Shown here: positions 1 through 64,000 of the stretch, piece by piece
Position numbering within the stretch: position 1 is the first letter of the stretch
How the letters are laid out: every line of letters begins with the position of its first letter
Source: Rugalucina vietnamica
Lineage: Eukaryota; Mollusca; Bivalvia; Lucinida; Lucinidae
NCBI GenBank assembly: GCA_964017185.1
Contig: OZ024879.1
Location: forward strand, 23,315,456-23,379,455
Length of the DNA stretch: 64,000 nucleotides
Direction of reading: 5' to 3'
The notes under the pieces: generated by a model
What the model was told of the DNA's origin: nothing
Database searches by the model: none
The model's input: the letters and a program-made list of their open reading frames with translations, nothing else
Translations under genes and position numbers: made by a program

Positions 1-430
1 CTTTGCCCTATAGAAACAATAAGGGCTCATCTGTCTTCTATATATGTCTGTATATACTTGTGAGCCCTTATGGTCCTTATAGGGAGAAATATACATTTAA
101 TACAATATTGAAGTCTTGCATCCTAAACTCAAGGCAAGTCCATAAATGAGTGCTGTTGTGAAGGTCAATTTGAATCTACACGAATGGAATATGTAATTAA
201 CATAGTTTCACAAACAAAACACTACATATTTTGGCACCAATAATCCCTGTAATATATAGCACTATGGCACAATGCCTGCAGCATTTCTCAGATGGGATAT
301 TTGACAATAACTAAGCCGCATTAGGAGAAAACCAACATTTTGCATATGTGAAAACAGGCGCCGATCAGCTTCACAGTAACTGCGAAGCTGATCAGCGCCT
401 TTGTTTTCGCTACATAGATAAATAGAATCC

Positions 431-571
431 ATCATGGGTGGTCAGTGGAGATAGGAAAATCCCAACCCGAGGGTCCACCTGTTCCAGTGGGAAACGAGGC
501 TCGCCGAGTTTCCCACCGGAACGGTGGACCCGAGGGTTGGGATTTTCCTTTCTCCACTGACCACCCATGAT
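431..571. mobile_element. 141-bp near-perfect palindrome (foldback MITE)
   Basis: ATCATGGGTGGTCAGTGGAG at the left is mirrored by CTCCACTGACCACCCATGAT at the right. The two arms of about 64 bp match almost completely around a short centre, GAGGCTCGCCGAG. The whole would fold into one long hairpin. It lies inside the split family A copy. Confidence 0.8.
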
Positions 572-582
572 CGATTCTTTTT

Positions 583-974
583 CTTACATACCCCGATTAA
601 GCCTAAATTCATTTTACCGGTAACGTCACCTGGTACCGTGCTTTAATTAACTCAGTCTGATGACGTTGTGTTTATTGCGGATATTACGTCAAATGTAAAT
701 AAATCGTTGTCAAATTGAAAAGAGAAGCAGTTTTGATTTGTTTTTCGTTGAAAACGAGTGTGAATCAAGAATATACCCTATGAATTCACACCAATGTAGT
801 CTAGTTTTGTTGAACAATATTGCTGGATGCAGCTGCTTTGGGCTAGAAACGATCGAATTTAGTCGCGTGCTTTTCTTATCTTGTATGAGCAACCAAGCGA
901 GCAGTGTAAGATAGATTTGTCTACCACCGCTAAAATACCGGAATTTTTCTATCTTTATGAAAGAGGTATGTAAG
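583..974. mobile_element. Short TIR element, 392 bp
   Basis: CTTACATACC at 583-592 is mirrored by GGTATGTAAG at 965-974, and the flanking T and A runs extend the match slightly. The interior has no plausible protein. It probably forms part of the insertion that splits the surrounding family A copy. Target duplication is not resolved. Confidence 0.4.
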
Positions 975-1227
975 AAAGTACAATCCCTCTTCTTCTTAAA
1001 TCTGGAATTTCAATGTTCTAGCCTGCTTCTATGACTGTACAGTTCGGTTTGTGTCAGACCTGGTCAGAAACCCAAAAGACCAGTTTTCTGGCAACATGGC
1101 TCAAATGAGTCATATCATGAGACAACATGTTTCTTGTATGTGAGAAAACAAATCTGCAGATCAGCTGTGCAGCTCAGCTGATTCTTCTTAGTGCAGCTGA
1201 TCAGCATGTTTGTTTTTACTAGTATAT

Positions 1228-1449
1228 GAGCCATCACATGAGAAAATCAACAATTTGTGTTTCCCACCAGGTCCAACACAAACCGGGCTGCACAGTCACA
1301 GAAGATGGTTAGAAGCTAGAAGTTTTGGATTTGGAAAGAAGAGGCATTGTCCTATTTGTGTAGCGAAAATAAAGGCGCTGATCAGCTTCACAGTTACTGC
1401 AAAGCTGATCTGCGCCTTTGTATTTTCGTTTTTCTCCATGCAGCGGCTC
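1228..1449. mobile_element. Family A MITE, full copy
   Basis: The element runs from GAGCCATCACATGAGAAAA to a terminal GCAGCGGCTC and is flanked on both sides by ATAT (1224-1227 and 1450-1453). It contains the family's internal imperfect hairpin, GATCAGCTTC mirrored by a later GCTGATCTG. Size is 222 bp and it is non-coding. Several family A copies in this window show a 4-bp target duplication. Confidence 0.75.
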
Positions 1450-1499
1450 ATATGGATATTGGATAGTACAAATCCTCCACTTTTTGAAGCCTACATTAC

Positions 1500-2082
1500 C
1501 AAGTTTGAGCTTTAACAAAAAGCTTGGTCTACGCTTTGCATATATAAATTAGAATGTCAAAGAATCTGACCGTACTCCCATTTCATTGTGGTGCATTTGA
1601 CTGAACAGAAATAAAACGCTGCGCGGTGAAAGCATTCATACCTGACAATCGACCGTCACAATACTGTCGGTTCATTTCATTCAGTTGTGGCTTGGATAGA
1701 ATGTAATTGACTACACGGCAGGTGGGGCGTGGTCAAAGCTTTCATACCTGACCATATAGCGGCACAATACTGTCGGTTCATTTCACTCCGTTGTTGCTTA
1801 GATAGAATGCAATCATGCACCAGTTCCACGAATTTAACAATTTGCCACATTTTTGGTACCTACTGCACCATTGGTACAAATGTTACCAACCAAAGGGAGG
1901 TTTGCATGGGTGTTTGGGGGTGTTTATACGGTCCTTGGCGAAACGACCCGGAATCCTACTAACACGATGGTCAAGCCACTAGACTCAAACGTGCAGTTGC
2001 AGTTGTAGAGAGGTGTATGAGTTGTCTTGTAAGTAGGTCAATCTCAAACCTTAGAGTAGTCTACGCGCTGGCGCGTAGACAA
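1500..2082 (-). mobile_element. Family B Helitron-like non-autonomous element, copy 1
   Basis: Read on the minus strand it starts TTGTCTACGCG, where GTCTACGCG folds on CGCGTAGAC as a 22-bp palindrome. It ends with the arm GCGTAGAC, then a hairpin (AAGCTTTTTGTTAAAGCT) and an ACTTG-type terminus. The same structure occurs in copies 2 and 3. The palindromic start, the repeated arm near the end and the 3' hairpin without obvious target duplication resemble Helitron2/Helentron derivatives; that class is inference. No protein is encoded. Confidence 0.6.
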
Positions 2083-2415
2083 TAACCTATAGCAATCTTT
2101 AAGTGCTGCATGGGATAGTTTGTGTAAGGCCTGGTCGGAAATGCTGAAGTCAGGTTTTCTCTCAACAAGAATCAAACACCTTTTTAAGCTACCTGTGAGT
2201 CAAAACTAGAAATTTTTGTGGAGAAATTAGGCAATGACCCATCTCTAATAACATATAACCCATCTTGATAAGGCTACGCATTATTGTCATATTATCACAA
2301 AGAGAGAGCCTTCAATTCCCCCAGCTAACCCCTGACTAACCCCAAGGGATGTTCGAAACCCCAGTCATCCATAGTCTTACACATGGACCAATACCCGTGC
2401 ATTCAAGTGGAGTTC

Positions 2416-2583
2416 TTAATATGACACAGTCTTCAATTCCTCCAGTGGTAGTTCCAACCCCTGACTAACCGTCCTCGGCAAAGCTCGTCTTCCATTTCTG
2501 TATATGATTTGTTCCATCATGTATATAGAGTGGGGAGAAAGGTAGTGAAATGTTGTAGAATATTGGCTGCAGCAACCTTCACC
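2416..2583 (-). CDS. C1GALT1: C1GALT1-like exon 4 (C-terminus)
   Basis: The acceptor is TTACCTCAG before 2583, and phase 0 matches exon 3. The exon encodes 55 residues beginning GEGCCSQYSTTFHYL, which corresponds to the CCSD...FHYV segment of vertebrate C1GALT1, and ends at TAA (2418-2416). An alternative in-frame acceptor, ACACAG about 39 bp upstream, would add 13 residues. The shorter version matches the human spacing better. No AATAAA was noticed just downstream. Confidence 0.88.
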   Translation of the reverse strand, partial: GEGCCSQYSTTFHYLSPHSIYMMEQIIYRNGRRALPRTVSQGLELPLEELKTVSY

Positions 2584-5500
2584 CTGAGGTAATAAAGAAA
2601 ACAGATCATCAGGATAAAATGTCTGTGTAATGTATACCCCCTTATACCCCACTTTTAAACTAGGGTATGCAGGGGTATACATATTTTTCCTATATTTGCT
2701 CCAAGACATAGATTGTGGGTACTCGTTAGAACTGCCTCACCTCGTGTACGCACAATCTATGTTTTGAGCAAAAGTAAGAAGAATATATCAAAAGTTTTCT
2801 AATGAAAATTTTCAATTTTTACAGAAAAACCTGTACACTACATGGGCGTGTTTTCCTAATGGAGAAATGTTGCAGAATATCAGCTACAGCAACCTTTACC
2901 CTGAGGTTATACAGAAACAATACGGTAAAACATGTAGAGTACATGTACAACCTCATTCTAGCGCTATCTTTGGGGTTCATAGAAGCAGACATTGTTATTA
3001 TAAAACTGTTATAATGAGATGACTTTCTATAGATATACAGCAAAATTATCATTTGGGAGCCATGACTTGGCCGTTTTATGATGAAAACCTAATTATAGTG
3101 AGACATGTTATAATGAGGTTAAATGTATCTCTATTTACTTTTACAATCAAATACTAACATACTACAGGCACTCAAAATGGGGTCATAGTATTTTGACCAA
3201 TCATAAAAACAAATGAACCCTCGCATAAAAAGCAAAATCAACAATGTTAACATGTTTTCTGGCAGGTGTTCATTAATATATGAGCTGCATCATGAAAAAA
3301 ACAAAAACAAAAAAAACAGATTTTTGCATATGCGAAAACAAAGGCCCAGATCAGCAACACTGCACAGCTGATCAGCCTCTTTGTTTTTGCTACTTGGACA
3401 GTACAATTCCTCTTCTACTTATAGCCAATATTTCAAGCCTCTAGCCTGCTTCTGTGACATTACAGGCTGATTTGTGTTGCACCTGGTCAGAAACCCAAAA
3501 GACCTGTTTTCTTGCATCGCGGCTCAAATATGGTGCAAGTATGGGTTTCCCTTGAAACTTATACCTGAGCCACCTTGTGGGAAAACCAACAATCTGCATA
3601 TGCAAAAACAAAGATGCAGATCAGCTTCGCGGTAACCGCAAAGCTGATCGGCGCCTTTGTTTTCGGTACTCGGACAGTACAATTCCTCTTCTACTTATAG
3701 CCAATATTTCAAGCCTCTAGCCTGCTTCTGTGACATTACAGGCCGATTTGTGTCGCACCTGGTTAGAAACCCAAAAGACATGTTTTCTTGCATCGCGTCT
3801 TATATATGGTGCAAGTATGGGTTTCCCTTGAAGCTTATATCTGAGCCACCTCGTGAGAAAACCAACAATCTGCATACGCAAAAACAAAGAAGCAGATCAG
3901 CCTTTGTTTTCGCAACTCGGATAGTACAATTCCTCTTCTACTTAACTCCAAAATTTCAAGCTTCTAGCCTGCTTCTGTAGCTGTACAGGCCGGTTTGTGT
4001 CAGACCTGTTCTGAAACCACATTGTTGGTTTTTCCACGAGGTTGCTCATCTGTCAAACTTGGCACTGTTTCTTGTTGCTTTGGGAGACTGGATTTTTATG
4101 TTCATAACCACTCAAAATCAAATGAACACCTTTGTCTCAGACCAGGTCCTGAGGTTTTAAAAGTTTTTTCATGCTCAGCTCAGCTGAGACTATAATTTAT
4201 ATTGCTCATAAATGTTAAAATTCCAACAAATGCCAGCATGTTAAATTACTGGTATTGGTGATCTTAACCCAAAATTTCATTTCAGTATTTATGAGCAATT
4301 TAAATTTTATGCTCATGAAAAAAGTTTTATTACCTGGGGACCAGGAGATAGGCTTTCAGGTCCTTTTCTTGCGTGTTACTGTATATAGTTTCATTCAAAA
4401 GATAAGATCAGCGCACTTATCTTACCAGAATTTTCCATGGTTTATTGATAAAGCAACAAGCCTTGTAAACCAGTTGCATGAACTTAAGCTGTCATTAAAC
4501 ACTAAGCTGCCATTAAATTCAAGAACTCTCTTAGTCAAGATGGCATTAATTTTTCTGCTGCATAAAACAATTTTAGGTACTTCCGGAGCAGCATTAGCTA
4601 ATGACAGCTTTTAAAATACACTAGTGTTGGTTTTCATAGACAAAAATGCAACTGAAATGAAGCTGCCATTAAGTTAACTAGGACTTTAACCTGCAATTAA
4701 GAGTTAATAGAGTTTTATGCAACAGGGCCCTGCAGGAGTCTTGAGTTTGATCTAGGGCTGCTGCTTCTAGGGTACTTCAGATGAGACCCAGCTCTGGCAC
4801 GCAGGTTATAAAACTTTTTTCAAGCTCAACACAGCTGAGCGTGAAATTTCAACTGCTCATAAATGCCAAAATAGCCAAAAATTGGTAAAACATACAGGCT
4901 TAGATTAGCTAAGCCTGTAATTTATCCTGCTGATAAATGTTAAATGCCAACAATTGTTGGCATTTTAACATTTATCAGCAGGATAAATTTTAGTCTCAGC
5001 AGAGTTGAGCATAAAAAAAGTTTTATAACCTTATTCCCAGTACGCAGATGGGACATTAAACTGATGTCTGATCTTTATATGACCAAAGCTGTTAATTGAC
5101 CTTAGCTACATGGCAACCAAGCCATAAATTTTTAAACAAATATGAAAGCAAGTATAAATTACCTGGCAATGAAATGTGGGATGTGAATCACAAAAACAAC
5201 CAACCAAACTCACCGTAACAACAGGGTTTTTGCCCCACTGTACAATATAGCCTGGCAAAGGCCCAACAAGATGTTTATACGGCGGGTAAGGGTGGAATGT
5301 TTCACGACCTTCCTCGTCCAATGAGCTGATTACGGGAACTCCCACTTTCTCTAAGCACCGACCTGTTTCCACGTCCTCACTTGTTTCCGGGTCACCAGGG
5401 TCATGTACAACGCTACAATTGTCTATTAATAGACCATGTTCCATCATACGTCGGAAACCGGCCTTGCTAATAACGTAACCTGCACCACCTGACATATAAC

Positions 5501-7834
5501 CGCTGTTCAGAAATTTCTTAAATAAATACCCAAGATGACCTGGTTTACTGGAATTATGTTTTGCCAATAAATAATGTAAGTTCTCCATTATTACGTATGT
5601 ATCGTCATCTGTTTTAATCAGCCAATCAAATTCATTGATATATTGTTTATATATAACATTGAAAGCGTATCTGATTTTATTGATTATTGTGAATCTGTTG
5701 TCAGGTATATCTGTGCTGAGAAAGTCAAATCGCTGTTGTTTTGTTGTAAGAAGATATAAATGTTTGTCACATCTTCTAACCCAGGTCATGTTAACCGCTC
5801 GTGCTTTGGACTCAAGATCTTGCTCCCTTGTCATGATAAGACAGAGTATTTTACCAGCTTTGCTATTCCCTCTTCTACCAAAAACATCTGGAAATGAAAT
5901 AGAACTTTGTTGAAATGATACTTTTGCAAGCACATATATATTTTGGAGATAAAGGCTTTGTCAACCGCTTCACAAAAGCCAAGGCAGACACCTGCATTGC
6001 AAGATAGAAAATATTTGATGGAACTTAATATATTATTATTGATATATTTCTTATTTTTGCTCAAAACATAGATTGTGGGTACATGTAAGAACCACCTCGC
6101 CAAGGCGGTTGTAACGAGTACCCACAATCTATGTTTTGGAGCAAAAATAAGAAAGATAGATATAACCATGCATACCCCAGTTTTACTATATAAATGTGGG
6201 GTATAAGCGGGTATACATTACACGAACATTATCCTAACCACATCATATGAGCCGTGTCATGAGAAAACCAGATTTTTGCCTATGATATATAAACTCAGAT
6301 AGTACAATTCCTCTTCTACTTGAATCCAAAATTTCAAGTGACTAGCTTTCCTCTGAGACTGTACAGGCCGGTTTGTGTCAGACTTGGTCGGAAACCCAGA
6401 AGACAGGTTTTCTCGCGTCGCGGTTCATATTTGGAACCTCCTCCACAGATGTAGATTACCAATACTTGGTGCACATTCCTTACATTACTTATTGACAAAT
6501 TCTCTTCTTGAAACAGCAGAAGATGAAGAACGGTCTTGAAAACATTTGCATGGCCATGAAGCAAATGTGTCAGATGTGAGGATCAGCCGACATTCGCTGG
6601 TCTGGTATTAGATGCTACCTGACAACCAAGCCATAAATTTTTAAACAAATATGAAAGCAAGTATAAATTACCTGGCAATGAAATGTTACTGATATACTGT
6701 ACAAAGCTCCAGCTTTGTGGCTGTTCTCCTGCAGTTTGATTTAAACCTGAAATGAATGTAAAATCATTATGTACAAAAGGGAAATAACCACTATCTAAAT
6801 CACTGATTGAATTCAAACAGATCTATTCTACAAGTATAAGCTTTAACAAAAAGCTTGGTCTACGCTTCGCATATATAAACTAGAATGTCAAAGAATCTGA
6901 CCGTACTCCCATTTCATCGTGGCTCATGTGACTGAACAGAAATAAAACGCTGCGCGGTCAAAGCATTCATACCTGACAATCGACCGTCACAATACTGTCA
7001 GTTCATTTCATTCCGTTGTGGCTTGAATAGAATGTAATTAGCTACACGGCAGGTGGGGCGCGGTCAAAGCTTTCATACCTGACCATATAGCGTCACAATA
7101 CCGTACCTGACCATATATCGGTTCATTTCATTCCGTTGTTGCTTAGATAGAATGCAATCATGCACCAGTTCCACGAATTTGACAATTTGGCCCATTCTTG
7201 GTACCTACTGCACCATTGGTACAAATGTTACCAACCAAAGGGAGGTTTGCATGGGTGTTTTGGGTGTTTACACAGTCCTTGGCGAAACGACCCGGAATCC
7301 TACTAACACGATGGTTAAGCCACTAGACTCAAACGTGCAGTTGCAGTTGTAGAAAGGTGAATGAGTTGTCTTGTAAGTAGGTCAATCTCAAACTTTAGAG
7401 TAGTCTACGCGCTGGCGCGTAGACAATAATGTTAGAAAAAATACAAACTAAACAATTAAGAACTGATTTTGTTGCACCTGATTCTCAATGTCTAGAGTAA
7501 ACTGCTGAGGTTATGCCTGGATAGACAGTTACTAGTCCAGGTCCTGAGGTTATAAAACTTTTTTTTTTCATCATCAGCTCAAAGAAGTAAATGAGTAAAT
7601 AAGTGAGGAATACATGTATGCTCCTTATACAAAAAAATGTCTTTTGGAGAAATTCAGAATAACACATATTCAATTTCAATTTTTCATATTTATGATTAAA
7701 TTTCCAATAATGCAAGACTGCTTACCATTGCTAATTGCTCCATATGATACAAAAATAAACACAGACGCCACCAAGAGAAAGAAAACCAGTCCAATCTTCA
7801 AGTCTGTCACCAGGTGATGCCTAGTCTCCTTCAT
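2416..7834 (-). CDS. C1GALT1: C1GALT1-like core-1 beta-1,3-galactosyltransferase, four exons
   Basis: This type II Golgi enzyme family transfers galactose from UDP-Gal to GalNAc-Ser/Thr, making the core 1 O-glycan (T antigen). The inferred join is 7834..7726, 6746..6672, 5887..5214 and 2583..2416, giving 341 codons; the human enzyme is 363. All introns are GT-AG with phases 1, 1 and 0, and the frame stays open throughout. Residues 14-32 are a hydrophobic signal anchor. NQT, NIS and NMT are N-glycosylation sequons. KTDDDTY (DDD at 155-157) is the metal/UDP-sugar motif, YMSGGAGYVISK is a family signature, and GEGCCS...FHY is the conserved C-terminus. An in-frame TGA lies three codons before the ATG. 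Introns carry family A, B and E repeats. The galactosyltransferase assignment is firm; one-to-one orthology with vertebrate C1GALT1 is inferred. Confidence 0.92.
2626..2860. repeat. Family E repeat with central palindrome, copy 1
   Basis: The centre (2693-2780) is an inverted repeat with ACATAGATTGTGGGTAC on one side and CACAATCTATGTTTTGAGC on the other. Flanks such as GGGGTATAC on the left and TACATGGGCGTGTTTTC on the right recur at 43336-43600, so the unit is about 235-265 bp. It lies in intron 3 of the C1GALT1-like gene, close to exon 4. Confidence 0.65.
2861..2917 (-). pseudogene. Decayed partial duplicate of C1GALT1-like exon 4
   Basis: On the minus strand this stretch reads as a CTCAG acceptor-like sequence followed by a frame equivalent to GKGCCS, then a stop, then YSATF. 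It matches the start of true exon 4 (GEGCCSQYSTTF) at most positions but has TGA where the gene has a glutamine codon. It lies about 280 bp upstream of the functional exon in intron 3, separated from it by a family E repeat. A local duplication followed by decay is the simplest reading. Confidence 0.65.
3282..4047. mobile_element. Three family A MITEs in a tandem-duplicated block
   Basis: Copies lie at about 3282-3525, 3567-3800 and 3843-4047. The first two share a 41-bp spacer beginning ATATGGTGCAAGTATGGG, so the block was duplicated with a period near 275 bp. The last copy has long terminal inverted repeats (GAGCCACCTCGTG against CACGAGGTTGCTC) and the ATCT target duplication at 3839-3842 and 4048-4051. 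It lacks part of the internal hairpin. All are non-coding and lie in intron 3 of the C1GALT1-like gene. Confidence 0.7.
4140..5035. repeat. Family J inverted repeats
   Basis: The start (about 4147, GTCCTGAGGTTTTAAAAG then GCTCAGCTCAGCTGAGACT) and the end (about 4990-5035, TAGTCTCAGCAGAGTTGAGC then AGTTTTATAACC) are inverted relative to one another. A third relative starts near 4800, and a short fragment lies at 7541-7580. The interior is AT-rich and non-coding. This looks like a non-autonomous TIR element or two adjacent ones. Confidence 0.45.
4918..4988. repeat. 71-bp near-perfect palindrome
   Basis: AATTTATCCTGCTGATAAAT at the left is mirrored by ATTTATCAGCAGGATAAATT at the right around the centre CAATTG, with a one-base indel. 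A second small hairpin (CAGGCTTA/TAAGCCTG) lies immediately to the left at 4893-4917. It forms part of the family J region. Confidence 0.75.
5114..5177 (-). repeat. 64-bp duplicate of the exon 2 / intron 2 junction
   Basis: These 64 bases are identical to 6623-6686, which spans the end of C1GALT1-like exon 2, its GT donor and the first part of intron 2. This copy lies just downstream of exon 3, so intron 3 holds an extra 5' splice-site-like sequence. Identity over the whole length implies a recent duplication. Confidence 0.8.
5214..5887 (-). CDS. C1GALT1: C1GALT1-like exon 3 (catalytic domain)
   Basis: A 674-bp exon encoding residues 62-286. The acceptor is TTTCCAG before 5887 and the donor is GTGAGT at 5213. 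In order it contains ILCLIMT (first beta strand), NMTWVRRC, DWLIKTDDDTY with the metal-binding aspartates, YMSGGAGYVIS, EDVETGRCLEKVGV and ETFHPYPP, all typical of the core-1 galactosyltransferase family. Reading through the donor gives a spurious C-terminal tail ending at 5106. This is the most conserved part of the gene. Confidence 0.95.
6049..6155. mobile_element. Family E palindromic core, copy 2
   Basis: AAAACATAGATTGTGGGTAC is mirrored by GTACCCACAATCTATGTTTT around CACCTCGCCAAGGCGG. The core matches the copies at 2693-2780 and 43411-43517. It lies in intron 2 of the C1GALT1-like gene. Confidence 0.7.
6249..6426. mobile_element. Family A MITE lacking its internal hairpin
   Basis: It starts GAGCCGTGTCATGAGAAAACC and ends TCGCGTCGCGGTTC, flanked by ATAT on both sides (6245-6248 and 6427-6430). 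The GATCAGCTTC hairpin present in full copies is missing, leaving 178 bp. It lies in intron 2 of the C1GALT1-like gene. Confidence 0.7.
6672..6746 (-). CDS. C1GALT1: C1GALT1-like exon 2 (stem region)
   Basis: A 75-bp exon with TTTCAG acceptor before 6746 and GTAATT donor at 6671, phase 1 on both sides. It encodes residues 37-61 and has two sequons (NQT and NIS), as expected for the luminal stem between anchor and catalytic domain. Its last bases and the start of intron 2 are duplicated at 5114-5177. Homology for stem regions is weak, so the support here is splice phase and position. Confidence 0.7.
6830..7426 (-). mobile_element. Family B Helitron-like element, copy 2
   Basis: It is nearly identical to 1500-2082. 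The plus strand starts ACAAGTATAAGCTTTAAC, which is the 3' hairpin end of the minus-oriented element. It finishes with the 22-bp GTCTACGCG palindrome and AA. It lies in intron 1 of the C1GALT1-like gene and contains a short internal duplication around 7080-7120 (a second CCTGACCATAT). Non-coding. Confidence 0.6.
7726..7834 (-). CDS. C1GALT1: C1GALT1-like exon 1 (signal anchor)
   Basis: The ATG is at 7834-7832, with TGA in frame nine bases upstream and G at -3. The exon encodes 36 residues plus one base of codon 37. A short basic, polar start is followed by a hydrophobic stretch (IGLVFFLLVASVFIFVSYG), as expected for a type II Golgi membrane anchor. The donor is GTAAGC at 7725. The exon is too short to stand out as an open frame; it was found by matching phase and topology to the downstream exons. 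A family A MITE begins about 60 bp upstream, so the promoter must lie in or beyond repeat DNA. Confidence 0.8.
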
Positions 7835-7895
7835 AACTCGTCACTGTGGCACAGGTTGTGTGGCAGTTACATGCAAAGTCTGAAAACACATATGG

Positions 7896-8126
7896 GCAGC
7901 CGCATGGGAAAACCAACAATCTGCATAGGCAAAAACAAAGGCGCAGATCAGCTTCGCAGTAACTGCTAAGCTGATCAGCACCTTTGTTTTTGCTACACGG
8001 ATAGTACAATTCCTCTACAGTTTCTACATCCGAAATTTCCAGTCTCTAGCTATATTCTATGACTGTATAGCCCGGTTTGTGTCTGACCTGGTCGGAAGCC
8101 AAATTGTTGGTTTTCTCAAGCACAGT
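7896..8126. mobile_element. Family A MITE upstream of the C1GALT1-like start
   Basis: The left end, GCAGCCGCATGGGAAAACC, pairs with the right end, GGTTTTCTCAAGCACAGTC. The internal hairpin is present (CAGATCAGCTTCGC followed by GCTAAGCTGATCAG). It lies about 60 bp upstream of the C1GALT1-like ATG and could contribute to its promoter or 5' UTR. No target duplication is clear. Confidence 0.6.
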
Positions 8127-9308
8127 CTTATATATTATCCTAGTATATGTCTTTATTGATAATTGATAACCTATATCCAAAATAACCAGGATCTGGTACT
8201 AAAGCATGTCAATTAAATTTATGTTGTCATTGCTGGATTTTATGTATCAATATATCAAAAAGCTCATACTGATCATCAGGTGACAACTAAGGTTGTAATA
8301 AGATGTTTGCACTATGGATGGTCAAAATTTATAAATCACTATGAATAATAAGTATAATGTACATGTGAATTTGTTATGTTCCATTGCACCACTCATTCAT
8401 CTAAGATTATAGATCTGCTGTGGTTGGAAGGTCGGGTTGGCAGATCACATGATGCATAGCTTCTATAAATAGCACAGCTATTTGATACAATGTATCTCAC
8501 ACCCGGTTAACAAGGTATATATGGGAGACGACAATTTACGGCTATCGGTCAATTGCCTTTACGACTATGTCATAGAGAATTTCGGACTAAGTCAAAGAGA
8601 ATTTACAAATTGTATGTGTTCCTTTATGCTGATTGATGATGACTGTCGGATGGGGTTGAAATAAGAGAGTTTTTGCCCAGATCTTCTAGGCATTTGAACA
8701 GGAAAAACGTCATGATATAAGATAGTATTCATATGTTTTGTTTCCAACTTGAGAGAGACATTTTTTCATGTTAAATGACCTTTATTTCTCTATTTATATG
8801 TGGAATTCCCTTTTCTTGAAATTCTGAGAAAAAAATGCTTGATTACTAGACACACATATTTGTTGGAATCATTGTTTTGCTGTGAAATTATTTGATGTGA
8901 GAAATAAACGTTTCGCAATAATAATTTTTTATTTTTAACAATCCCAAAATATTTTACATGTATACGTTACTTGTGGACATTGTCTTGGTGCCGTTATGGC
9001 TGTCAAATTGAGCGTGATAGATAATTTACGACTACTATCTTGTTGAATTTATGGCTTTATGTTTGTTTAAGGCATATCCTGACTAAACTATAGTCTCTGT
9101 GTTGAACAATTAAGATCAGTTATGGTAATACTAAAACTATACCTTCAGTGTGTACAATATAAAGAGACAATCATACAGTTCGTTTATGAAACAAAATAGG
9201 CAGGCCATTAATTAGGGGTGTAACTTGGGTCTTATGATTTTTGAAGTGCAAATGACTTGTGTGCTTTGATTCCGATTCAGGAACATATTCAATGGTACCA
9301 TTTATGCC
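8127..9308. other. No gene recognised
   Basis: AT-rich DNA with only short chance frames. The longest (8482-8664, plus) has no recognisable motif. No repeat from the rest of the window was noticed here. Confidence 0.5.
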
Positions 9309-9372
9309 ATCGGTTTAGTGGATAACTTATTCGCCTTGCAATCAAGAGGACGCGAGTTCGATCCTCGGCTGG
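9309..9372 (+). repeat. tRNA-like pol III promoter, probably the head of a SINE
   Basis: TTAGTGGATAACTTATTCG resembles a box A and D-arm. GAGTTCGATCCTCG about 35 bp later is a good box B with T-arm pairing, and CTTGCAATC sits at the anticodon loop position. The 3' acceptor strand does not close a cloverleaf and the sequence continues into unrelated DNA. A tRNA-derived SINE head therefore fits better than a functional tRNA gene. The 3' end of the SINE is not defined. Confidence 0.45.
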
Positions 9373-10129
9373 TAGATGTTTATTATATTGGTGACTGAAG
9401 TTCCTCCTGTCTTAATAAAGGCAAACAGCTAAAACCACCGATTCTTTTGCACCGGATATAGCGATGTTTCAGACAGAGGAAATGTCAGGCAATGTGGTAA
9501 AGTCAGTATGTTTTAACAACATTTCCTTTGGATGACAAACGCTTTATCCGATGATATTGGATATACAGTGAACCTGTATATCCCGGGGTGCTGGGCTATA
9601 CAGCGATGCACTATGTCTCGACAGCATTCTGCATACACGGAGGAAATAACTTTTGTTCATGTCGTAAATCATCAATCTAAAGCCAAAAATAAAACTTTGG
9701 AAAAGATTTTGTTTTGTTTATTGCGTATTTTCCGTCTGACCCCACAGCAAAGGTCACATACAGAGCCAACAGGACATGGATTTTAAAGTCTCATTCAAAA
9801 GATTGGAGAAAATCCAGATGGGATCAACCAGTCAATGTCTGGTTAATAACACTGAACTACCGTATGGAGGTTTTCATACAATATTTGGGATGATGGTCAC
9901 AGACAAGAAACTTGGCTTGGTCCAAACCGCGGTTCACTGCAGGCAAAGTATCAAAACTTTAAAGGCAGACTTCATTATGATAGAGGGATGGTCTAGCACA
10001 AGTGGTGATATGTTTGTCCCGGTATTGTCCTAGTTTTTGACATTTGCCTTGGTGTGTTCTGCTCCGGTTCATCTCGGTTTATCACATATGCCCATAGTTG
10101 CGTCATGGTTCTTACTATTCAACACGGTT
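9373..10129. other. No gene recognised
   Basis: Two plus-strand frames of 84 and 85 codons (9532-9786 and 9776-10033) overlap slightly but have no recognisable domain. I treat them as chance frames. Confidence 0.4.
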
Positions 10130-10375
10130 CTGCCCCAGCCCATTGGGGACTAAAGAAATGGACGCGCTGCTTGTGCCTCCTGGCAAAGCTTCTACGCTAC
10201 TGACTGTGGATCTGATTACTGGTTAACCGCTCAAGTCTGAGCCTGCCCCAAAAAAAGGTTCAAGTCAAACCCTCCATACATAAAAGCCTTAGTGTCTTAC
10301 TTGGTGATTATATCTAAAGCACTTTTTGGATCCTAATTTGGGGTAAAAGTCCCATAAAATGGAGGCAATGTCTGG
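10130..10375 (+). repeat. Family K repeat, copy 1
   Basis: The segment matches the reverse complement of about 46795-47085. Shared landmarks include GGTTAACCGCTC, AAAAGTCCCATAAAATGGAG and GGCCCATTGGGGAC-like sequence. It is dispersed and non-coding, and ends shortly before the TIR element at 10414. Confidence 0.55.
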
Positions 10376-10857
10376 ACATGACCGTCATGAGTAGTCTACT
10401 GAGAAGCTAATCCCACTGTGGCATAACTCGCTAATAAGGATTTCAACATTTCGTGAATTTCGGTCACAACAATTTCATGAAGGACACAACTTATTCGCGA
10501 ATTGTGGGTGGAAGCATGGAGGTGACTCTCTTTTTGTGCAGTTTTCTGTGCTTTAAAGTTAAATTATTGTTTAAATCAACCTGTTTTTCTGTGCCGCATA
10601 CTCATTGGGTTACAGTTTTAAAGCAATAAAATTCTACAGTCACATTTGCTACTTCTCTTTACCTTTTTTATGCGAAAAACTGTGTAATTCATGTTCTTTT
10701 AGGGTTAAACATGAATATGTTTGAAATTTCTATAATGATTTTGCGCTGAAAATGAAGGAAAATCAATTGCAAAAACACCTGTCAAAAACTGTCTTAAAAT
10801 AATATGCATAAGTCATGAAATAAAGAAGAAAAGATGACTACCCTTTGTTGATGCGGC

Positions 10858-10950
10858 TACAACTATTTCTTGAGAAGGCTATAACTGTTTCAGGAGTCTG
10901 TTACAACTGTTTCTTGATCTTAATGATTGTTGGACACAAACGTTTCGTGA
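10858..10950 (+). repeat. Left subterminal motif cluster of the CACTGTG element
   Basis: Four variants of ACAACTnTTTCTTGA (10858, 10881, 10901 and 10933) lie 444 bp inside the left terminus. Related variants such as CACAACAATTTCATGAAGG make up most of the TIR itself. The matching right cluster lies the same distance from the other end. Such motifs are candidate transposase-binding sites. Confidence 0.6.
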
Positions 10951-11684
10951 TCACTGATTTGCAAAAAAATAAAATCTGATTGAAGTCACCTCAGAAGCTT
11001 GGTGTGTTTTTCGCATTTAGTTTCACTAGTATTGTCATGATCAAATACTTAAATATAAGAAATTATCTTTATATTGATTTAAGACCCTATTTCAAACCAT
11101 CATTTGGACTCTAAAAATTGCCTTTGGGGTTGTAGACCAGACAAGACTCACATTGCTGCCCGGGTTTCTTAACTCCTTATATTTCAGTAAATGTCAATGT
11201 TATATTGTCTAATATGTCAAATGTTTAGAAATCTCCCAAAACTTATTTTGCTATGTGTATCGATAGACACTCATTGTGATATTCCTGATTTTCAGTAGGT
11301 ATAGGGCAAATGTGCTGCCACCTAGGGAACACCTATGAAAATGTGAATACCAACTTTAGACTGTATAGTTCCTCTTTGTAAAACTTATGAAGTAATTGTT
11401 TACACTTTGTCAGAATCTGTAGTATATTTCCGAAATTGCTTTGTGAAAATGGTGAACATCAAACATAAACTGTGACGGGCTGCGGCCATCTTTGATTAGG
11501 AAAATTAATGCAGGGTTTTAGAAATGTGCTGATATTTTTTGCGATAACTTCATTCTCGGAAAGTGTGTTATCTTATTTCTACATAAGCATCAAGCTGACA
11601 CATTGTTTGTTCAACTTTGATTTTTTATTTTCTGAACGTCTGTGATAAATCCATACTTTTCCAGGGACAGGCTTCAATACCGCT

Positions 11685-13093
11685 TTTAAGCACACCTGAG
11701 CTGAAAGCTCAAAGTGAGATTATAGTATAGGCATGATTCATCGTCCGTGCATCGTCATCCGTCGTCGTCGTCCACAATTTCAAAGATCGTCTTCTCTGAA
11801 ACCGCTTGGCATATCAAGTTGAAGTTTTATGTGAACCCTGCATGGGTAGGGGGAATGAAAGTTTGTTCATGGGATCTTGGTCACATGACCAAGATGTTCA
11901 CATGACCAAGATGGCCACCACGTCCATATATGATAAGATTTTCAAAAATCTTCTCAAGAACTGGTGAGCTGATTGCCACGAAACTTGATATGTAGCATCA
12001 AAGACTACAGCCAATCATAATTTGTTAAAATGATGATCTTAGGATGACCTTGACCTATTTTATGGCAAGTTCAATTTTGAAAACATAGGCTTTTGCATTG
12101 GAAAAGGCGTAAACATTGGATAATTTGGAGGTTACTGCAGCCTGAGAGTTGAAAGTTGCTAGATGCAGACAACTAATGGAGTGAATGAAGGTATTTAATT
12201 AATTAAGGTCAAGGTCATTTCTTGACCTTGACCCATGGTCATTGAACTATCTTTTTTTTTTCAGAAATCACAGGGCCTCAAAACTCTTCTTCTCCAGAAC
12301 CGGTGGGGCAATTTTCACGGAACTTGGTATGTACTATGTAGTATCTGGGATTCAAGCCCATCGGAGTTTGTTCAGTCAAATGATGGCCCTTGGATGGCAT
12401 TGACCAATTTTACGGCAAGGTCTGTTTTGGAAACATAGGCTTGTACATTGGAAAAAAGGTGAAAACAGTGGATATTTTGGAAACGTTTGCAGATTGAGAC
12501 CTGAAAGTTGGCAGAAGCAGACAACTAATGACAGTATGCGATTAATTAAGGTCAAAGTCATTTCTTGACCTGGGCCCAAGGTGATTGAAATATCGAAATT
12601 AAAGATTTGTTTTTCTCAGTAACCTCTCAGCCTATGAATGTGAAATTTTATTTGAAGAAGCCTTCATGCATAGGGAGAACGAAATTTTGTAATCTGTGTT
12701 GCATGCTCAACATGGCTGCCATGTTCACAAATGCTCAAAAATACTCAAAAAGCTTCTTCCCGAGAACTGGTGGGCCGATATTCCTGAAATTTGGTATGTA
12801 GCATTTGGGATCTTAGCCCATCATAGTTTGTTCAAATGATGACCCAAGGATCGCCTTGACCTATTTTATGGCAAGGTCAATTTTGGAAACTGGCTTTCAC
12901 ATGGGAAAAATGAAAACAATGGATTTTTTTGGAAACTACTGCAGCCCGAGAACTGAAACTTGGCAGATGCAGACAACTAAATAAAGTCAATAAAGGTATG
13001 CGAGTATTCAAGGTCAAGGTCATTTCATGATGACTAAATGCTCCAAGATCAGGCTTCAGGTGAGCGTTCTCAGGACCAATGGTCCTTTGGTCT
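11685..13093 (-). repeat. Family F repeat, minus-oriented, about 1.4 kb
   Basis: It runs from a CACCTGAGCTGAAAGCTC end, corresponding to the reverse of the 3' hairpin, to GGACCAATGGTCC near 13080, the reverse of the family start. It includes a CGTC-rich stretch and degenerate repeats with GACCAAGATGGCC and GGTCAAGGTCA. Compared with the other copies it is diverged and shorter. It lies within the CACTGTG element. No coding capacity. Confidence 0.65.
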
Positions 13094-13266
13094 TCTTAAC
13101 CTACACATTCCCAGGTTGAGAATAACCAGATTAGACATTTTATGCATGTTTCGCTTTCCAAAACTGAGCTTTACGGAGGGCAGAAGCACAAAGGCAAACT
13201 CATATTCGGTCAGTGGAGTTTTTCACACATAGCATATTGTATCAATTGTCCCACAAAGAAAAAACC

Positions 13267-15699
13267 AGAGGACCAATGGTCCTGTAAACGCTCACCTGAG
13301 TCTGCTGCATATACCAATAAACATGTTTGAATATTATGGTATTTAACCCCAGTGCAGGGGCTTATGAAGACCCTGGGCCGTTTTTCTTTTTTCAGAATAA
13401 TCAATATTCTGTCCATTTGCCAATTTCTTGCTGGTTTTTTACCTTCAAATGACATTTTAACAGTTTTTCCCATTCAAATGCATGGGCAACCCATGTTGAC
13501 CTTGCCATAAACTTGGTCAAGGTCATCACAGGGTCATGATTTACATATTTATTGTAGTACTTTAGCCATGGATGCTTCACGCCAAGTTTCGTTGAAATCA
13601 ATCTATTGGTTTCAGAGAAGAAGATATTTGAAGGGTTTGTACCATATATGGGCATGGCCTCCCTCTTGGTCATGTGACCTACATTATTAATATATACATT
13701 GGTTCCCCCATCCTATAGATGCCTCACATAAAATTTGGCTTCAATTGGCCAAGTGGTTTCAGAGGAGAAGATGTTTGAATATTATGGTAATATACATGTA
13801 TATTGCCCCAGGGTGTGGGCATATGAGCCCTAAGGTCCAATTTTTTTTCAGAATCATTAATATTTAGTCCTACTACCCATTTCCTGCAAGATTTTCACCT
13901 AAAATGACCTTTTAAAAGTTTTCCCCATTCCAATGCATTGGCGACCTATGTTGACCTTGTCGTAAAATAGGTCAAGGTCACCACAGGGTCATGATTTATA
14001 TATACATTGTAGTACTTCAGCCATTGGTGCTTCATGCCAAGTTTCTTTGAAATCGGTTCACCAGATTCGGAGAAGAAGATTTTTGAAGGGTTTTTTACCA
14101 TATCTGGGCATGGCAGCCATCTTGGTCATGTGAACTAGATAATATTTATATATACATTAATTCCCCCATTCCATAGATGCTTCACATAAAATTTAGCTTT
14201 GATTCGCCAAGCGGTTTCAGAGAAGATGTTTGAATATTATGGTAATATACATGTATATTGCCCCGGGGTGGGGGCAGATGAGCCCCTGGGGTCCAATTTT
14301 TGTCAAAATCATTAATATTCAGTCCTACTGCCCATTTCTTGCAAGACTATCACTTTAATTGACATTTTAACAGTTTTCCCTATTCAAATGCATTGGTGAC
14401 CTATGTTGACCTTGCCGTAAAAAAGGTCAAGGTCATCACAGGGTCGATCAGGATTTATATACACATTGTAGTACTTGAGCCATCGATGCTTCATGCCAAG
14501 TTTCTTTGAAATCGATCCACTGATTCTGGAGAAGAAGATTTTTGAAGGGTTTTTACCGTATATGGGCATTGCGGCCATCTTGGTCATGTGACCTGGATTA
14601 TTTATTTGTACATTAATAACCTCTTCCTATTGATGCTTCACATAAAATTTGGCTTTGATTGGCAAAGCGGTTTCAAAGGAGATGATGTTTGAATACTATG
14701 GTAATATACATGTATATTGCCCCGGGGTGGGGGCATATGAGCCCCTGGGGTCCAATTTTTTTTCAGAATCATTAATATTCAGTCCTACTGCCCATTTTCT
14801 GCAAGACTTTGACTTTAAATGACATTTTAAAAGTTTTCCCCATTCAAATGCATTGGCGACCTATGTTGACCTTGCCGTAAAACAGGTCAAGGTCATCACA
14901 GGGTCATGATTTATATATACATTGTAGTGCTTGAGCCATCGATGCTTCATGCCAAGTTTCGACTCGTTGAAATCAGTCCACTGGTTCTAGAGAAGAAGAT
15001 TTTTGCAGGGGTTTTACCATATATGGGCATGGCGGCCATCTTGGTCATGTGACCTGGATTATTTATATACACATTAATTCCTCTTCCTATTGATGCTTCA
15101 CATAAAATTTGGCTTTGATTGGCCAAGCGGTTTCAGAGGAGATGATGTTTGAATATTATGGTAATATACATGTATATTGCCCAGGGGTGGGGGCATATGA
15201 GCCCCTGGGGTCCAATTTTTTTCAGAATCATTAATATTCAGTCCTACTGCCCATTTCCTGCAAGACTTTGACTTTAAATGACATTTTAAAAGTTTTCCCC
15301 ATTCAAATGCATTGGCGACCTATGTTGACCTTGCCGTAAAACAGGTCAAGGTCATCACAGGGTCATAATTTATATACACATTGTAGTGCTTGAGCCATTG
15401 ATGCTTCATGCCAAGTTTCATTGAAATCGGGCCACTGGTTCGGGATAAGAAGATTTTTGAAGGGTTTTTACCATATATGGGCATGGCGGCCATCTTGGTC
15501 ATGTGACCTGGATTCCTTATATACACATTGGTTCCCCCTTCCTATAGATGCTTCATATAAAATTTGGCTTTGATTGGCCAAGCAGTTTCAGAGGAGAAGA
15601 TCTTTGAAATTGTGAACGGACGACGGACGGACGGACGGACGCCGGATCATGGCCATCCTATAAGCTCACCTTGTGAGCCTAACGGCTCAGGTGAGCTAA
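13267..15699 (+). repeat. Family F repeat with about five 459-bp tandem units
   Basis: It starts AGAGGACCAATGGTCCTG. Landmarks such as AGATGTTTGAATATTATGG recur at about 13764, 14222, 14681, 15141 and 15597, spacing the units by 456-460 bp. Each unit holds GACCTTGCCGTAAAA, GGTCAAGGTCATC and GGCCATCTTGGTCATGTGACC. After the last unit come a GACG microsatellite and a 3' terminus with the hairpin GAGCCTAACGGCTC and GTGAGCTAA. It lies within the CACTGTG element. Non-coding; short frames across it are shadows. Confidence 0.8.
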
Positions 15700-16009
15700 A
15701 AATGTAGTGAACTTACATAATTTGGCATGTAGCTGGGCCATATATGAAATATATGTGATAATAATTTCAGTATCAGCAGAAAACAGGAAATTCGATTTTT
15801 TTTCAAACTTTTCCAAAGAACTAAAACTATACCCTAACTTTTTTCACGTGTATAATTATAATAGATAGTTTCATTTATGCTATTTTACAGAAAGCAGTAG
15901 CCGCTAGGATCTCAATTCCTCTTCTGAAATTCTTTTAACTATATTGATAAAGAAAAGATAATAACCTGCCAGTAAAATTGTCTTAAAATTCAACATCATC
16001 ACAGTAAAA

Positions 16010-16320
16010 GGTACATGTAGGCAATGGCATAATCAGAAAAAAAGTCCTACTCCAAAAACCGAGGTGGGAAAAACTAAATTGACAAATGAAAACTTATACT
16101 TAAAAAACATATCGTAAGCCGAGTGAGCAGCTATTTCCCAATAGTGGGCCAGTCAGTTACCCGAACTTATCTAAAACTAGGAAAATGTACATAAGGTCCA
16201 AACAGCACAATTCGACTCCAAAGCATAAAACAAAAAGAACCACAACAGAAGTATTGCCTTGGAATGATCAGTAGTATAAAATTACTGGGGGCGGGGGTTA
16301 AATCGATTTTGAAATTGTTT
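16010..16320 (+). repeat. Family C repeat, copy 1
   Basis: It starts GGTACATGTAGGCAATGGC and contains AAACCGAGGTGGGAAAAA and GTGAGCAGCTATTTCCCA. It continues through a GAACCACAACAGAAGTATTG block to AAAATTACTGGGGG. This is one of the longest copies and matches the one at 36824-37150. The class is unknown and no protein is evident. Confidence 0.6.
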
Positions 16321-16327
16321 TATTCAT

Positions 16328-16447
16328 TTGGCGAATTTTCTACTCATTAGCAAATTTTTGGCCAAAATTTTACTGATTAGCATTTTTTTTGGCCCAAGTT
16401 TTGCTGATTAGTGATTGTTTGGCCAAAATTTTACTGATTAGCAATTT
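16328..16447. repeat. Four tandem units of about 30 bp
   Basis: The motif TTTTGGCCAAAATTTTACTG followed by ATTAGCA repeats with periods of 30, 31 and 30 bp. The units are imperfect. It directly follows a family C repeat. Confidence 0.7.
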
Positions 16448-17090
16448 CAGAGGTACCCCATCGAGACCATCCATTACAATAATTGAAAAGCAACACAGTG
16501 GTATTGCCGATAGACACTATAAGGTCGCGTAGAAGGCAGGGATTTTGGCCATAATCAAAAATGAAACACTGTGGCAGCGTCTTTGTCGGTGCTCTGACAA
16601 GAACACGGAGGGTGGATTGATTAGACCTAGCCGTGAGGTCACGGTAGCGGCCCCGTGATCGGCTCTTTGTGCTGCACGTTGTACGGTCCCTTAAAACACA
16701 AAAAATGGATTCGACGGACATGCATGAAAGTTGCACTGCTAACACCGTGGTCAGCCGTGTGGCTGTATGGAGATTAGACAGCGCGATGTAAAGGGCGCAC
16801 AAAACAGTGATCTGATCTGCAGTGTGCGCACTGCGAGCGCCACAAAATATAAGTTGATTGATTGATTCTTTTATTAACAATAGAAAAACGACATTGCGGT
16901 GATTTGTAAGTAAAAACAAGGTTATGTTGTGTTCTATGTGAGGTTGTTGATGATAAAACTACTGTGCTCATTACGATCACGGCTTGTACTATGTCTGTAT
17001 ATTCACCTGTTTTGGTACACATTGTCCTTTTTCAGTGCTTGGTTTGTACACATGTTTAAACTTGTATACATACTTAATACCGTGTATTGC
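16448..17090. other. No gene recognised; possible 3' end of a minus-strand retroelement
   Basis: A 162-codon minus frame (16431-16919) has no recognisable domain. On the minus strand AATAAAAG followed by three AATC units lies around 16855-16880, which resembles a retroposon tail. The element it might belong to is not identifiable. Confidence 0.3.
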
Positions 17091-17186
17091 TCAAGAAACA
17101 GTTATGACTGACTCAAGAAACAGTTATGACTGACTCAAGAAATGTTTGTAGCTTTCTCCTGGCTGACCCCTGAAATAGTTGTGTCC
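17091..17186 (-). repeat. Right subterminal motif cluster of the CACTGTG element
   Basis: TCAAGAAACAGTTATGACTG occurs twice in tandem (period 21 bp), followed by TCAAGAAATGTTTGT and CCTGAAATAGTTGTGTCC. These are reverse complements of the left-cluster motifs. The cluster edge lies 438 bp inside the right terminus, almost the same offset as on the left. Confidence 0.6.
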
Positions 17187-17624
17187 ACTAGCTGACTTGG
17201 TATGTGGGATTCTCGGCGTATTACAGACTCTACTGTTACAGAAATTTCAATCTATTTATACCAAGAAGGTCTTTAGGTGTCCTTATATATTTATAGCATG
17301 CCCAAAGCCTGGTGCAAAAGGAATTTTTTACTGAATTGGCAATGAAACTAGGAAAACAACTAATTTTGTTAGAAAAATGAGAACAAGTATCTTTAATTAG
17401 CTTCCCCAGTTGTAAAAAGTACATATTCACTTGTCCATATGCCTCGCCAAGGCATATGAAACTTTCATTTTAGATTTCGCCTTAATCACTTCAAAGCATG
17501 GCTTTAAACATAGCAGGTACAGCTTCATCCAGGTAATTCGCGAACAAGTTGTGTCCTTCGTGAAATTGTTGTGTCAGAAATTCACGAAATGTTGAAATCC
17601 TTATTAGCGAGTTATGCCACAGTG

Positions 17625-18662
17625 AATCCACAACTCAAACCAACATAAGCAACACAGTTCATCAAAATGGCGATCCGTGACACTGGATCATTAGCCTATA
17701 GTGATGCCCTGAAAAAACTCATTCTTCCTTAGAACCATTCCAGTTTGAAATAGTCCCCCTTGTTCAGTGGTCTCATCCAAGACCATTGAGGAATTTAAGG
17801 CTTCCATTTAAACATAGGCCCAGAGGCATGCATTTTAGTATGCCACTGATCTATATTTTTTTAATGGCCCATCCCAAATGTTTTCTCCCTTGACTAAATT
17901 CAAAATATAGCAACCCGCCCCACACCTGAGGTGATGATCAGAAATCGATCGACTCAGTATCAGAAGGTAGATAGGTGGGTGGCACACACCCAAATGCCAC
18001 CACCCCCCTCTAGATCCGGGCTTAAACAGATTTATTCTTGTGTGAAAATTGTGGTTGGCAGCTCAGCTAAGACTCATACCTGGGACCTCTTGCAAATGTT
18101 TAGATTGTACATGTTAGAATATCTGACCGATTGAAATACTACCACTATCTGTAGGATGAAAAACACGGAACTCATCGGTTTTTAATTTATTCCTAACAAA
18201 ACATGTCGACGTGTCAACCAGACTAACCAACACTTTGAATGAAAAGGCCCCGATAAGACCAATCATTCGATCATTCAGCTATTTATCAAATTCAATATTT
18301 TGATTTATCTGCGGTTATTAACTCTTCCTATTCTTCTTACAACTGCAACTGCAGTTTTGCTTCCAGGTCATCCCGGTCCAAAGATATCTTGGTTACCCTA
18401 AAATGCGGGCCCGGGATAAAACGCATTAGTTTTACCTGAGATAAAGATGTGTGTGTATATATGTCTCTGGTTTTACGCAGCAATATATAATATATAGGAA
18501 TACACTGCACATAGGGATATATAGTGTAACGCAGCTATTGGAACGCAGTGACATATTGCAGCTAGTATTAAACAGTATTGAGAAAAGACAAGTGCAGCCA
18601 TGCATCCATGAATACAGCGAGTGAGTGATTACTTTAAGACGGCTCTTTGGTATAGTTTGGTA
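17625..18662. other. No gene recognised
   Basis: Between the CACTGTG element and the 3' end of the first CR1-like retrotransposon there are only short frames. The stretch near 18440-18560 is rich in TATATA and small palindromes. Confidence 0.4.
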
Positions 18663-18744
18663 ATGTCTGAATCTGAATCTGAATAGTTTACTGGTGACAC
18701 ACCAAATGACATTATTTCACCAGGGGGTTCGGATGGGGGAGAAA

Positions 18745-19317
18745 TTAGTCCCTTGAACGCAGGAGTGAAGCGAACTTGGACACACAGTCATCAGACATTT
18801 CAGCAGAGGAGACAAGTGAATCAGGGAGGTCATTCCAGTCCCTGATAGTCTGTGGAAAGAAACTACTTTTGTACGCTTCTTTGCTAGCTGAAGGTATCTG
18901 AAAAGCCAAAGAGTGTTGATTTCTACAACGCTTATTCTTTGGGATAAGGTCATCTGTGGGTATTCTGGCTTTACCCTTTAGACCTTTGTATAGCAAGATA
19001 AGTCTACTATCCTTCCTCCTTTTCTTAAGAGATTCCCATTTCAGTTGACCTAAAATGCCAGTCATGCTCCCAGTTTCAAAAACATAATTTCCCGTCACAA
19101 ACCTTGCAGCACGATTTTGGACCGTTTCCAGTTCTTCCTGGAGGCCATGAGTGTGAGGGTCCCAAACTGAGCTTCCATATTCCAAGACCGGCCGCACCAG
19201 TCCTTTATAAGCTGCTTCTTTCACATCTGGGGGACAAGAATGCAAATTTCTCCTCAAGAATCCGAGAGTTCTGTTAGCCTTTGTACAAACATTGGAAATA
19301 TGAGTATTCCATTTCAA
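18745..19317 (-). CDS. CR1-like ORF, C-terminal region after RT
   Basis: This continues the RT protein after the 4-bp duplication. It includes KWNTHISNVCTKANRTLGFL, LVRPVLEYGSSVWDP, VQNRAARFV and SSFFPQTIRDWNDLP, which are typical of the region downstream of the RT fingers and palm in CR1, L2 and jockey-like elements. It ends about 80 bp before the terminal ATTCAG repeats. Confidence 0.8.
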   Translation of the reverse strand: MKWNTHISNVCTKANRTLGFLRRNLHSCPPDVKEAAYKGLVRPVLEYGSSVWDPHTHGLQEELETVQNRAARFVTGNYVFETGSMTGILGQLKWESLKKRRKDSRLILLYKGLKGKARIPTDDLIPKNKRCRNQHSLAFQIPSASKEAYKSSFFPQTIRDWNDLPDSLVSSAEMSDDCVSKFASLLRSRD

Positions 19318-19405
19318 ATCATTTGTGATAGTTACACCCAGGTATTTTATACTTTCAACGTTTTCCAGTAAAGTGCCCTCAAGGGTGTAGTTAGCCTGTA
19401 TCTTA

Positions 19406-21226
19406 CTATCTAGACCGTTTATTTGTCAGCTGCATCATGTTGCATTTGACGGGTTGAAATCTCATTCCCCATTTTCTAGCCCAACTGCCTAAGCGATCAA
19501 TGTCTCTTTGAAGTTTCAATGTATCCACTTCATTCTCGATTTCACGATAGCAAACACAATCATCAGCAAAGAGTCTTATTTCAGATTCGATGTCTGCTGA
19601 GATGTCATTTATATACAAGGAAAACAGCAAGGGGCCGAGAACGGTGCCCTGAGGGACACCCGACACAACTGGAGCCCAATCCGATTTAATACCATTAACC
19701 ACTACCCTTTGTTGTCTGAAACAAAGGAAAGCATTTATCCAATTCAGTGTTGTTCCACCTATTCCATAGCTGAACAATTTGCTTTTAAGGAGTTCATGGG
19801 GAGGAGTATCGAAAGCCTTTTCAAAATCGAGTATAAAAGTGTCGACCTGGCCTTTTTTGTCTAAGATTTTGGCCCAGTCATTTATCACTGTAGTCAACTG
19901 AGTTTCACAGCTATGCCATTTCCTAAATGCGTGTTGCCTGTCCGACAGGAGTTCATGTTCATCAAGATGGGCCATAATATTAGAGCATACAATATGTTCA
20001 AGAAGCTTACAAGGAATGCATGTCAAAGAAACAGGGCGGTAATTGCGGGCAAGTGACCTGTCGCCCTTCTTAAACAGGGGGCAAATATTAGCAAGAGACC
20101 ATTCTTTAGGAATTTCACCTGTATCAATTGACTGCTGGAAGAGATGGGCGAATACCGGCCCTAATTCCATAGCCAGTTCCTTTAGGACTCTGGGATGAAG
20201 CTCATCAGACCCTAAGGCTTTAGACGAGTTTAGACCTTTGAGAAGTTTGGTCACCCCTTCCTTTGTGACCACAATATCATGCATGAATGGGGCAGATCTA
20301 TCCATAAGAGGGACCTGTTTGTATTCACTTTTAGTGAAAACATCCGAGAACTGACCATTAAATTCTTCCGCCTTCTCAAATTCGGATTGAGCTATTCCAC
20401 TTCCATTTCTCTTTTTCAACGGGGGAATACCTTGGGTATCTTTTTTCTGACTGTTTATGTACCTGTAAAAATCTCTAGGATTAGCCTTAACATCTCCTAC
20501 CAAGTTGTTTACATAAAGATCATGCTGCTTCCTGATATCAGCTTTGATCTCTTTCCGTAAAGATTCAAATTTGGATCTAAATTTTGCACTACCAGTCTTT
20601 TTAGCTTTTGCATGAGTTGCATTTTTTCTGCGAAACTTCCTTCTTATTTCAGGTGTTATCCAAGGGACAGAGGAAACTGAGCGACTAGTTTTTGAGGGGA
20701 TATGTTTATCTGCCGATTCCTGAATAAACGATGTAATGAGATTGAAATTTTCCTGGACCGACCTAGTATCTGAGTAACCGTTGAAGTATCTTTCCTTTGC
20801 AAATTTAAGTGTTTCTGCTCTCATAGATTCATAATCACCTTTCTGATAACGATACACTTTTCTCCTAGGTTTCTTTATAGGGGGGATAGCAATTTTCAAT
20901 GTGCCAGAAACAATGTCATGATCACTGAGCTTATCCGGGGAATGAATGTCTACAAACTGACCAGGAAGAGAGGTCAAAATTAAGTCCAAAGTATTTCTTT
21001 CTCTGGTGGGGAAATTGACTAATTGTTCCAAACCATGGTCATTCATGATATCTATCAAAATCTGACCCTCCGTCTGACTCAATGATGACCCAGATTTGCT
21101 GAGTCTGTCCGGCCATACAATATCTCTAAAGTTAAAATCTCCTAAAACATGAATTAAGGGGGGGGGGGTTGTTGCCTTTATTAATATTTTTGATTTTGTC
21201 AAGCTGTTCTCTAAATAAATTGTCAA
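19406..21226 (-). CDS. CR1-like ORF, endonuclease C-terminal half and reverse transcriptase
   Basis: The 606-codon frame begins within the endonuclease. LIHVLGDFNFRD and SDHDIVSG are the catalytic Asp/Asn and Asp-His motifs. Then comes a basic linker and a reverse transcriptase with NYRPVSLT, FILDFEKAFD (first catalytic aspartate), SGVPQGTVLGPLLF and FADD (catalytic pair). The nuclease nicks target DNA and the RT copies element RNA at the nick. The frame ends at KRSR and a stop, because CTAGATAG replaces the CTAG found in the related copy at 33.7 kb: a 4-bp duplication. The annotated methionine lies inside a larger domain and is not a real start. Confidence 0.85.
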   Translation of the reverse strand: MTIYLENSLTKSKILIKATTPPPLIHVLGDFNFRDIVWPDRLSKSGSSLSQTEGQILIDIMNDHGLEQLVNFPTRERNTLDLILTSLPGQFVDIHSPDKLSDHDIVSGTLKIAIPPIKKPRRKVYRYQKGDYESMRAETLKFAKERYFNGYSDTRSVQENFNLITSFIQESADKHIPSKTSRSVSSVPWITPEIRRKFRRKNATHAKAKKTGSAKFRSKFESLRKEIKADIRKQHDLYVNNLVGDVKANPRDFYRYINSQKKDTQGIPPLKKRNGSGIAQSEFEKAEEFNGQFSDVFTKSEYKQVPLMDRSAPFMHDIVVTKEGVTKLLKGLNSSKALGSDELHPRVLKELAMELGPVFAHLFQQSIDTGEIPKEWSLANICPLFKKGDRSLARNYRPVSLTCIPCKLLEHIVCSNIMAHLDEHELLSDRQHAFRKWHSCETQLTTVINDWAKILDKKGQVDTFILDFEKAFDTPPHELLKSKLFSYGIGGTTLNWINAFLCFRQQRVVVNGIKSDWAPVVSGVPQGTVLGPLLFSLYINDISADIESEIRLFADDCVCYREIENEVDTLKLQRDIDRLGSWARKWGMRFQPVKCNMMQLTNKRSR

Positions 21227-21566
21227 ACTTTTCCAGGGAATTCAATAAGTCATTTCCATTGTCCGATACTGGTAAATGACCATCGACAGGTGGTCGATAC
21301 CAGCTAGCCACAAAGTGAGTTTTCTTATTTACAAAAAGTTTGACCCAAACTGACTCTGAGTCATTGTCCAATTCTGTGAGGGGCATGTGTGGGATGTCCT
21401 TGTGTACAAGAAGCATAACACCACCACCATTTAAGGTTCTATCCTTTCTGTCCACGCTGCATGGAAAAGATTCCGGAAATAATTCAGATGTTAATATGGA
21501 ATTGTCAATTTTTGTTTCCTGAATCGCCAAAATCTGAGATTGATGAAAATCAATGAAGGCCAACAA
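21132..21566 (-). CDS. CR1-like ORF, endonuclease N-terminal half
   Basis: This continues the endonuclease after the poly-A frameshift. It contains ILAIQETKID, with the conserved glutamate of APE nucleases, a GGGVMLLVHKD loop and FVASWYRPP. It stops after an 11-base C run (coding strand), where the frame shifts again. It is not a separate gene. Confidence 0.75.
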   Translation of the reverse strand: MLAFIDFHQSQILAIQETKIDNSILTSELFPESFPCSVDRKDRTLNGGGVMLLVHKDIPHMPLTELDNDSESVWVKLFVNKKTHFVASWYRPPVDGHLPVSDNGNDLLNSLEKFDNLFREQLDKIKNINKGNNPPPLNSCFRRF

Positions 21567-21567
21567 C

Positions 21568-22266
21568 TCAAGTTTTTTTTCCTCTTATACTGTTTATGTT
21601 GATACTGGAAAATTTCAGACCACTAATAAAACTGTTTTTGCTATTCAAGGTTTCAGTGGACATGGTTTCATGACCTCTTGCAAGTAGGTCAAACCTATTT
21701 TCACTTTCCAAGTTAAACTGTTCATTGAAAAAAGAGTCTGAGAAATTGAAAAAGTCACATTTTGGGCAAATCCATGTACAGTTTGAGTTTTGCATCGTTT
21801 CATACTCTGAGTCTGACATAAAAGAACAGTAATTGTGCACCCACATTTCACATTTGTCACACTGGACAGCCTTATGGGAATTCAAAACAGCACCACTGCA
21901 TAGGCTGCACTCAGCTTTGCAGTTTGAACAATACCAAGAATCATTACCCGACTCAATCTTTGGTAACTCAACGGGACCAAGATTTACGCAAGACGCATGG
22001 ACGCGTTTCTCGCAATCTTCACATTTAACTGCTTTCTCGGCCGCCTTACAATACTTCTTGCACGTGCGGCACTGGAACCTGGGGCCTGGGTTCATTTCTA
22101 TATCTCCAGCCAAAATAATAAGAATCAACAAGTTTGTTCCCTTTGAAGAATTGAAACTGCGTAATCCTTCGGAGCCTCTTCGGTTACCAATTTTCCTTGT
22201 GAGAGCCAAGCTCTGAGCAATTCCACCAACTGATTTACCAAATCCTATACTAGTCCTGGTTCGCAT
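21568..22266 (-). CDS. CR1-like ORF, N-terminal part: 2A-like peptide and two PHD-type fingers
   Basis: Residues 55-62 read DIEMNPGP (22104..22081), the core of a 2A ribosome-skipping peptide, preceded by a hydrophobic LLILIILAG stretch. Two cysteine-rich modules follow. CRTC...CEDC...HASC...WYCSNC (about 66-113) and CSLC...CDKC...HNYC...WICPKC (about 117-166) have the C4HC3 spacing of PHD fingers. The frame ends shortly after NINSIRG, the start of the endonuclease domain, where an extra base in a poly-A run (coding strand) shifts into the next frame. 2A-like sequences at the N-terminus of APE-type retrotransposons are known from other invertebrates. Start codon choice is uncertain. Confidence 0.75.
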   Translation of the reverse strand: MRTRTSIGFGKSVGGIAQSLALTRKIGNRRGSEGLRSFNSSKGTNLLILIILAGDIEMNPGPRFQCRTCKKYCKAAEKAVKCEDCEKRVHASCVNLGPVELPKIESGNDSWYCSNCKAECSLCSGAVLNSHKAVQCDKCEMWVHNYCSFMSDSEYETMQNSNCTWICPKCDFFNFSDSFFNEQFNLESENRFDLLARGHETMSTETLNSKNSFISGLKFSSININSIRGKKT

Positions 22267-22460
22267 CTAAAATATCTCCTGATGTTGTCCACTTCCAAAC
22301 ACAGAGCCCGAAAACCAACAACAAAGCCAACCTGAGGAGCAGCGGACAAGACTTCGGTGTATGCATGGAAACAACATACCAGCTCTTTTCCACCCCGACA
22401 AGTCAACCGCCCCACAGTTGGACCGACAAAACCTGAAGCCATGAGTTCCAATTCAAATGA

Positions 22461-23040
22461 TTAAACAAAAAGACCTTCAATCACTATATGAAAAAAGTGT
22501 GTGGGTGAGGTCAAACCAGAAAAACTATTCAGATTCTTTAAATTTTATGACAGATCGTTGCAGCCCTGCTAGAGCCGTTCAATGTCACTGTCAATGAAGC
22601 TTGAACAAATTCTGGTCCAAAAGCTTGTCAGCTCTCACGCCAAAAAGTTTCAAGAAAAGAAATTTTCAAGTTAAGTACGAATCGTTTTGGCGCGAATCGC
22701 ACGACTAAGAAAATCATACAATGTTCATACAATTATCATGGTTTCCCCGGAACGTGTAATTATTATTATATTTGATCATGGATATAAAGCATAATTCATC
22801 TAATATGAACTTAGGCACTGCCTAGAACGGGCATGCCATCATCACTATGACAAATTTAACACAAATGTCCATCATCTGCATGACCATTGTTCTGCGCATG
22901 GTCAATATTGCATGACATGATGACACAAAACCTCAGTTCAACCTCCTGTCACACCCAAAGTTGCAACACCCTAAACCCCCAAGCTACCCTTGCAACCCTA
23001 CTCAAACCATTGAAATTATCAGTATTCCTTGATAAGCCAG
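22461..23040. other. No gene recognised
   Basis: Spacer between the two oppositely oriented CR1-like elements. No repeat from elsewhere in the window was noticed. The true 5' ends of both elements may extend into it. Confidence 0.4.
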
Positions 23041-23058
23041 TGAAATAAAAAAAAAACT

Positions 23059-23382
23059 GTGCTTATTTACATTTTTACCCTTCTGATCAGTCAGTCAACA
23101 AATGTTGAAGCCAATCCGGGGCCTGCGGCGTCTCAATATCCCTGTGGGTATTGTGCATTGGAAGTGACCCGGTCTCAGAAAGGGATTTATTGTGAAGAGT
23201 GTGGTATGTGGTACCACACAGATTGCCAGGGAATTGGTGATGGGACATATGACAGATTATCTGATTCTAAACACATCTGGATATGCATAAATTGCTGTCT
23301 CCCAAATTACTCATCACCATTGTTGGAGTCGCTAGACTCATTTGCTGACAAAACCAGATTTTCTTCGCTTGAACATGATAAG
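23059..23382 (+). CDS. CR1-like element 2: 2A-like peptide and PHD-type finger
   Basis: The frame is open from about 23059 (GTG; no ATG is nearby). NVEANPGP at 23101-23124 differs from the canonical 2A core in having N for the first D, which may weaken skipping. CGYC...CEEC...WYHTDC...WICINC at 23137-23300 is a C4HC3-type finger. The own coding sequence ends at HDK, where the family C repeat begins. The following in-frame residues up to 23550 come from the repeat. Confidence 0.65.
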
Positions 23383-23640
23383 GTTCAAGTAGGCAAAGAT
23401 CAGGAAAAGGCGCAATCAGAAAGAGATTCCCACCCCAAAAACCGAGGTTGGAAAAAAACCAAACTAACAATCAGGCAACCACACCACGAAACACACCGTA
23501 AGCCGAATGAGCACCTACTTTCCCAACAGGTGGCCACTCAGTTACCTTAACTTAATTAAAAATATGAAAACATACATAAGGCGCCAACAGCACAAAAATA
23601 TTAAACACCAAGACATAAAACAAAAAGAACCACCACAGAA
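23381..23640 (+). repeat. Family C repeat inserted in CR1-like element 2
   Basis: It starts GGTTCAAGTAGGCAAAGATC, with AACCGAGGTTGGAAAAAAACC and GGTGGCCACTCAGTTACC, and runs to the GAACCACCACAGAAG block. The CR1 finger domain stops exactly at its left edge. Confidence 0.65.
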
Positions 23641-23644
23641 GTTG

Positions 23645-23918
23645 TGGTAGTTAGAGATAGGAAAATACAAACTGATTGCAAGCAATCCCTGAGGATTGGA
23701 AAAATAAGAGCATTAAATGGATGTACGGGGAGACTTTTTAGGGCCGCCACACGGCACAACCACAAGAACTCTGATATAAAAAGGTACAAGTAGGCAAAGA
23801 TCAGGAAAAGGCGCAATCAGAAAGAGATTCCCACCCCAAAAACCGAGGTGGGAAAAAACAAATTGTGGTAGTTAGAGATAGGAAAATACAAACTGATTGC
23901 AAGCAATCCCTGAGGATA
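23645..23918 (+). repeat. Duplicated 53-bp segment around a partial family C unit
   Basis: The 53-bp stretch starting GTGGTAGTTAGAGATAGG occurs at 23645-23697 and again at 23866-23918. Between them lie 85 bp containing GCCGCCACACGGCACAA (also seen inverted near 42290) and a second, truncated family C start (23783-23860). The second 53-bp copy leads into the CR1 coding sequence. Template switching or a local duplication after the family C insertion would explain it. Confidence 0.6.
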
Positions 23919-24589
23919 GCCTGGATGAAGCTTCAGCATCCTTGTTGACTGCTTCAAACATAAACACTCCATCAAGACCCTCGAACCTGTCCACCAGTGA
24001 TGTGCAACAAACTGCTCCTAGTGCCACATCAACCCCAAAACCCAGTAAAACAAAATCACACAGCTCAAAGCCAAAATGTCAACCTAAAGAACGCATAACA
24101 ATTCTCAACATAAACTGTCGCTCAATTAGGAACAAAATACCAGACCTCCACCAGGTCATAGACCAAACCAAGCCTGAGATCATTGCTTGTACTGAGACCT
24201 GGCTTAAACCAGAAATTGGCTCATCTGAAATCTTCCCATATAGTCTTGGCTACAATATCATTCGTGATGACCGATTTTCTGGAAAAGGAGGTGGTGTCCT
24301 CCTGGCCATATCAAAACGTTTAACTTGTGAAGAACAACCTGAACTCAAATCAGACTGCAACGCCACCTGGGCTAAGATTACTATCAAAGGAGTCAGATCC
24401 ATCTATGTCTCCTCCTTTTATAAACCTCATGAAAATGATGAAAAAAGTCTTTCTGAACTCTGGAAATCAATCAAAAAGATACCCACAAACAGCATAACCT
24501 GGATATTAGGTGATTTCAATATGCCTGATATTGATTGGTCAAACGAAAGTATAAAAACAAAACTCATGCAAATTAAAAACCGTTTATGA
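23897..24589 (+). CDS. CR1-like element 2: endonuclease, first part
   Basis: After a serine- and threonine-rich linker the APE endonuclease begins. ILNINCRSIRNK, IIACTETWL (catalytic glutamate), GKGGGVLLAI, VSSFYKPH and WILGDFNMPDIDW are all present. The frame starts at TTG immediately after a stop, so it is only an open segment of the element. It ends at a frameshift just before 24597. Confidence 0.75.
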   Translation: MQAIPEDSLDEASASLLTASNINTPSRPSNLSTSDVQQTAPSATSTPKPSKTKSHSSKPKCQPKERITILNINCRSIRNKIPDLHQVIDQTKPEIIACTETWLKPEIGSSEIFPYSLGYNIIRDDRFSGKGGGVLLAISKRLTCEEQPELKSDCNATWAKITIKGVRSIYVSSFYKPHENDEKSLSELWKSIKKIPTNSITWILGDFNMPDIDWSNESIKTKLMQIKNRL

Positions 24590-24596
24590 TGATTTC

Positions 24597-24956
24597 ATGG
24601 ATAACCTTACAAACTTCAATTTAGAACAAATGGTCAAAGAACCAACCCTTGAAGAAAATACTTTAGACCTCTTCCTGACAAATCAACCTGGAAAGGTACA
24701 AACCGCAAAAGTCTTGCCCAGCGTCGGCTCATCTGATCATGATATTGTCTACCATGAAATTTCAGTCCCAATAGGTCGCCCAATTCAACCAAAAAGAAAA
24801 ATTAAATTGCACGGAAAAGCAAACTGGGAGTCATTTAAAGCAGATATAGACTCTTTCAATGAAAGTTTCCAGCCTGAAAATGAATCTGACCCAAACAAGT
24901 TATGGACCACTTTCAAAACAGAAATTGATCGCCTGTCAGACATCCATATTCCATAA
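24597..24956 (+). CDS. CR1-like element 2: endonuclease, second part
   Basis: It contains NTLDLFLTNQPG and SSDHDIVYHEI, the catalytic Asp-His motif of the nuclease, then the basic linker towards the RT. It terminates at TAA in the linker. The following 500 bp (24957-25470) have the linker and the RT N-terminus in broken frames. Confidence 0.7.
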   Translation: MDNLTNFNLEQMVKEPTLEENTLDLFLTNQPGKVQTAKVLPSVGSSDHDIVYHEISVPIGRPIQPKRKIKLHGKANWESFKADIDSFNESFQPENESDPNKLWTTFKTEIDRLSDIHIP

Positions 24957-25471
24957 AAAATAACCAGAACCCGAAGTGACCTCCCCTGGATAACCACATC
25001 CATTAGAAGAAAAATTCATAAACGTGACAAATTATATCGCAAGGTAAAAAGTCTTAAAGGGAAACAAAATTATGATAGATATAAAAGTAAGTTATCTAAA
25101 TTCAAATCCACTATTCAGAAAGAAATTAGGAAGTCCTATTGGGAATATCTTGACTCTGTCATTTTCAATAATGATGCTGACAAATGCAAAAACAAAAAGT
25201 TATATACATACATTAAACATAAACATACTGAAAATACCGGCATACCCCCTTTTAAATCAGAAGGGTCAACATACACAGACCCTGTTCAGCAGGTTACCCT
25301 ACTCAATAAACAGTTTGAATCTGTTTTCTCAAAACCAAAAGTCCTCAGCCTAAAAGTCCTTGCTGAACTGAAACTGGTTTCAAGGATGCACCCCAAAAAC
25401 ATAAAGCAAATGCCCGAAATTTTGATTACTGTAAAAGGCACAGACAATCTTCTGAAAAAGTACTGGCCCTG

Positions 25472-26745
25472 ATGAGATTTTCCCCAGGCTTCTTAAGTCT
25501 TAAGGATCTGCATCATGAAATTGCACCCATTCTTACAAAAATATTCAGAAGTTCACTCCACACTGGCATTGTACCTGATGACTGGAAAACTGCCCTTGTT
25601 GCCCCTGTATACAAAAAAGGACCATTATGTACACCCAGCAACTACAGACCAATTTCACTGACATGCATAGCTTCTAAACTAATGGAACATATCTTAGTAT
25701 CAAATATCATGACCCATTTTGATTCCAATGGCATTCTTAGCACCTTCCAGCATGGCTTCCGCTCCAAACACAGCTGTGAGACTCAGCTCATAAGCTTTAC
25801 TCAAGAAATATTTGATAACCTAGACAATGAAAAACAGACAGATTTAATTGTAATGGATTTTAGTAAAGCTTTTGATAAAGTTGACCATAACCTGCTTATA
25901 AACTTTTTAATTTGGGCGTTAACCTTAAAGCAACCTCTTGGATAAATTCATTTCTTCTCGGTAGAAATCAGTCAGTAGTTGTTGAAGGGATACAGTCTCC
26001 ATCAGTATCTGTCTTGTCAGGAGTTCCCCGGGGCTCCGTATTAGGACCATCTCTATTCCTGGCTTACATAAATGACCTGCCTGACTCCCTCAAAAGCAGA
26101 GCTCGCCTATTCGCCGACGATACCATAGTATACCTAACAATAAACTCTAAATCTGATTCAGAAACCTTGCAGTCTGACCAACACAAACTCGAAGAATGGG
26201 AATCCACCTGGTCAATGGAATTCAACCCTGACAAATGTGAAGTCATTAGAATAACAAATAAGAAAAACCCCATCATGTACCCCTATAAACTTCATGGTAT
26301 AGAACTAAAATCTACTGAAACTGCCAAATACTTAGGAGTCACTATCAAAAAGGACCTAAATTGGAAATCACACATTGAAAATATATCAGCCAAAGCCTCG
26401 AATACCCTCAAATTTCGTCCTCAGCTTGAGTACTGCGCCCCAGTTTGGCATCCTTGGCAACAAACATATAGTGATAACATTGAAAGAGTGCAGAGGGCAG
26501 CAGCTAGATATGTCCTGAATGACTACAGCCACACCAGTAGTGTAACCGAAATGCTTCACATTCTTACTTGGCAAACACTAGAACACAAAAGAATCCAAAA
26601 TTCCCTCACAATGTTTTACAAAATCCAACATCAACTTGTAACTGTTGATCACCACCATCTCATTGAAACCCGTAATCTCAATTTCTTTGTACCTTATTCA
26701 CGGACCAAAATATCACATGAACTCATTCTTTCCCAGAACGATTAG
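25472..26745 (+). pseudogene. CR1-like element 2: reverse transcriptase, broken
   Basis: Two overlapping frames (25472-25945 and 25912-26745) cover NYRPISLTC, LIVMDFSKAFDKVDH (catalytic Asp), LSGVPRGSVLGP and ARLFADDTIVYL (catalytic pair). A frameshift lies near 25910. In the C-terminal region NTLKF is joined directly to RPQLEYCAP, an internal deletion of about 25 residues relative to element 1. A further shift near 26745 leads into FFPRTIRCWNSLP (ends 26830). Confidence 0.75.
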
Positions 26746-27012
26746 ATGTTGGAATAGTCTCCCTTACAGTATTAAGGCCAGCACCAGCTTGTGCGATTTC
26801 AGTACAGGTCTGACCCATGTAACTTTTTAAAAGCAACTGTCTGTTTTTAGCCGTAGTAAATGTAGGTCTTTTAATATCTTAATCATCATCATTTTCATTC
26901 ATATATGCCTTAACCTCACTCATTTTTCATCATTTTCTAGCTGCTTCCCGACAGCGCCTCCCAGTTATAGTCAGCAATCGACTGTTGGGAGTACCAAGTA
27001 GAAGTAGAAGAA

Positions 27013-27814
27013 TTTGAAACTTTTATTGATTAAGGACTTATGGGTGGTCACTGTATATACATAATTGAAGATTTACCTGTATAAAAAAAGCATTGTTTAT
27101 TTTGTCAACAATGCTACATTCTTTAGCATGCTTTATCATGGGACTATTGAATATGTTGCAAATACATGGATTTGTGTATACATGATTGTGGAATGAGTGT
27201 TCAGCTCAGAGCAAGTGAGTCATTTTTCAGTTACTTCCGGGTTTAAATCGTCGGACCCATTTTTCTTAGCTTTTTGAAAAAAGTAAGACAGATTTTTCGA
27301 TGTAGTCATTGACTTCAATCATATAAGAACCTGAAACAAAAGGCATGTCATCTTTCAGCAAACAATAAGCGCACACGAGCCGCCCCAAGTTACCCACTTT
27401 CAGAATTTTCCAGAAAAATATGTTTACACTAACTTTTCCGAGAGAAATACATTTCCATGACCCCAAAATAACCTTTTATTTGTCAGATTATGTATCCTAG
27501 ACATTTAGGCTTTGCGTAATTTTTATTCAAATGCATTCCATTTTCCAGGAAATGGGTCCCACGAAAACCAGTTACATTTCCAATTTTACACCAAGCTATT
27601 TAAAATTTTAAAATAATAACTATATTGAGTCATTCCTAGAATCAGTGACGTCTATTAGCAATAAATACACATCATCATTTGATCGACAGATTCAAGAAAA
27701 CAGTAGATTTCTGTTTTACATACCCCACCCACTCATGTCAATATTGATAAATCCTTAAACAACTAGTTTTTTCTTTCCTGAACAATACTTACTTTAAAAG
27801 CATATGTTATGCCA
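27013..27814. other. No gene recognised
   Basis: AT-rich spacer with only short frames and no repeat recognised from elsewhere in the window. Confidence 0.4.
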
Positions 27815-28200
27815 TTGTCCTGTCCTCCCCTATCCAATACCCTTCCCTCCCCTTACTCCTCCTACCCTAACTGTACTCATACCCCTACACCTAACCACCT
27901 ACCCAGCACATAACCTCCTACCCTATCCTTACTACTACCCCTACCCTCCCCTTACTCATAATCCTTCCCCTACCATACCCTTACTCCTACCCCTACACAT
28001 AACCTCCTACCCTACACATAACCTCCTAACCTACCTTACTAATACCCACACTCTACCCTTACTCATAATCCTTCCCCTACCATACCCTTACTCCTACCCC
28101 TACACATAACCTCCTACCCTACACATAACCTCCTAACCTACCTTACTAATACCCACACTCTACCCTTACTCATACTTCTTGCCCTAACCCTTACTCCTTA
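27815..28200 (+). repeat. Pyrimidine-rich tandem array, 107-bp period
   Basis: Nearly all bases are C, T or A, with CCCTAC and CCTTACTC words throughout. ACTCATAATCC starts units at 27954 and 28061 and a variant starts at 28168, giving a 107-bp period. The preceding part is made of shorter irregular CCCTNC units. The minus strand is G-rich with runs such as GGGGTAGGAG. A 101-codon frame across it is compositional only. Confidence 0.75.
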
Positions 28201-28775
28201 GTTGAGGGAAATTAGAAGAATTGCGCGCGTGACTGTGCCGTCCTTTTTATTCATTGTCTACGCGCCAGCGCGTAGTTGTCTACGCACCAACGAGTAGACT
28301 ACTCTAAAGTTTGAGATTGACCTACTTTTAATTAAATTACAAGACAACTCGTACACCTCTCTACAACTGCAACTGCACGTTTGCGTCTAGTGGCTTGACC
28401 ATCGTGTTAGTAGGATTCCGGGTCGTTTCGCCAAGGACCGTGTAAACACCCAAAACACCCAGGCAAACCTCCCTTTGGTTGGTAACATTTGTACCAATGG
28501 TGCAGTAGGTATCAAAAATGGGGCAAATTGTTAAATTCGTGGAACTGGTGCATGACTGCATTCTATCTAAGCAACAACGGAATGAAATGAACCGACGGTA
28601 TTGTTTGTTTGTTTGTTTGTTGTTTAACGACGCATCAACCCTGATGGGTCATTAGCGTCTAACAAGGTAAAATGATAAAGTACATTGAAATCGTATTAAA
28701 ATGTAACACTTAGTAAGATATAAATGTCGTTGTAAAGAAACGATATATGAAATAATAACATTGATGGCTAAAAAG

Positions 28776-29096
28776 TTATATTTTATAAAACAGATTTTCT
28801 TGTCTAAGAAATGATAAAATGTTTCCAACGGGTACATCTTTAAACAATTCTCTCAAGCTATTAGCTTGAAAACAGGAAATTCGCTTTGCTGCAAAGTCAG
28901 TGCATTCTAAAAGAAAGTGTTTAACTGTAAATGGTGTATCACAGCCAATGCATTTAGGTTGATCTTCTCGCTTTAATAAGTGGGAATGTGTTATTCTTGT
29001 ATGGCCAATTCGGAGACGAGCAAGAACGATTTCTTCTCGTCTCGAAAGTTTATGAATTACTTTTGGACGTTTAACGATCGGTTCAACTTCCCTCAA
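28776..29096 (-). CDS. I-group element: C-terminal zinc-binding tail
   Basis: It contains SRREEIVLARLRIGHTRITH and then CIGCDTPFTVKHFLLEC, a CX2C...HX4C motif usual after RNase H in I-group and related elements. It ends near 28776, followed by a 170-bp 3' UTR and the tail. Confidence 0.75.
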   Translation of the reverse strand: MREVEPIVKRPKVIHKLSRREEIVLARLRIGHTRITHSHLLKREDQPKCIGCDTPFTVKHFLLECTDFAAKRISCFQANSLRELFKDVPVGNILSFLRQENLFYKI

Positions 29097-29481
29097 TTTA
29101 TCAAAATTTGCTCCGTTCCAGATTGTTTGCCATTTGTCAGAGATGTATTCGTTAATAAAAGGTTTAAAATTGACATAAGGAATTTTGAAAACAGTTTCTT
29201 CAAGATTTAACGATTCTTTAGCGTTCTTGTCAACTTTCTCATTTCAATATATGCCTATATGACTGGGAACCCAGCAATAAATAATTGTTTTCAATTCTGA
29301 GATGGTATGATGTTTTATTAATAGTTTTTGTATTTGAGGGTTTTTGGATGATGTATGGTTTAAGGCTTGAAGAACTGACATAGAGTCAGAAAATATAAAT
29401 TTGTCCTTTGAGTTACATTCATTTATAAAGTCTAAAGCTAAGTCTATAGCTTTAGCTTCCGCTGTGAAAATCGAAGAGCCA

Positions 29482-29973
29482 TCAGGTAAACGTAACGTTT
29501 TGCAATTGCCGTTTGTAAAAGTAGCACAACCAACTTTGTTTTCTTCTTTTGAACCATCCGCATTGATAGTCGATAAATTGAGATTGTAGTCGATGAAAAC
29601 TTTCTTTAAGAAGGTGTGGATTTGATTCGGATTTTTTCCCTGAATGTAGAGTCAAATTAACTTCTGGTTTTCTAATGCACCAAGATGGTATTTCGGAAAC
29701 AAAATGTTCTTCTATTTTATCTTTTTGGATGTTTGCTGATTCTAAAAGTGGTGCAACTCGTAAACCAAAGGACCGGATAACCTTTGGTTTACTTTCATAA
29801 AGCTGTACGACTTCTTCAGAAATATATGGCGGAAAAGACACCTTATGAACTGGATTTGATGGATTAGCCGCAATTCTAATGGCCGTACTGTAGGACAAGT
29901 TTCTCTCGTAAATATAGAGATGGCTCTTCAGCCTCAACATAGAGGCTTTGTACAGGTGATGTTCGAAAAGCAC
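29482..29973 (-). pseudogene. I-group element: linker and start of RNase H, frameshifted
   Basis: It covers the linker between RT and RNase H. At the RNase H start, 8 bp present in the 60.8-kb copy are missing, which removes the residues at and before the first catalytic aspartate (YTDGS in the intact copy) and shifts the frame. The rest of RNase H (29215-29560) is readable only in another frame. Confidence 0.7.
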
Positions 29974-30535
29974 CTAGAGCTAATCTTAGACCTTGGTGGT
30001 GTACTGTGTCAAGAGAACTGATATACGATGGTCTTGCCGATCCATACACGATGGATCCATAATCTAATTTTGAACGAATGAGGGAACGGTAAAGCTGGAG
30101 AAGGACAGTGCGATCAGCACCCCAGTCTGTGTGTGATAATACTTTTAACAAGTTTAATGCTTTTAGACATTTGGCTTTTAAGTACTTGATATGTGGTTTA
30201 AAAGAAAGTTTACGATCAAAAAGAACTCCAAGAAATTTAAAATCTTCAACTACTGGAATAAGAGATCCATATAAATACAGTTCAGGATCATTGTGTACTT
30301 TCCGTAATTGACAGAAATGCACACATTGTGTTTTCGACTTGGAAAATTTGAAACCATTATGTGAGGCCCAGTTTTCTATTCTGTTAATGCACTGCTGTAA
30401 GTGCCTTTCGATAGTTCTCATGCTTTTTGACCTGTAACACATACAGAAATCGTCTACATATAAGGATCCATCTGTTTTAGGATCCAGACAATCCATTATG
30501 CTGTTTATCTTAACATTGAACAAAGTTGTAGACAA
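29876..30535 (-). CDS. I-group element: RT palm with YVDD
   Basis: The frame starts at STTLFNVKINSIMDCL and contains GSLYVDDFCMCYRS (catalytic YVDD), GFKFSKSKTQ, FLGVLFDRKLSF and LLQLYRSLIRSKLDYGSIVYG. It ends by frameshift at about 29880, where one extra G precedes the segment beginning AIRIAANPSNP. The copy at 59.8 kb retains an open frame across this point. Confidence 0.8.
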   Translation of the reverse strand: MSTTLFNVKINSIMDCLDPKTDGSLYVDDFCMCYRSKSMRTIERHLQQCINRIENWASHNGFKFSKSKTQCVHFCQLRKVHNDPELYLYGSLIPVVEDFKFLGVLFDRKLSFKPHIKYLKAKCLKALNLLKVLSHTDWGADRTVLLQLYRSLIRSKLDYGSIVYGSARPSYISSLDTVHHQGLRLALGAFRTSPVQSLYVEAEEPSLYLREKLVLQYGH

Positions 30536-30846
30536 GATGCTCCCTTGTGGGACACCCTGTGCTTGATCAAACTTTTCGGATAAAGTCGATCCAATCTGCC
30601 TCGTATTCCGAGATCATGTAGATCTCGCATAATACCATGTCTCCATGTGGTATCATAAGCTTTTTCCAAGTCAAAAAACACAGCAACAGCATGCTCCTTT
30701 GCAACAAAGGCATCACGAATAAAAGTTTCCAGTCTTACTAAATTGTCGTTGGTACTTCGTTCAGAACGGAAGCCCGACTGAACAGGAGATATAAGGTTAT
30801 TACTTTCTAAGTACCAAACAAGTCTTACATTTATCATTCTCTCCAA
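30505..30846 (-). pseudogene. I-group element: RT fingers and motif A, followed by a deletion
   Basis: It contains NNLISPVQSGFRSERSTNDN and AVAVFFDLEKAYDTTWRHGI, with the catalytic aspartate. After IRGRL the frame jumps: the bases that follow match, in another frame, sequence normally some tens of residues further on (before QGVPQGSI). An internal deletion has therefore removed part of the RT. Confidence 0.75.
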
Positions 30847-31517
30847 GGTTTTACAAAGACAACTTGTAAGTGCTATCGGTCTATAACTGTTAGGTTCTGC
30901 ATGGTCCTTTCCAGGTTTAGGAATTGGTATTACAGTGACTAGTTCCTAGCTTTCGGGAAACGTTCCAGTTTCCCACATATCATTAAAAATGTCTAATAGA
31001 GCTTGAAGTGATTTTGGTGGAAGATGTTTTAGCATTTGATAGTGAACTTCGTCGGGACCTGTTGCTGTATCATGGGCTTTACTGATGGCGTCTTTTAATT
31101 CATCTAAATTAAAAGGAGTATTATATTCTTCATTATTTGAGGACTTAAAGTTTAACTTAGTTTTTTTCCTGTTGTTTCTTGTATTTTTGAAATTCCTCCG
31201 AGTAATGGCTGGTTGAGGAATTTGAACAAAATTGTGATGCCAAAGTATCTGCTATATCTTGTTTTTTGTGGAAGCTGTTTCGTTCGCATTGTTGAAATTG
31301 TAATTAAGATGGTGATAAGTAGCAGATTTAGATTTACCGGATATTTTCCTAACCATGTCCCAAACCTTTTTAGTCGGTGTTTTATAATTCAAATTAGAAA
31401 CATATGTTCTCCATGATTTGCGTTTATAGTCCGACGGGCTTTTGCTCTAGAATCTCTGTAAGTATTTAAATTAACATGCGTTGGGAACTTGCAGAACTTC
31501 GACAAAGTGTCTTTTCG

Positions 31518-32414
31518 TTAGTTGATAGCTTCTTTACAATCGTCGTTATACCATGGGTTACTTTTCTTTGGGTTTGTCGAGGTTTTGGGGATACATTTCT
31601 CAGATATAGCTATAAGAGAAGAGGTGAAATCAGTTATAGGATCAGAAGAATCAGAGAGAGAAGTATCAGTTAGGGACTCATTACATAAGTTATTAAATAA
31701 ATCCCAATCAGCTTTATGTAATTTCCATTTGGGATTATGATCTTCATCATGAGTCTGAACACTTTCAATCAAAATAGGAAAGTAGTCAGATCCATGTTGA
31801 TCTTCACAAACAGACCATTCATAGTCTAAATAGAGAGAGGGATGACAGAGTGAAAGATCAAGAGATGAGAATGTGCCTTTACCGGAATCTAAATAAGTGT
31901 TAGATTTGTCATTCATCAGACAAATGTCGTTTTCCGTGATGAAAGCCTCAATTAATTCTCCTCTGGGATCATTGTCATTACTACCCCAAAGAACATTGTG
32001 GCCATTGAAGTCGCCTACTAACATATAGGGTGAGGGAAGTTGTTGAAGTAAAGAAGTCAGTTGTTCAGATCTTAAAGAATATGAGGGAGGAATAAAGATA
32101 GAGCAGAAAGTGATCTCTTTATCAAGTGTAATAGAAACAGCTACCGCTTGTAGATCTGTTTTAAGTTTGATTTGACGTTGTGGTAAAGATGAATGGACTA
32201 GTAAAGAGCTTCCACCAGAAGCTCTGAGACAATCCGAATGTATGTGATTATAAACATTAAAACCTTTGAAAGTAAACGTGTCATTAGGTTTAAGGAAAGT
32301 TTCTTGATGACAGAAAACAGAAGGTCTAAGTAGTGACAAAAGAAGTAGTGGTTCTTCAAAACGTGGTTTTACACCTCGACAGTTCCATTGTATTATTTTA
32401 TATTTGCTACCCAT
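31518..32414 (-). CDS. I-group element: APE-type endonuclease
   Basis: A 298-codon frame from ATG at 32414. YKIIQWNCRGV is the classic start of the nuclease. FCHQETFL has the catalytic glutamate, MLVGDFNGHNVLWGS the Asp/Asn motif, FSSLDLSLC the strand before the last loop, and GSDYFPILI stands where SDHxxI is usual. The frame breaks near NDDCKEAIN, before the RT. The first methionine lies 96 bp from the element's 5' end. Confidence 0.8.
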   Translation of the reverse strand: MGSKYKIIQWNCRGVKPRFEEPLLLLSLLRPSVFCHQETFLKPNDTFTFKGFNVYNHIHSDCLRASGGSSLLVHSSLPQRQIKLKTDLQAVAVSITLDKEITFCSIFIPPSYSLRSEQLTSLLQQLPSPYMLVGDFNGHNVLWGSNDNDPRGELIEAFITENDICLMNDKSNTYLDSGKGTFSSLDLSLCHPSLYLDYEWSVCEDQHGSDYFPILIESVQTHDEDHNPKWKLHKADWDLFNNLCNESLTDTSLSDSSDPITDFTSSLIAISEKCIPKTSTNPKKSNPWYNDDCKEAIN

Positions 32415-33348
32415 TGAAATATTTGGAGAGGAGGTTCAATTATTTGACCTTTTATTTAAATGTAGACTGGAAACTTTTACTTTGGAGCTTTGATTGGCGA
32501 CAGAATTGTGCCGACGGTATTGTGACGCTATATGGTCAGGCCTGAAAGCTTTGACCCGGCCCACCTGCCGTGTAGCCAATTACATTCTATCCAAGCCACA
32601 ACGGAATGAAATGAACAGACAGTACTGTGACGGTCGATTGTCAGGTATGAATGCTTTGTCCGCGCAGCGTTTTATTTCTTTTCAGTCACATGAACCTCGA
32701 TGAAATGGGAGTACGGTCAGATTCTTTGACATTCAAGTTTATATATGCGAAGCGTAGACCAAGCTTTTTGTAAAAGCTTATACTTGTATTTTGTAACTTT
32801 TGAAAGAAAGTTGATCTCAAATGCAACGAAAAAATATATTGTTCACAAAGAAGCAAAACTATATTGTCATCAATACAAAAGGAATAATTTCAAACGAGAT
32901 CAATGGCATTCTCGCGAGAGGAGATAAGCGAGGTTCTTCGAGACCTGTAGTACATTGAAAACAGGCATGAAAGAGGTAAAGGGAACTCTTTCACATACAT
33001 GTACGTGTTACCTATAGGCGGGTACGCCGGTAGGCCCTTGGCCCACCTCGGGCGTTTCGCGCCCGGGCCTGCCCGTATAAGGTACATGTACATTCCTATT
33101 AAAAACTTGGACATTTATCCTTCTGGTGTTCAACATATAGCAACAACAACAACAAAAAAATGAATGAATGAACAAGTTGGTTTCTTTAAAAAGAAACAAA
33201 TGAAAAGGTCAGCAGCAACCAGAGCTACCATTGAAGCTTGTTTGTTCTAGATTTTCAGTGCTGATACATGTATTTCCCTAATTCGTCATTTATTTCGATT
33301 CTCGTATGTTTCAGTTTCGTTTCATATACGCGAATTTCGTTTCATTTT

Positions 33349-34173
33349 AGCTATGGAATAGGTGGAACAACACTGAATTGGATAAATGCTTTCCTTTGTT
33401 TCAGACAACAAAGGGTAGTGGTTAATGATATTAAATCGGATTGGGCTCCAGTTGTGTCGGGGGTCCCTCAGGGCACCGTTCTCGGCCCCTTGCTGTTTTC
33501 CTTGTATATAAATGACATCTCAGCAGACATTGAGTCTGAAATAAGGCTCTTTGCTGATGATTTTGTTTGCTATCGTGAAATCAAGAATGAAGAGGATACA
33601 TTGAAACTTCAGAGAGACATTGATCGTTTAGGCAGTTGGGCTAGGAAATGGGGAATGAGATTTCAACCCGTCAAATGCAACATGATGCAGCTGACAAATA
33701 AACGGTCTAGTAAGATACAGGCTAACTACGCCCTTGAGGGCACTGTACTGGAAAACGTTGAAAGCATAAAATACCTGGGTGTAACTATCACAAATGATTT
33801 GAAATGGAATACTCATTGCGATCTCCCGTTGGGAGATCGCATATATAGTTGATCAAGATCAGAACGTGGGGCTTAATCGACCACCGACTTCCGACTTCCG
33901 TCGTACTTGATTGGACGAGTCAGATTCGATTGGGTCACACCAAATAGCGCATGTCGACTCACGTTGAACCGAGCTGTCATCTAGTCTTTTCGGTCTGTGG
34001 TTATCGCCGTGGGTTTATAATTATGTGGTCATACAGTGAAATTAGTGCTGAGAGATCGCAAGCGTTTTGGAAACGCTTAAACTTGTATTTCCAATGTTTG
34101 TACAAAGGCTAACAGAACTCTCGGATTCTCGAGGAGAAATTTGTATTCTTGTCCCCCAGATGTGAAAGAAGCA
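33349..34173 (+). mobile_element. CR1-like fragment of the element 1 family, truncated at both ends
   Basis: It begins in the RT at YGIGGTTLNWINAFL, with SGVPQGTVLGPLLF and LFADDFVCYRE, and ends after the TLGFS...PPDVKEA region. It matches element 1 very closely but lacks the 4-bp duplication found there near 19405. It is interrupted by a 270-bp insert at 33816-34086. Neither end corresponds to a natural element terminus, so it was truncated by rearrangement or abortive insertion. Confidence 0.8.
33816..34086 (+). mobile_element. Helitron-like non-autonomous element inside the CR1 fragment
   Basis: Comparison with element 1 locates the insertion precisely: ACTCAT then the insert then ATTTCCAATG, with no target duplication beyond an ambiguous T. 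It starts with the palindrome GCGATCTCCCGTTGGGAGATC followed by GC, and ends with the arm GAGATCGCA, the hairpin AGCGTTTTGGAAACGCT and TAAACTTGT. The architecture equals that of family B, but the sequence differs. Probably a Helentron/Helitron2-type derivative. Confidence 0.6.
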
Positions 34174-34211
34174 TAATTTATGTATGAATTAAGTTCCTTT
34201 TTCTATTTAAA

Positions 34212-34486
34212 GGTACAAGTAGGCAAAGATCAGGAAAAGGCGCAATCAGAAAAAGATTCCCACTCTAAAAACCGAGGTAGGAAAAAACCAAACTAACAAT
34301 CAGGTACTTATACCATGAAACATATCGTAAGCCGAATGAGCAGCTATTTTCCCAATAGGTGGCCACTCAGTTACCTTAACTTAACTAAAAATATGAAAAC
34401 ATACATAAGGCGCCAACAGCACAAAAAAGTTTTATACACCAAGACATAAAACAAAAAGAACCACCACAGAAGTATCGACTTGGAAC
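34212..34486 (+). repeat. Family C repeat, copy 3
   Basis: It starts GGTACAAGTAGGCAAAGATC and continues through CCAATAGGTGGCCACTCAG and GGCGCCAACAGCACAAAA to the GAACCACCACAGAAGTATCG block. This is a good representative of the family. Confidence 0.65.
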
Positions 34487-35175
34487 ATGTTTAAAGGAAT
34501 TATTCCATAGTTCAATTAATTTTTCCATATAGCAGTAGTAAGCTCGCGAATTCGCCACTTTTTTTTGGCTATTATTATAATAATCGTGCAGAGTTGACCT
34601 TTACCGGGTAATCCAGCCGGTGTGACCTAGTGACCATTTGACCCCTTTAATGTCTTTTCGTATTTGTATTTATTTTATTTTTTCTCTACCCTTTAGTATT
34701 CATTATTGACCACTTAGCGCTTGACATAAATTAGACATGATGAGAACTCCATATATGTCACCACAAACTACATTGTATATTCTAGAATGACAAAGAGCAT
34801 GTCTGCGTGATGTATGCCCCTTCTATGGCATAACTTTTAAAGTAAACAATGATTACGGGACATGCAGTACGCTTACACCTTCTTTGTTCTTATCAAATCG
34901 ATGCTCCTTCGGGCGTCTTGATGTGACGACCTTAAAAAAAGTTCTCAGTGCGATCATCGATGTTTATTATTTGATATATTCTTTTTTCCTTTTTTCCTTA
35001 ATTTAAAGTTTTAAAGTTAATTTAAAATGTGTTAATTTGTTTGTTAATTTGAGAGAATGTGCACATTGGTACAGATTTGGTGTGGAGATAACTTAGTACA
35101 GATTTTGCGTGGAGAGAACTTGGAGTTTGTTATAACTTATAAGTATCAGTTTAATTTTGATTAAATTAATCTATG
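34487..35175. other. No gene recognised
   Basis: AT-rich sequence with short frames only; nothing identifiable. Confidence 0.4.

Positions 35176-35229
<54 letters not shown>
35176..35229. repeat. (AAT)n microsatellite
   Basis: About 17 uninterrupted AAT units. Confidence 0.9.
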
Positions 35230-35230
<1 letters not shown>

Positions 35231-35522
35231 CTTTTTGAAAGTACGTGTAACATTAGCAGAATTGCATTTTACATGTCGCAGTTACTTGCTTTTATAGCGT
35301 TTGAAGAGTTTTTCGATATAGTTGCAAGAAGATTCTGTTCATAATTTTACATGTCACTTTTGGGGTGCTTTTAAACTGTGTTTTCAGGTCTACGGCTGGA
35401 AGTTACAAGGAGCTTCTTTATTTTTGTTTTCAGAGTGTATAGATGCGTTTTGGACAGTTATGTATTTTTGATTAATGAATATTAATGAATGTTTGCTTTA
35501 AAGTTTCTAATATGTTTCAGTT

Positions 35523-35732
35523 ATGTCTATGGCTATTGAGACGAACCAAGCGGCTTCCGTTGTTTTGTTCATGGCGCTCAAGGGCAACACAGAAGGCCTT
35601 TTTACGTCGACGATGGATCATGTGCATTACCAATTACTGCTGTCTGTTGGCACCATATCTAATACGGTGTTTGTTGTTTACTTCGTTACGCTTATATATG
35701 TTCTCCAAGGGCAGTTGCAGACACAATGTTAA
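35523..35732 (+). CDS. Possible exon encoding a 69-residue membrane peptide
   Basis: A TATGTTTCAG acceptor-like sequence lies just before the ATG. The frame encodes a polar N-terminal part and then one strongly hydrophobic segment, TISNTVFVVYFVTLIYVL, near residues 43-60, ending QLQTQC and TAA. Its base composition is richer in GC than its surroundings. I do not recognise it. It could be a small single-pass protein or a terminal exon, but no partner exon or homology is evident and chance is possible. Confidence 0.25.
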   Translation: MSMAIETNQAASVVLFMALKGNTEGLFTSTMDHVHYQLLLSVGTISNTVFVVYFVTLIYVLQGQLQTQC

Positions 35733-36067
35733 TAGTTTGTAAACTGGGTTCTTGGTGTGGGTGTATGAGCGGTATATTTTAATATTTCAATATAATATAA
35801 ATGTTTTATGTTCGAATCTAGAATATAATGCATTTTAAAAAAATGGATCACTAAATCTATAAACGTAATTGACAGACACGAATTATAAACTTTTCCGTCA
35901 TACCTGTTACCAATTATGTAAGGAAACATTAATTTCAGGGCTAAAATACATTCTATTTTATATTTACATCGAACTCATACTTATTATTCACAGAAATTCA
36001 AGTCGCAGGTTATTTCTATTATAATATCATATAGCTGCAATACTTCTGTGTTTAAAAAAAGGTACAG

Positions 36068-36820
36068 CAGTGATGTAGATAATTATTTTTCGCAATGCGT
36101 ACTGTACGCATCAGAATACATGTACAGTGCGTACCGACAATATTACTGTGTACGCGTTTTCTGAAGGTTCATATTCTAACCTCTCATTCAGAATCAAACT
36201 TATAGATATGCACACGTATGGATAAGACCATTTATTCAAGTATGAAAATTCAAGTAAACTGGTTGATAATACATGTTGTTCTGTCATTAAGGCTTGTTAA
36301 TTCATACTTTTGTATCCGGTATAGATAATAAGAGAGCGAAAGTGAGGAAAAACATAACTAGCATGGCTGTAGAACATGGAATACATCAAGTTTTGAATTA
36401 AAAAAATATGACCAGAAATCGATGCAAAATGCCTATTCAATAAACCAAAGTGACACACTACTAATAAATTCATGAATAAACCTTTGGTTAACAGACACTG
36501 AACGGAATACACGTTTATGGTATAACTACTGAAGATACATAATATATTGCATGGTATGTAATATGAAATGATCAGAAGCTGCATTCATATTGTAACTACT
36601 TTTCGATTGTTGACAGAGCAGCCTCACAATACTAATTGACAAATTGTCATTTTGTGACAATTTTAAAGGTATTTTTATCTGTGTACGCATTAAATCGTAA
36701 ACTGTTTGCGTACCGCTGATTTTTACTGCGTACATGGTACGCACAGGTCTGATATTTCTATGCGTACAGGGCGAAAAATCGTGCGTACATACGCAGTACG
36801 CATCGTTATCTATTTCGCTG
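36068..36820. mobile_element. TIR element with GTACGCA subterminal repeats
   Basis: Left GCAGTGATGTAGATAA and right (reverse complement) GCAGCGAAATAGATAA form imperfect TIRs. Both ends carry clusters of TGCGTAC/GTACGCA words: 36096-36160 and 36680-36810. The CAG(T/C)G start resembles hAT termini, but the target duplication could not be resolved. No transposase frame; two minus-strand frames of 95 and 109 codons are unrecognised. Confidence 0.5.
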
Positions 36821-36823
36821 CCG

Positions 36824-37150
36824 GGTACACGTAGGCAATGATCAAGAAATAGCACGATCAGAAAGAAATTCCCGCTCCATAAACCGAGGGGTGGGAAAAA
36901 ACTAAAATGACACTATGGTACTCATACCAAGAAAACATATAGTAAGCCGAGTGAGCAGCTATTCCACAATAGGCGGCCACTCAGTTACCTGAACTGAACG
37001 AAAATATGAAAACGTACATAAGGCTCAAACAGCACAAAAAATGGACTCCAAACAAACACAAAACAATTAGAAACACAACAGAGGTATCGCCTTGGAACGA
37101 TCAGTAATATAAAATTACTGGGGGTTTAAACCGATTTTACAGGGCCCTAA
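36824..37150 (+). repeat. Family C repeat, copy 4
   Basis: It starts GGGTACACGTAGGCAATGATC and runs through AACCGAGGGGTGGGAAAAAAC to AAAATTACTGGGGG and TTTTACAGGGCCCTAACC. With copy 1 it defines the longer form of the family. Confidence 0.6.
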
Positions 37151-39349
37151 CCTTACCCTCATGTTCTGAGGTGGTTCACAACATTTAGTTAGTTGTTGTG
37201 GCGAATCTCTAACTAGTCAATCAATCATCAAGGACAAACGAATAAATCATGATTATCACCCTGACGAATCAAAAACGAGGACTCAACAGATTGAGTAAGC
37301 TGCCCGACGATGGAGATCCCTCGGCGCCGAATATCTTACTGAAACCGGTGCAAAAGAAATCAGAGGACCAATGGTCCTGTAAACGCTCACCTGAGACCTG
37401 AGATATATACCAATAAACTTGTTTGACTAGAATGGTAATATACATGTATATAACCCCAGGGCAGGGTCAGTGCAAACTCTGGAGTCAATAATGTCTTTTT
37501 TAAATCATAAAGATTCAGTTGATTTGCCAATTACTGCAAGTTTTGCCCTTCAAATGACATTGTAACAATTTTCCCCATTCAAATGTGTGGGCAAACCTAA
37601 GTTGACCTTGCCGTAAAACGGTCAAGGTCATCCCAGGGTCATGATTTATACAAACTTTAATGATGCTTCATCCCAAGTTTCAAAATCATAGGCCTTCTGG
37701 TTCTGGAGAAGATTTTTAAAGGTTTTTGCTATTTATAGCCATGGCTGCCATCTTGGTCATGTGACCTTGACCAGTTATACAAACTTTCATTCACTCTTCC
37801 TAAGAATGCTCAACATAAAGTTTGGCTTTGATTGGCCAAGCGGTTTCAGAGAAGAAGATCTTTGAATATCACTGTAATATACATGTATATTGCCCCGGGG
37901 TGGGGGCAGACAGACCCCTGGGGTCCAAATTTTTTCAGAATCATCAATCTTAAGTCCATTTGCCCATTTCCTGCAAGTTTTCCCTACAAATGACATTTTA
38001 ACACTTTTCCCCATTCAAATGCATGAGCGGCCTATGTTGACCTTGCCGTAAAATAGGTCAAGGTCATCCCAGGATCATGATTTATATAAATTTTGTAGAG
38101 CTCCAGTCACTGATGCTTCACACCAAGTTTCAAAATCATTGGCCTTCTGGTTCTGGAGAAGAAGATTTTTATTTTTTTTCTATTTATAGCCATGGCGGCG
38201 ATCTTGGTCATGTGACCTTGACCATTTATATAAACTTTCTTTCCCCCTTCCCAAGGATGCTCCATATGAAGTTTGGCTTTGATTGGCCAAACGGTTTCAG
38301 GGGAGAAGATGTTTCATTATTATGGAAATATACATGTATATAGCCCCGGGGCAGGGGCAGACAACCCCCCAGGGGCTAAAATTTGCCATTAACATTAATC
38401 TTCTGTCCATTTACTCTAAGTTTTACCCATTGAATAACATTTTACCATTTTTTCCCATTCAAATGCATTGGCGACCTAAGTTGACCTTGCCGTTTAATAG
38501 GTCAAGGTCATCCTAGGGTCATGATTTATATAAACTATGATGGGCCCACGTCCCCAATGCTACATACCAAGTTTCATGGAAATCGGCCCACTGGTTCTGG
38601 AGAAAAAGATTTTTAAAGGTTCTTGCTATTTATAGCCATGGCGGCCATCTTGGTCATGTGACCTTGACCATTTATGTAAACTTCCTTTCCACCTTCCCAA
38701 GGATGCTCCATATGACGTTTGGCTTCGATTGGCCAAGTGGTTTCAGGGGAGAAGATGTTTCATTATTATGGAAATATACATGTATATAGCCCCGGGGCAG
38801 GGGCAGACAACCCCCCAGGAACTAAAATTTTCCATTAACATTAATCTTCTGTCCATTTGCTGTAAGTTTTACCCATTAAATAGCATTTTACAATTTTTTT
38901 TCCCATTCAAATGCATTGGCGACCTAAGTTGACCTTGCCGTTAAATAGGTCAAGGTCATCCCAGAGTCATGATTTATATAAACTATGATAGGCCCACTTC
39001 CCCGATGCTACATACCAAGTTTCGTGGAAATCCGCCCACTGGTTCTGGAGAAGAAGATCTTTAAAGGTTTTTGCTATTTATAGCCATGGCGGCCATCTTG
39101 GTCATGTGACCTTGACCATTTATATAAACTTTCTTTCCCCCTTCCCAAGGATGCTCCATATGAATTTTGGCTTTGATTGGCCAAGCGGTTTCAGGGGAGA
39201 AGATGTTTCATTATTATGAAAATATACATGTATATAGCCCCGGGGCAGGGGCAGACAACCCCCAGGGGCTAAAATTTTCCATTAACATTAATCTTCTGTC
39301 CATTTGCCTATTCCCAGTAAGTTTAACACATTAAAGTATCAGTCACACC

Positions 39350-39740
39350 AGGCGAACGGACGTCAAACGGGTTAAGTCCGTTGGTGTCCGTTGGCATCCG
39401 TTCCTTATCCGGTGAACCCGTTCCGTGTCCGTTGATGTCCGTTTTACCCGTTGGTGTCCGTTGACAAGTTTTGTGCATGTTCAACTTGGAACGGGTTCCA
39501 ACGGGTTAGACCGGATAAATGAATCCGTTGGGCGTCCGTTGGTTGTCCGTTAGCTGTGCGTAGGTATCCGGTTTGCCCGGTACTTATCCGTTCTACATTC
39601 GGTAGTCATCCGGAAGATACCCGTTCGCGTCAGGTCGAAAGTGGTGGCCAACGGACGACTAACGGACATGTAACGGTTAAAACGGTCTGGAACGGACGGG
39701 GACCGTTTGCTAAACGGACAACAACGGACAGGGAACGTTC
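39350..39740. repeat. CCGTT/AACGG word array, left arm
   Basis: Words such as GTCCGTTGG and ATCCGTTCC on one strand, then AACGGAC on the other, recur every 8-20 bp. A matching array lies in the right arm at 40740-41080. These may be clustered transposase-binding sites or a remnant of a minisatellite. Confidence 0.7.
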
Positions 39741-39875
39741 AAGTAACGAATATAAGCTCTGTTTCATGTGATCGAACCAATAACCTCAATCTTAAAAGAT
39801 GCGACTTGCCCAATCCTACACTCATTTTATTTCTATCACTTTGTGTGTTAGGACATTCAGGAATATAGAATATTA

Positions 39876-40569
39876 TACTGAACAAAAAAAGAAACGCAAC
39901 ATATTTCACTAAATTTTGAGCAAACTGTCATACAATCAGAAATCATTGCATTTTCTACTTCTGCATTAGATATCAGGCTTCCGAATGCAAGAAACCGATT
40001 TTCATTTTGATGCGTATTCACGGAGTTATTCAATGCCGACCATGGGCATGCTGAAAGTGGAAATCCACACAGTGCGCATGCGCGAGCATTAAAATAATGG
40101 TACGATTTAAATCCGCTCTAAACCCGCATTCAAAATCACAATGTACCACTCAGCATTTAACTCACACATTAAAGAAATAAAATGAATAAAATTGAAATTA
40201 CCCCCCCCCCCCTTTCAATTAAACATATAGAGATTTTGATGGTTTTAATAACGAGCTTGTGTGTCATTGAACTGTATTTGTTTTTCTTGAATTTTAATTA
40301 GGGAGCAGCTGATATTGTTTCTTGGTGATTTGAAGTTTCAAAAGTGTGCGCATGCGCAGAGCAGATCTCTCACAATTCGCATTATCATTTAAGACGACAC
40401 AAATTTCTCATTCAATTTTTATCGAAATGAAAATCAGTTTTTTGCATGATATACCCTAATATCCCATGAATGGGAATCATACAGCAACAGACCTGAAATT
40501 TTCAACATTTAACCCTTAAACTCGAAAATCTTCGGTGGCCTATTGTTGCGTTTCTTTTTTTGTTCAGTA
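39876..40569. mobile_element. TA-flanked TIR element nested inside the Kolobok-like element
   Basis: TACTGAACAAAAAAAGAAAC at the left is mirrored exactly by GTTTCTTTTTTTGTTCAGTA at the right, and the match continues through GCAAC. The flanks read TATA on both sides, consistent with TA duplication as in Tc1/mariner-type elements. The interior contains TGCGCATGCGC twice in near-mirror positions, so longer inverted symmetry is likely. No transposase frame. Confidence 0.7.
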
Positions 40570-41501
40570 TAGTTGAATAAAATATTAGTGCAATGGACTG
40601 TCGACGCGGCTGAGGAGAGGGCACTACGGCCTTCTTTCGCCCTCGTCCCTTTCCCTTTGAAGGTGTTCTTTTCGACTTGCCTTTTGGTGGCATCGTGACG
40701 TTCTGAGCACAATTTTTCTTGCCTGAGTATTTATACCCGTTTCATCCGTCACGTGACCGTTTAAACACGTTCGTTAACCGTTAGACGACCGTTTTGCCCG
40801 TTTCTCGTGCGGTTCATGTTCGTTCTGTCCGGTATACATCCGTTCCTCATCCGGTAATATCCGTTAGTTAAACGTTCCTTGTCCGTTCTGTCCGTTGGTT
40901 AACCGTTCCTTGTCCGTTACAAATGCGGTTCTCGTCCGGTTTACACGTTCCTGAAATCTTCCGCGATGGTCTTCACCGCCCTCGAGACGACTTTTGGGAA
41001 CGGATATCAACGGACAAGTATTTTTTGCATATTTTCTGTCCGTTCGGCATCCGTTGGAACCCGTTCTCTGGTCTGACTGATCCTTTAATAGCATTTTACC
41101 ATTTTTTCCCATTCAAATGCATTGGCAACCTAAGTTGACCTTGCCGTTAAATAGGTCAAGGTCATCCTAGGGTCATGATTTATATAAACTATGATGGGCC
41201 CACATCCCCGATGCTACATACCAACTTTCGTGGAAATTGGCCCACTGGTTCTGGAGAAGAAGATTTTTAAAGGTTTTTGCTATTTATAGCCATGGCGGCC
41301 ATCTTGGTCATGTGACCTGGACCATTTATATAAACTTTCGTTCCCCCTTCCTAAGGATGCTCCACATGAAGTTTGGCTTTGATTGGCCAAGCGGTTTCAG
41401 AGGAGAAGATCTTTGAAATTGTGAACGACGGACGACGGACGGACGCCGGAGCATGGGCATACTATAAGCTCACCTGTGAGCCTTCGGCTCAGGTGAGCTA
41501 A

Positions 41502-42145
41502 AAACGGTGGGCCAAGCAACAAACAAGAAGCTCCGGCCCCAACCAACTAAAATGAATACTCTTTCTTCAATAAGCTGCGTAACCCTCTTTTTCTTTGCAG
41601 CTGCGTTTTCCTATCTAACTATTACAGCTGCGTTTATACCCACCCTTAAATGCGAAATATAAGAGACTTTGACCTAAAAGTTTGTGCTTTCTAGCGCCTG
41701 GTTATAACGTGCAATATGAATGTTCTGTTACATGAATTTCCAGCTGTCATGGAAACAAGAAAAGCGATTCAACAACTGTCATCTGACGGTCAGTCTTATT
41801 ACTGCAGGATACCGTAGGATTGCTTGACGATACCGCATAGAAAAAAATGCATCGAACTGCAGTTCCAAAGTATCATTATGAGACAAACATGTTTAAGTGA
41901 CCAGCCATTGCCTTTAGTCTACTAAGAATGACAAACTGTGTGCAGCCTTCGTTTAGTATGCCATTGAGATGTACATTGTCTGACTGAATACCGCAGCATA
42001 GCCCTAAAAATAGTTACCTTGAAGAAAGAAAACATCAAAATGATCTTATAAATTAAAATCACAATATATTAAGATGTGGTCATCAAATTTTGAAAGCAAA
42101 GATAGGTCATGAGGGTAATATGTCATGAAAAACTAGGTATCGCAG
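41502..42145. other. No gene recognised
   Basis: Spacer with short frames only and no recognised repeat. Confidence 0.4.
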
Positions 42146-42149
42146 CTGG

Positions 42150-42625
42150 TTTATACAGGGTCACTGATGAGGGTTCGGTACCCAAAATTGCGCAATATTA
42201 CCCATACTACCACCCTTTAAACTTTTTTTTACTGCTTCCAAAGGATTAAACTTTAATATTTTATTTGCAATTACTGCAGCTGGCATTGTGCCGTGTGGCG
42301 GCCGTAAAAAGTTTTCCCGTACATCACCCATAGTGCAGATTATAGTATTTCTTTCGGTCCTTTGAGATCAGTAACAATGACTGAGAATATTAAAAGTAGT
42401 AAAAGCCATTTTCTAAACAATGTTTCAATTAATTTGAACCCGTTTATGCAGGTGTCTTTGATTTAGACTTCTCTTATATGTAATGATTTGAGATTGAGGT
42501 ATATTTATCTGGCTATCGTCGCCGGTATTTAAAGGGTCACTGTGAGGGTTCAGTATCCAAAATTGCGCAATATAGCCCATACTACCACTCTTTAAACGTT
42601 TTTACTGCTTCCGAAAGATCAAACT
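42150..42625 (+). repeat. Two direct repeats of about 105 bp
   Basis: The segment with CAAAATTGCGCAATAT and CCCATACTACCAC at 42150-42255 recurs at 42522-42625 with scattered changes. Between them GCCGTGTGGCGGCCG, inverted, resembles DNA near 23745. It may be the two ends of one element or a local duplication. Confidence 0.6.
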
Positions 42626-42701
42626 TTTATAATTTATTTATTTATTATTATTACATATATAGTGTCAATGCCCGTTTACATCGTACATAGTATACGAGAT
42701 A

Positions 42702-42781
42702 GCCATTCAATCTCGTCTTATTCCAGACCCATTCAATCTCGTCTTATTCCAGACCCATTCAATCTCGTCTTATTCCAAACT
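42702..42781 (+). repeat. 26-bp tandem repeat, three units
   Basis: CCATTCAATCTCGTCTTATT followed by CCAGAC occurs three times in a row, with the last unit slightly changed. Confidence 0.9.
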
Positions 42782-42782
42782 C

Positions 42783-43075
42783 GATATCTATGAGGTGCCG
42801 TTTTACTGTAAAATGCTGATTTTGTGATACCATATCACAAAATATTGTTTGATATCGAAACATATTTTTGATATGAAAAAAAAAAAAAATCGATTTTTTT
42901 AATAAAAAAAAAATAAATTGTTTAATTCATATAAAAATAGAATATTAAAATTCGGGGTTATTTTTTTATATAACAAATTCGATTTTCTAATATCAAAAAA
43001 ATAAAGGCTATTTTTTATCAGTATAAAAAATTCGAACTTTTGATATCAAAAATTCGATTCTTAGAAAAACGGATG
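42783..43075. repeat. A/T-rich degenerate GATATCAAAAATTCGA repeats
   Basis: GATATC or GATATG followed by A runs and TTCGAT recurs on both strands between long A and T runs. Low complexity; no gene. Confidence 0.5.
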
Positions 43076-43199
43076 GATACCCAAAATACTCAGAGGCATG
43101 CGCGGTACAATTTTTAGTGGCGGTAGACAACAACATGACGATCAACAGGCAGGTATTGAGGATGCCGGACCAGCATAGCACTGTCGGCAATCGCACGAG

Positions 43200-43335
43200 A
43201 ACAATCGCGTGGAGAAAGGCATATTGATTCTAGTGGTGATGACGAACTTCCCGCTCCATGTAGGTTCATAAATGGATTTGGCAAATTTTCCGGGATAACC
43301 GCAGAATCGTTTCCAGGATACATCAGGAAAACATG
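43200..43335 (+). pseudogene. Coding remnant upstream of the SGNH-like fragment
   Basis: The frame reads through DSSGDDELPAPCRFINGFG and ESFPGYIRKTCPCK before a family E repeat begins. The same frame style resumes at 43606, so the repeat appears to have split one coding sequence. Domain not recognised. Upstream DNA has other frames, so the limits are uncertain. Confidence 0.35.
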
Positions 43336-43600
43336 TCCATGTAAAGTATACCCCCTTGAACCCCACTTTTATATAGCAAAACTAGGGTTTGCAGGGGTAT
43401 ACCCATTTTTCTTATTTTTGCTCCAAAACATAGATTGTGGGTACTCGTTAGAACCGCCTCGGCGAGGCGGTTCTAACGTGTACCCACGATCTATGTTTTG
43501 AGCAGGAATAAGAAAAAATATCAAAAATTTTCTACTGAAATTTTTCAATTTTTACAACTTAAAAATCTCTGTATATTACATGGGCGTGTTTTCGTAATGA
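43336..43600. repeat. Family E repeat with central palindrome, copy 3
   Basis: The core is at 43411-43517: CATAGATTGTGGGTACTCG mirrored by TACCCACGATCTATG around GCCTCGGCGAGGC. Flanks match copy 1 (2626-2860), including TACATGGGCGTGTTTTC on the right. It lies between two coding remnants. Confidence 0.65.
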
Positions 43601-43605
43601 ACAGT

Positions 43606-44040
43606 CAAAACAGACGTCGATGGCAAATCTAAATTTCGAATTCTGAAAGAATTAAAACCTTATGTCTTTTTCATAAACGTTGGCGCCAACGATCTGACAA
43701 CGACAAGTTCCCCGCGACAGGTTTTCGACCGGATCCTTGGTCTGACTGTCGAGTTGCGGCAAGCGGGCGTAAAGGATATCTACATGTATGTTACCGAAAT
43801 CCTGACAAGGGGGGGGGGGGGGGGCTTTGCTAAATGTCCTGATCCAAAAATGGGTACGGTATGCTTCGACCGTCAGCGTGAAAAATATCAACACCCTCTT
43901 GGCAGGCCAGTATTACAAAGGCGAAGATACGACCCCAAGCATTTTTTTTATTTTAAAGGAAAACATCTTGGGTCTTCTCCAGTTAACCGATGTTAAATAT
44001 TATCCAAGTTCAGTGACACCCGGCATGCAATTTAGGGTAT
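43606..44040 (+). pseudogene. SGNH-hydrolase-like fragment
   Basis: The frame reads GKSKFRILKELKPYVFFINV followed by GANDL, resembling the block with the conserved Asn of SGNH/GDSL esterases. Then comes VFDRILGLTVELRQAGVKDI and EILTRG. A 16-base G run at 43809-43824 shifts the frame before CPDPKM. The downstream sequence (LTDVKYYPSSVTPG) is decayed where the catalytic Asp-His block should be. SGNH domains occur in several mobile-element proteins as well as host enzymes; the parent gene is not identified. Confidence 0.5.
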
Positions 44041-44612
44041 GAAGATGTTTCGAGGATTTTTGTACATGTACGTAAATTATCATATTCGCTCTATTGTTAC
44101 TTTTGTTACGGTTATGTTTTATTAAACTTTATTTATTTATTAATTTATTTATGTTTATTCCTTTATTTTTTTCCTCAAATAGTAAAGCAAAACATACAAA
44201 AACATTATTTTGTAATTGGACTATAGTTTGATTGAAAACGCAAATTAACTTGTAATATAAAGTGTTTTTTGTTAATGCTATTAAATAAGCTTTCTTTACG
44301 ATTTGGTCACTTACATGTAGCAAAAACGGAATCAAAGTAACCTGAACGACCTTCTTGGTTTAAATAACTGACATTATTTCGTGTAAAAAAATGCATGTAC
44401 CCGTGAAACGTGGTCGAAACAAAAGCTTAGTTTTCAGACTTGAAGAAATTAGTAAATATTTTGATGAAACATTGAAAACTGAATGCACAGTGTGCTAAAT
44501 AGAACGAATACGGCACATTTACTAAATCTTAATGTCAATTCATAGCCTTCTTGTCGTTTATAAAACGGGATTCATATCAAAATTATGATTCTAAATGTGT
44601 ATTTTTTCTTTT

Positions 44613-45010
44613 GCAGTGGAGTGCTACTCATGGCGTTGATGACCTCAAAGTCGCAGCAAAACGTGAGGCGAAAAGAATGCCACCGTTTGACCTCTATGGC
44701 AGTTCAACCATTCCCAGCGGATTCGTCGAAGTTGGTATGAACGCTCAGTACATACTAGAGAAATGTAGACTACAGTCACTTTGGTGCATCGGTGAAGATG
44801 TCAGGTGACGGGAACTTCCTGTTGAACGTAGTGTCTATCGCTCTTACCGGATTTGAGAAGCTCGCCCCTGAACTACGAATGAGAACAGCAGTCGAGATGG
44901 CCATGATTTCATTAGTGTGTATACCAGTCGTGCAGACTATATTGAGTTAATGGATCATTCACCTTCAATTTAGGGCAGCAGCACGTATTCGAATCATGCA
45001 GAAAAGACGG
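44613..45010 (+). pseudogene. OTU-like domain fragment
   Basis: After a TTTTGCAG acceptor-like sequence the frame reads WSATHGVDDLKVAAKREAKR. In a shifted frame near 44800 it continues SGDGNFLLNVVSIALTG and ELRMRTAVEM. This resembles the GDGNCLF...AVS start of OTU-type proteases, with the catalytic cysteine replaced by phenylalanine. A further shift is needed to reach YTSRADYIELMDHSP. With frameshifts and no catalytic Cys it is a pseudogene. The OTU assignment is moderate. Confidence 0.45.
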
Positions 45011-46220
45011 CGGAAAACGAAATCGGACAAACAATAACGCCGAGTTCATGAACAATATCCTCAAATTGGCTGTTGACTGGAAACCCAGTGTACAATGGAT
45101 TTGATTGAAAAGATATACAGTGTCACAATGCTTCATTTCATGCGCATGTATAGAACACGGTCTGCATGCCAATTATCGATATTTGACCAACGCCGGAGTG
45201 AAATAGCTAATTCCCGAGGCAATAGCCAACGCATGAGGAACATTGTGTGAAGGGTTGTCCGCAAAACTATGTAATATTTTATAGTGCAAGGGGATAATGT
45301 TATTGAAATGATAAGTTAATTCTGTAAGATGGTCCTGCTTCCAAATAAAATTTACATAATGTTACAATACTTTGTCTGGAACGTATAAAATACAAGAAAA
45401 TATGCACGATTTGTGCTTTTGACTGTCAATATTGATTTAGAAGTCAAAGTCTTTAAAGTCCAAACTTTTCATTCTCTATACAAGCTATAATTCATATTCA
45501 CTGTACAAACGGATTTAGCATTTATAATTATATCATTCGCCATCAAAGACTCCTTGTAGAACAAAACTGGGATCGCCAACGCCGGAGGAAGGTTACATGT
45601 GGATCTGACCAACGCCTGGGGATGATTAACGATTGCACACAATGCTGATTCAAAACAAAAATTAATTTATTGCTCTACTTTGTCGTTGATGTCCTTGTCA
45701 CGATCATTGATATTGACTTCTGAGATTGTTTTCATAACAGCAAGTTTTCATGACTGCCAAGCATGTTGTCATAACTGTTGGTCATTTCAGAGCACCAAAA
45801 CAGCAATAGTCTCTAATTAGTCATAGACTTGCGTCACTAGTAGATTTATCGTCAATCCGGTTGGTCAAATACATTAATTACATTCATATTTATAACGCTT
45901 AATCTGTGACGTGAGACTACTACGAAAGTTTAGGACTTATACCCATCATTTAGTCCTTGGCATGTATGGGGATCGTTGCAATGCCCAAAGGACAGTTACA
46001 GATACATATCGTAATCGGGTCCTGCCATATTGCGAGTTGATTTTCTTTATCCGCAAAAATCAAAATCTGATCTAAACAAAAGCAATAGACTGGTAGCAAC
46101 AGTATATGTATAATGATACGCATGTGCATGGTTATGGAAATACCGCGATGCGTTTTCATCCCGTTTTATGAGCATACGAATACCCATTACCCTGTTTTAA
46201 TAAAAGTTATTACCCTCTTT
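45011..46220. other. No gene recognised
   Basis: Short frames only. ACCAACGCC/CAACGCCGGAG words recur near 45190, 45575 and 45605 without a clear structure. Confidence 0.35.
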
Positions 46221-46224
46221 AAAT

Positions 46225-46745
46225 GGGCTTTGTACAGCATGACACATGTACAACGTTGGCATTTCGAGGGTTTAAACTCCATGTCCCATCTGGTCTCAAA
46301 CCTTGATAGTAAGTCCAAGTCATTCTGTAGTGTTGAACCATGGTCTTCCCTTTTGATGTATCATCAGAAAACAGACGCATCTGGGAAGAGACTTCATCCG
46401 GCAAGTCATTGATGAAGAAGAGGAATAGAATAGACACCAGGACAGAACCCTAGAGAACACCTGATGTTACTGGTACAGATAATGATTCATCCCCATTAAT
46501 TACTAGCTGTTGGGATCTGTTTCCAAGGAAAGCTCGGACCCAGTCCAACACATACCCATATATGCCATACTGATACAGCTTCCAGGAGTTTGCTGTGATT
46601 AACTGTGTGAAAGCCTTAGAAAAGTCGAGAAGTATGATGTCTGTCTGTTTCGCACTCGCATTCCTCGCAAGGTCCTCTATGAGCATGATGAGGGATGGAA
46701 CGCTTCCAACAAAATTTCTGACTGTAAAGGACTCGACAGAAAAGC
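46225..46745 (-). mobile_element. CR1-like RT fragment, degenerate
   Basis: Minus-strand frames contain IILLDFSKAF (RT motif A), VRAFLGNRSQQLVINGDES and ILFLFFINDLPDEVSSQMRL with FSDD at the place of FADD. Stops and shifts interrupt it. Its closest relative here is the fragment at 56768-58025 (LGNRSQQVVIDGEES). Truncated at both ends. Confidence 0.7.
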
Positions 46746-46794
46746 CAATAAAAGTAGCCCTATTAGGAGAGGATGTTTGTTTGAATTTGTTTGA

Positions 46795-47085
46795 ATTGAT
46801 GCTTTACGTCCCAGTCAACAGCAATGGTCATGTCGGGAAGTTGCCTCCATTTTATGGGACTTTTACCCAACATTAGGATGCCAGGACACTCATAATGTGC
46901 TTCATAAATATAACCACCCAACTAAGCCAATAAGGCTTATATGTATGGATGATTTGACTAAACCACATTTCCTGGGCAGGCTCAAAATGGAGCGGTTAAC
47001 CAGTAATCAGTTTGCCTGGATGCACAAGCAGCCCATCTATGTCACATAGGCCCTAATGGACGGGGCCCTTAGTATAGGCGATGAT
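46795..47085 (-). repeat. Family K repeat, copy 2
   Basis: Reverse-complement match to 10130-10375, including CTCCATTTTATGGGACTTTT and GAGCGGTTAACCAGTAATCA. Non-coding. Confidence 0.55.
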
Positions 47086-47430
47086 ACCAATGAAGAGTAT
47101 AATGAAGAGTTTAACCCGAACGATGTCATATCAATAACGGATGTGTATAAGTGGAAAAATACAAAAAAAACATTATCTACAAAGCAAAGTTCGAAATATG
47201 AGGTTAGCCTCCACGAAAAGCTAATTATTTATTGACCAATCACTGGTAATTTATAAGTCTTTATAATATGGACTAATTTAAATGGTAAGGGTGCAGAGAA
47301 AGACTTTGTTCTTAATAATTTCACAGCTCTGATATCATTTGAAGCTGCACACACTGATGATGAGTCAGACAACAGCTTATCCAACGGAATGAATATCAGC
47401 GAACGCTGATGGAATTGTGGCTGATGAAAT

Positions 47431-47664
47431 GAGCCGCCTCGTGGGAAAACCAACAATGTGGTTTCCGAATAGGTCTGACACAAACCGGCCTGTACAGCTA
47501 CAGAAGCAGGCTAGAAGCTTGAAATTTTGGAGTTAAGTAGAGGAGGAATTGTACTATCCTAGTAGCGAAAACAAAGGCGCAGATCAGCTTCGCGGCTACC
47601 GCGAAGCTGATCTGCGTCTTTGTTGTCGCATATGCAGATTGTTGGTTTTCCCATGAGGCGGCTC
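47431..47664. mobile_element. Family A MITE, intact copy
   Basis: It runs from GAGCCGCCTCGTGGGAAAAC to a matching GTTTTCCCATGAGGCGGCTC, with TIRs of about 30 bp and AAAT on both sides (47427-47430 and 47665-47668). The internal hairpin is GCAGATCAGCTTCGCGG against CCGCGAAGCTGATCTGC. At 234 bp it is the best-preserved copy and defines the family. Confidence 0.85.
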
Positions 47665-47793
47665 AAATGGATCCAATTCTTGACACAGCTAGCAATTCTG
47701 ATGGCACCGAAGAAGTCCAAGTCTTTGAGTTCCTGTAAAGTTTCATTCATGATGAAGCGTATCTGAATTTACTTTGAAAGTTTTGCAGCAAAA

Positions 47794-48890
47794 ATGGCGG
47801 ACAGTAATGAAACACACGGATTACCTACCTGTCGAGGACGAAGGTAAAGTTTATTTCACGATATTTTACATAATGATGACAAATAACTAGACAGGTAATA
47901 GAAAATTATAATTGAAACTATCTACCTTGTGATGTTCTTGGTCTTTTAACCTCTGGTTCCTCCTCTTCTTATTTCAGAGTGGCGTCGCTCACAGCGCCTC
48001 ATCCTGAATCTCTACATAATCACCCAGAGTCCTTCACTGGCGCTATCATCATCTCCTCCATGCGAAAAAGAAATATAACACTTTATTTCGTATTTGAAGG
48101 CACGTTCTGCGGTAAACACTGCCGACGTTCGAGTTGTTTAACAGTGAGAAGCCTTCATAAAGGCATACTTCCAACCGATTCTGACCGTTTGCCGATGAAG
48201 AAGGAATTTAAGAAAATGTTACAGGAACACTCCGAATACGGCATTAATGAAGCAGAGCTGGACCAGTTTCAGACACAGTGTCAGAAAATGCGGAACGAGA
48301 CCAGGGTAGACAAAGTATTGAAGGACCTAGGGCGAAAGAAGCTGAGGTATTCTGAAAAGGAAATTCGAACAATTCTTCAGGAAAGAAGCTGGTTGAATGT
48401 CAAGACACTTTAGACAGCGGGGACAGTGTATGAGAAAAGACAGGCTCCTGAGCTCAAGCAAAAGGCCAGCCCAACCCAGTCAACCATTTCAGCTAACCGA
48501 ATGAAGAAACTGGAAGACAAATATGTTAAGAATTTTAAAAAGCAATCTTGGGTTCCAGCTGGTGATGTTTTACCCTATGACGAGGGCCAGGCAAAGTGTG
48601 AGGCAGAGGACACTGACAATTACTGCTATTGGTGAGGAAGTCAAATATATCGATGCAAACAACGAACATTGCATCTGTCACAAAAGACGAAACTCAAGGG
48701 AAGGCTTCTTAACCATTCAAATAATAAGCAAAACATCAACCTTACTCCCAAATTACATGAATATCAAGGCCGCCTAGTGGTTTCGTTTGTTGCAACCCGG
48801 AACATCGAGGAAGGAGATGAACCGCTGTGGAATTTAATTGCCAGAACGATCCACAGTCGAGCCAACAGGACTGGATGAACACATAAATAG
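47794..48890 (+). pseudogene. KMT5A-like SET-domain pseudogene with a possible first exon
   Basis: SET-type lysine methyltransferases of the KMT5A/PR-Set7 group modify histone H4. Here GRLLNHSNNKQNINLTPKLH and SFVATRNIEEGDEPLWN (48700-48840) match the NHS and E-E-L segments of the SET core. YIDANNEH and CYW upstream fit the preceding strands. These pieces lie in at least two frames, so the domain is broken. Upstream a short exon (47794-47843, GTAAAG donor) can splice to TTTCAG before 47978. Two frames stay open across that junction (one starting MADSNETHG, one MKHTDYLPVEDEE), so the N-terminus is ambiguous. The KFKKML-type lysine-rich segment at 48196-48410 is unrecognised. Confidence 0.5.
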
Positions 48891-48899
48891 AATCACGTA

Positions 48900-49258
48900 T
48901 CTGTATTACAGCGTTAGATCCCGAATCGGTAAATTCTGCAAAAGTGATTCACCTTCGTTTGTATACAGACAAAATGTCATGTGTAATTTATATACTTATG
49001 TACCAATAATGAGCATTCGATCAGTCATACATCAGATCCTGCATCAGGGCATTATTTTTGAACTTATTAAGGAATGGACAAATCGTGCGAAGACGTACCG
49101 CTGTGGAACATGTGGAGAGCCATACATCCATGCTGTTGAATCTGGATAGAAGAGACCAGTATGGCTTGGTTGCTCCCAAAGGAACTGCGAGTATTGGATG
49201 CATGCAAGATGCATCGGCTTCATCATAAGCTCAGAGGATGCGTTTGACAAAATTTAAT
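48900..49258 (+). pseudogene. Decayed coding sequence ending in a PHD-type finger
   Basis: YRCGTCGEPYIHAVESG is followed, after a stop, by WLGCSQRNCEYWMHARC and FYCKDH. Together this gives the C4HC3 order of a PHD finger at the C-terminus of some protein. Two stops interrupt it. The N-terminal part (IHQILHQGIIFELIKEWTNR) is unrecognised. It converges with the minus-strand pseudogene starting at 53205. Confidence 0.45.
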
Positions 49259-49317
49259 CCTTTTACTGTAAAGACCATCGCCATCTTTTTATAATTGTAT
49301 ATGTTATATTTTAGATG

Positions 49318-52300
49318 ATTACCTGATCAAGAGTATCAAAACCCCTGCAAGCTTTCAACCACCTTTCTGTTCTTGGAAGTCCTGTGGGTATTAGCATCTT
49401 TAATTGACCATTTTTATTCTCTAATACAAAATCTCCACCCTCTCCTTTACTAGGATTTCCGCTTATTGAGAAAGACTCATTATCTTTTAGATACTGGACG
49501 AGATCAACAGGAACCAGTGTACGTATTTTCTGATCACGGTATTCTGTTTCCTAATAACACGTCATATTAACCCCATAAAATAGTGGTGCAAATTTTGTTC
49601 GTGTTATAAGCATAACTTCGCTGTTATTTCTTCTCACAGCTGCTCCAAAGAGGAACAAAGACAAAAGGTATGTAAATACAGCATGCGTCATGAAAATGTT
49701 ATTTGGGTTGCAAACTGACTCCAACCATTCATGATATTTGTTTAAATGTTTTGTTTTATCGCAAATACACTGTCTTATATATGGGACAAGAAGTTCATCA
49801 GCAGACGCTTCAAAAATATAGTAATCATTTGCCATGCCCTGTGATGATCGTTTGCCGACTTGCAAGCAGATTGGGCTTTAATTGAGTTGAAACCCAGCAT
49901 TTTACCCAGTTCACTAAGTCCAACATCCCATAATAACCAACATCAGTAGTTCGTATAAGTTGTCGTAAAACTGTTTCTACTGCATCATATGAACAGGGGT
50001 TTTCAAAACACGGTTCACCGAGTGTAACCTTAAAGGGGCATTTGAAGATGATGGTGATCTAAAAATGAGTATGTGTCATTGTTGGTGGGTTTGGAGGTAC
50101 GACAAAGTTATCATTGTTCATTAATGCATCTATTATATCGCCACACGCCTCGTTCTCTTGCTTCTGTTCCAAGTACACTTTATTCAATCTTTCTACTATA
50201 AAACTGTTCCTTAAACTTTCAAATCTTTCATAGCAGTCATTAGTGAATGAATGAATACTTTCAATAATATTTCCAATAGGTAAATGAGTATTGTATAGCC
50301 ATGAATAAGGGTCAAGTTCAGGAATATTTTGAAAATTAGTCACAATGCTTTGTTTAATGAGGATGGCAGATGTGATAACACTAAGCATCGCTTTGACATT
50401 TTATCTAACACGCAAGTTTCGCGCAAGCACTTGATTGTTATCAAAAAAAAAGTGATGACATCGTTATCAGCAGGACAAACAACTTCCTTACTAGTTTTGT
50501 CTTTGAACCAGTTTAACACACTTGTGTAACATCCAGCAGGTGAAATTGACGATAGATATGATATAATTGTTTTACTACCTGACACAAAGTATAAAACTAG
50601 AGGACCAATGGTCCTGTAAACGCTCACCTGAAACCTGAGATATATACATGTACCAATAAACTTGTTAGACTAGAATGGTACAATGCATGTATATAACCCT
50701 AGGGCAGGGTCAGAATAACTCCTGGAGTCAATGTCTTTTTCAAATCATAAAAATTCAGTCCATTTGCCAATTAACTGCAAGTTTTGTCCTTCAAATGACA
50801 TTTTAACAATTTTCTCCATTCAAAGGCGATCTAAGTTGACCTTGGCATGAAATAGGTCAAGGTCATCCCAGTGTCATGATTTATACAAATTTTGTAGATC
50901 TCCATTCCTTGATGCTTCATGACAAGTTTCAAAATCATAGGCCTTCTGGTTCTGAAGAAGATTTTTTAAAAAAAAATTGCTATTTATAGCCATGGCGGCC
51001 ATCTTGGTCATGTGACCTTGACCATTTATATAAACTTTCATTTCCTCTTCCTAAGGATGCTCCACATAAAGTTTGGCTTTGATTGGCAATGCAGTTTCTG
51101 AGAAAAAGCTGTTTGAATACTATGGTCATCTACATGTATATAGCTCCGGGGCAGGGGCAGACAACCACTGGGCCTAAAATATTGTCATAAGCATAAATCT
51201 TCTGTCCATTTGCTCATTCCTAGCAAGTTTTCTGCCATCACATGACATTTTCCTATTTTTCCCATTCAAATGCATGGGCGACCTAAGTTGACCTTGCCGT
51301 AAAATAGGTCAAGGTCATCCCAGCGTCATGATTTATATAAATTTTGTAGAGTTCCTTTTCCCAGATGTTTCATACCAAGTTTCAAAATCATAGGCCTTCT
51401 GGTTCTGAAGAAGATTCTTAAACGTTTTTGCTATTTATAGCCATGGCGGCCATCTTGGTCATGTGACCTTGGCCATTTATACAAACTTTCATTCCCTCTT
51501 CCTAAGGATGCTCCACAAAAAGTTTGGCTTTGATTGGCCTAGCGGTTTCAGAGAAGATGTTTCAATATTATATGGTCATATACATGTATATAGCCCCGGG
51601 GCAGGGGCAGACAACCCCCTGGGCCCAAAATATTTTCTTAAACATAATTTTTTCTGTCCATTTGCTCATTTCTAGCAAGTTTTCTGCCATTTAATATCAT
51701 TTTCCTAATTTTTCCCATTCCAATGCATGGGAGACCTAATTTGACCTTGCTGTAAAATAGGTCAAGGTCATCCCAGGGTCATGATTTATATAAACTTTGT
51801 AGAGCTCCATTCCCAGATGCTTCACACCAAGTCTCAAAATCATAGGCCTTCTGGTTCTGAAGAAGATTTTTAAACATTTTTGCTATTTATAGCCATGTCG
51901 GCCATCTTGGTCATGTGACCTTGACCATTTATATAAACTTTCATTCCCCTTTCCCAAGGATGCTCCACATGAAGTTTGGCTTTGATTGGCCTAGCGGTTT
52001 CAGAGAAGAAGATGTTTAAATATTATGGTCATATACATGTATATAGCCCCGGGGCAGGGACAGACAACACCCCAGGGGCTAAATTTTTCCATTAACATTA
52101 GTCTTCTGTCCATTTGCCTATTCCCAGTAAGTTTACCCATTAAATAGCATTTTACCATTTTTTCCCCATTCAAATGCATTGGCGACCTAAGTTGACCTTG
52201 CCGTAAAATAGGTCAAGGTCATCCTGAAGTTATGATTTATATAAACTATGATGGGCCCGCGTCCCCCATGCTACATACCAAGTTTCGTGGAAATCGGTCC

Positions 52301-53205
52301 ACTGGTTCTGGAGAAGAAGATTTTTAAAGGTTTTTGCTATTTATAGCCATGGCGTCAATCTTGGTCATGTGACCTGGACCATTTATATAAACTTTCGTTC
52401 CCCCTTCCTAAGGATGCTCCACATGAAGTTTGGCTTTGATTGGCCAAGCGGTTTCAGAGGAGAAGATCTTTGAAATTGTGGACGACGGACGGACGGACGA
52501 CAGACGGACGACGGACGGACGCCGGAGTATGGGTATACTATAAGGTCACCTGTGAGCCTTCGGCTCAGGTGAGCTAATAAGATTGAGTGCAAAATATAGG
52601 GGGGTTATAGTACCCGCAGTTGATGCAGCTAGTAAACAGTCAAGAGCTGCAAACAAAGCTAAACGCCTTCCTTTATTAGCATTGTCATTGCTAAGACTCA
52701 CTAATGCCATCATTAATGTAATAACGACACATGTTTTATCCAATGTTATTTCTGTAAAATCAGTCAGATTGTCCTTATACTGCTTTGTCCTTTCCTTTGC
52801 TTTGGCTTTAAAATGTTCACTTTGGGATATGCCCAAGGCAGAGGCTGTGTTTATAAGGTCTTCCTTATTTTAAATATCAGAAATGACGCTATGTATGTAA
52901 CTGATCCTCGATATCTTTGGTAGAGAGGCACCTGAAGCGTGTCCATTCAACTCCCTTGCTTTTCATTGCATAAAGTGCATAAGTATTTTGATTTTGAAGA
53001 TAGCCAACCATTACTAATCAAGAAATCGATATCACCTTTTAGAAATCCTTTATGCCGATGTGCCAGGGTTTTAAGGGAGAATGACTTTCCTGCGGTAAAC
53101 TCCTCGTGCCTCTTGTAACCACAACGAGATTTAGTGTTGTCCATAACGTTGATAGCTGTAATCAATGGACACAATTAATGTAGGCAGTCTTCTGCTGTGG
53201 TTCTA
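49318..53205 (-). pseudogene. Large ORF remnant of an unrecognised family, split by a family F repeat
   Basis: On the minus strand successive open segments read in order: KRHEEFTAGKSFSLKTLAHR and YLCTLC near 53100; KAKAKERTKQYKDNLTDFTE and LFAALDCLLAASTAG at 52836-52580; then, after the repeat at 50599-52577, YLSSISPAGCYTSVLNWFKD, WLYNTHLPIGNIIESIHSF and ERFESLRNSF. The last are EASADELLVPYIRQ (49865-49551) and a C-terminal stretch with SGNPSKGEGGDFVLENKN and LPRTERWLKACRGFDTLD near 49330-49500. Several frameshifts separate them. The GEGGDF...W...CR pattern feels familiar from uncharacterised bivalve and cnidarian proteins, but I cannot name a function. Confidence 0.5.
50599..52577 (+). repeat. 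Family F repeat inside the minus-strand ORF remnant
   Basis: It starts AGAGGACCAATGGTCCTG and has about four degenerate units of some 460 bp, each with GGTCAAGGTCATCC and GGCCATCTTGGTCATGTGACC. It then has a GACG microsatellite, hairpin GAGCCTTCGGCTC and AGGTGAGCTAA. It lies between two segments of one coding sequence, which fixes both borders. No clear target duplication is present. Confidence 0.8.
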
Positions 53206-53264
53206 TTTGTGTTATGTATTAGAGTCAAAAATCATCCTTATGTGCGTTTTCTTAATTTTAGTTC

Positions 53265-53440
53265 AGTTGGTGTAACTGAGTGGCCGCCTATTGGGAAAAA
53301 GCTGCTCACTCGACTTACACTATGTTTTTGGGGTATAAGTGCATAATTGTCAGTTTAGTTTTCCCCGCCTCGGTTTTTGGAGTGGGTATCTTTTTCTGAT
53401 TGCGCCATTTCCTGATCAGTGCCTACTTTTTACCTTTTTA
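53265..53440 (-). repeat. Family C repeat, copy 5, partial
   Basis: Reverse complement of the family from GGTAACTGAGTGGCCACC-like sequence to GGCACTGATCAGGAAATGG. The distal part is absent. Confidence 0.6.
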
Positions 53441-53476
53441 CTGAATAAATTGTTCGTATTTTGTTATTTTTACCTA

Positions 53477-54034
53477 CAGCACGGTCCAAGTGTACACATG
53501 ACGTCATTATGACGTCAAATAGACGTCGATGATGTCGCATCGTCGATATGGCGCCATTGTGACGTTAGGTGCCTGTTTGGGTGCAGGTCTTCAAATGACA
53601 ACACCATCTTGAAATGCTCTCTGAAATATAGGCGATTAATTGAAAAATGCAATTTGCACTTTGCTATTAAATCTATCAGAAAATGTTCAGATATATTGGT
53701 ACCAGTTAAATTATTTCACATATAGCCTAATGGACCGATGAAGTAACCAAATGTTGTGAACCACTGCAGAAGCTGAAGATGAGGTTAGGATCCCGGAAAG
53801 CCTGTTTAACAGTAATTTTGTATTAATGACCGTTCCAATGCGTTACTTTTGTTGTGGTTTTGTGTTTTATGTTCTGGTGTTAAATTTATGCTGTTTCCAC
53901 CTTTTATATGCGTCATGATATATGTACCCGCTGTGAACAGGGCACGGAAATGACGCAAGTTCAACGTCGATGCGACGCTATAACGTTGCACTGACGAAGA
54001 TATTACGCCATTTTAACGTCACGTGGCTGCTGGG
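53477..54034. mobile_element. TIR element rich in TGACGTCA-like words
   Basis: The left end (CACATGACGTCATTATGACGTC and GTCGATG) and the right end (CAACGTCGATGCGACG to ACGTCACGTGGCTGCTGGG) form imperfect inverted repeats about 100 bp long around an AT-rich centre. A complete short foldback relative lies at 54828-54936. GACGTC/TGACGTCA is the core of CREB/ATF sites. No protein. Confidence 0.5.
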
Positions 54035-54051
54035 CATTTATGCTGGGATAA

Positions 54052-54126
54052 ATGAATGGCCAACTTCCGGAAAATAGCTACTCACTCGGCTTCCCCTAAT
54101 ATTTTTTTTTTTTTTTTTATTATTAT

Positions 54127-54157
<31 letters not shown>

Positions 54158-54160
54158 GGC
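54052..54160. repeat. Family C end fragment and T-rich run
   Basis: AATAGCTACTCACTCGGCTT (54075-54094) is the reverse of the family C segment with GCCGAGTGAGCAGC. It is followed by about 55 bases that are almost all T. Confidence 0.55.
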
Positions 54161-54827
54161 ACATTCTAACAGGACGGTGAATATCACATGGAATGCAATT
54201 GATGGCTCCAAAAACACCATGCTCATTCTTTTTGGGTTGTCCAAATTCGTATACAGCGAATTAATGCAATAGTTTTCAAAATGAAAAATTATTCTGTCAA
54301 TAATTTGACTTTTCAAGTTGTGTCAATGAACTAAGTAAGCTCTTTTTATTTAGTTAATTAACATTTCTGTACCACATTTAAAAAATGAAAACAATGACAT
54401 AATCAAAGGTGTGATTATTACTTTGCTGTTTCGAGAATTTGGAGTCTTTGAACGCTAGAGATGATCCCAATAGGCATAGACGGCAATTTCAGAATTCAAT
54501 TTGTTGCCAACCGTACTGTGATGGTGTACACACTGTGAAACAAGAACATTTTATTTCTAATTTATTATTTAATTACGACAGTAGACTGGAAGACTAGTTC
54601 ACTCTCTGCATATACGGTTATAATTCCCTTAGTCTGAGAAATATCTAAATGAACATGAGATATTCCTATCAACTTGACAGCAGCTTATCTGTTCTGGATT
54701 ATTTACTCTTTAAATTAAAAAGTTCACATTGCTCTGTTTTTTATTCAGAATCTGATCCTGAGCTCCTGGTGTATTTTCCTATGGCCAACTTCCAGTCAAT
54801 CTATACCACATTGTTCTAATAAAGATA

Positions 54828-54936
54828 CCCCAGTCGGCACATGACGTATTAATGACGTCATATCAACGTCGATGCGATGTCATCACGTCGCATCGATGTC
54901 TAAATGACTTTATTAAGACGTCATGTGCTAGCTGGG
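54828..54936. mobile_element. 109-bp foldback MITE with GACGTC words
   Basis: CCCAGTCGGCACATGACGT at the left is mirrored by ACGTCATGTGCTAGCTGGG at the right, with ACGTCGATGCGATG against CATCGCATCGACGT-like arms in the centre. It contains TGACGTCAT and could form one hairpin. Confidence 0.7.
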
Positions 54937-54940
54937 ACGT

Positions 54941-55690
54941 GAAACGTAATAAAAACCAAAGGTTTTAGGTCCAGTTCGGTACTATCTCTGGAATTAGATT
55001 GATTTTGGAAAAAAGAAAAAATCGAAATGTGTCAGTGCACTAATTTTAGCAATTTTATATTATACTTCAGTATTCCTTAACACCACTGCAAATACTTTTT
55101 CCTGGTACGAATTGTCCACCGTAGATTTAGGAAGCTGCTTCAAAAATCTGGGTTATAGATGCTGTAAGCGACCTAATTGTGAACGACGGGATACAAAAAA
55201 GGAAGGCAAAACACGGAAGACAGATTGAGTGGAAGAATACACTTGATAATGTAATTTTTACCTGCCTTTAGGTAATTTTCACTGGAAATCTCAATTTCTG
55301 TAATTAAAAACACGTTTTCGCAAAAAAAAAAAAAAAAAAAAATCTTTAGCGGATGTCTGTGCAAACGACCTTCCAACGATACGTTCGAACTTGTAAACAA
55401 ATTTGTCCAGTCACTTTGCAGCAGTTTTACCACGAATTGCACGTTTTTATGACACTATGCAAAATATGCACATTTTCAAGTTCGATTTAGCTACACTAGT
55501 AAAATAGAACTAGCCTAGCTAAAATTTAGGATGTTCTGAGCCTGCTTGACTTGACTTGACTAATGGAGGATTCAGAATGTGTAGATCTCTGTACATTTTG
55601 TAGAGGTGACAACAGCACATATGGGAACGTCCGTAACGTTAAATCATGGGCGTAACCTAAAAGATGGTATCTGGTGATTTTTGTTTTTCT
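54941..55690. other. No gene recognised
   Basis: AT-rich, with a 20-base A run at about 55322-55341. No coding sequence identified. Confidence 0.4.
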
Positions 55691-55694
55691 TCCA

Positions 55695-56767
55695 AGATAC
55701 AAGATACAAGAAACTTTATTTAGAGTCGACATTCAAATATACAACAGTGTAACATTAGTCATGGGCTATTTTGTCGACAAACATAGTAAGAATTCTATAC
55801 ATGTATACATAAGATAACAAGCATCACAGTTAAAAGAGACATATCACAGCATGCAAAATATATACACAGAGAGCACAATTAGGATAATTTGGAATATAGA
55901 TAAAAATATCATTTTCTGTTTTTCTGACTAAATGATACATATTTATGGTTATAAAAAATACAAGACATGAAAATCAGAACTAATGCTGGTGCCTCTCCCT
56001 GCTGTACGGGCAGTCCAAACTAGCACAGAAAGGCAACAGCATCAGTTTACTATATAGTGTTACTAGCGCCTATTAAGAAAGGCATATGCCATGGTGATTA
56101 GTAACAAGATGGAAATATGACCCTTCCCCCACCAATCATTCTCTCTTAACCTAGAGAGAAATAAAAAGCATGCGAAGCTTAGGTCAAAATTGAGCTCCAG
56201 TCGAAAGCGAAAATTAGGCAAGAGATAATGTAGGGTATGAGAAAGGGTTTATATCACATGATATAAATTTCATCATGTGAGATTGTAAGGGAATTAATAA
56301 CAGTTTAGACTATATAAAATCTAAAGAGATTAGTTTATACAAGAAAACTAACTAGAAAGTAAAAAGATAGTATTGCTGAAATAAAAAAGTTAAGAATATG
56401 AAAGCAAAAAGCAAACTGAAAATGAAAGCAAAATTAAAAAGCAAAACTAAAATAAAGCAAAGCAAAGCAAACAAGGAGCATAAAGCAAATAAAATTTGAA
56501 CAAGCAAAGCATAAATTAAGTTTTGCACACTGAACATTTGCACGATGGCCCACTCCATGTGCTGATCAGCCTCCCGAACTCCTTAAAGTCATCGTCTTTC
56601 CGCAGGTTGTTCGGGAGACTGTTCCACACTTGGGCGGCCTCGTAGCAAAAAGTAGATTTACCGTACTTTGTGGTACGAACTCTTGGGACATCTACCAGGT
56701 TGTCATACCTGAAAGAGTAAGTTGAGTTTTTATAAGATAAAAGATCATGTAAATAAACAGGTGACAT
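55695..56767 (-). mobile_element. 3' end of a CR1/jockey-like retrotransposon
   Basis: The minus frame at 56767..56516 has VPRVRTTKYGKSTFCYEAAQ, VWNSLPNNLRKDDDFKEFGR and a CKCSVC C-terminus, the usual tail of such RT proteins. It is followed by a long A-rich 3' UTR and ends with AATAAA (55720..55715) and TTGTATC repeats at 55695-55710. 5'-truncated; the upstream edge abuts another element end. Confidence 0.75.
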
Positions 56768-58025
56768 TTTCTATTTATCTATCTTTCTCTATATACTGCC
56801 ACACGCCCTCGCGGACATTCTAGGCAGGTGTGCGCATAGTCTGTTAGTATCAGACAGGTAAAAAAATGAAATTTAAGGACGATGAAAGGGTGATAGTGAA
56901 GGATAAAAAAGAGGATAGGTTAAAATAGATAAGAATTAGCTAAAAACAGGGTTAAAACAAGCTTTTGTGGGATTATGGTCGAGAATGTTGCAGCTTACAG
57001 ATAGCAGCCTTGAAGGCATCCAAACTCTGTAAGCATACAACAGATTCGGGGAGGGCATTTCACTGGACAATGGCTAGGGGGTAAAATGAATACTTATAAT
57101 AATCTCTTGAAGTGTACACCTGTCTAAAGGTCATCGAATGGCAGTATCTAGAGATTCTGTGGCTATACTGCACATGATCTGGGAGAGGGACTGCTACCAA
57201 GCCATAGACAATCTTGTAAAAAAGACAAAGACGGGCATCAGCTCGCCTTTGCTCCAATGTTCTCCATCCTAGTTTGTTAATCATCTCAGTTACAGATGCC
57301 TGACCTGATGGTCAAAATTTCTAAGAGTCCAGCGAGCAGCCCTTTGCTGGACCATTTCAATTTTAGAGATACGCTCTTTAGTATGTGGGTCCCATACTGC
57401 AGAGGCATACTCTAACTGGGGCCTAACTAGAGTGTTATAGGCTGACTCCCTGACATCTGTATTTTGGCATTTAATATTTCTACGGATGTAGCCTAAGGTC
57501 CTGTTAGCATTGTTGACCGCACGATCGATATGGGAGTTCCAAGATAGGGTGCTTGACACGTCAACACCAAGGTATCTGGCACAAGTGACAGTTTCCAAGA
57601 CCTGTCCATGGAGAATATATTCTGAATTAATAGGTTTCTTACTCTTGGATCCTGTCACCTGTACCACCTGGCATTTAGATGGGTTGAACTGCATGTCCCA
57701 TTTGGACTCCCATACCGACAGTGTGTCCAGGTCCTTCTGAAGTGCCGAGCTGTCTTTCTCACCCTTGATAGTGAGATAGAGGGCAGTATCATCTGCAAAA
57801 AGACGTACTTGGGACGAGATCCCACCAGGCAGGTCATTGATATAGGCGAGGAAAAGGATCGGACCCAAAACCGATCCTTGGGGGACACCGGAATTCACTG
57901 GTATGGAGTCGGACTCCTCGCCATCAATGACAACCTGCTGGGACCTATTCCCAAGGAAGGCTTGAATCCAGCTCAGCACTTTGCCCCTGATACCGTATTG
58001 GTGCAGTTTCCAGAGAAGCTTATGT
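56768..58025 (-). mobile_element. 5'-truncated CR1-like element with GATA-type tail
   Basis: The RT frame (57979..57290) is followed, after a 5-bp duplication (TCAGG) near 57300, by the C-terminal frame 57284..57060 and on to about 56985. The 3' UTR ends in GATA-like repeats near 56770. The 5' edge at about 58020 lies at a tandem duplication of AAGCTTATGTACAATCTTAA (58014-58061). Confidence 0.8.
57290..57979 (-). CDS. CR1-like RT fragment
   Basis: The 229-codon frame covers LSWIQAFLGNRSQQVVIDG, NSGVPQGSVLGPILFLAYIN, QVRLFADDTALYL (catalytic FADD), WDMQFNPSKCQVV, ARYLGVDV and LVRPQLEYASAVWDP. It lacks the RT N-terminus and motif A because of 5' truncation. The frame ends where a 5-bp tandem duplication precedes SVTEMINKLGWRTLEQRR. 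Confidence 0.85.
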   Translation of the reverse strand: MLSWIQAFLGNRSQQVVIDGEESDSIPVNSGVPQGSVLGPILFLAYINDLPGGISSQVRLFADDTALYLTIKGEKDSSALQKDLDTLSVWESKWDMQFNPSKCQVVQVTGSKSKKPINSEYILHGQVLETVTCARYLGVDVSSTLSWNSHIDRAVNNANRTLGYIRRNIKCQNTDVRESAYNTLVRPQLEYASAVWDPHTKERISKIEMVQQRAARWTLRNFDHQVRHL

Positions 58026-58465
58026 ACAATCTTAAAAGAAGCTTATGTACAATCTTAAAAGTTTCAATAGCCATTAATCTTATCCAACTAACATGCAGTG
58101 TAGGCACATTCACTTTTTCGAGTAGAGTTTCATATGAGCTATCAAGGCCGCTATATTCGTGTGACACTCTGTATTAGAAGGACCCTACTCTAAATCAGAT
58201 TGTGTACGTTTAAAAGAACAAAGATAAACACAGCGTTACAAAATGATCTTCTGATTTTATATACTTCAGATATCTAGAGGAATGTTGTAACCAACGCCCT
58301 TAATCATATTTTGTTTCACATAGCATACAAACACGAAGTGTATTTTTTTTGTAAGTTTGTATTAAAGAGAGAGATTAAACCCTCTTAAATTGTGTCTATT
58401 GATTAAGGAGAAACCGCCTAAGACCGTTTATATTTTAATTACATTGCGACCTAATTTACAATTAA

Positions 58466-58905
58466 TTATCTATCTATCTATCTGTCTTCGTATACGGCCA
58501 TACGCCCTCACGGACATTCTAGGCAGATGCGCTGTCGAAAAGAATGTAGGCTGAAAATTAATGAAGAGACAGATTAGATGCATTCAGTTAGATGGATGAA
58601 AGATCATAGGTTAAAATAGTTAAGATGAAATTAAAATCAGGTTAAAAACAACTATTTCTGGGTCTACGGCTTGGTGTGCTGCAGCTTACTGACTGCGACC
58701 TTGAATGAATCAAGGTCTGGTAAGCATGCAACATCTACAGGGAGGGCATTCCACTGGACAATGGCCAGTGGAAAGAAGGAGTACTTGTAGTAATTTGTGG
58801 TAGTATGAAGTTGTCGAAATGTCAAAGAATGGCAATGTCTAGACATTCTGTGCGGGTGAATATAATCAGGGAGGGGTACAGCAACAAGGCCATGTGCATC
58901 TCCTA
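58466..58905 (-). mobile_element. Second truncated copy of the GATA-tailed CR1-like element
   Basis: The minus frame carries HGLVAVPLPDYIHPHRMSRH and YYKYSFFPLAIVQWNALPVD, matching the end of the neighbouring copy. It is followed by the same 3' UTR (GCCATACGCCCTCACGGACA) and (ATCT)n at 58466-58482. Only about 440 bp remain. Confidence 0.8.
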
Positions 58906-59790
58906 TGAAATAGAAAACAAGTTGGACACACGCATAAATCTGACATAGTTTAACACAACATGTCACTAAAAAATATTAAAAAAAATATATAAACACTTCT
59001 ATATCCATCGCCAGTTTTCAGAGTTTTTGCTGTTTTTTCTTAATCAATTAGCTTGTCACAATAAATTCTTATAAAGAAGATAATTGCTTTTGTAGCAGTG
59101 AGAAAAAAGATAGTGGCCACCTGTTTTGTTTCAAGCATTAGATGAAATATTATCATTTGCCTCTGATTTCCACTTTGTTTCAAAATCAAAGTGGATGCAG
59201 TGCCTGATTACAAAATGAAACGCTGATCTGAGTCTATAAAGATTTTAAGGTTACATATGCATGTGCATACTTTCTGCATTTTTATCAAAATACTTTAGGT
59301 ACCCACATGTTGAGTACCCACCAACAGTGTGAAATTCCACAATTTAGGAATACATGTACATGCAAATAAACACCAACGAACTTATGAGTACCCCAAGACC
59401 ACAACAATTCGTACTAACGGTTTCAAGTCTTGACTTGAAATTTCATGAACCAGCTTTTTCTGAATACCCACAATTTTATGTGATTTTCAATTTTGTGAGC
59501 ACTCCTATAGTAAAGACAAACATAATTTGTCCATGCTTTGTGTAACATCAAGATTAGTTTCCAACAGATCAATATCCACAAATATTTATATGTACTTCTG
59601 AATACCCACTTTTCGAATACACTCAAACTTGAAGACTCATTGAATATTTCAAGTGCCTATAAACTTTGTGTGGTAACATCTCTAAAATATCTATATCTTA
59701 TTATTTGTCACCAATTCTAGGTGCCTACAAGATTGGATATTTCATTATATTCACACTTTTGAGTACCCACATTTTTGGGTACCAACAAAT

Positions 59791-61599
59791 TTGAAGACCG
59801 CACAGGGTGTCCCACAAGGGAGCATCTTGTCTACAACTTTGTTCAATATTAAGATAAATAGCATAATGAACTGTCTTGATCCAAAAACAGACGGATCCTT
59901 ATATGTAGATGATTTCTGTATGTGTTACAGGTCAAAAAGCATGAGAACTATCGAAAGGCACTTACAGCAGTGCATTAACAGAATAGAAAACTGGGCCTCA
60001 CATAATGGTTTCAAATTTTCCAAGTCGAAAACACAGTGTGTGCATTTCTGTCAACTACGGAAACTACACGACGATCCTGAACTTTATTTATATGGGTCTC
60101 TTATTCCAGTAGTTGAAGCTTTTAAATTTCTTGGAGTTCTTTTTGATCGTAAACTTTCTTTCATTCCACATATCAAGTACTTAAAAGCCAAATGCCTAAA
60201 AGCATTAAATTTGCTGAAAGTATTATCACACACAGACTGGGGTGCTGATCGCACTGTCCTTCTCCAGCTTTACCGTTCCCTCATTCGTTCGAAATTAGAT
60301 TATGGATCCATTGTGTATGGATCGGCAAGACCATCGTATATCAGTTCTCTTGACACAGTCCACCACCAAGGTCTAAGATTAGCTCTGGGTGCTTTTCGAA
60401 CATCGCCTGTACAAAGCCTCTATGTTGAGGCCGAAGAGCCATCTCTATATTTACGACGAGAGAAACTTGCCCTACAGTACGCCATTAGAATTGCGGCTAA
60501 TCCATCAAATCCAGTTCATAAGGTGTCTTTTCCGCCATATATTTCTGAAGAAGTCGTACAGCTTTATGAAAGGAAACCAAAGGCTATCCGGTCCTTTGGT
60601 TTGCGAGTTGCACCACTTTTAGAATCAGCAAACATCCAAAAAGATAAAATAGAAGAACATTTTGTCTCCGAAATACCATCATGGTGCATTAGAAAACCAC
60701 AAGTAAATTTGACTCTACATTCAGGGAAAAAATCCGAATCAAATCCACACCTTCTAAAAGAAAGTTTTCATCAATTACAATCTCAATTTATCGACTATCA
60801 ATGTATTTATACTGATGGTTCAAAAGAAGAAAACAAAGTTGGCTGTGCTACTTTTACAAACGGTAATTCCAAAACGTTACGTGTACCTGATGGCTCTTCA
60901 ATTTTCACAGCAGAAGCTAAAGCCATAGACTTAGCTTTAGACTTCATATATGAATGTAACTCAAAGGACAAATTCATTATATTTTCTGACTCTATGTCAG
61001 TTCTACAGGCCTTAAACCATACATCATCTAAAAACCCTCAAATTCAAAAACTATTAATAAAACATCATGCAATCTCAGAAGTAAAAACAATTATTTATTG
61101 CTGGGTTCCCAGTCATATAGGTATATATGGAAATGAGAAAGTTGATAAGAACGCTAAAGAATCGTTGAATCTAGAAGAAACTGTTTTTAAAATCCCTTAT
61201 GTCAATTTTAAACCTTTTATTAACGAGTACATCTCTGACAAATGGCAAACAATCTGGAATGGAGCAAATTTTGATAAATTGAGGGAAGTTGAACCAATCG
61301 TTAAACGACCAAGAGTAATTCATAAACTTTCGAGACGAGAAGAAATCGTTCTTGCTCGTCTCCGAATTGGTCATACAAGAATAACACATTCCCACTTATT
61401 AAAGCGAGAAGATCAACCTAAATGCATTGGCTGTGATACGCCATTTACAGTTAAACACTTTCTTTTAGAATGCACTGACTTTGCAGCAGAGCGAATTTCT
61501 TGCTTTCAAGCTAATAACTTGAAAGAATTGTTCAAAGATGTACCCGTTGGAAAGATTTTATCATTTCTTAGACAAGTGAATCTGTTTTATAAAATATAA
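59791..61599 (+). CDS. I-group RT (C-terminal half), RNase H and zinc-binding tail, open frame
   Basis: The 602-codon open frame begins by chance at a TTG in flanking DNA; element sequence starts at 59800 within the RT. It includes QGVPQGSILSTTLFNIKINS, GSLYVDDFCMCYRS (catalytic), then an RNase H with YTDGS, FTAEAKAIDLAL, IIFSDSMSVLQAL and VPSHIGIYGNEKVDKNAKES (the D-E-D-D set). It ends with CIGCDTPFTVKHFLLEC. RT fingers and motif A are absent, so it cannot be an active polymerase, but the frame has no stops. It is inserted in a TIR element in the same orientation as the window. Confidence 0.85.
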   Translation: MKTAQGVPQGSILSTTLFNIKINSIMNCLDPKTDGSLYVDDFCMCYRSKSMRTIERHLQQCINRIENWASHNGFKFSKSKTQCVHFCQLRKLHDDPELYLYGSLIPVVEAFKFLGVLFDRKLSFIPHIKYLKAKCLKALNLLKVLSHTDWGADRTVLLQLYRSLIRSKLDYGSIVYGSARPSYISSLDTVHHQGLRLALGAFRTSPVQSLYVEAEEPSLYLRREKLALQYAIRIAANPSNPVHKVSFPPYISEEVVQLYERKPKAIRSFGLRVAPLLESANIQKDKIEEHFVSEIPSWCIRKPQVNLTLHSGKKSESNPHLLKESFHQLQSQFIDYQCIYTDGSKEENKVGCATFTNGNSKTLRVPDGSSIFTAEAKAIDLALDFIYECNSKDKFIIFSDSMSVLQALNHTSSKNPQIQKLLIKHHAISEVKTIIYCWVPSHIGIYGNEKVDKNAKESLNLEETVFKIPYVNFKPFINEYISDKWQTIWNGANFDKLREVEPIVKRPRVIHKLSRREEIVLARLRIGHTRITHSHLLKREDQPKCIGCDTPFTVKHFLLECTDFAAERISCFQANNLKELFKDVPVGKILSFLRQVNLFYKI

Positions 61600-61769
61600 T
61601 TTTTTAATCACCAATCTTATTATTTCATATATCGTTTCTTTACAACGACATTTATATCTTACTTAGTGTTACTTTTTAATACGAGTTCAATAAATTTTAA
61701 TGTTTTACCTTGTTAGACGCTAATGACCCATCAGGGTTGACGCGTCGTTAAACAACAAACAAACAAACA
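59800..61769 (+). mobile_element. I-group retrotransposon copy 2, 5'-truncated
   Basis: The body starts at GCACAGGGTGTCCCACAAGG inside the RT and ends in the AAAC-rich tail. AACAAATTTGAAGACC at 59784-59799 is repeated at about 61770-61785, a target duplication of up to 16 bp whose 5' part overlaps the tail. Sequence is very close to the copy at 28604-32510, indicating recent insertion. Confidence 0.85.
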
Positions 61770-62113
61770 AACAAATTTGAAGACCACAAATTTCAACTGC
61801 CCAAAATTTGAGAAAATCAAAAGGATAGTTTCAAAAATTTTAAAAGTGCTACCAAATTTTGAATACCCCCAATTTTGAGTACCCATATATATTAGTACCC
61901 ACTAGCTTCTAAGACAAAATGGGCCAAGAGAAAACTGAACAAAAATGAAACTTGTAGAAATCTGATATCCGACATCTGGAGACTGTTAATTGCTCTTTTC
62001 ACAGTCTACTGATAATGATGATAAAAGCTGAAAGCTACAAGATATTTTCTGAGATTTATTACAGGCTCATTCAGCTCCATTGGAGCTATTTTTTGGCGAT
62101 GGATACAGGAGTG

Positions 62114-62891
62114 TAAACTATTTTCTGTGCCTGTAGAATTTTCACAGCCTAAGGATGCGTCCATCATCTGTAAAGGAACGAATTACTGACATCACATACA
62201 TCGTTATTTTAGCACATTGTGGAAGTCATGAAATCCTGATTTTGGTTAGATATATTTGTTTGCCTCGCATTGTCTAGAATAGGACATATCACTAAGCATA
62301 AAGCTTTTATGTAGTTTTAATGAATACTTAATTAGTTCTAATCAGTTTTAAGCAATTATGTTCTTCTTGTTCCTGCCAGAAAAGTCAGAACAAACATAAA
62401 ATTACACATTATGATAGATAATGAGTCTCAGGTTTCTTTCTTCCTTACAAAACATTAGAAACTATAGTTTATATTGACAGATACATTCAAGTACTCTCCA
62501 TTCTTTTTTCATTGGTAGGTTTTAGTGTATCCGATGCTGAAACGAATAGATTCTTCCATGATTTGTTTTCAATTTAAACTCAGATACCAATATGACTTTC
62601 CTCAGCTTTTTATTAACAATTTTAATCAGTGATGATTGCGACTAATTCCAATTCAAATAGGCACGGAAACATAGATTGCATTATGAATGAAACTTATTTG
62701 ATGTAGAAAGTCCATTTTACTGAATTTAGAGGGAATATGTATGTAACAATAACTAACCTTAAACATACGTGAGTAGGGGAATGTGGTTCGGCATCCTGGC
62801 TCTGTTTGAGCATGTTCATAGAATCAAGCTAGATTGACACGATGTCAATTCGCGTTTATGTACTTCTATGCTTATAATATGTAGTGTCAAT
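62114..62891. other. No gene recognised
   Basis: AT-rich DNA without recognisable frames or repeats. Confidence 0.4.
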
Positions 62892-63081
62892 ATGTCAACT
62901 CCTGGCTTGTCACAGGCTAATTATACATTAGCTTTACGAAAAAAAGATAAACTATTGACCAGATTTATACTGGGTGTTACAAATAGTCAAAGCAATATCC
63001 TTACTCTTCATCTTGAAGCAGCATGTCATCTTCCATCTCCAGTTCGCTCGTATCCATGCGGCGTTCTAGCCGGTCGTCCAG
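62892..63081 (+). CDS. Possible coding exon of unknown type
   Basis: From ATG at 62892 the frame runs STPGLSQANYTLALRKKDKL to SYPCGVLAGRP and ends at a CCAG|GTAAGG donor. No homology is recognised and no following exon can be pointed out. A spliced first exon is possible, and so is chance. Confidence 0.25.
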
Positions 63082-63737
63082 GTAAGGCTTAAGTTTCCTC
63101 ATTTTCATTCTTTCTTACCCAATCCATGACATCCTGTCTGGTACGAGACGCAAAGTCTCGTCTCTCGAAATAAGTTGAACTTTAGCGGTATAAAAATCCT
63201 TGAAATCTTCCAGAAGAGTGTCTTAAAAACCATTAAACCAAACGAACAAACTCTTCTCCCAATTGTCAAAAATAACTGAATCCTGTTCCACACCTAATGT
63301 CCGGAGTTGTTCAGCCGGCTGCACGAACCGGTGGATAAACCATGTGAGAACTCCTTGCGGTCGAACTGATAATGGAAAATCAGTCTGTAAGTCGATTTGT
63401 GATAAAAAAAAACCAGAAGCTCATGGAGAGCATGCATGTATTGCCATACTTTTAAAGGCATTTTGTTTTATTTTTCCTCACTTTAAAAAAAGAATTCAGA
63501 GGGTTAACAGACAAGTCCATATAGTTTATATAGTCTTCGACCTGGATGAACGTTGTGTAACACGCACGTTGACAAACGTAGAAGCAGGACGACGCGCGTA
63601 TTGTAGGTTAAGGGAATATTTGTAGGACATAAAATGTACCGTAAAGGGCGGACAAATGGTTTGAAACTTTATCATAGGTTAATAAACGACTTTAACATCG
63701 AGGCTGGGCGGCAGCACTGGGTAGAATGCTCGTCGAA
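63082..63737. other. No gene recognised
   Basis: A 120-codon plus frame (63263-63625) has no recognisable motif. The stretch ends at a family C repeat. Confidence 0.35.
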
Positions 63738-63955
63738 AGGTACAAGTAGGCAAAGATCAGGAAAAGGCGCAATCAGAAAAAGATTCCCACTCCAAAAACC
63801 GAGGTGGGAAAAAACCAAACTAACAATCAGGTACTTATACCATGAAAACATTTCGTAAGCCGAATGAGCAGCTATTTTCCCAATAGGTGGCCACTCAGTT
63901 ACCTTAACTTAACTAAAAATATGAAAACATACATAAGGCGCCAACAGCACAAAAG
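63738..63955 (+). repeat. Family C repeat, copy 6
   Basis: It starts AGGTACAAGTAGGCAAAGAT and ends after GGCGCCAACAGCACAAAA, where the longer GAACCACC block is missing. Very similar to copy 3. Confidence 0.65.
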
Positions 63956-64000
63956 TCTGGTCGGAGACGAGAGATGAACAAGATACAGGTAATAAAAAGT

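Follow-up and report, generated by a model that had tools for sequence, protein, structure and literature searches.

Transib transposons generate 5-bp target-site duplications (PMC8355894), and their ends are similar to the RSS heptamer (PMC8289069). The latter source describes the duplications of ProtoRAG as GC-biased and states the same preference for Transib and for vertebrate RAG. The ends of protostome RAGL transposons begin with 5'-CAC and follow the consensus CACTWMCAAACKTYKBB, their duplications are 5 bp long, and non-autonomous RAGL transposons are present in the oyster P. imbricata (PMC7204232). According to a further source, CMCT lineages, Transib included, mostly have CA..TG ends and duplications of 2-5 bp, EnSpm elements have CAC..GTG ends, and 5-bp duplications occur in hAT families too (PMC12730594).

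We examined a stretch of 64,000 nucleotides from the bivalve Rugalucina vietnamica (C11:23315456-23379455, referred to as the window), in which an initial annotation had recognised a 7.2-kb element and had proposed that it is a non-autonomous relative of Transib and RAG. The comparisons described below extend to the host genome, which comprises 1,089,854,562 bases in 47 contigs.

Results

Structure of the element in the window

The element is bounded by two terminal inverted repeats (TIRs) of 90 bp, located at 10414-10503 on the forward strand and at 17535-17624 on the reverse strand, which are identical in 86/90 positions. The mismatches are confined to positions 49, 51, 65 and 80, which leaves the outer 48 bp without a difference. 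Both TIRs start with CACTGTG, and AATCC abuts the element flush on either side (10409-10413 and 17625-17629), which confirms the ends and the duplication as initially annotated. A search with the 26-bp end, allowing up to three mismatches, returned two matches in the window, namely the two element ends, and a maximum of 0 in 100 shuffles. When the window was scanned for CAC..GTG ends spaced 80 bp to 12 kb apart and flanked by a flush 5-bp repeat, the element pair agreed in 14/14 bases and the runner-up in 10/14. The terminal 18-mer CACTGTGGCATAACTCGC occurs exactly 166 times genome-wide (82 forward, 84 reverse), compared with 0 for the reversed control. On the basis of the shuffles, the window scan and the genome count, we rejected the explanation that the TIR pair is a chance repeat; the annotated pair is real.

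Alignment to the sampled copies showed that a left arm of up to ~880 bp (10414-11295, forward strand) and a right arm of ~1150 bp (16474-17624, reverse strand) are common to the family. Repeats that also occur elsewhere in the window and in the sampled copies make up the block at 11679-15702, and about five 455-bp tandem units lie inside it at 13387-15608; a dispersed repeat at 16019-16310 has pieces at six other places in the window. The length of 7.2 kb is therefore inflated, since repeats fill 11679-15702 and 16019-16310. The 175-aa frame at 16434-16958 matched no Pfam family. By eye, CACTGTGGCA at 7842 lies directly upstream of the apparent first exon of the neighbouring gene, and for a further copy at 16567 the right end of the element is the only reverse match in the window; we take both as coincidence.

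A 15-bp motif, ACAACNRTTTCNTGA, is arrayed just inside the ends. On the forward strand, one copy lies within the left TIR (10466-10480) and four more start at 10859, 10881, 10903 and 10936 (10859-10950). On the reverse strand, four copies start at 17091, 17113, 17135 and 17168 (17091-17182) and another lies within the right TIR (17558-17572), so that all of them point inward. The arrangement recurs in the family: with up to two mismatches allowed, about five inward copies stand at each end (from 2 to 6 at left ends, 5 at right ends). In 22 elements, they add up to 108 in the leftmost 700 bp and 110 in the rightmost 700 bp. No copy was found in the opposite orientation in these terminal 700 bp, and 54 kb of element middles contained one. 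In appearance, the arrays are as expected of transposase-binding sites, a putative role.

A dispersed family of similar copies

Searching the genome with the 90-bp TIR gave 231 first-look candidates, and the best 40 of the 231, which were scored, were all 99-100% identical; since the sampled copies are these best-scoring 40, well-kept ends are over-represented among them. The 31 stretches taken around other copies included 21 that are two-ended, two that jointly form one 14.9-kb copy and eight that are one-ended, which with the window copy makes 23 two-ended copies in total. No duplication was obtainable from the eight one-ended loci or from an extra end in locus L010. In the family consensus, the two ends are inverted repeats of each other without mismatch over 90 bp. 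The copies have in common a ~0.9-kb left arm and a ~1.15-kb right arm that flank a variable, repeat-filled middle, and the identity of the left arm to the sampled copies is ~82-93% among the matches listed. The middles are variable stretches of the repeats found at 11679-15702, including the 455-bp units.

The places of 100 of the 166 18-mer occurrences were listed by position, and the other 66, among which there may be an autonomous copy, lie outside the copy-level comparisons. Adjacent listed end pairs on contigs C1-C8 span 3.3 to 27 kb, with 20/31 at 4 to 6 kb; the two ends of the 27-kb pair possibly belong to different elements. The 45 bp directly internal to the end were classified for 55 additional ends and belong to the left arm in 30 cases, to the right arm in 21 and to other sequence in 4. 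On inspection, one of these four (L065) proved to be a shifted left arm, and three ends lead elsewhere. The exact 18-mer was found in 0 IMG/VR viral contigs and an exact 22-mer in 0 prokaryote genome contigs. In a literature search, CACTGTGG together with "terminal inverted repeat" appeared only in the RSS assay paper; most subscription papers and Repbase were outside this search, so the family may be described already.

Duplication length and target sites

A perfect, flush 5-bp duplication was found in 20/23 two-ended copies, with all 23 retained in the count. When each left flank was compared to the right flanks of other copies, a 5-bp match occurred in 3/506 comparisons, and we conclude from this difference that duplications of 5 bp characterise the family. 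The three exceptions are L022 (CTAGT/ATATC), L034 (CTTTT/TTTTT, 4 of 5) and L037 (CAAAA/AAAAT). Other lengths fitted 6/23 copies at 2 bp, 3/23 at 3 bp, 3/23 at 4 bp and 0/23 at 6-10 bp. The initial annotation had held that other copies with 3-bp or 8-bp duplications would speak against its proposal; 3 bp fits 3/23 and 8 bp 0/23, so neither outcome was found in the family. The 3-bp duplication of CACTA and the 8-bp duplication of hAT are rejected on the same counts, and the 2-bp duplication used as a test for CACTA/EnSpm fits only 6/23.

These results bear on the possibility that the family is a CACTA/EnSpm or other CMC-type element from a lineage with 5-bp duplications. That 3 bp fits only 3/23 copies argues against such an element; the three, L014, L034 and L037, are T- or A-run sites. 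Directed subterminal motif arrays are typical of CACTA elements, and those of the present family agree with this assignment. So do the CAC..GTG ends of EnSpm and, in the CMCT clade, the CA..TG ends with duplications that range from 2 to 5 bp (PMC12730594). In our judgement a CMC-type lineage is doubtful, though it deserves a place among the candidates.

The composition of the target sites was analysed in the 20 perfect duplications, whose G+C content is 19% vs 38% in the flanks. Symmetrised counts showed a preference for the palindromic target Y-ATNAT-R, with T favoured as the second and A as the fourth base of the duplication (23/40 each). The GC-biased target sites of Transib members are thus not seen in this family, and AT-rich targets count against a Transib/RAG reading, given the GC preference stated for both (PMC8289069).

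Comparison of the ends with RSS and RAGL sequences

The heptamer at the ends, CACTGTG, is the V(D)J heptamer CACAGTG read on the opposite strand; in an assay of mammalian RAG, CACTGTG is itself among the best and most used heptamers (PMC9723617). The ends matched the RSS nonamer ACAAAAACC in 3/9 positions at 12 and at 23 bp and in at most 4/9 over spacings of 10 to 35 bp, and the presence of an RSS nonamer was rejected. Compared with the protostome RAGL consensus, the ends agreed in 9/17 positions, where random sequences average 9.6 (P 0.75); the likeness stops after CACT.

Search for a transposase

Inside the copies, open frames of at least 120 aa in the two-ended copies and of at least 110 aa in ten further stretches included none that looked transposase-like by eye. 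By the same inspection, the longest frames inside copies are satellite, LINE (L036) or without recognised identity. For the Pfam scan, 191 frames were reduced to 93 by a filter that removed satellite-like and low-complexity frames and L016/L017, and 65 of the 93 were scanned, some of them from one-ended stretches and hence possibly outside the element. These 65 frames matched no DNA transposase family; the matches obtained were to lipase (4) and to RVT_1, zf-RVT, Abhydrolase_6 and DUF3616 (one each). A 9.8-kb copy on C8, suspected of being autonomous from its length, was rejected on finding that its 4.5-kb middle is mostly satellite and holds no transposase frame. RAG1L, RAG2L or a RAG/Transib core was not recognised in the sampled copies. 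A full-length copy encoding a RAG1/Transib core or a CACTA transposase, for which the initial annotation had suggested looking, was not recognised among them either. The frame scans and the sequences inside the ends together indicate that no copy among those examined has a clearly coding interior, and they support the conclusion that the family is non-autonomous in the sampled copies.

In the genome as a whole, the RAG1 family PF12940 matched three places that belong to two loci, on C9 and C11. Among solved structures, the C9 RAG1L frame of 782 residues is closest to the RAG1L chain of 6b40 (E 1.4e-194), which we take to be amphioxus ProtoRAG; the frame matches Pfam RAG1 with E 1.6e-81. It is adjoined by a convergent RAG2L frame of 501 residues, which shows kelch repeats and a PHD match below the cut-off and, among solved structures, is most similar to RAG2L of 6b40 (E 1.6e-23). 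In the 13.4 kb around this pair, which reach 4.9 kb beyond the RAG2L side and ~2 kb beyond the other, we found no family TIR and no convincing end pair, and the RAG1L pieces on C11 have no family TIR within 1.5 kb of flank.

These loci raise the possibility that the family consists of natural trans substrates, moved by the genome's own RAG1L-RAG2L proteins. A long RAG1L frame with a convergent RAG2L frame beside it is consistent with this, RAG1L is the sole RAG1/Transib-type enzyme met with the probes used, protostome RAGL elements likewise have 5-bp duplications and 5'-CAC ends (PMC7204232), and CACTGTG serves mammalian RAG well in the assay (PMC9723617). The absence of family ends within the flanks covered around the pair, the agreement with the RAGL consensus at the level of random sequence and the AT-rich targets all argue against it, and we regard movement by these proteins as very improbable.

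Transib transposases were sought with a single C-terminal motif of 71 residues, which an unusual or intron-split gene could escape. The probe was validated on a solved transposase, 6pqn, presumably HzTransib (E 2.3e-27). With this one probe, only the two RAG1L loci matched in the genome, at 36 and 34% identity. If the family were classical Transib, with non-autonomous copies mobilised by a Transib transposase, its 5-bp duplications (20/23) and CACTGTG ends would be as expected for Transib (PMC8355894, PMC8289069). Against this explanation stand the outcome of the validated probe, the AT-rich targets and the scarcity of Transib in surveyed molluscs, in which one element was identified (PMC10294476); we consider it unlikely, if not markedly so.

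Matches to the hAT dimerisation domain are numerous, at least 116 with 150 of 199 candidates scored. We compared the 55 on C1-C8 to the 99 family ends listed there and found none within 20 kb inside an end; the nearest lies ~1.5 kb outside one. An hAT target follows the pattern nTnnnnAn, which the preference for T2 and A4 in the present duplications recalls, and the third base of the usual hAT end is not C, a point against hAT here. An element of the hAT5 type, from the hAT families with 5-bp duplications, would explain the duplication length, and hAT5 is reported to exist and to group with animal hATs (PMC12730594). We judge this origin unlikely, though it too has a place among the candidates.

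Discussion

The data are best explained by an orphan family of non-autonomous cut-and-paste DNA transposons with 5-bp duplications, to which we assign a probability of about 0.9, a figure that excludes the choice of branch. In the proposed mechanism, a transposase supplied in trans would bind both the TIR and the subterminal arrays and would pair the two ends; the cut would be made before CAC, and the ends would be inserted at a target cut with a stagger of 5 bp.

For both Transib and RAGL, one or more of the expected features were not found, and the 3-bp duplication of CACTA and the 8-bp duplication of hAT do not fit either. In our judgement, a place in the Transib/RAG branch, whether through a classical Transib, the RAG1L-RAG2L of the host or a relative that was lost or escaped detection, is a tentative assignment at somewhat less than even odds, and some superfamily other than those considered here is decidedly unlikely. 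The two features that speak for this putative kinship to Transib/RAG are the heptamer and the duplication length; the CA..TG ends and 2-5 bp duplications of most CMCT lineages, Transib among them, agree with the branch (PMC12730594). The initial proposal of a non-autonomous Transib/RAG relative thus holds in part. The element is a real transposon, non-autonomous in the sampled copies, with a family-wide 5-bp duplication, in a genome that carries RAG1-type genes. The rest of the proposal found less agreement: one probe met no Transib, the ends lack a nonamer and do not fit RAGL past CACT, the targets are AT-rich, the sampled copies contain no recognised RAG/Transib core, and the RAG1L-RAG2L pair has no family TIR in 13.4 kb.

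The Transib/RAG lineage has as its signature 5-bp duplications together with ends that start with a CAC heptamer; within this lineage, Transib is scarce (PMC10294476) and RAGL known (PMC7204232) in molluscs. A dispersed family that bears this signature and has no enzyme in sight lends itself to a clean test. If its transposase were known, either the RAG/Transib lineage would be extended or the same signature would prove to arise in another superfamily as well, which would be a caution against naming elements by their ends alone. If RAG1L-RAG2L did act in trans, an invertebrate RAG recombinase would be working on remote ends, a postulated intermediate stage between transposon and V(D)J recombination.

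Among the known systems, CACTA/EnSpm and other CMC elements share arrayed subterminal motifs with the present family. They also have CAC..GTG ends and differ in their duplications, reported as 3 or 2 bp vs 5 bp here (PMC12730594, PMC6004678). The likeness to hAT5 is one of duplication length, 5 bp in both (PMC12730594), and the difference is that no hAT match lies inside the copies compared (55 of at least 116 matches, 99 ends). Transib differs in that the targets here are AT-rich and that its transposase was not detected in the genome with one probe, and the directed subterminal arrays of the present family are a possible further difference; the CAC-type terminal heptamer and the 5-bp duplication are the same (PMC8289069, PMC8355894). 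Protostome RAGL differs in a consensus that is unmatched past CACT and in the RAG1L and RAG2L genes, neither of which was recognised in the sampled copies, and resembles the present family in its 5'-CAC ends, its 5-bp duplications and the existence of non-autonomous copies (PMC7204232).

Repeats shared by the window and the transposon family

The repeat that fills the middle block of the window copy (11679-15702) recurs in further blocks at 37354-39335, 41083-41508 and 50583-52581 of the window, the ends of which resemble AGCTCACCTGAGC, and this repeat is also present in sampled copies of the family. A dispersed repeat of at most about 290 bp, located within the window copy at 16019-16310, was found also at 23402, 34232, 36848, 53182, 54046 and 63759. 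Elsewhere in the window, reading by eye revealed long frames for a putative non-LTR retrotransposon endonuclease and reverse transcriptase (18745-22266, 23044-26745, 28776-32435, 57290-58042 and 59686-61599) and the frames of a putative C1GALT1-like galactosyltransferase gene on the minus strand (5106-6217 and ~7660-7832).

The internal sequence varies among family copies. In the 14.9-kb copy (stretches L016 and L017), a different tandem repeat, which carries long open frames, is expanded within the element. Two other copies, L020 and L030, have in common a 1.3-kb segment that is 96% identical and lies at a similar distance from the element end; its ORF (L020:5606-5983 and L030:5558-6028) matched no Pfam family.

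RAG-like genes of the host genome

On contig C11 of the host genome (G000), which contains the window, a second RAG1-like gene (RAG1L) is split in two (21950802-21958850; loci L041 and L042), with ~6 kb between the pieces and an internal stop in one of them. Contig C9 carries a convergent pair of RAG1L and RAG2-like (RAG2L) genes (34093893-34100319; loci L040, L043 and L047). No terminal repeats were recognisable around this pair in the 13.4 kb inspected, and the open frames of both genes are long. The C9 pair is possibly a domesticated or relict RAGL.
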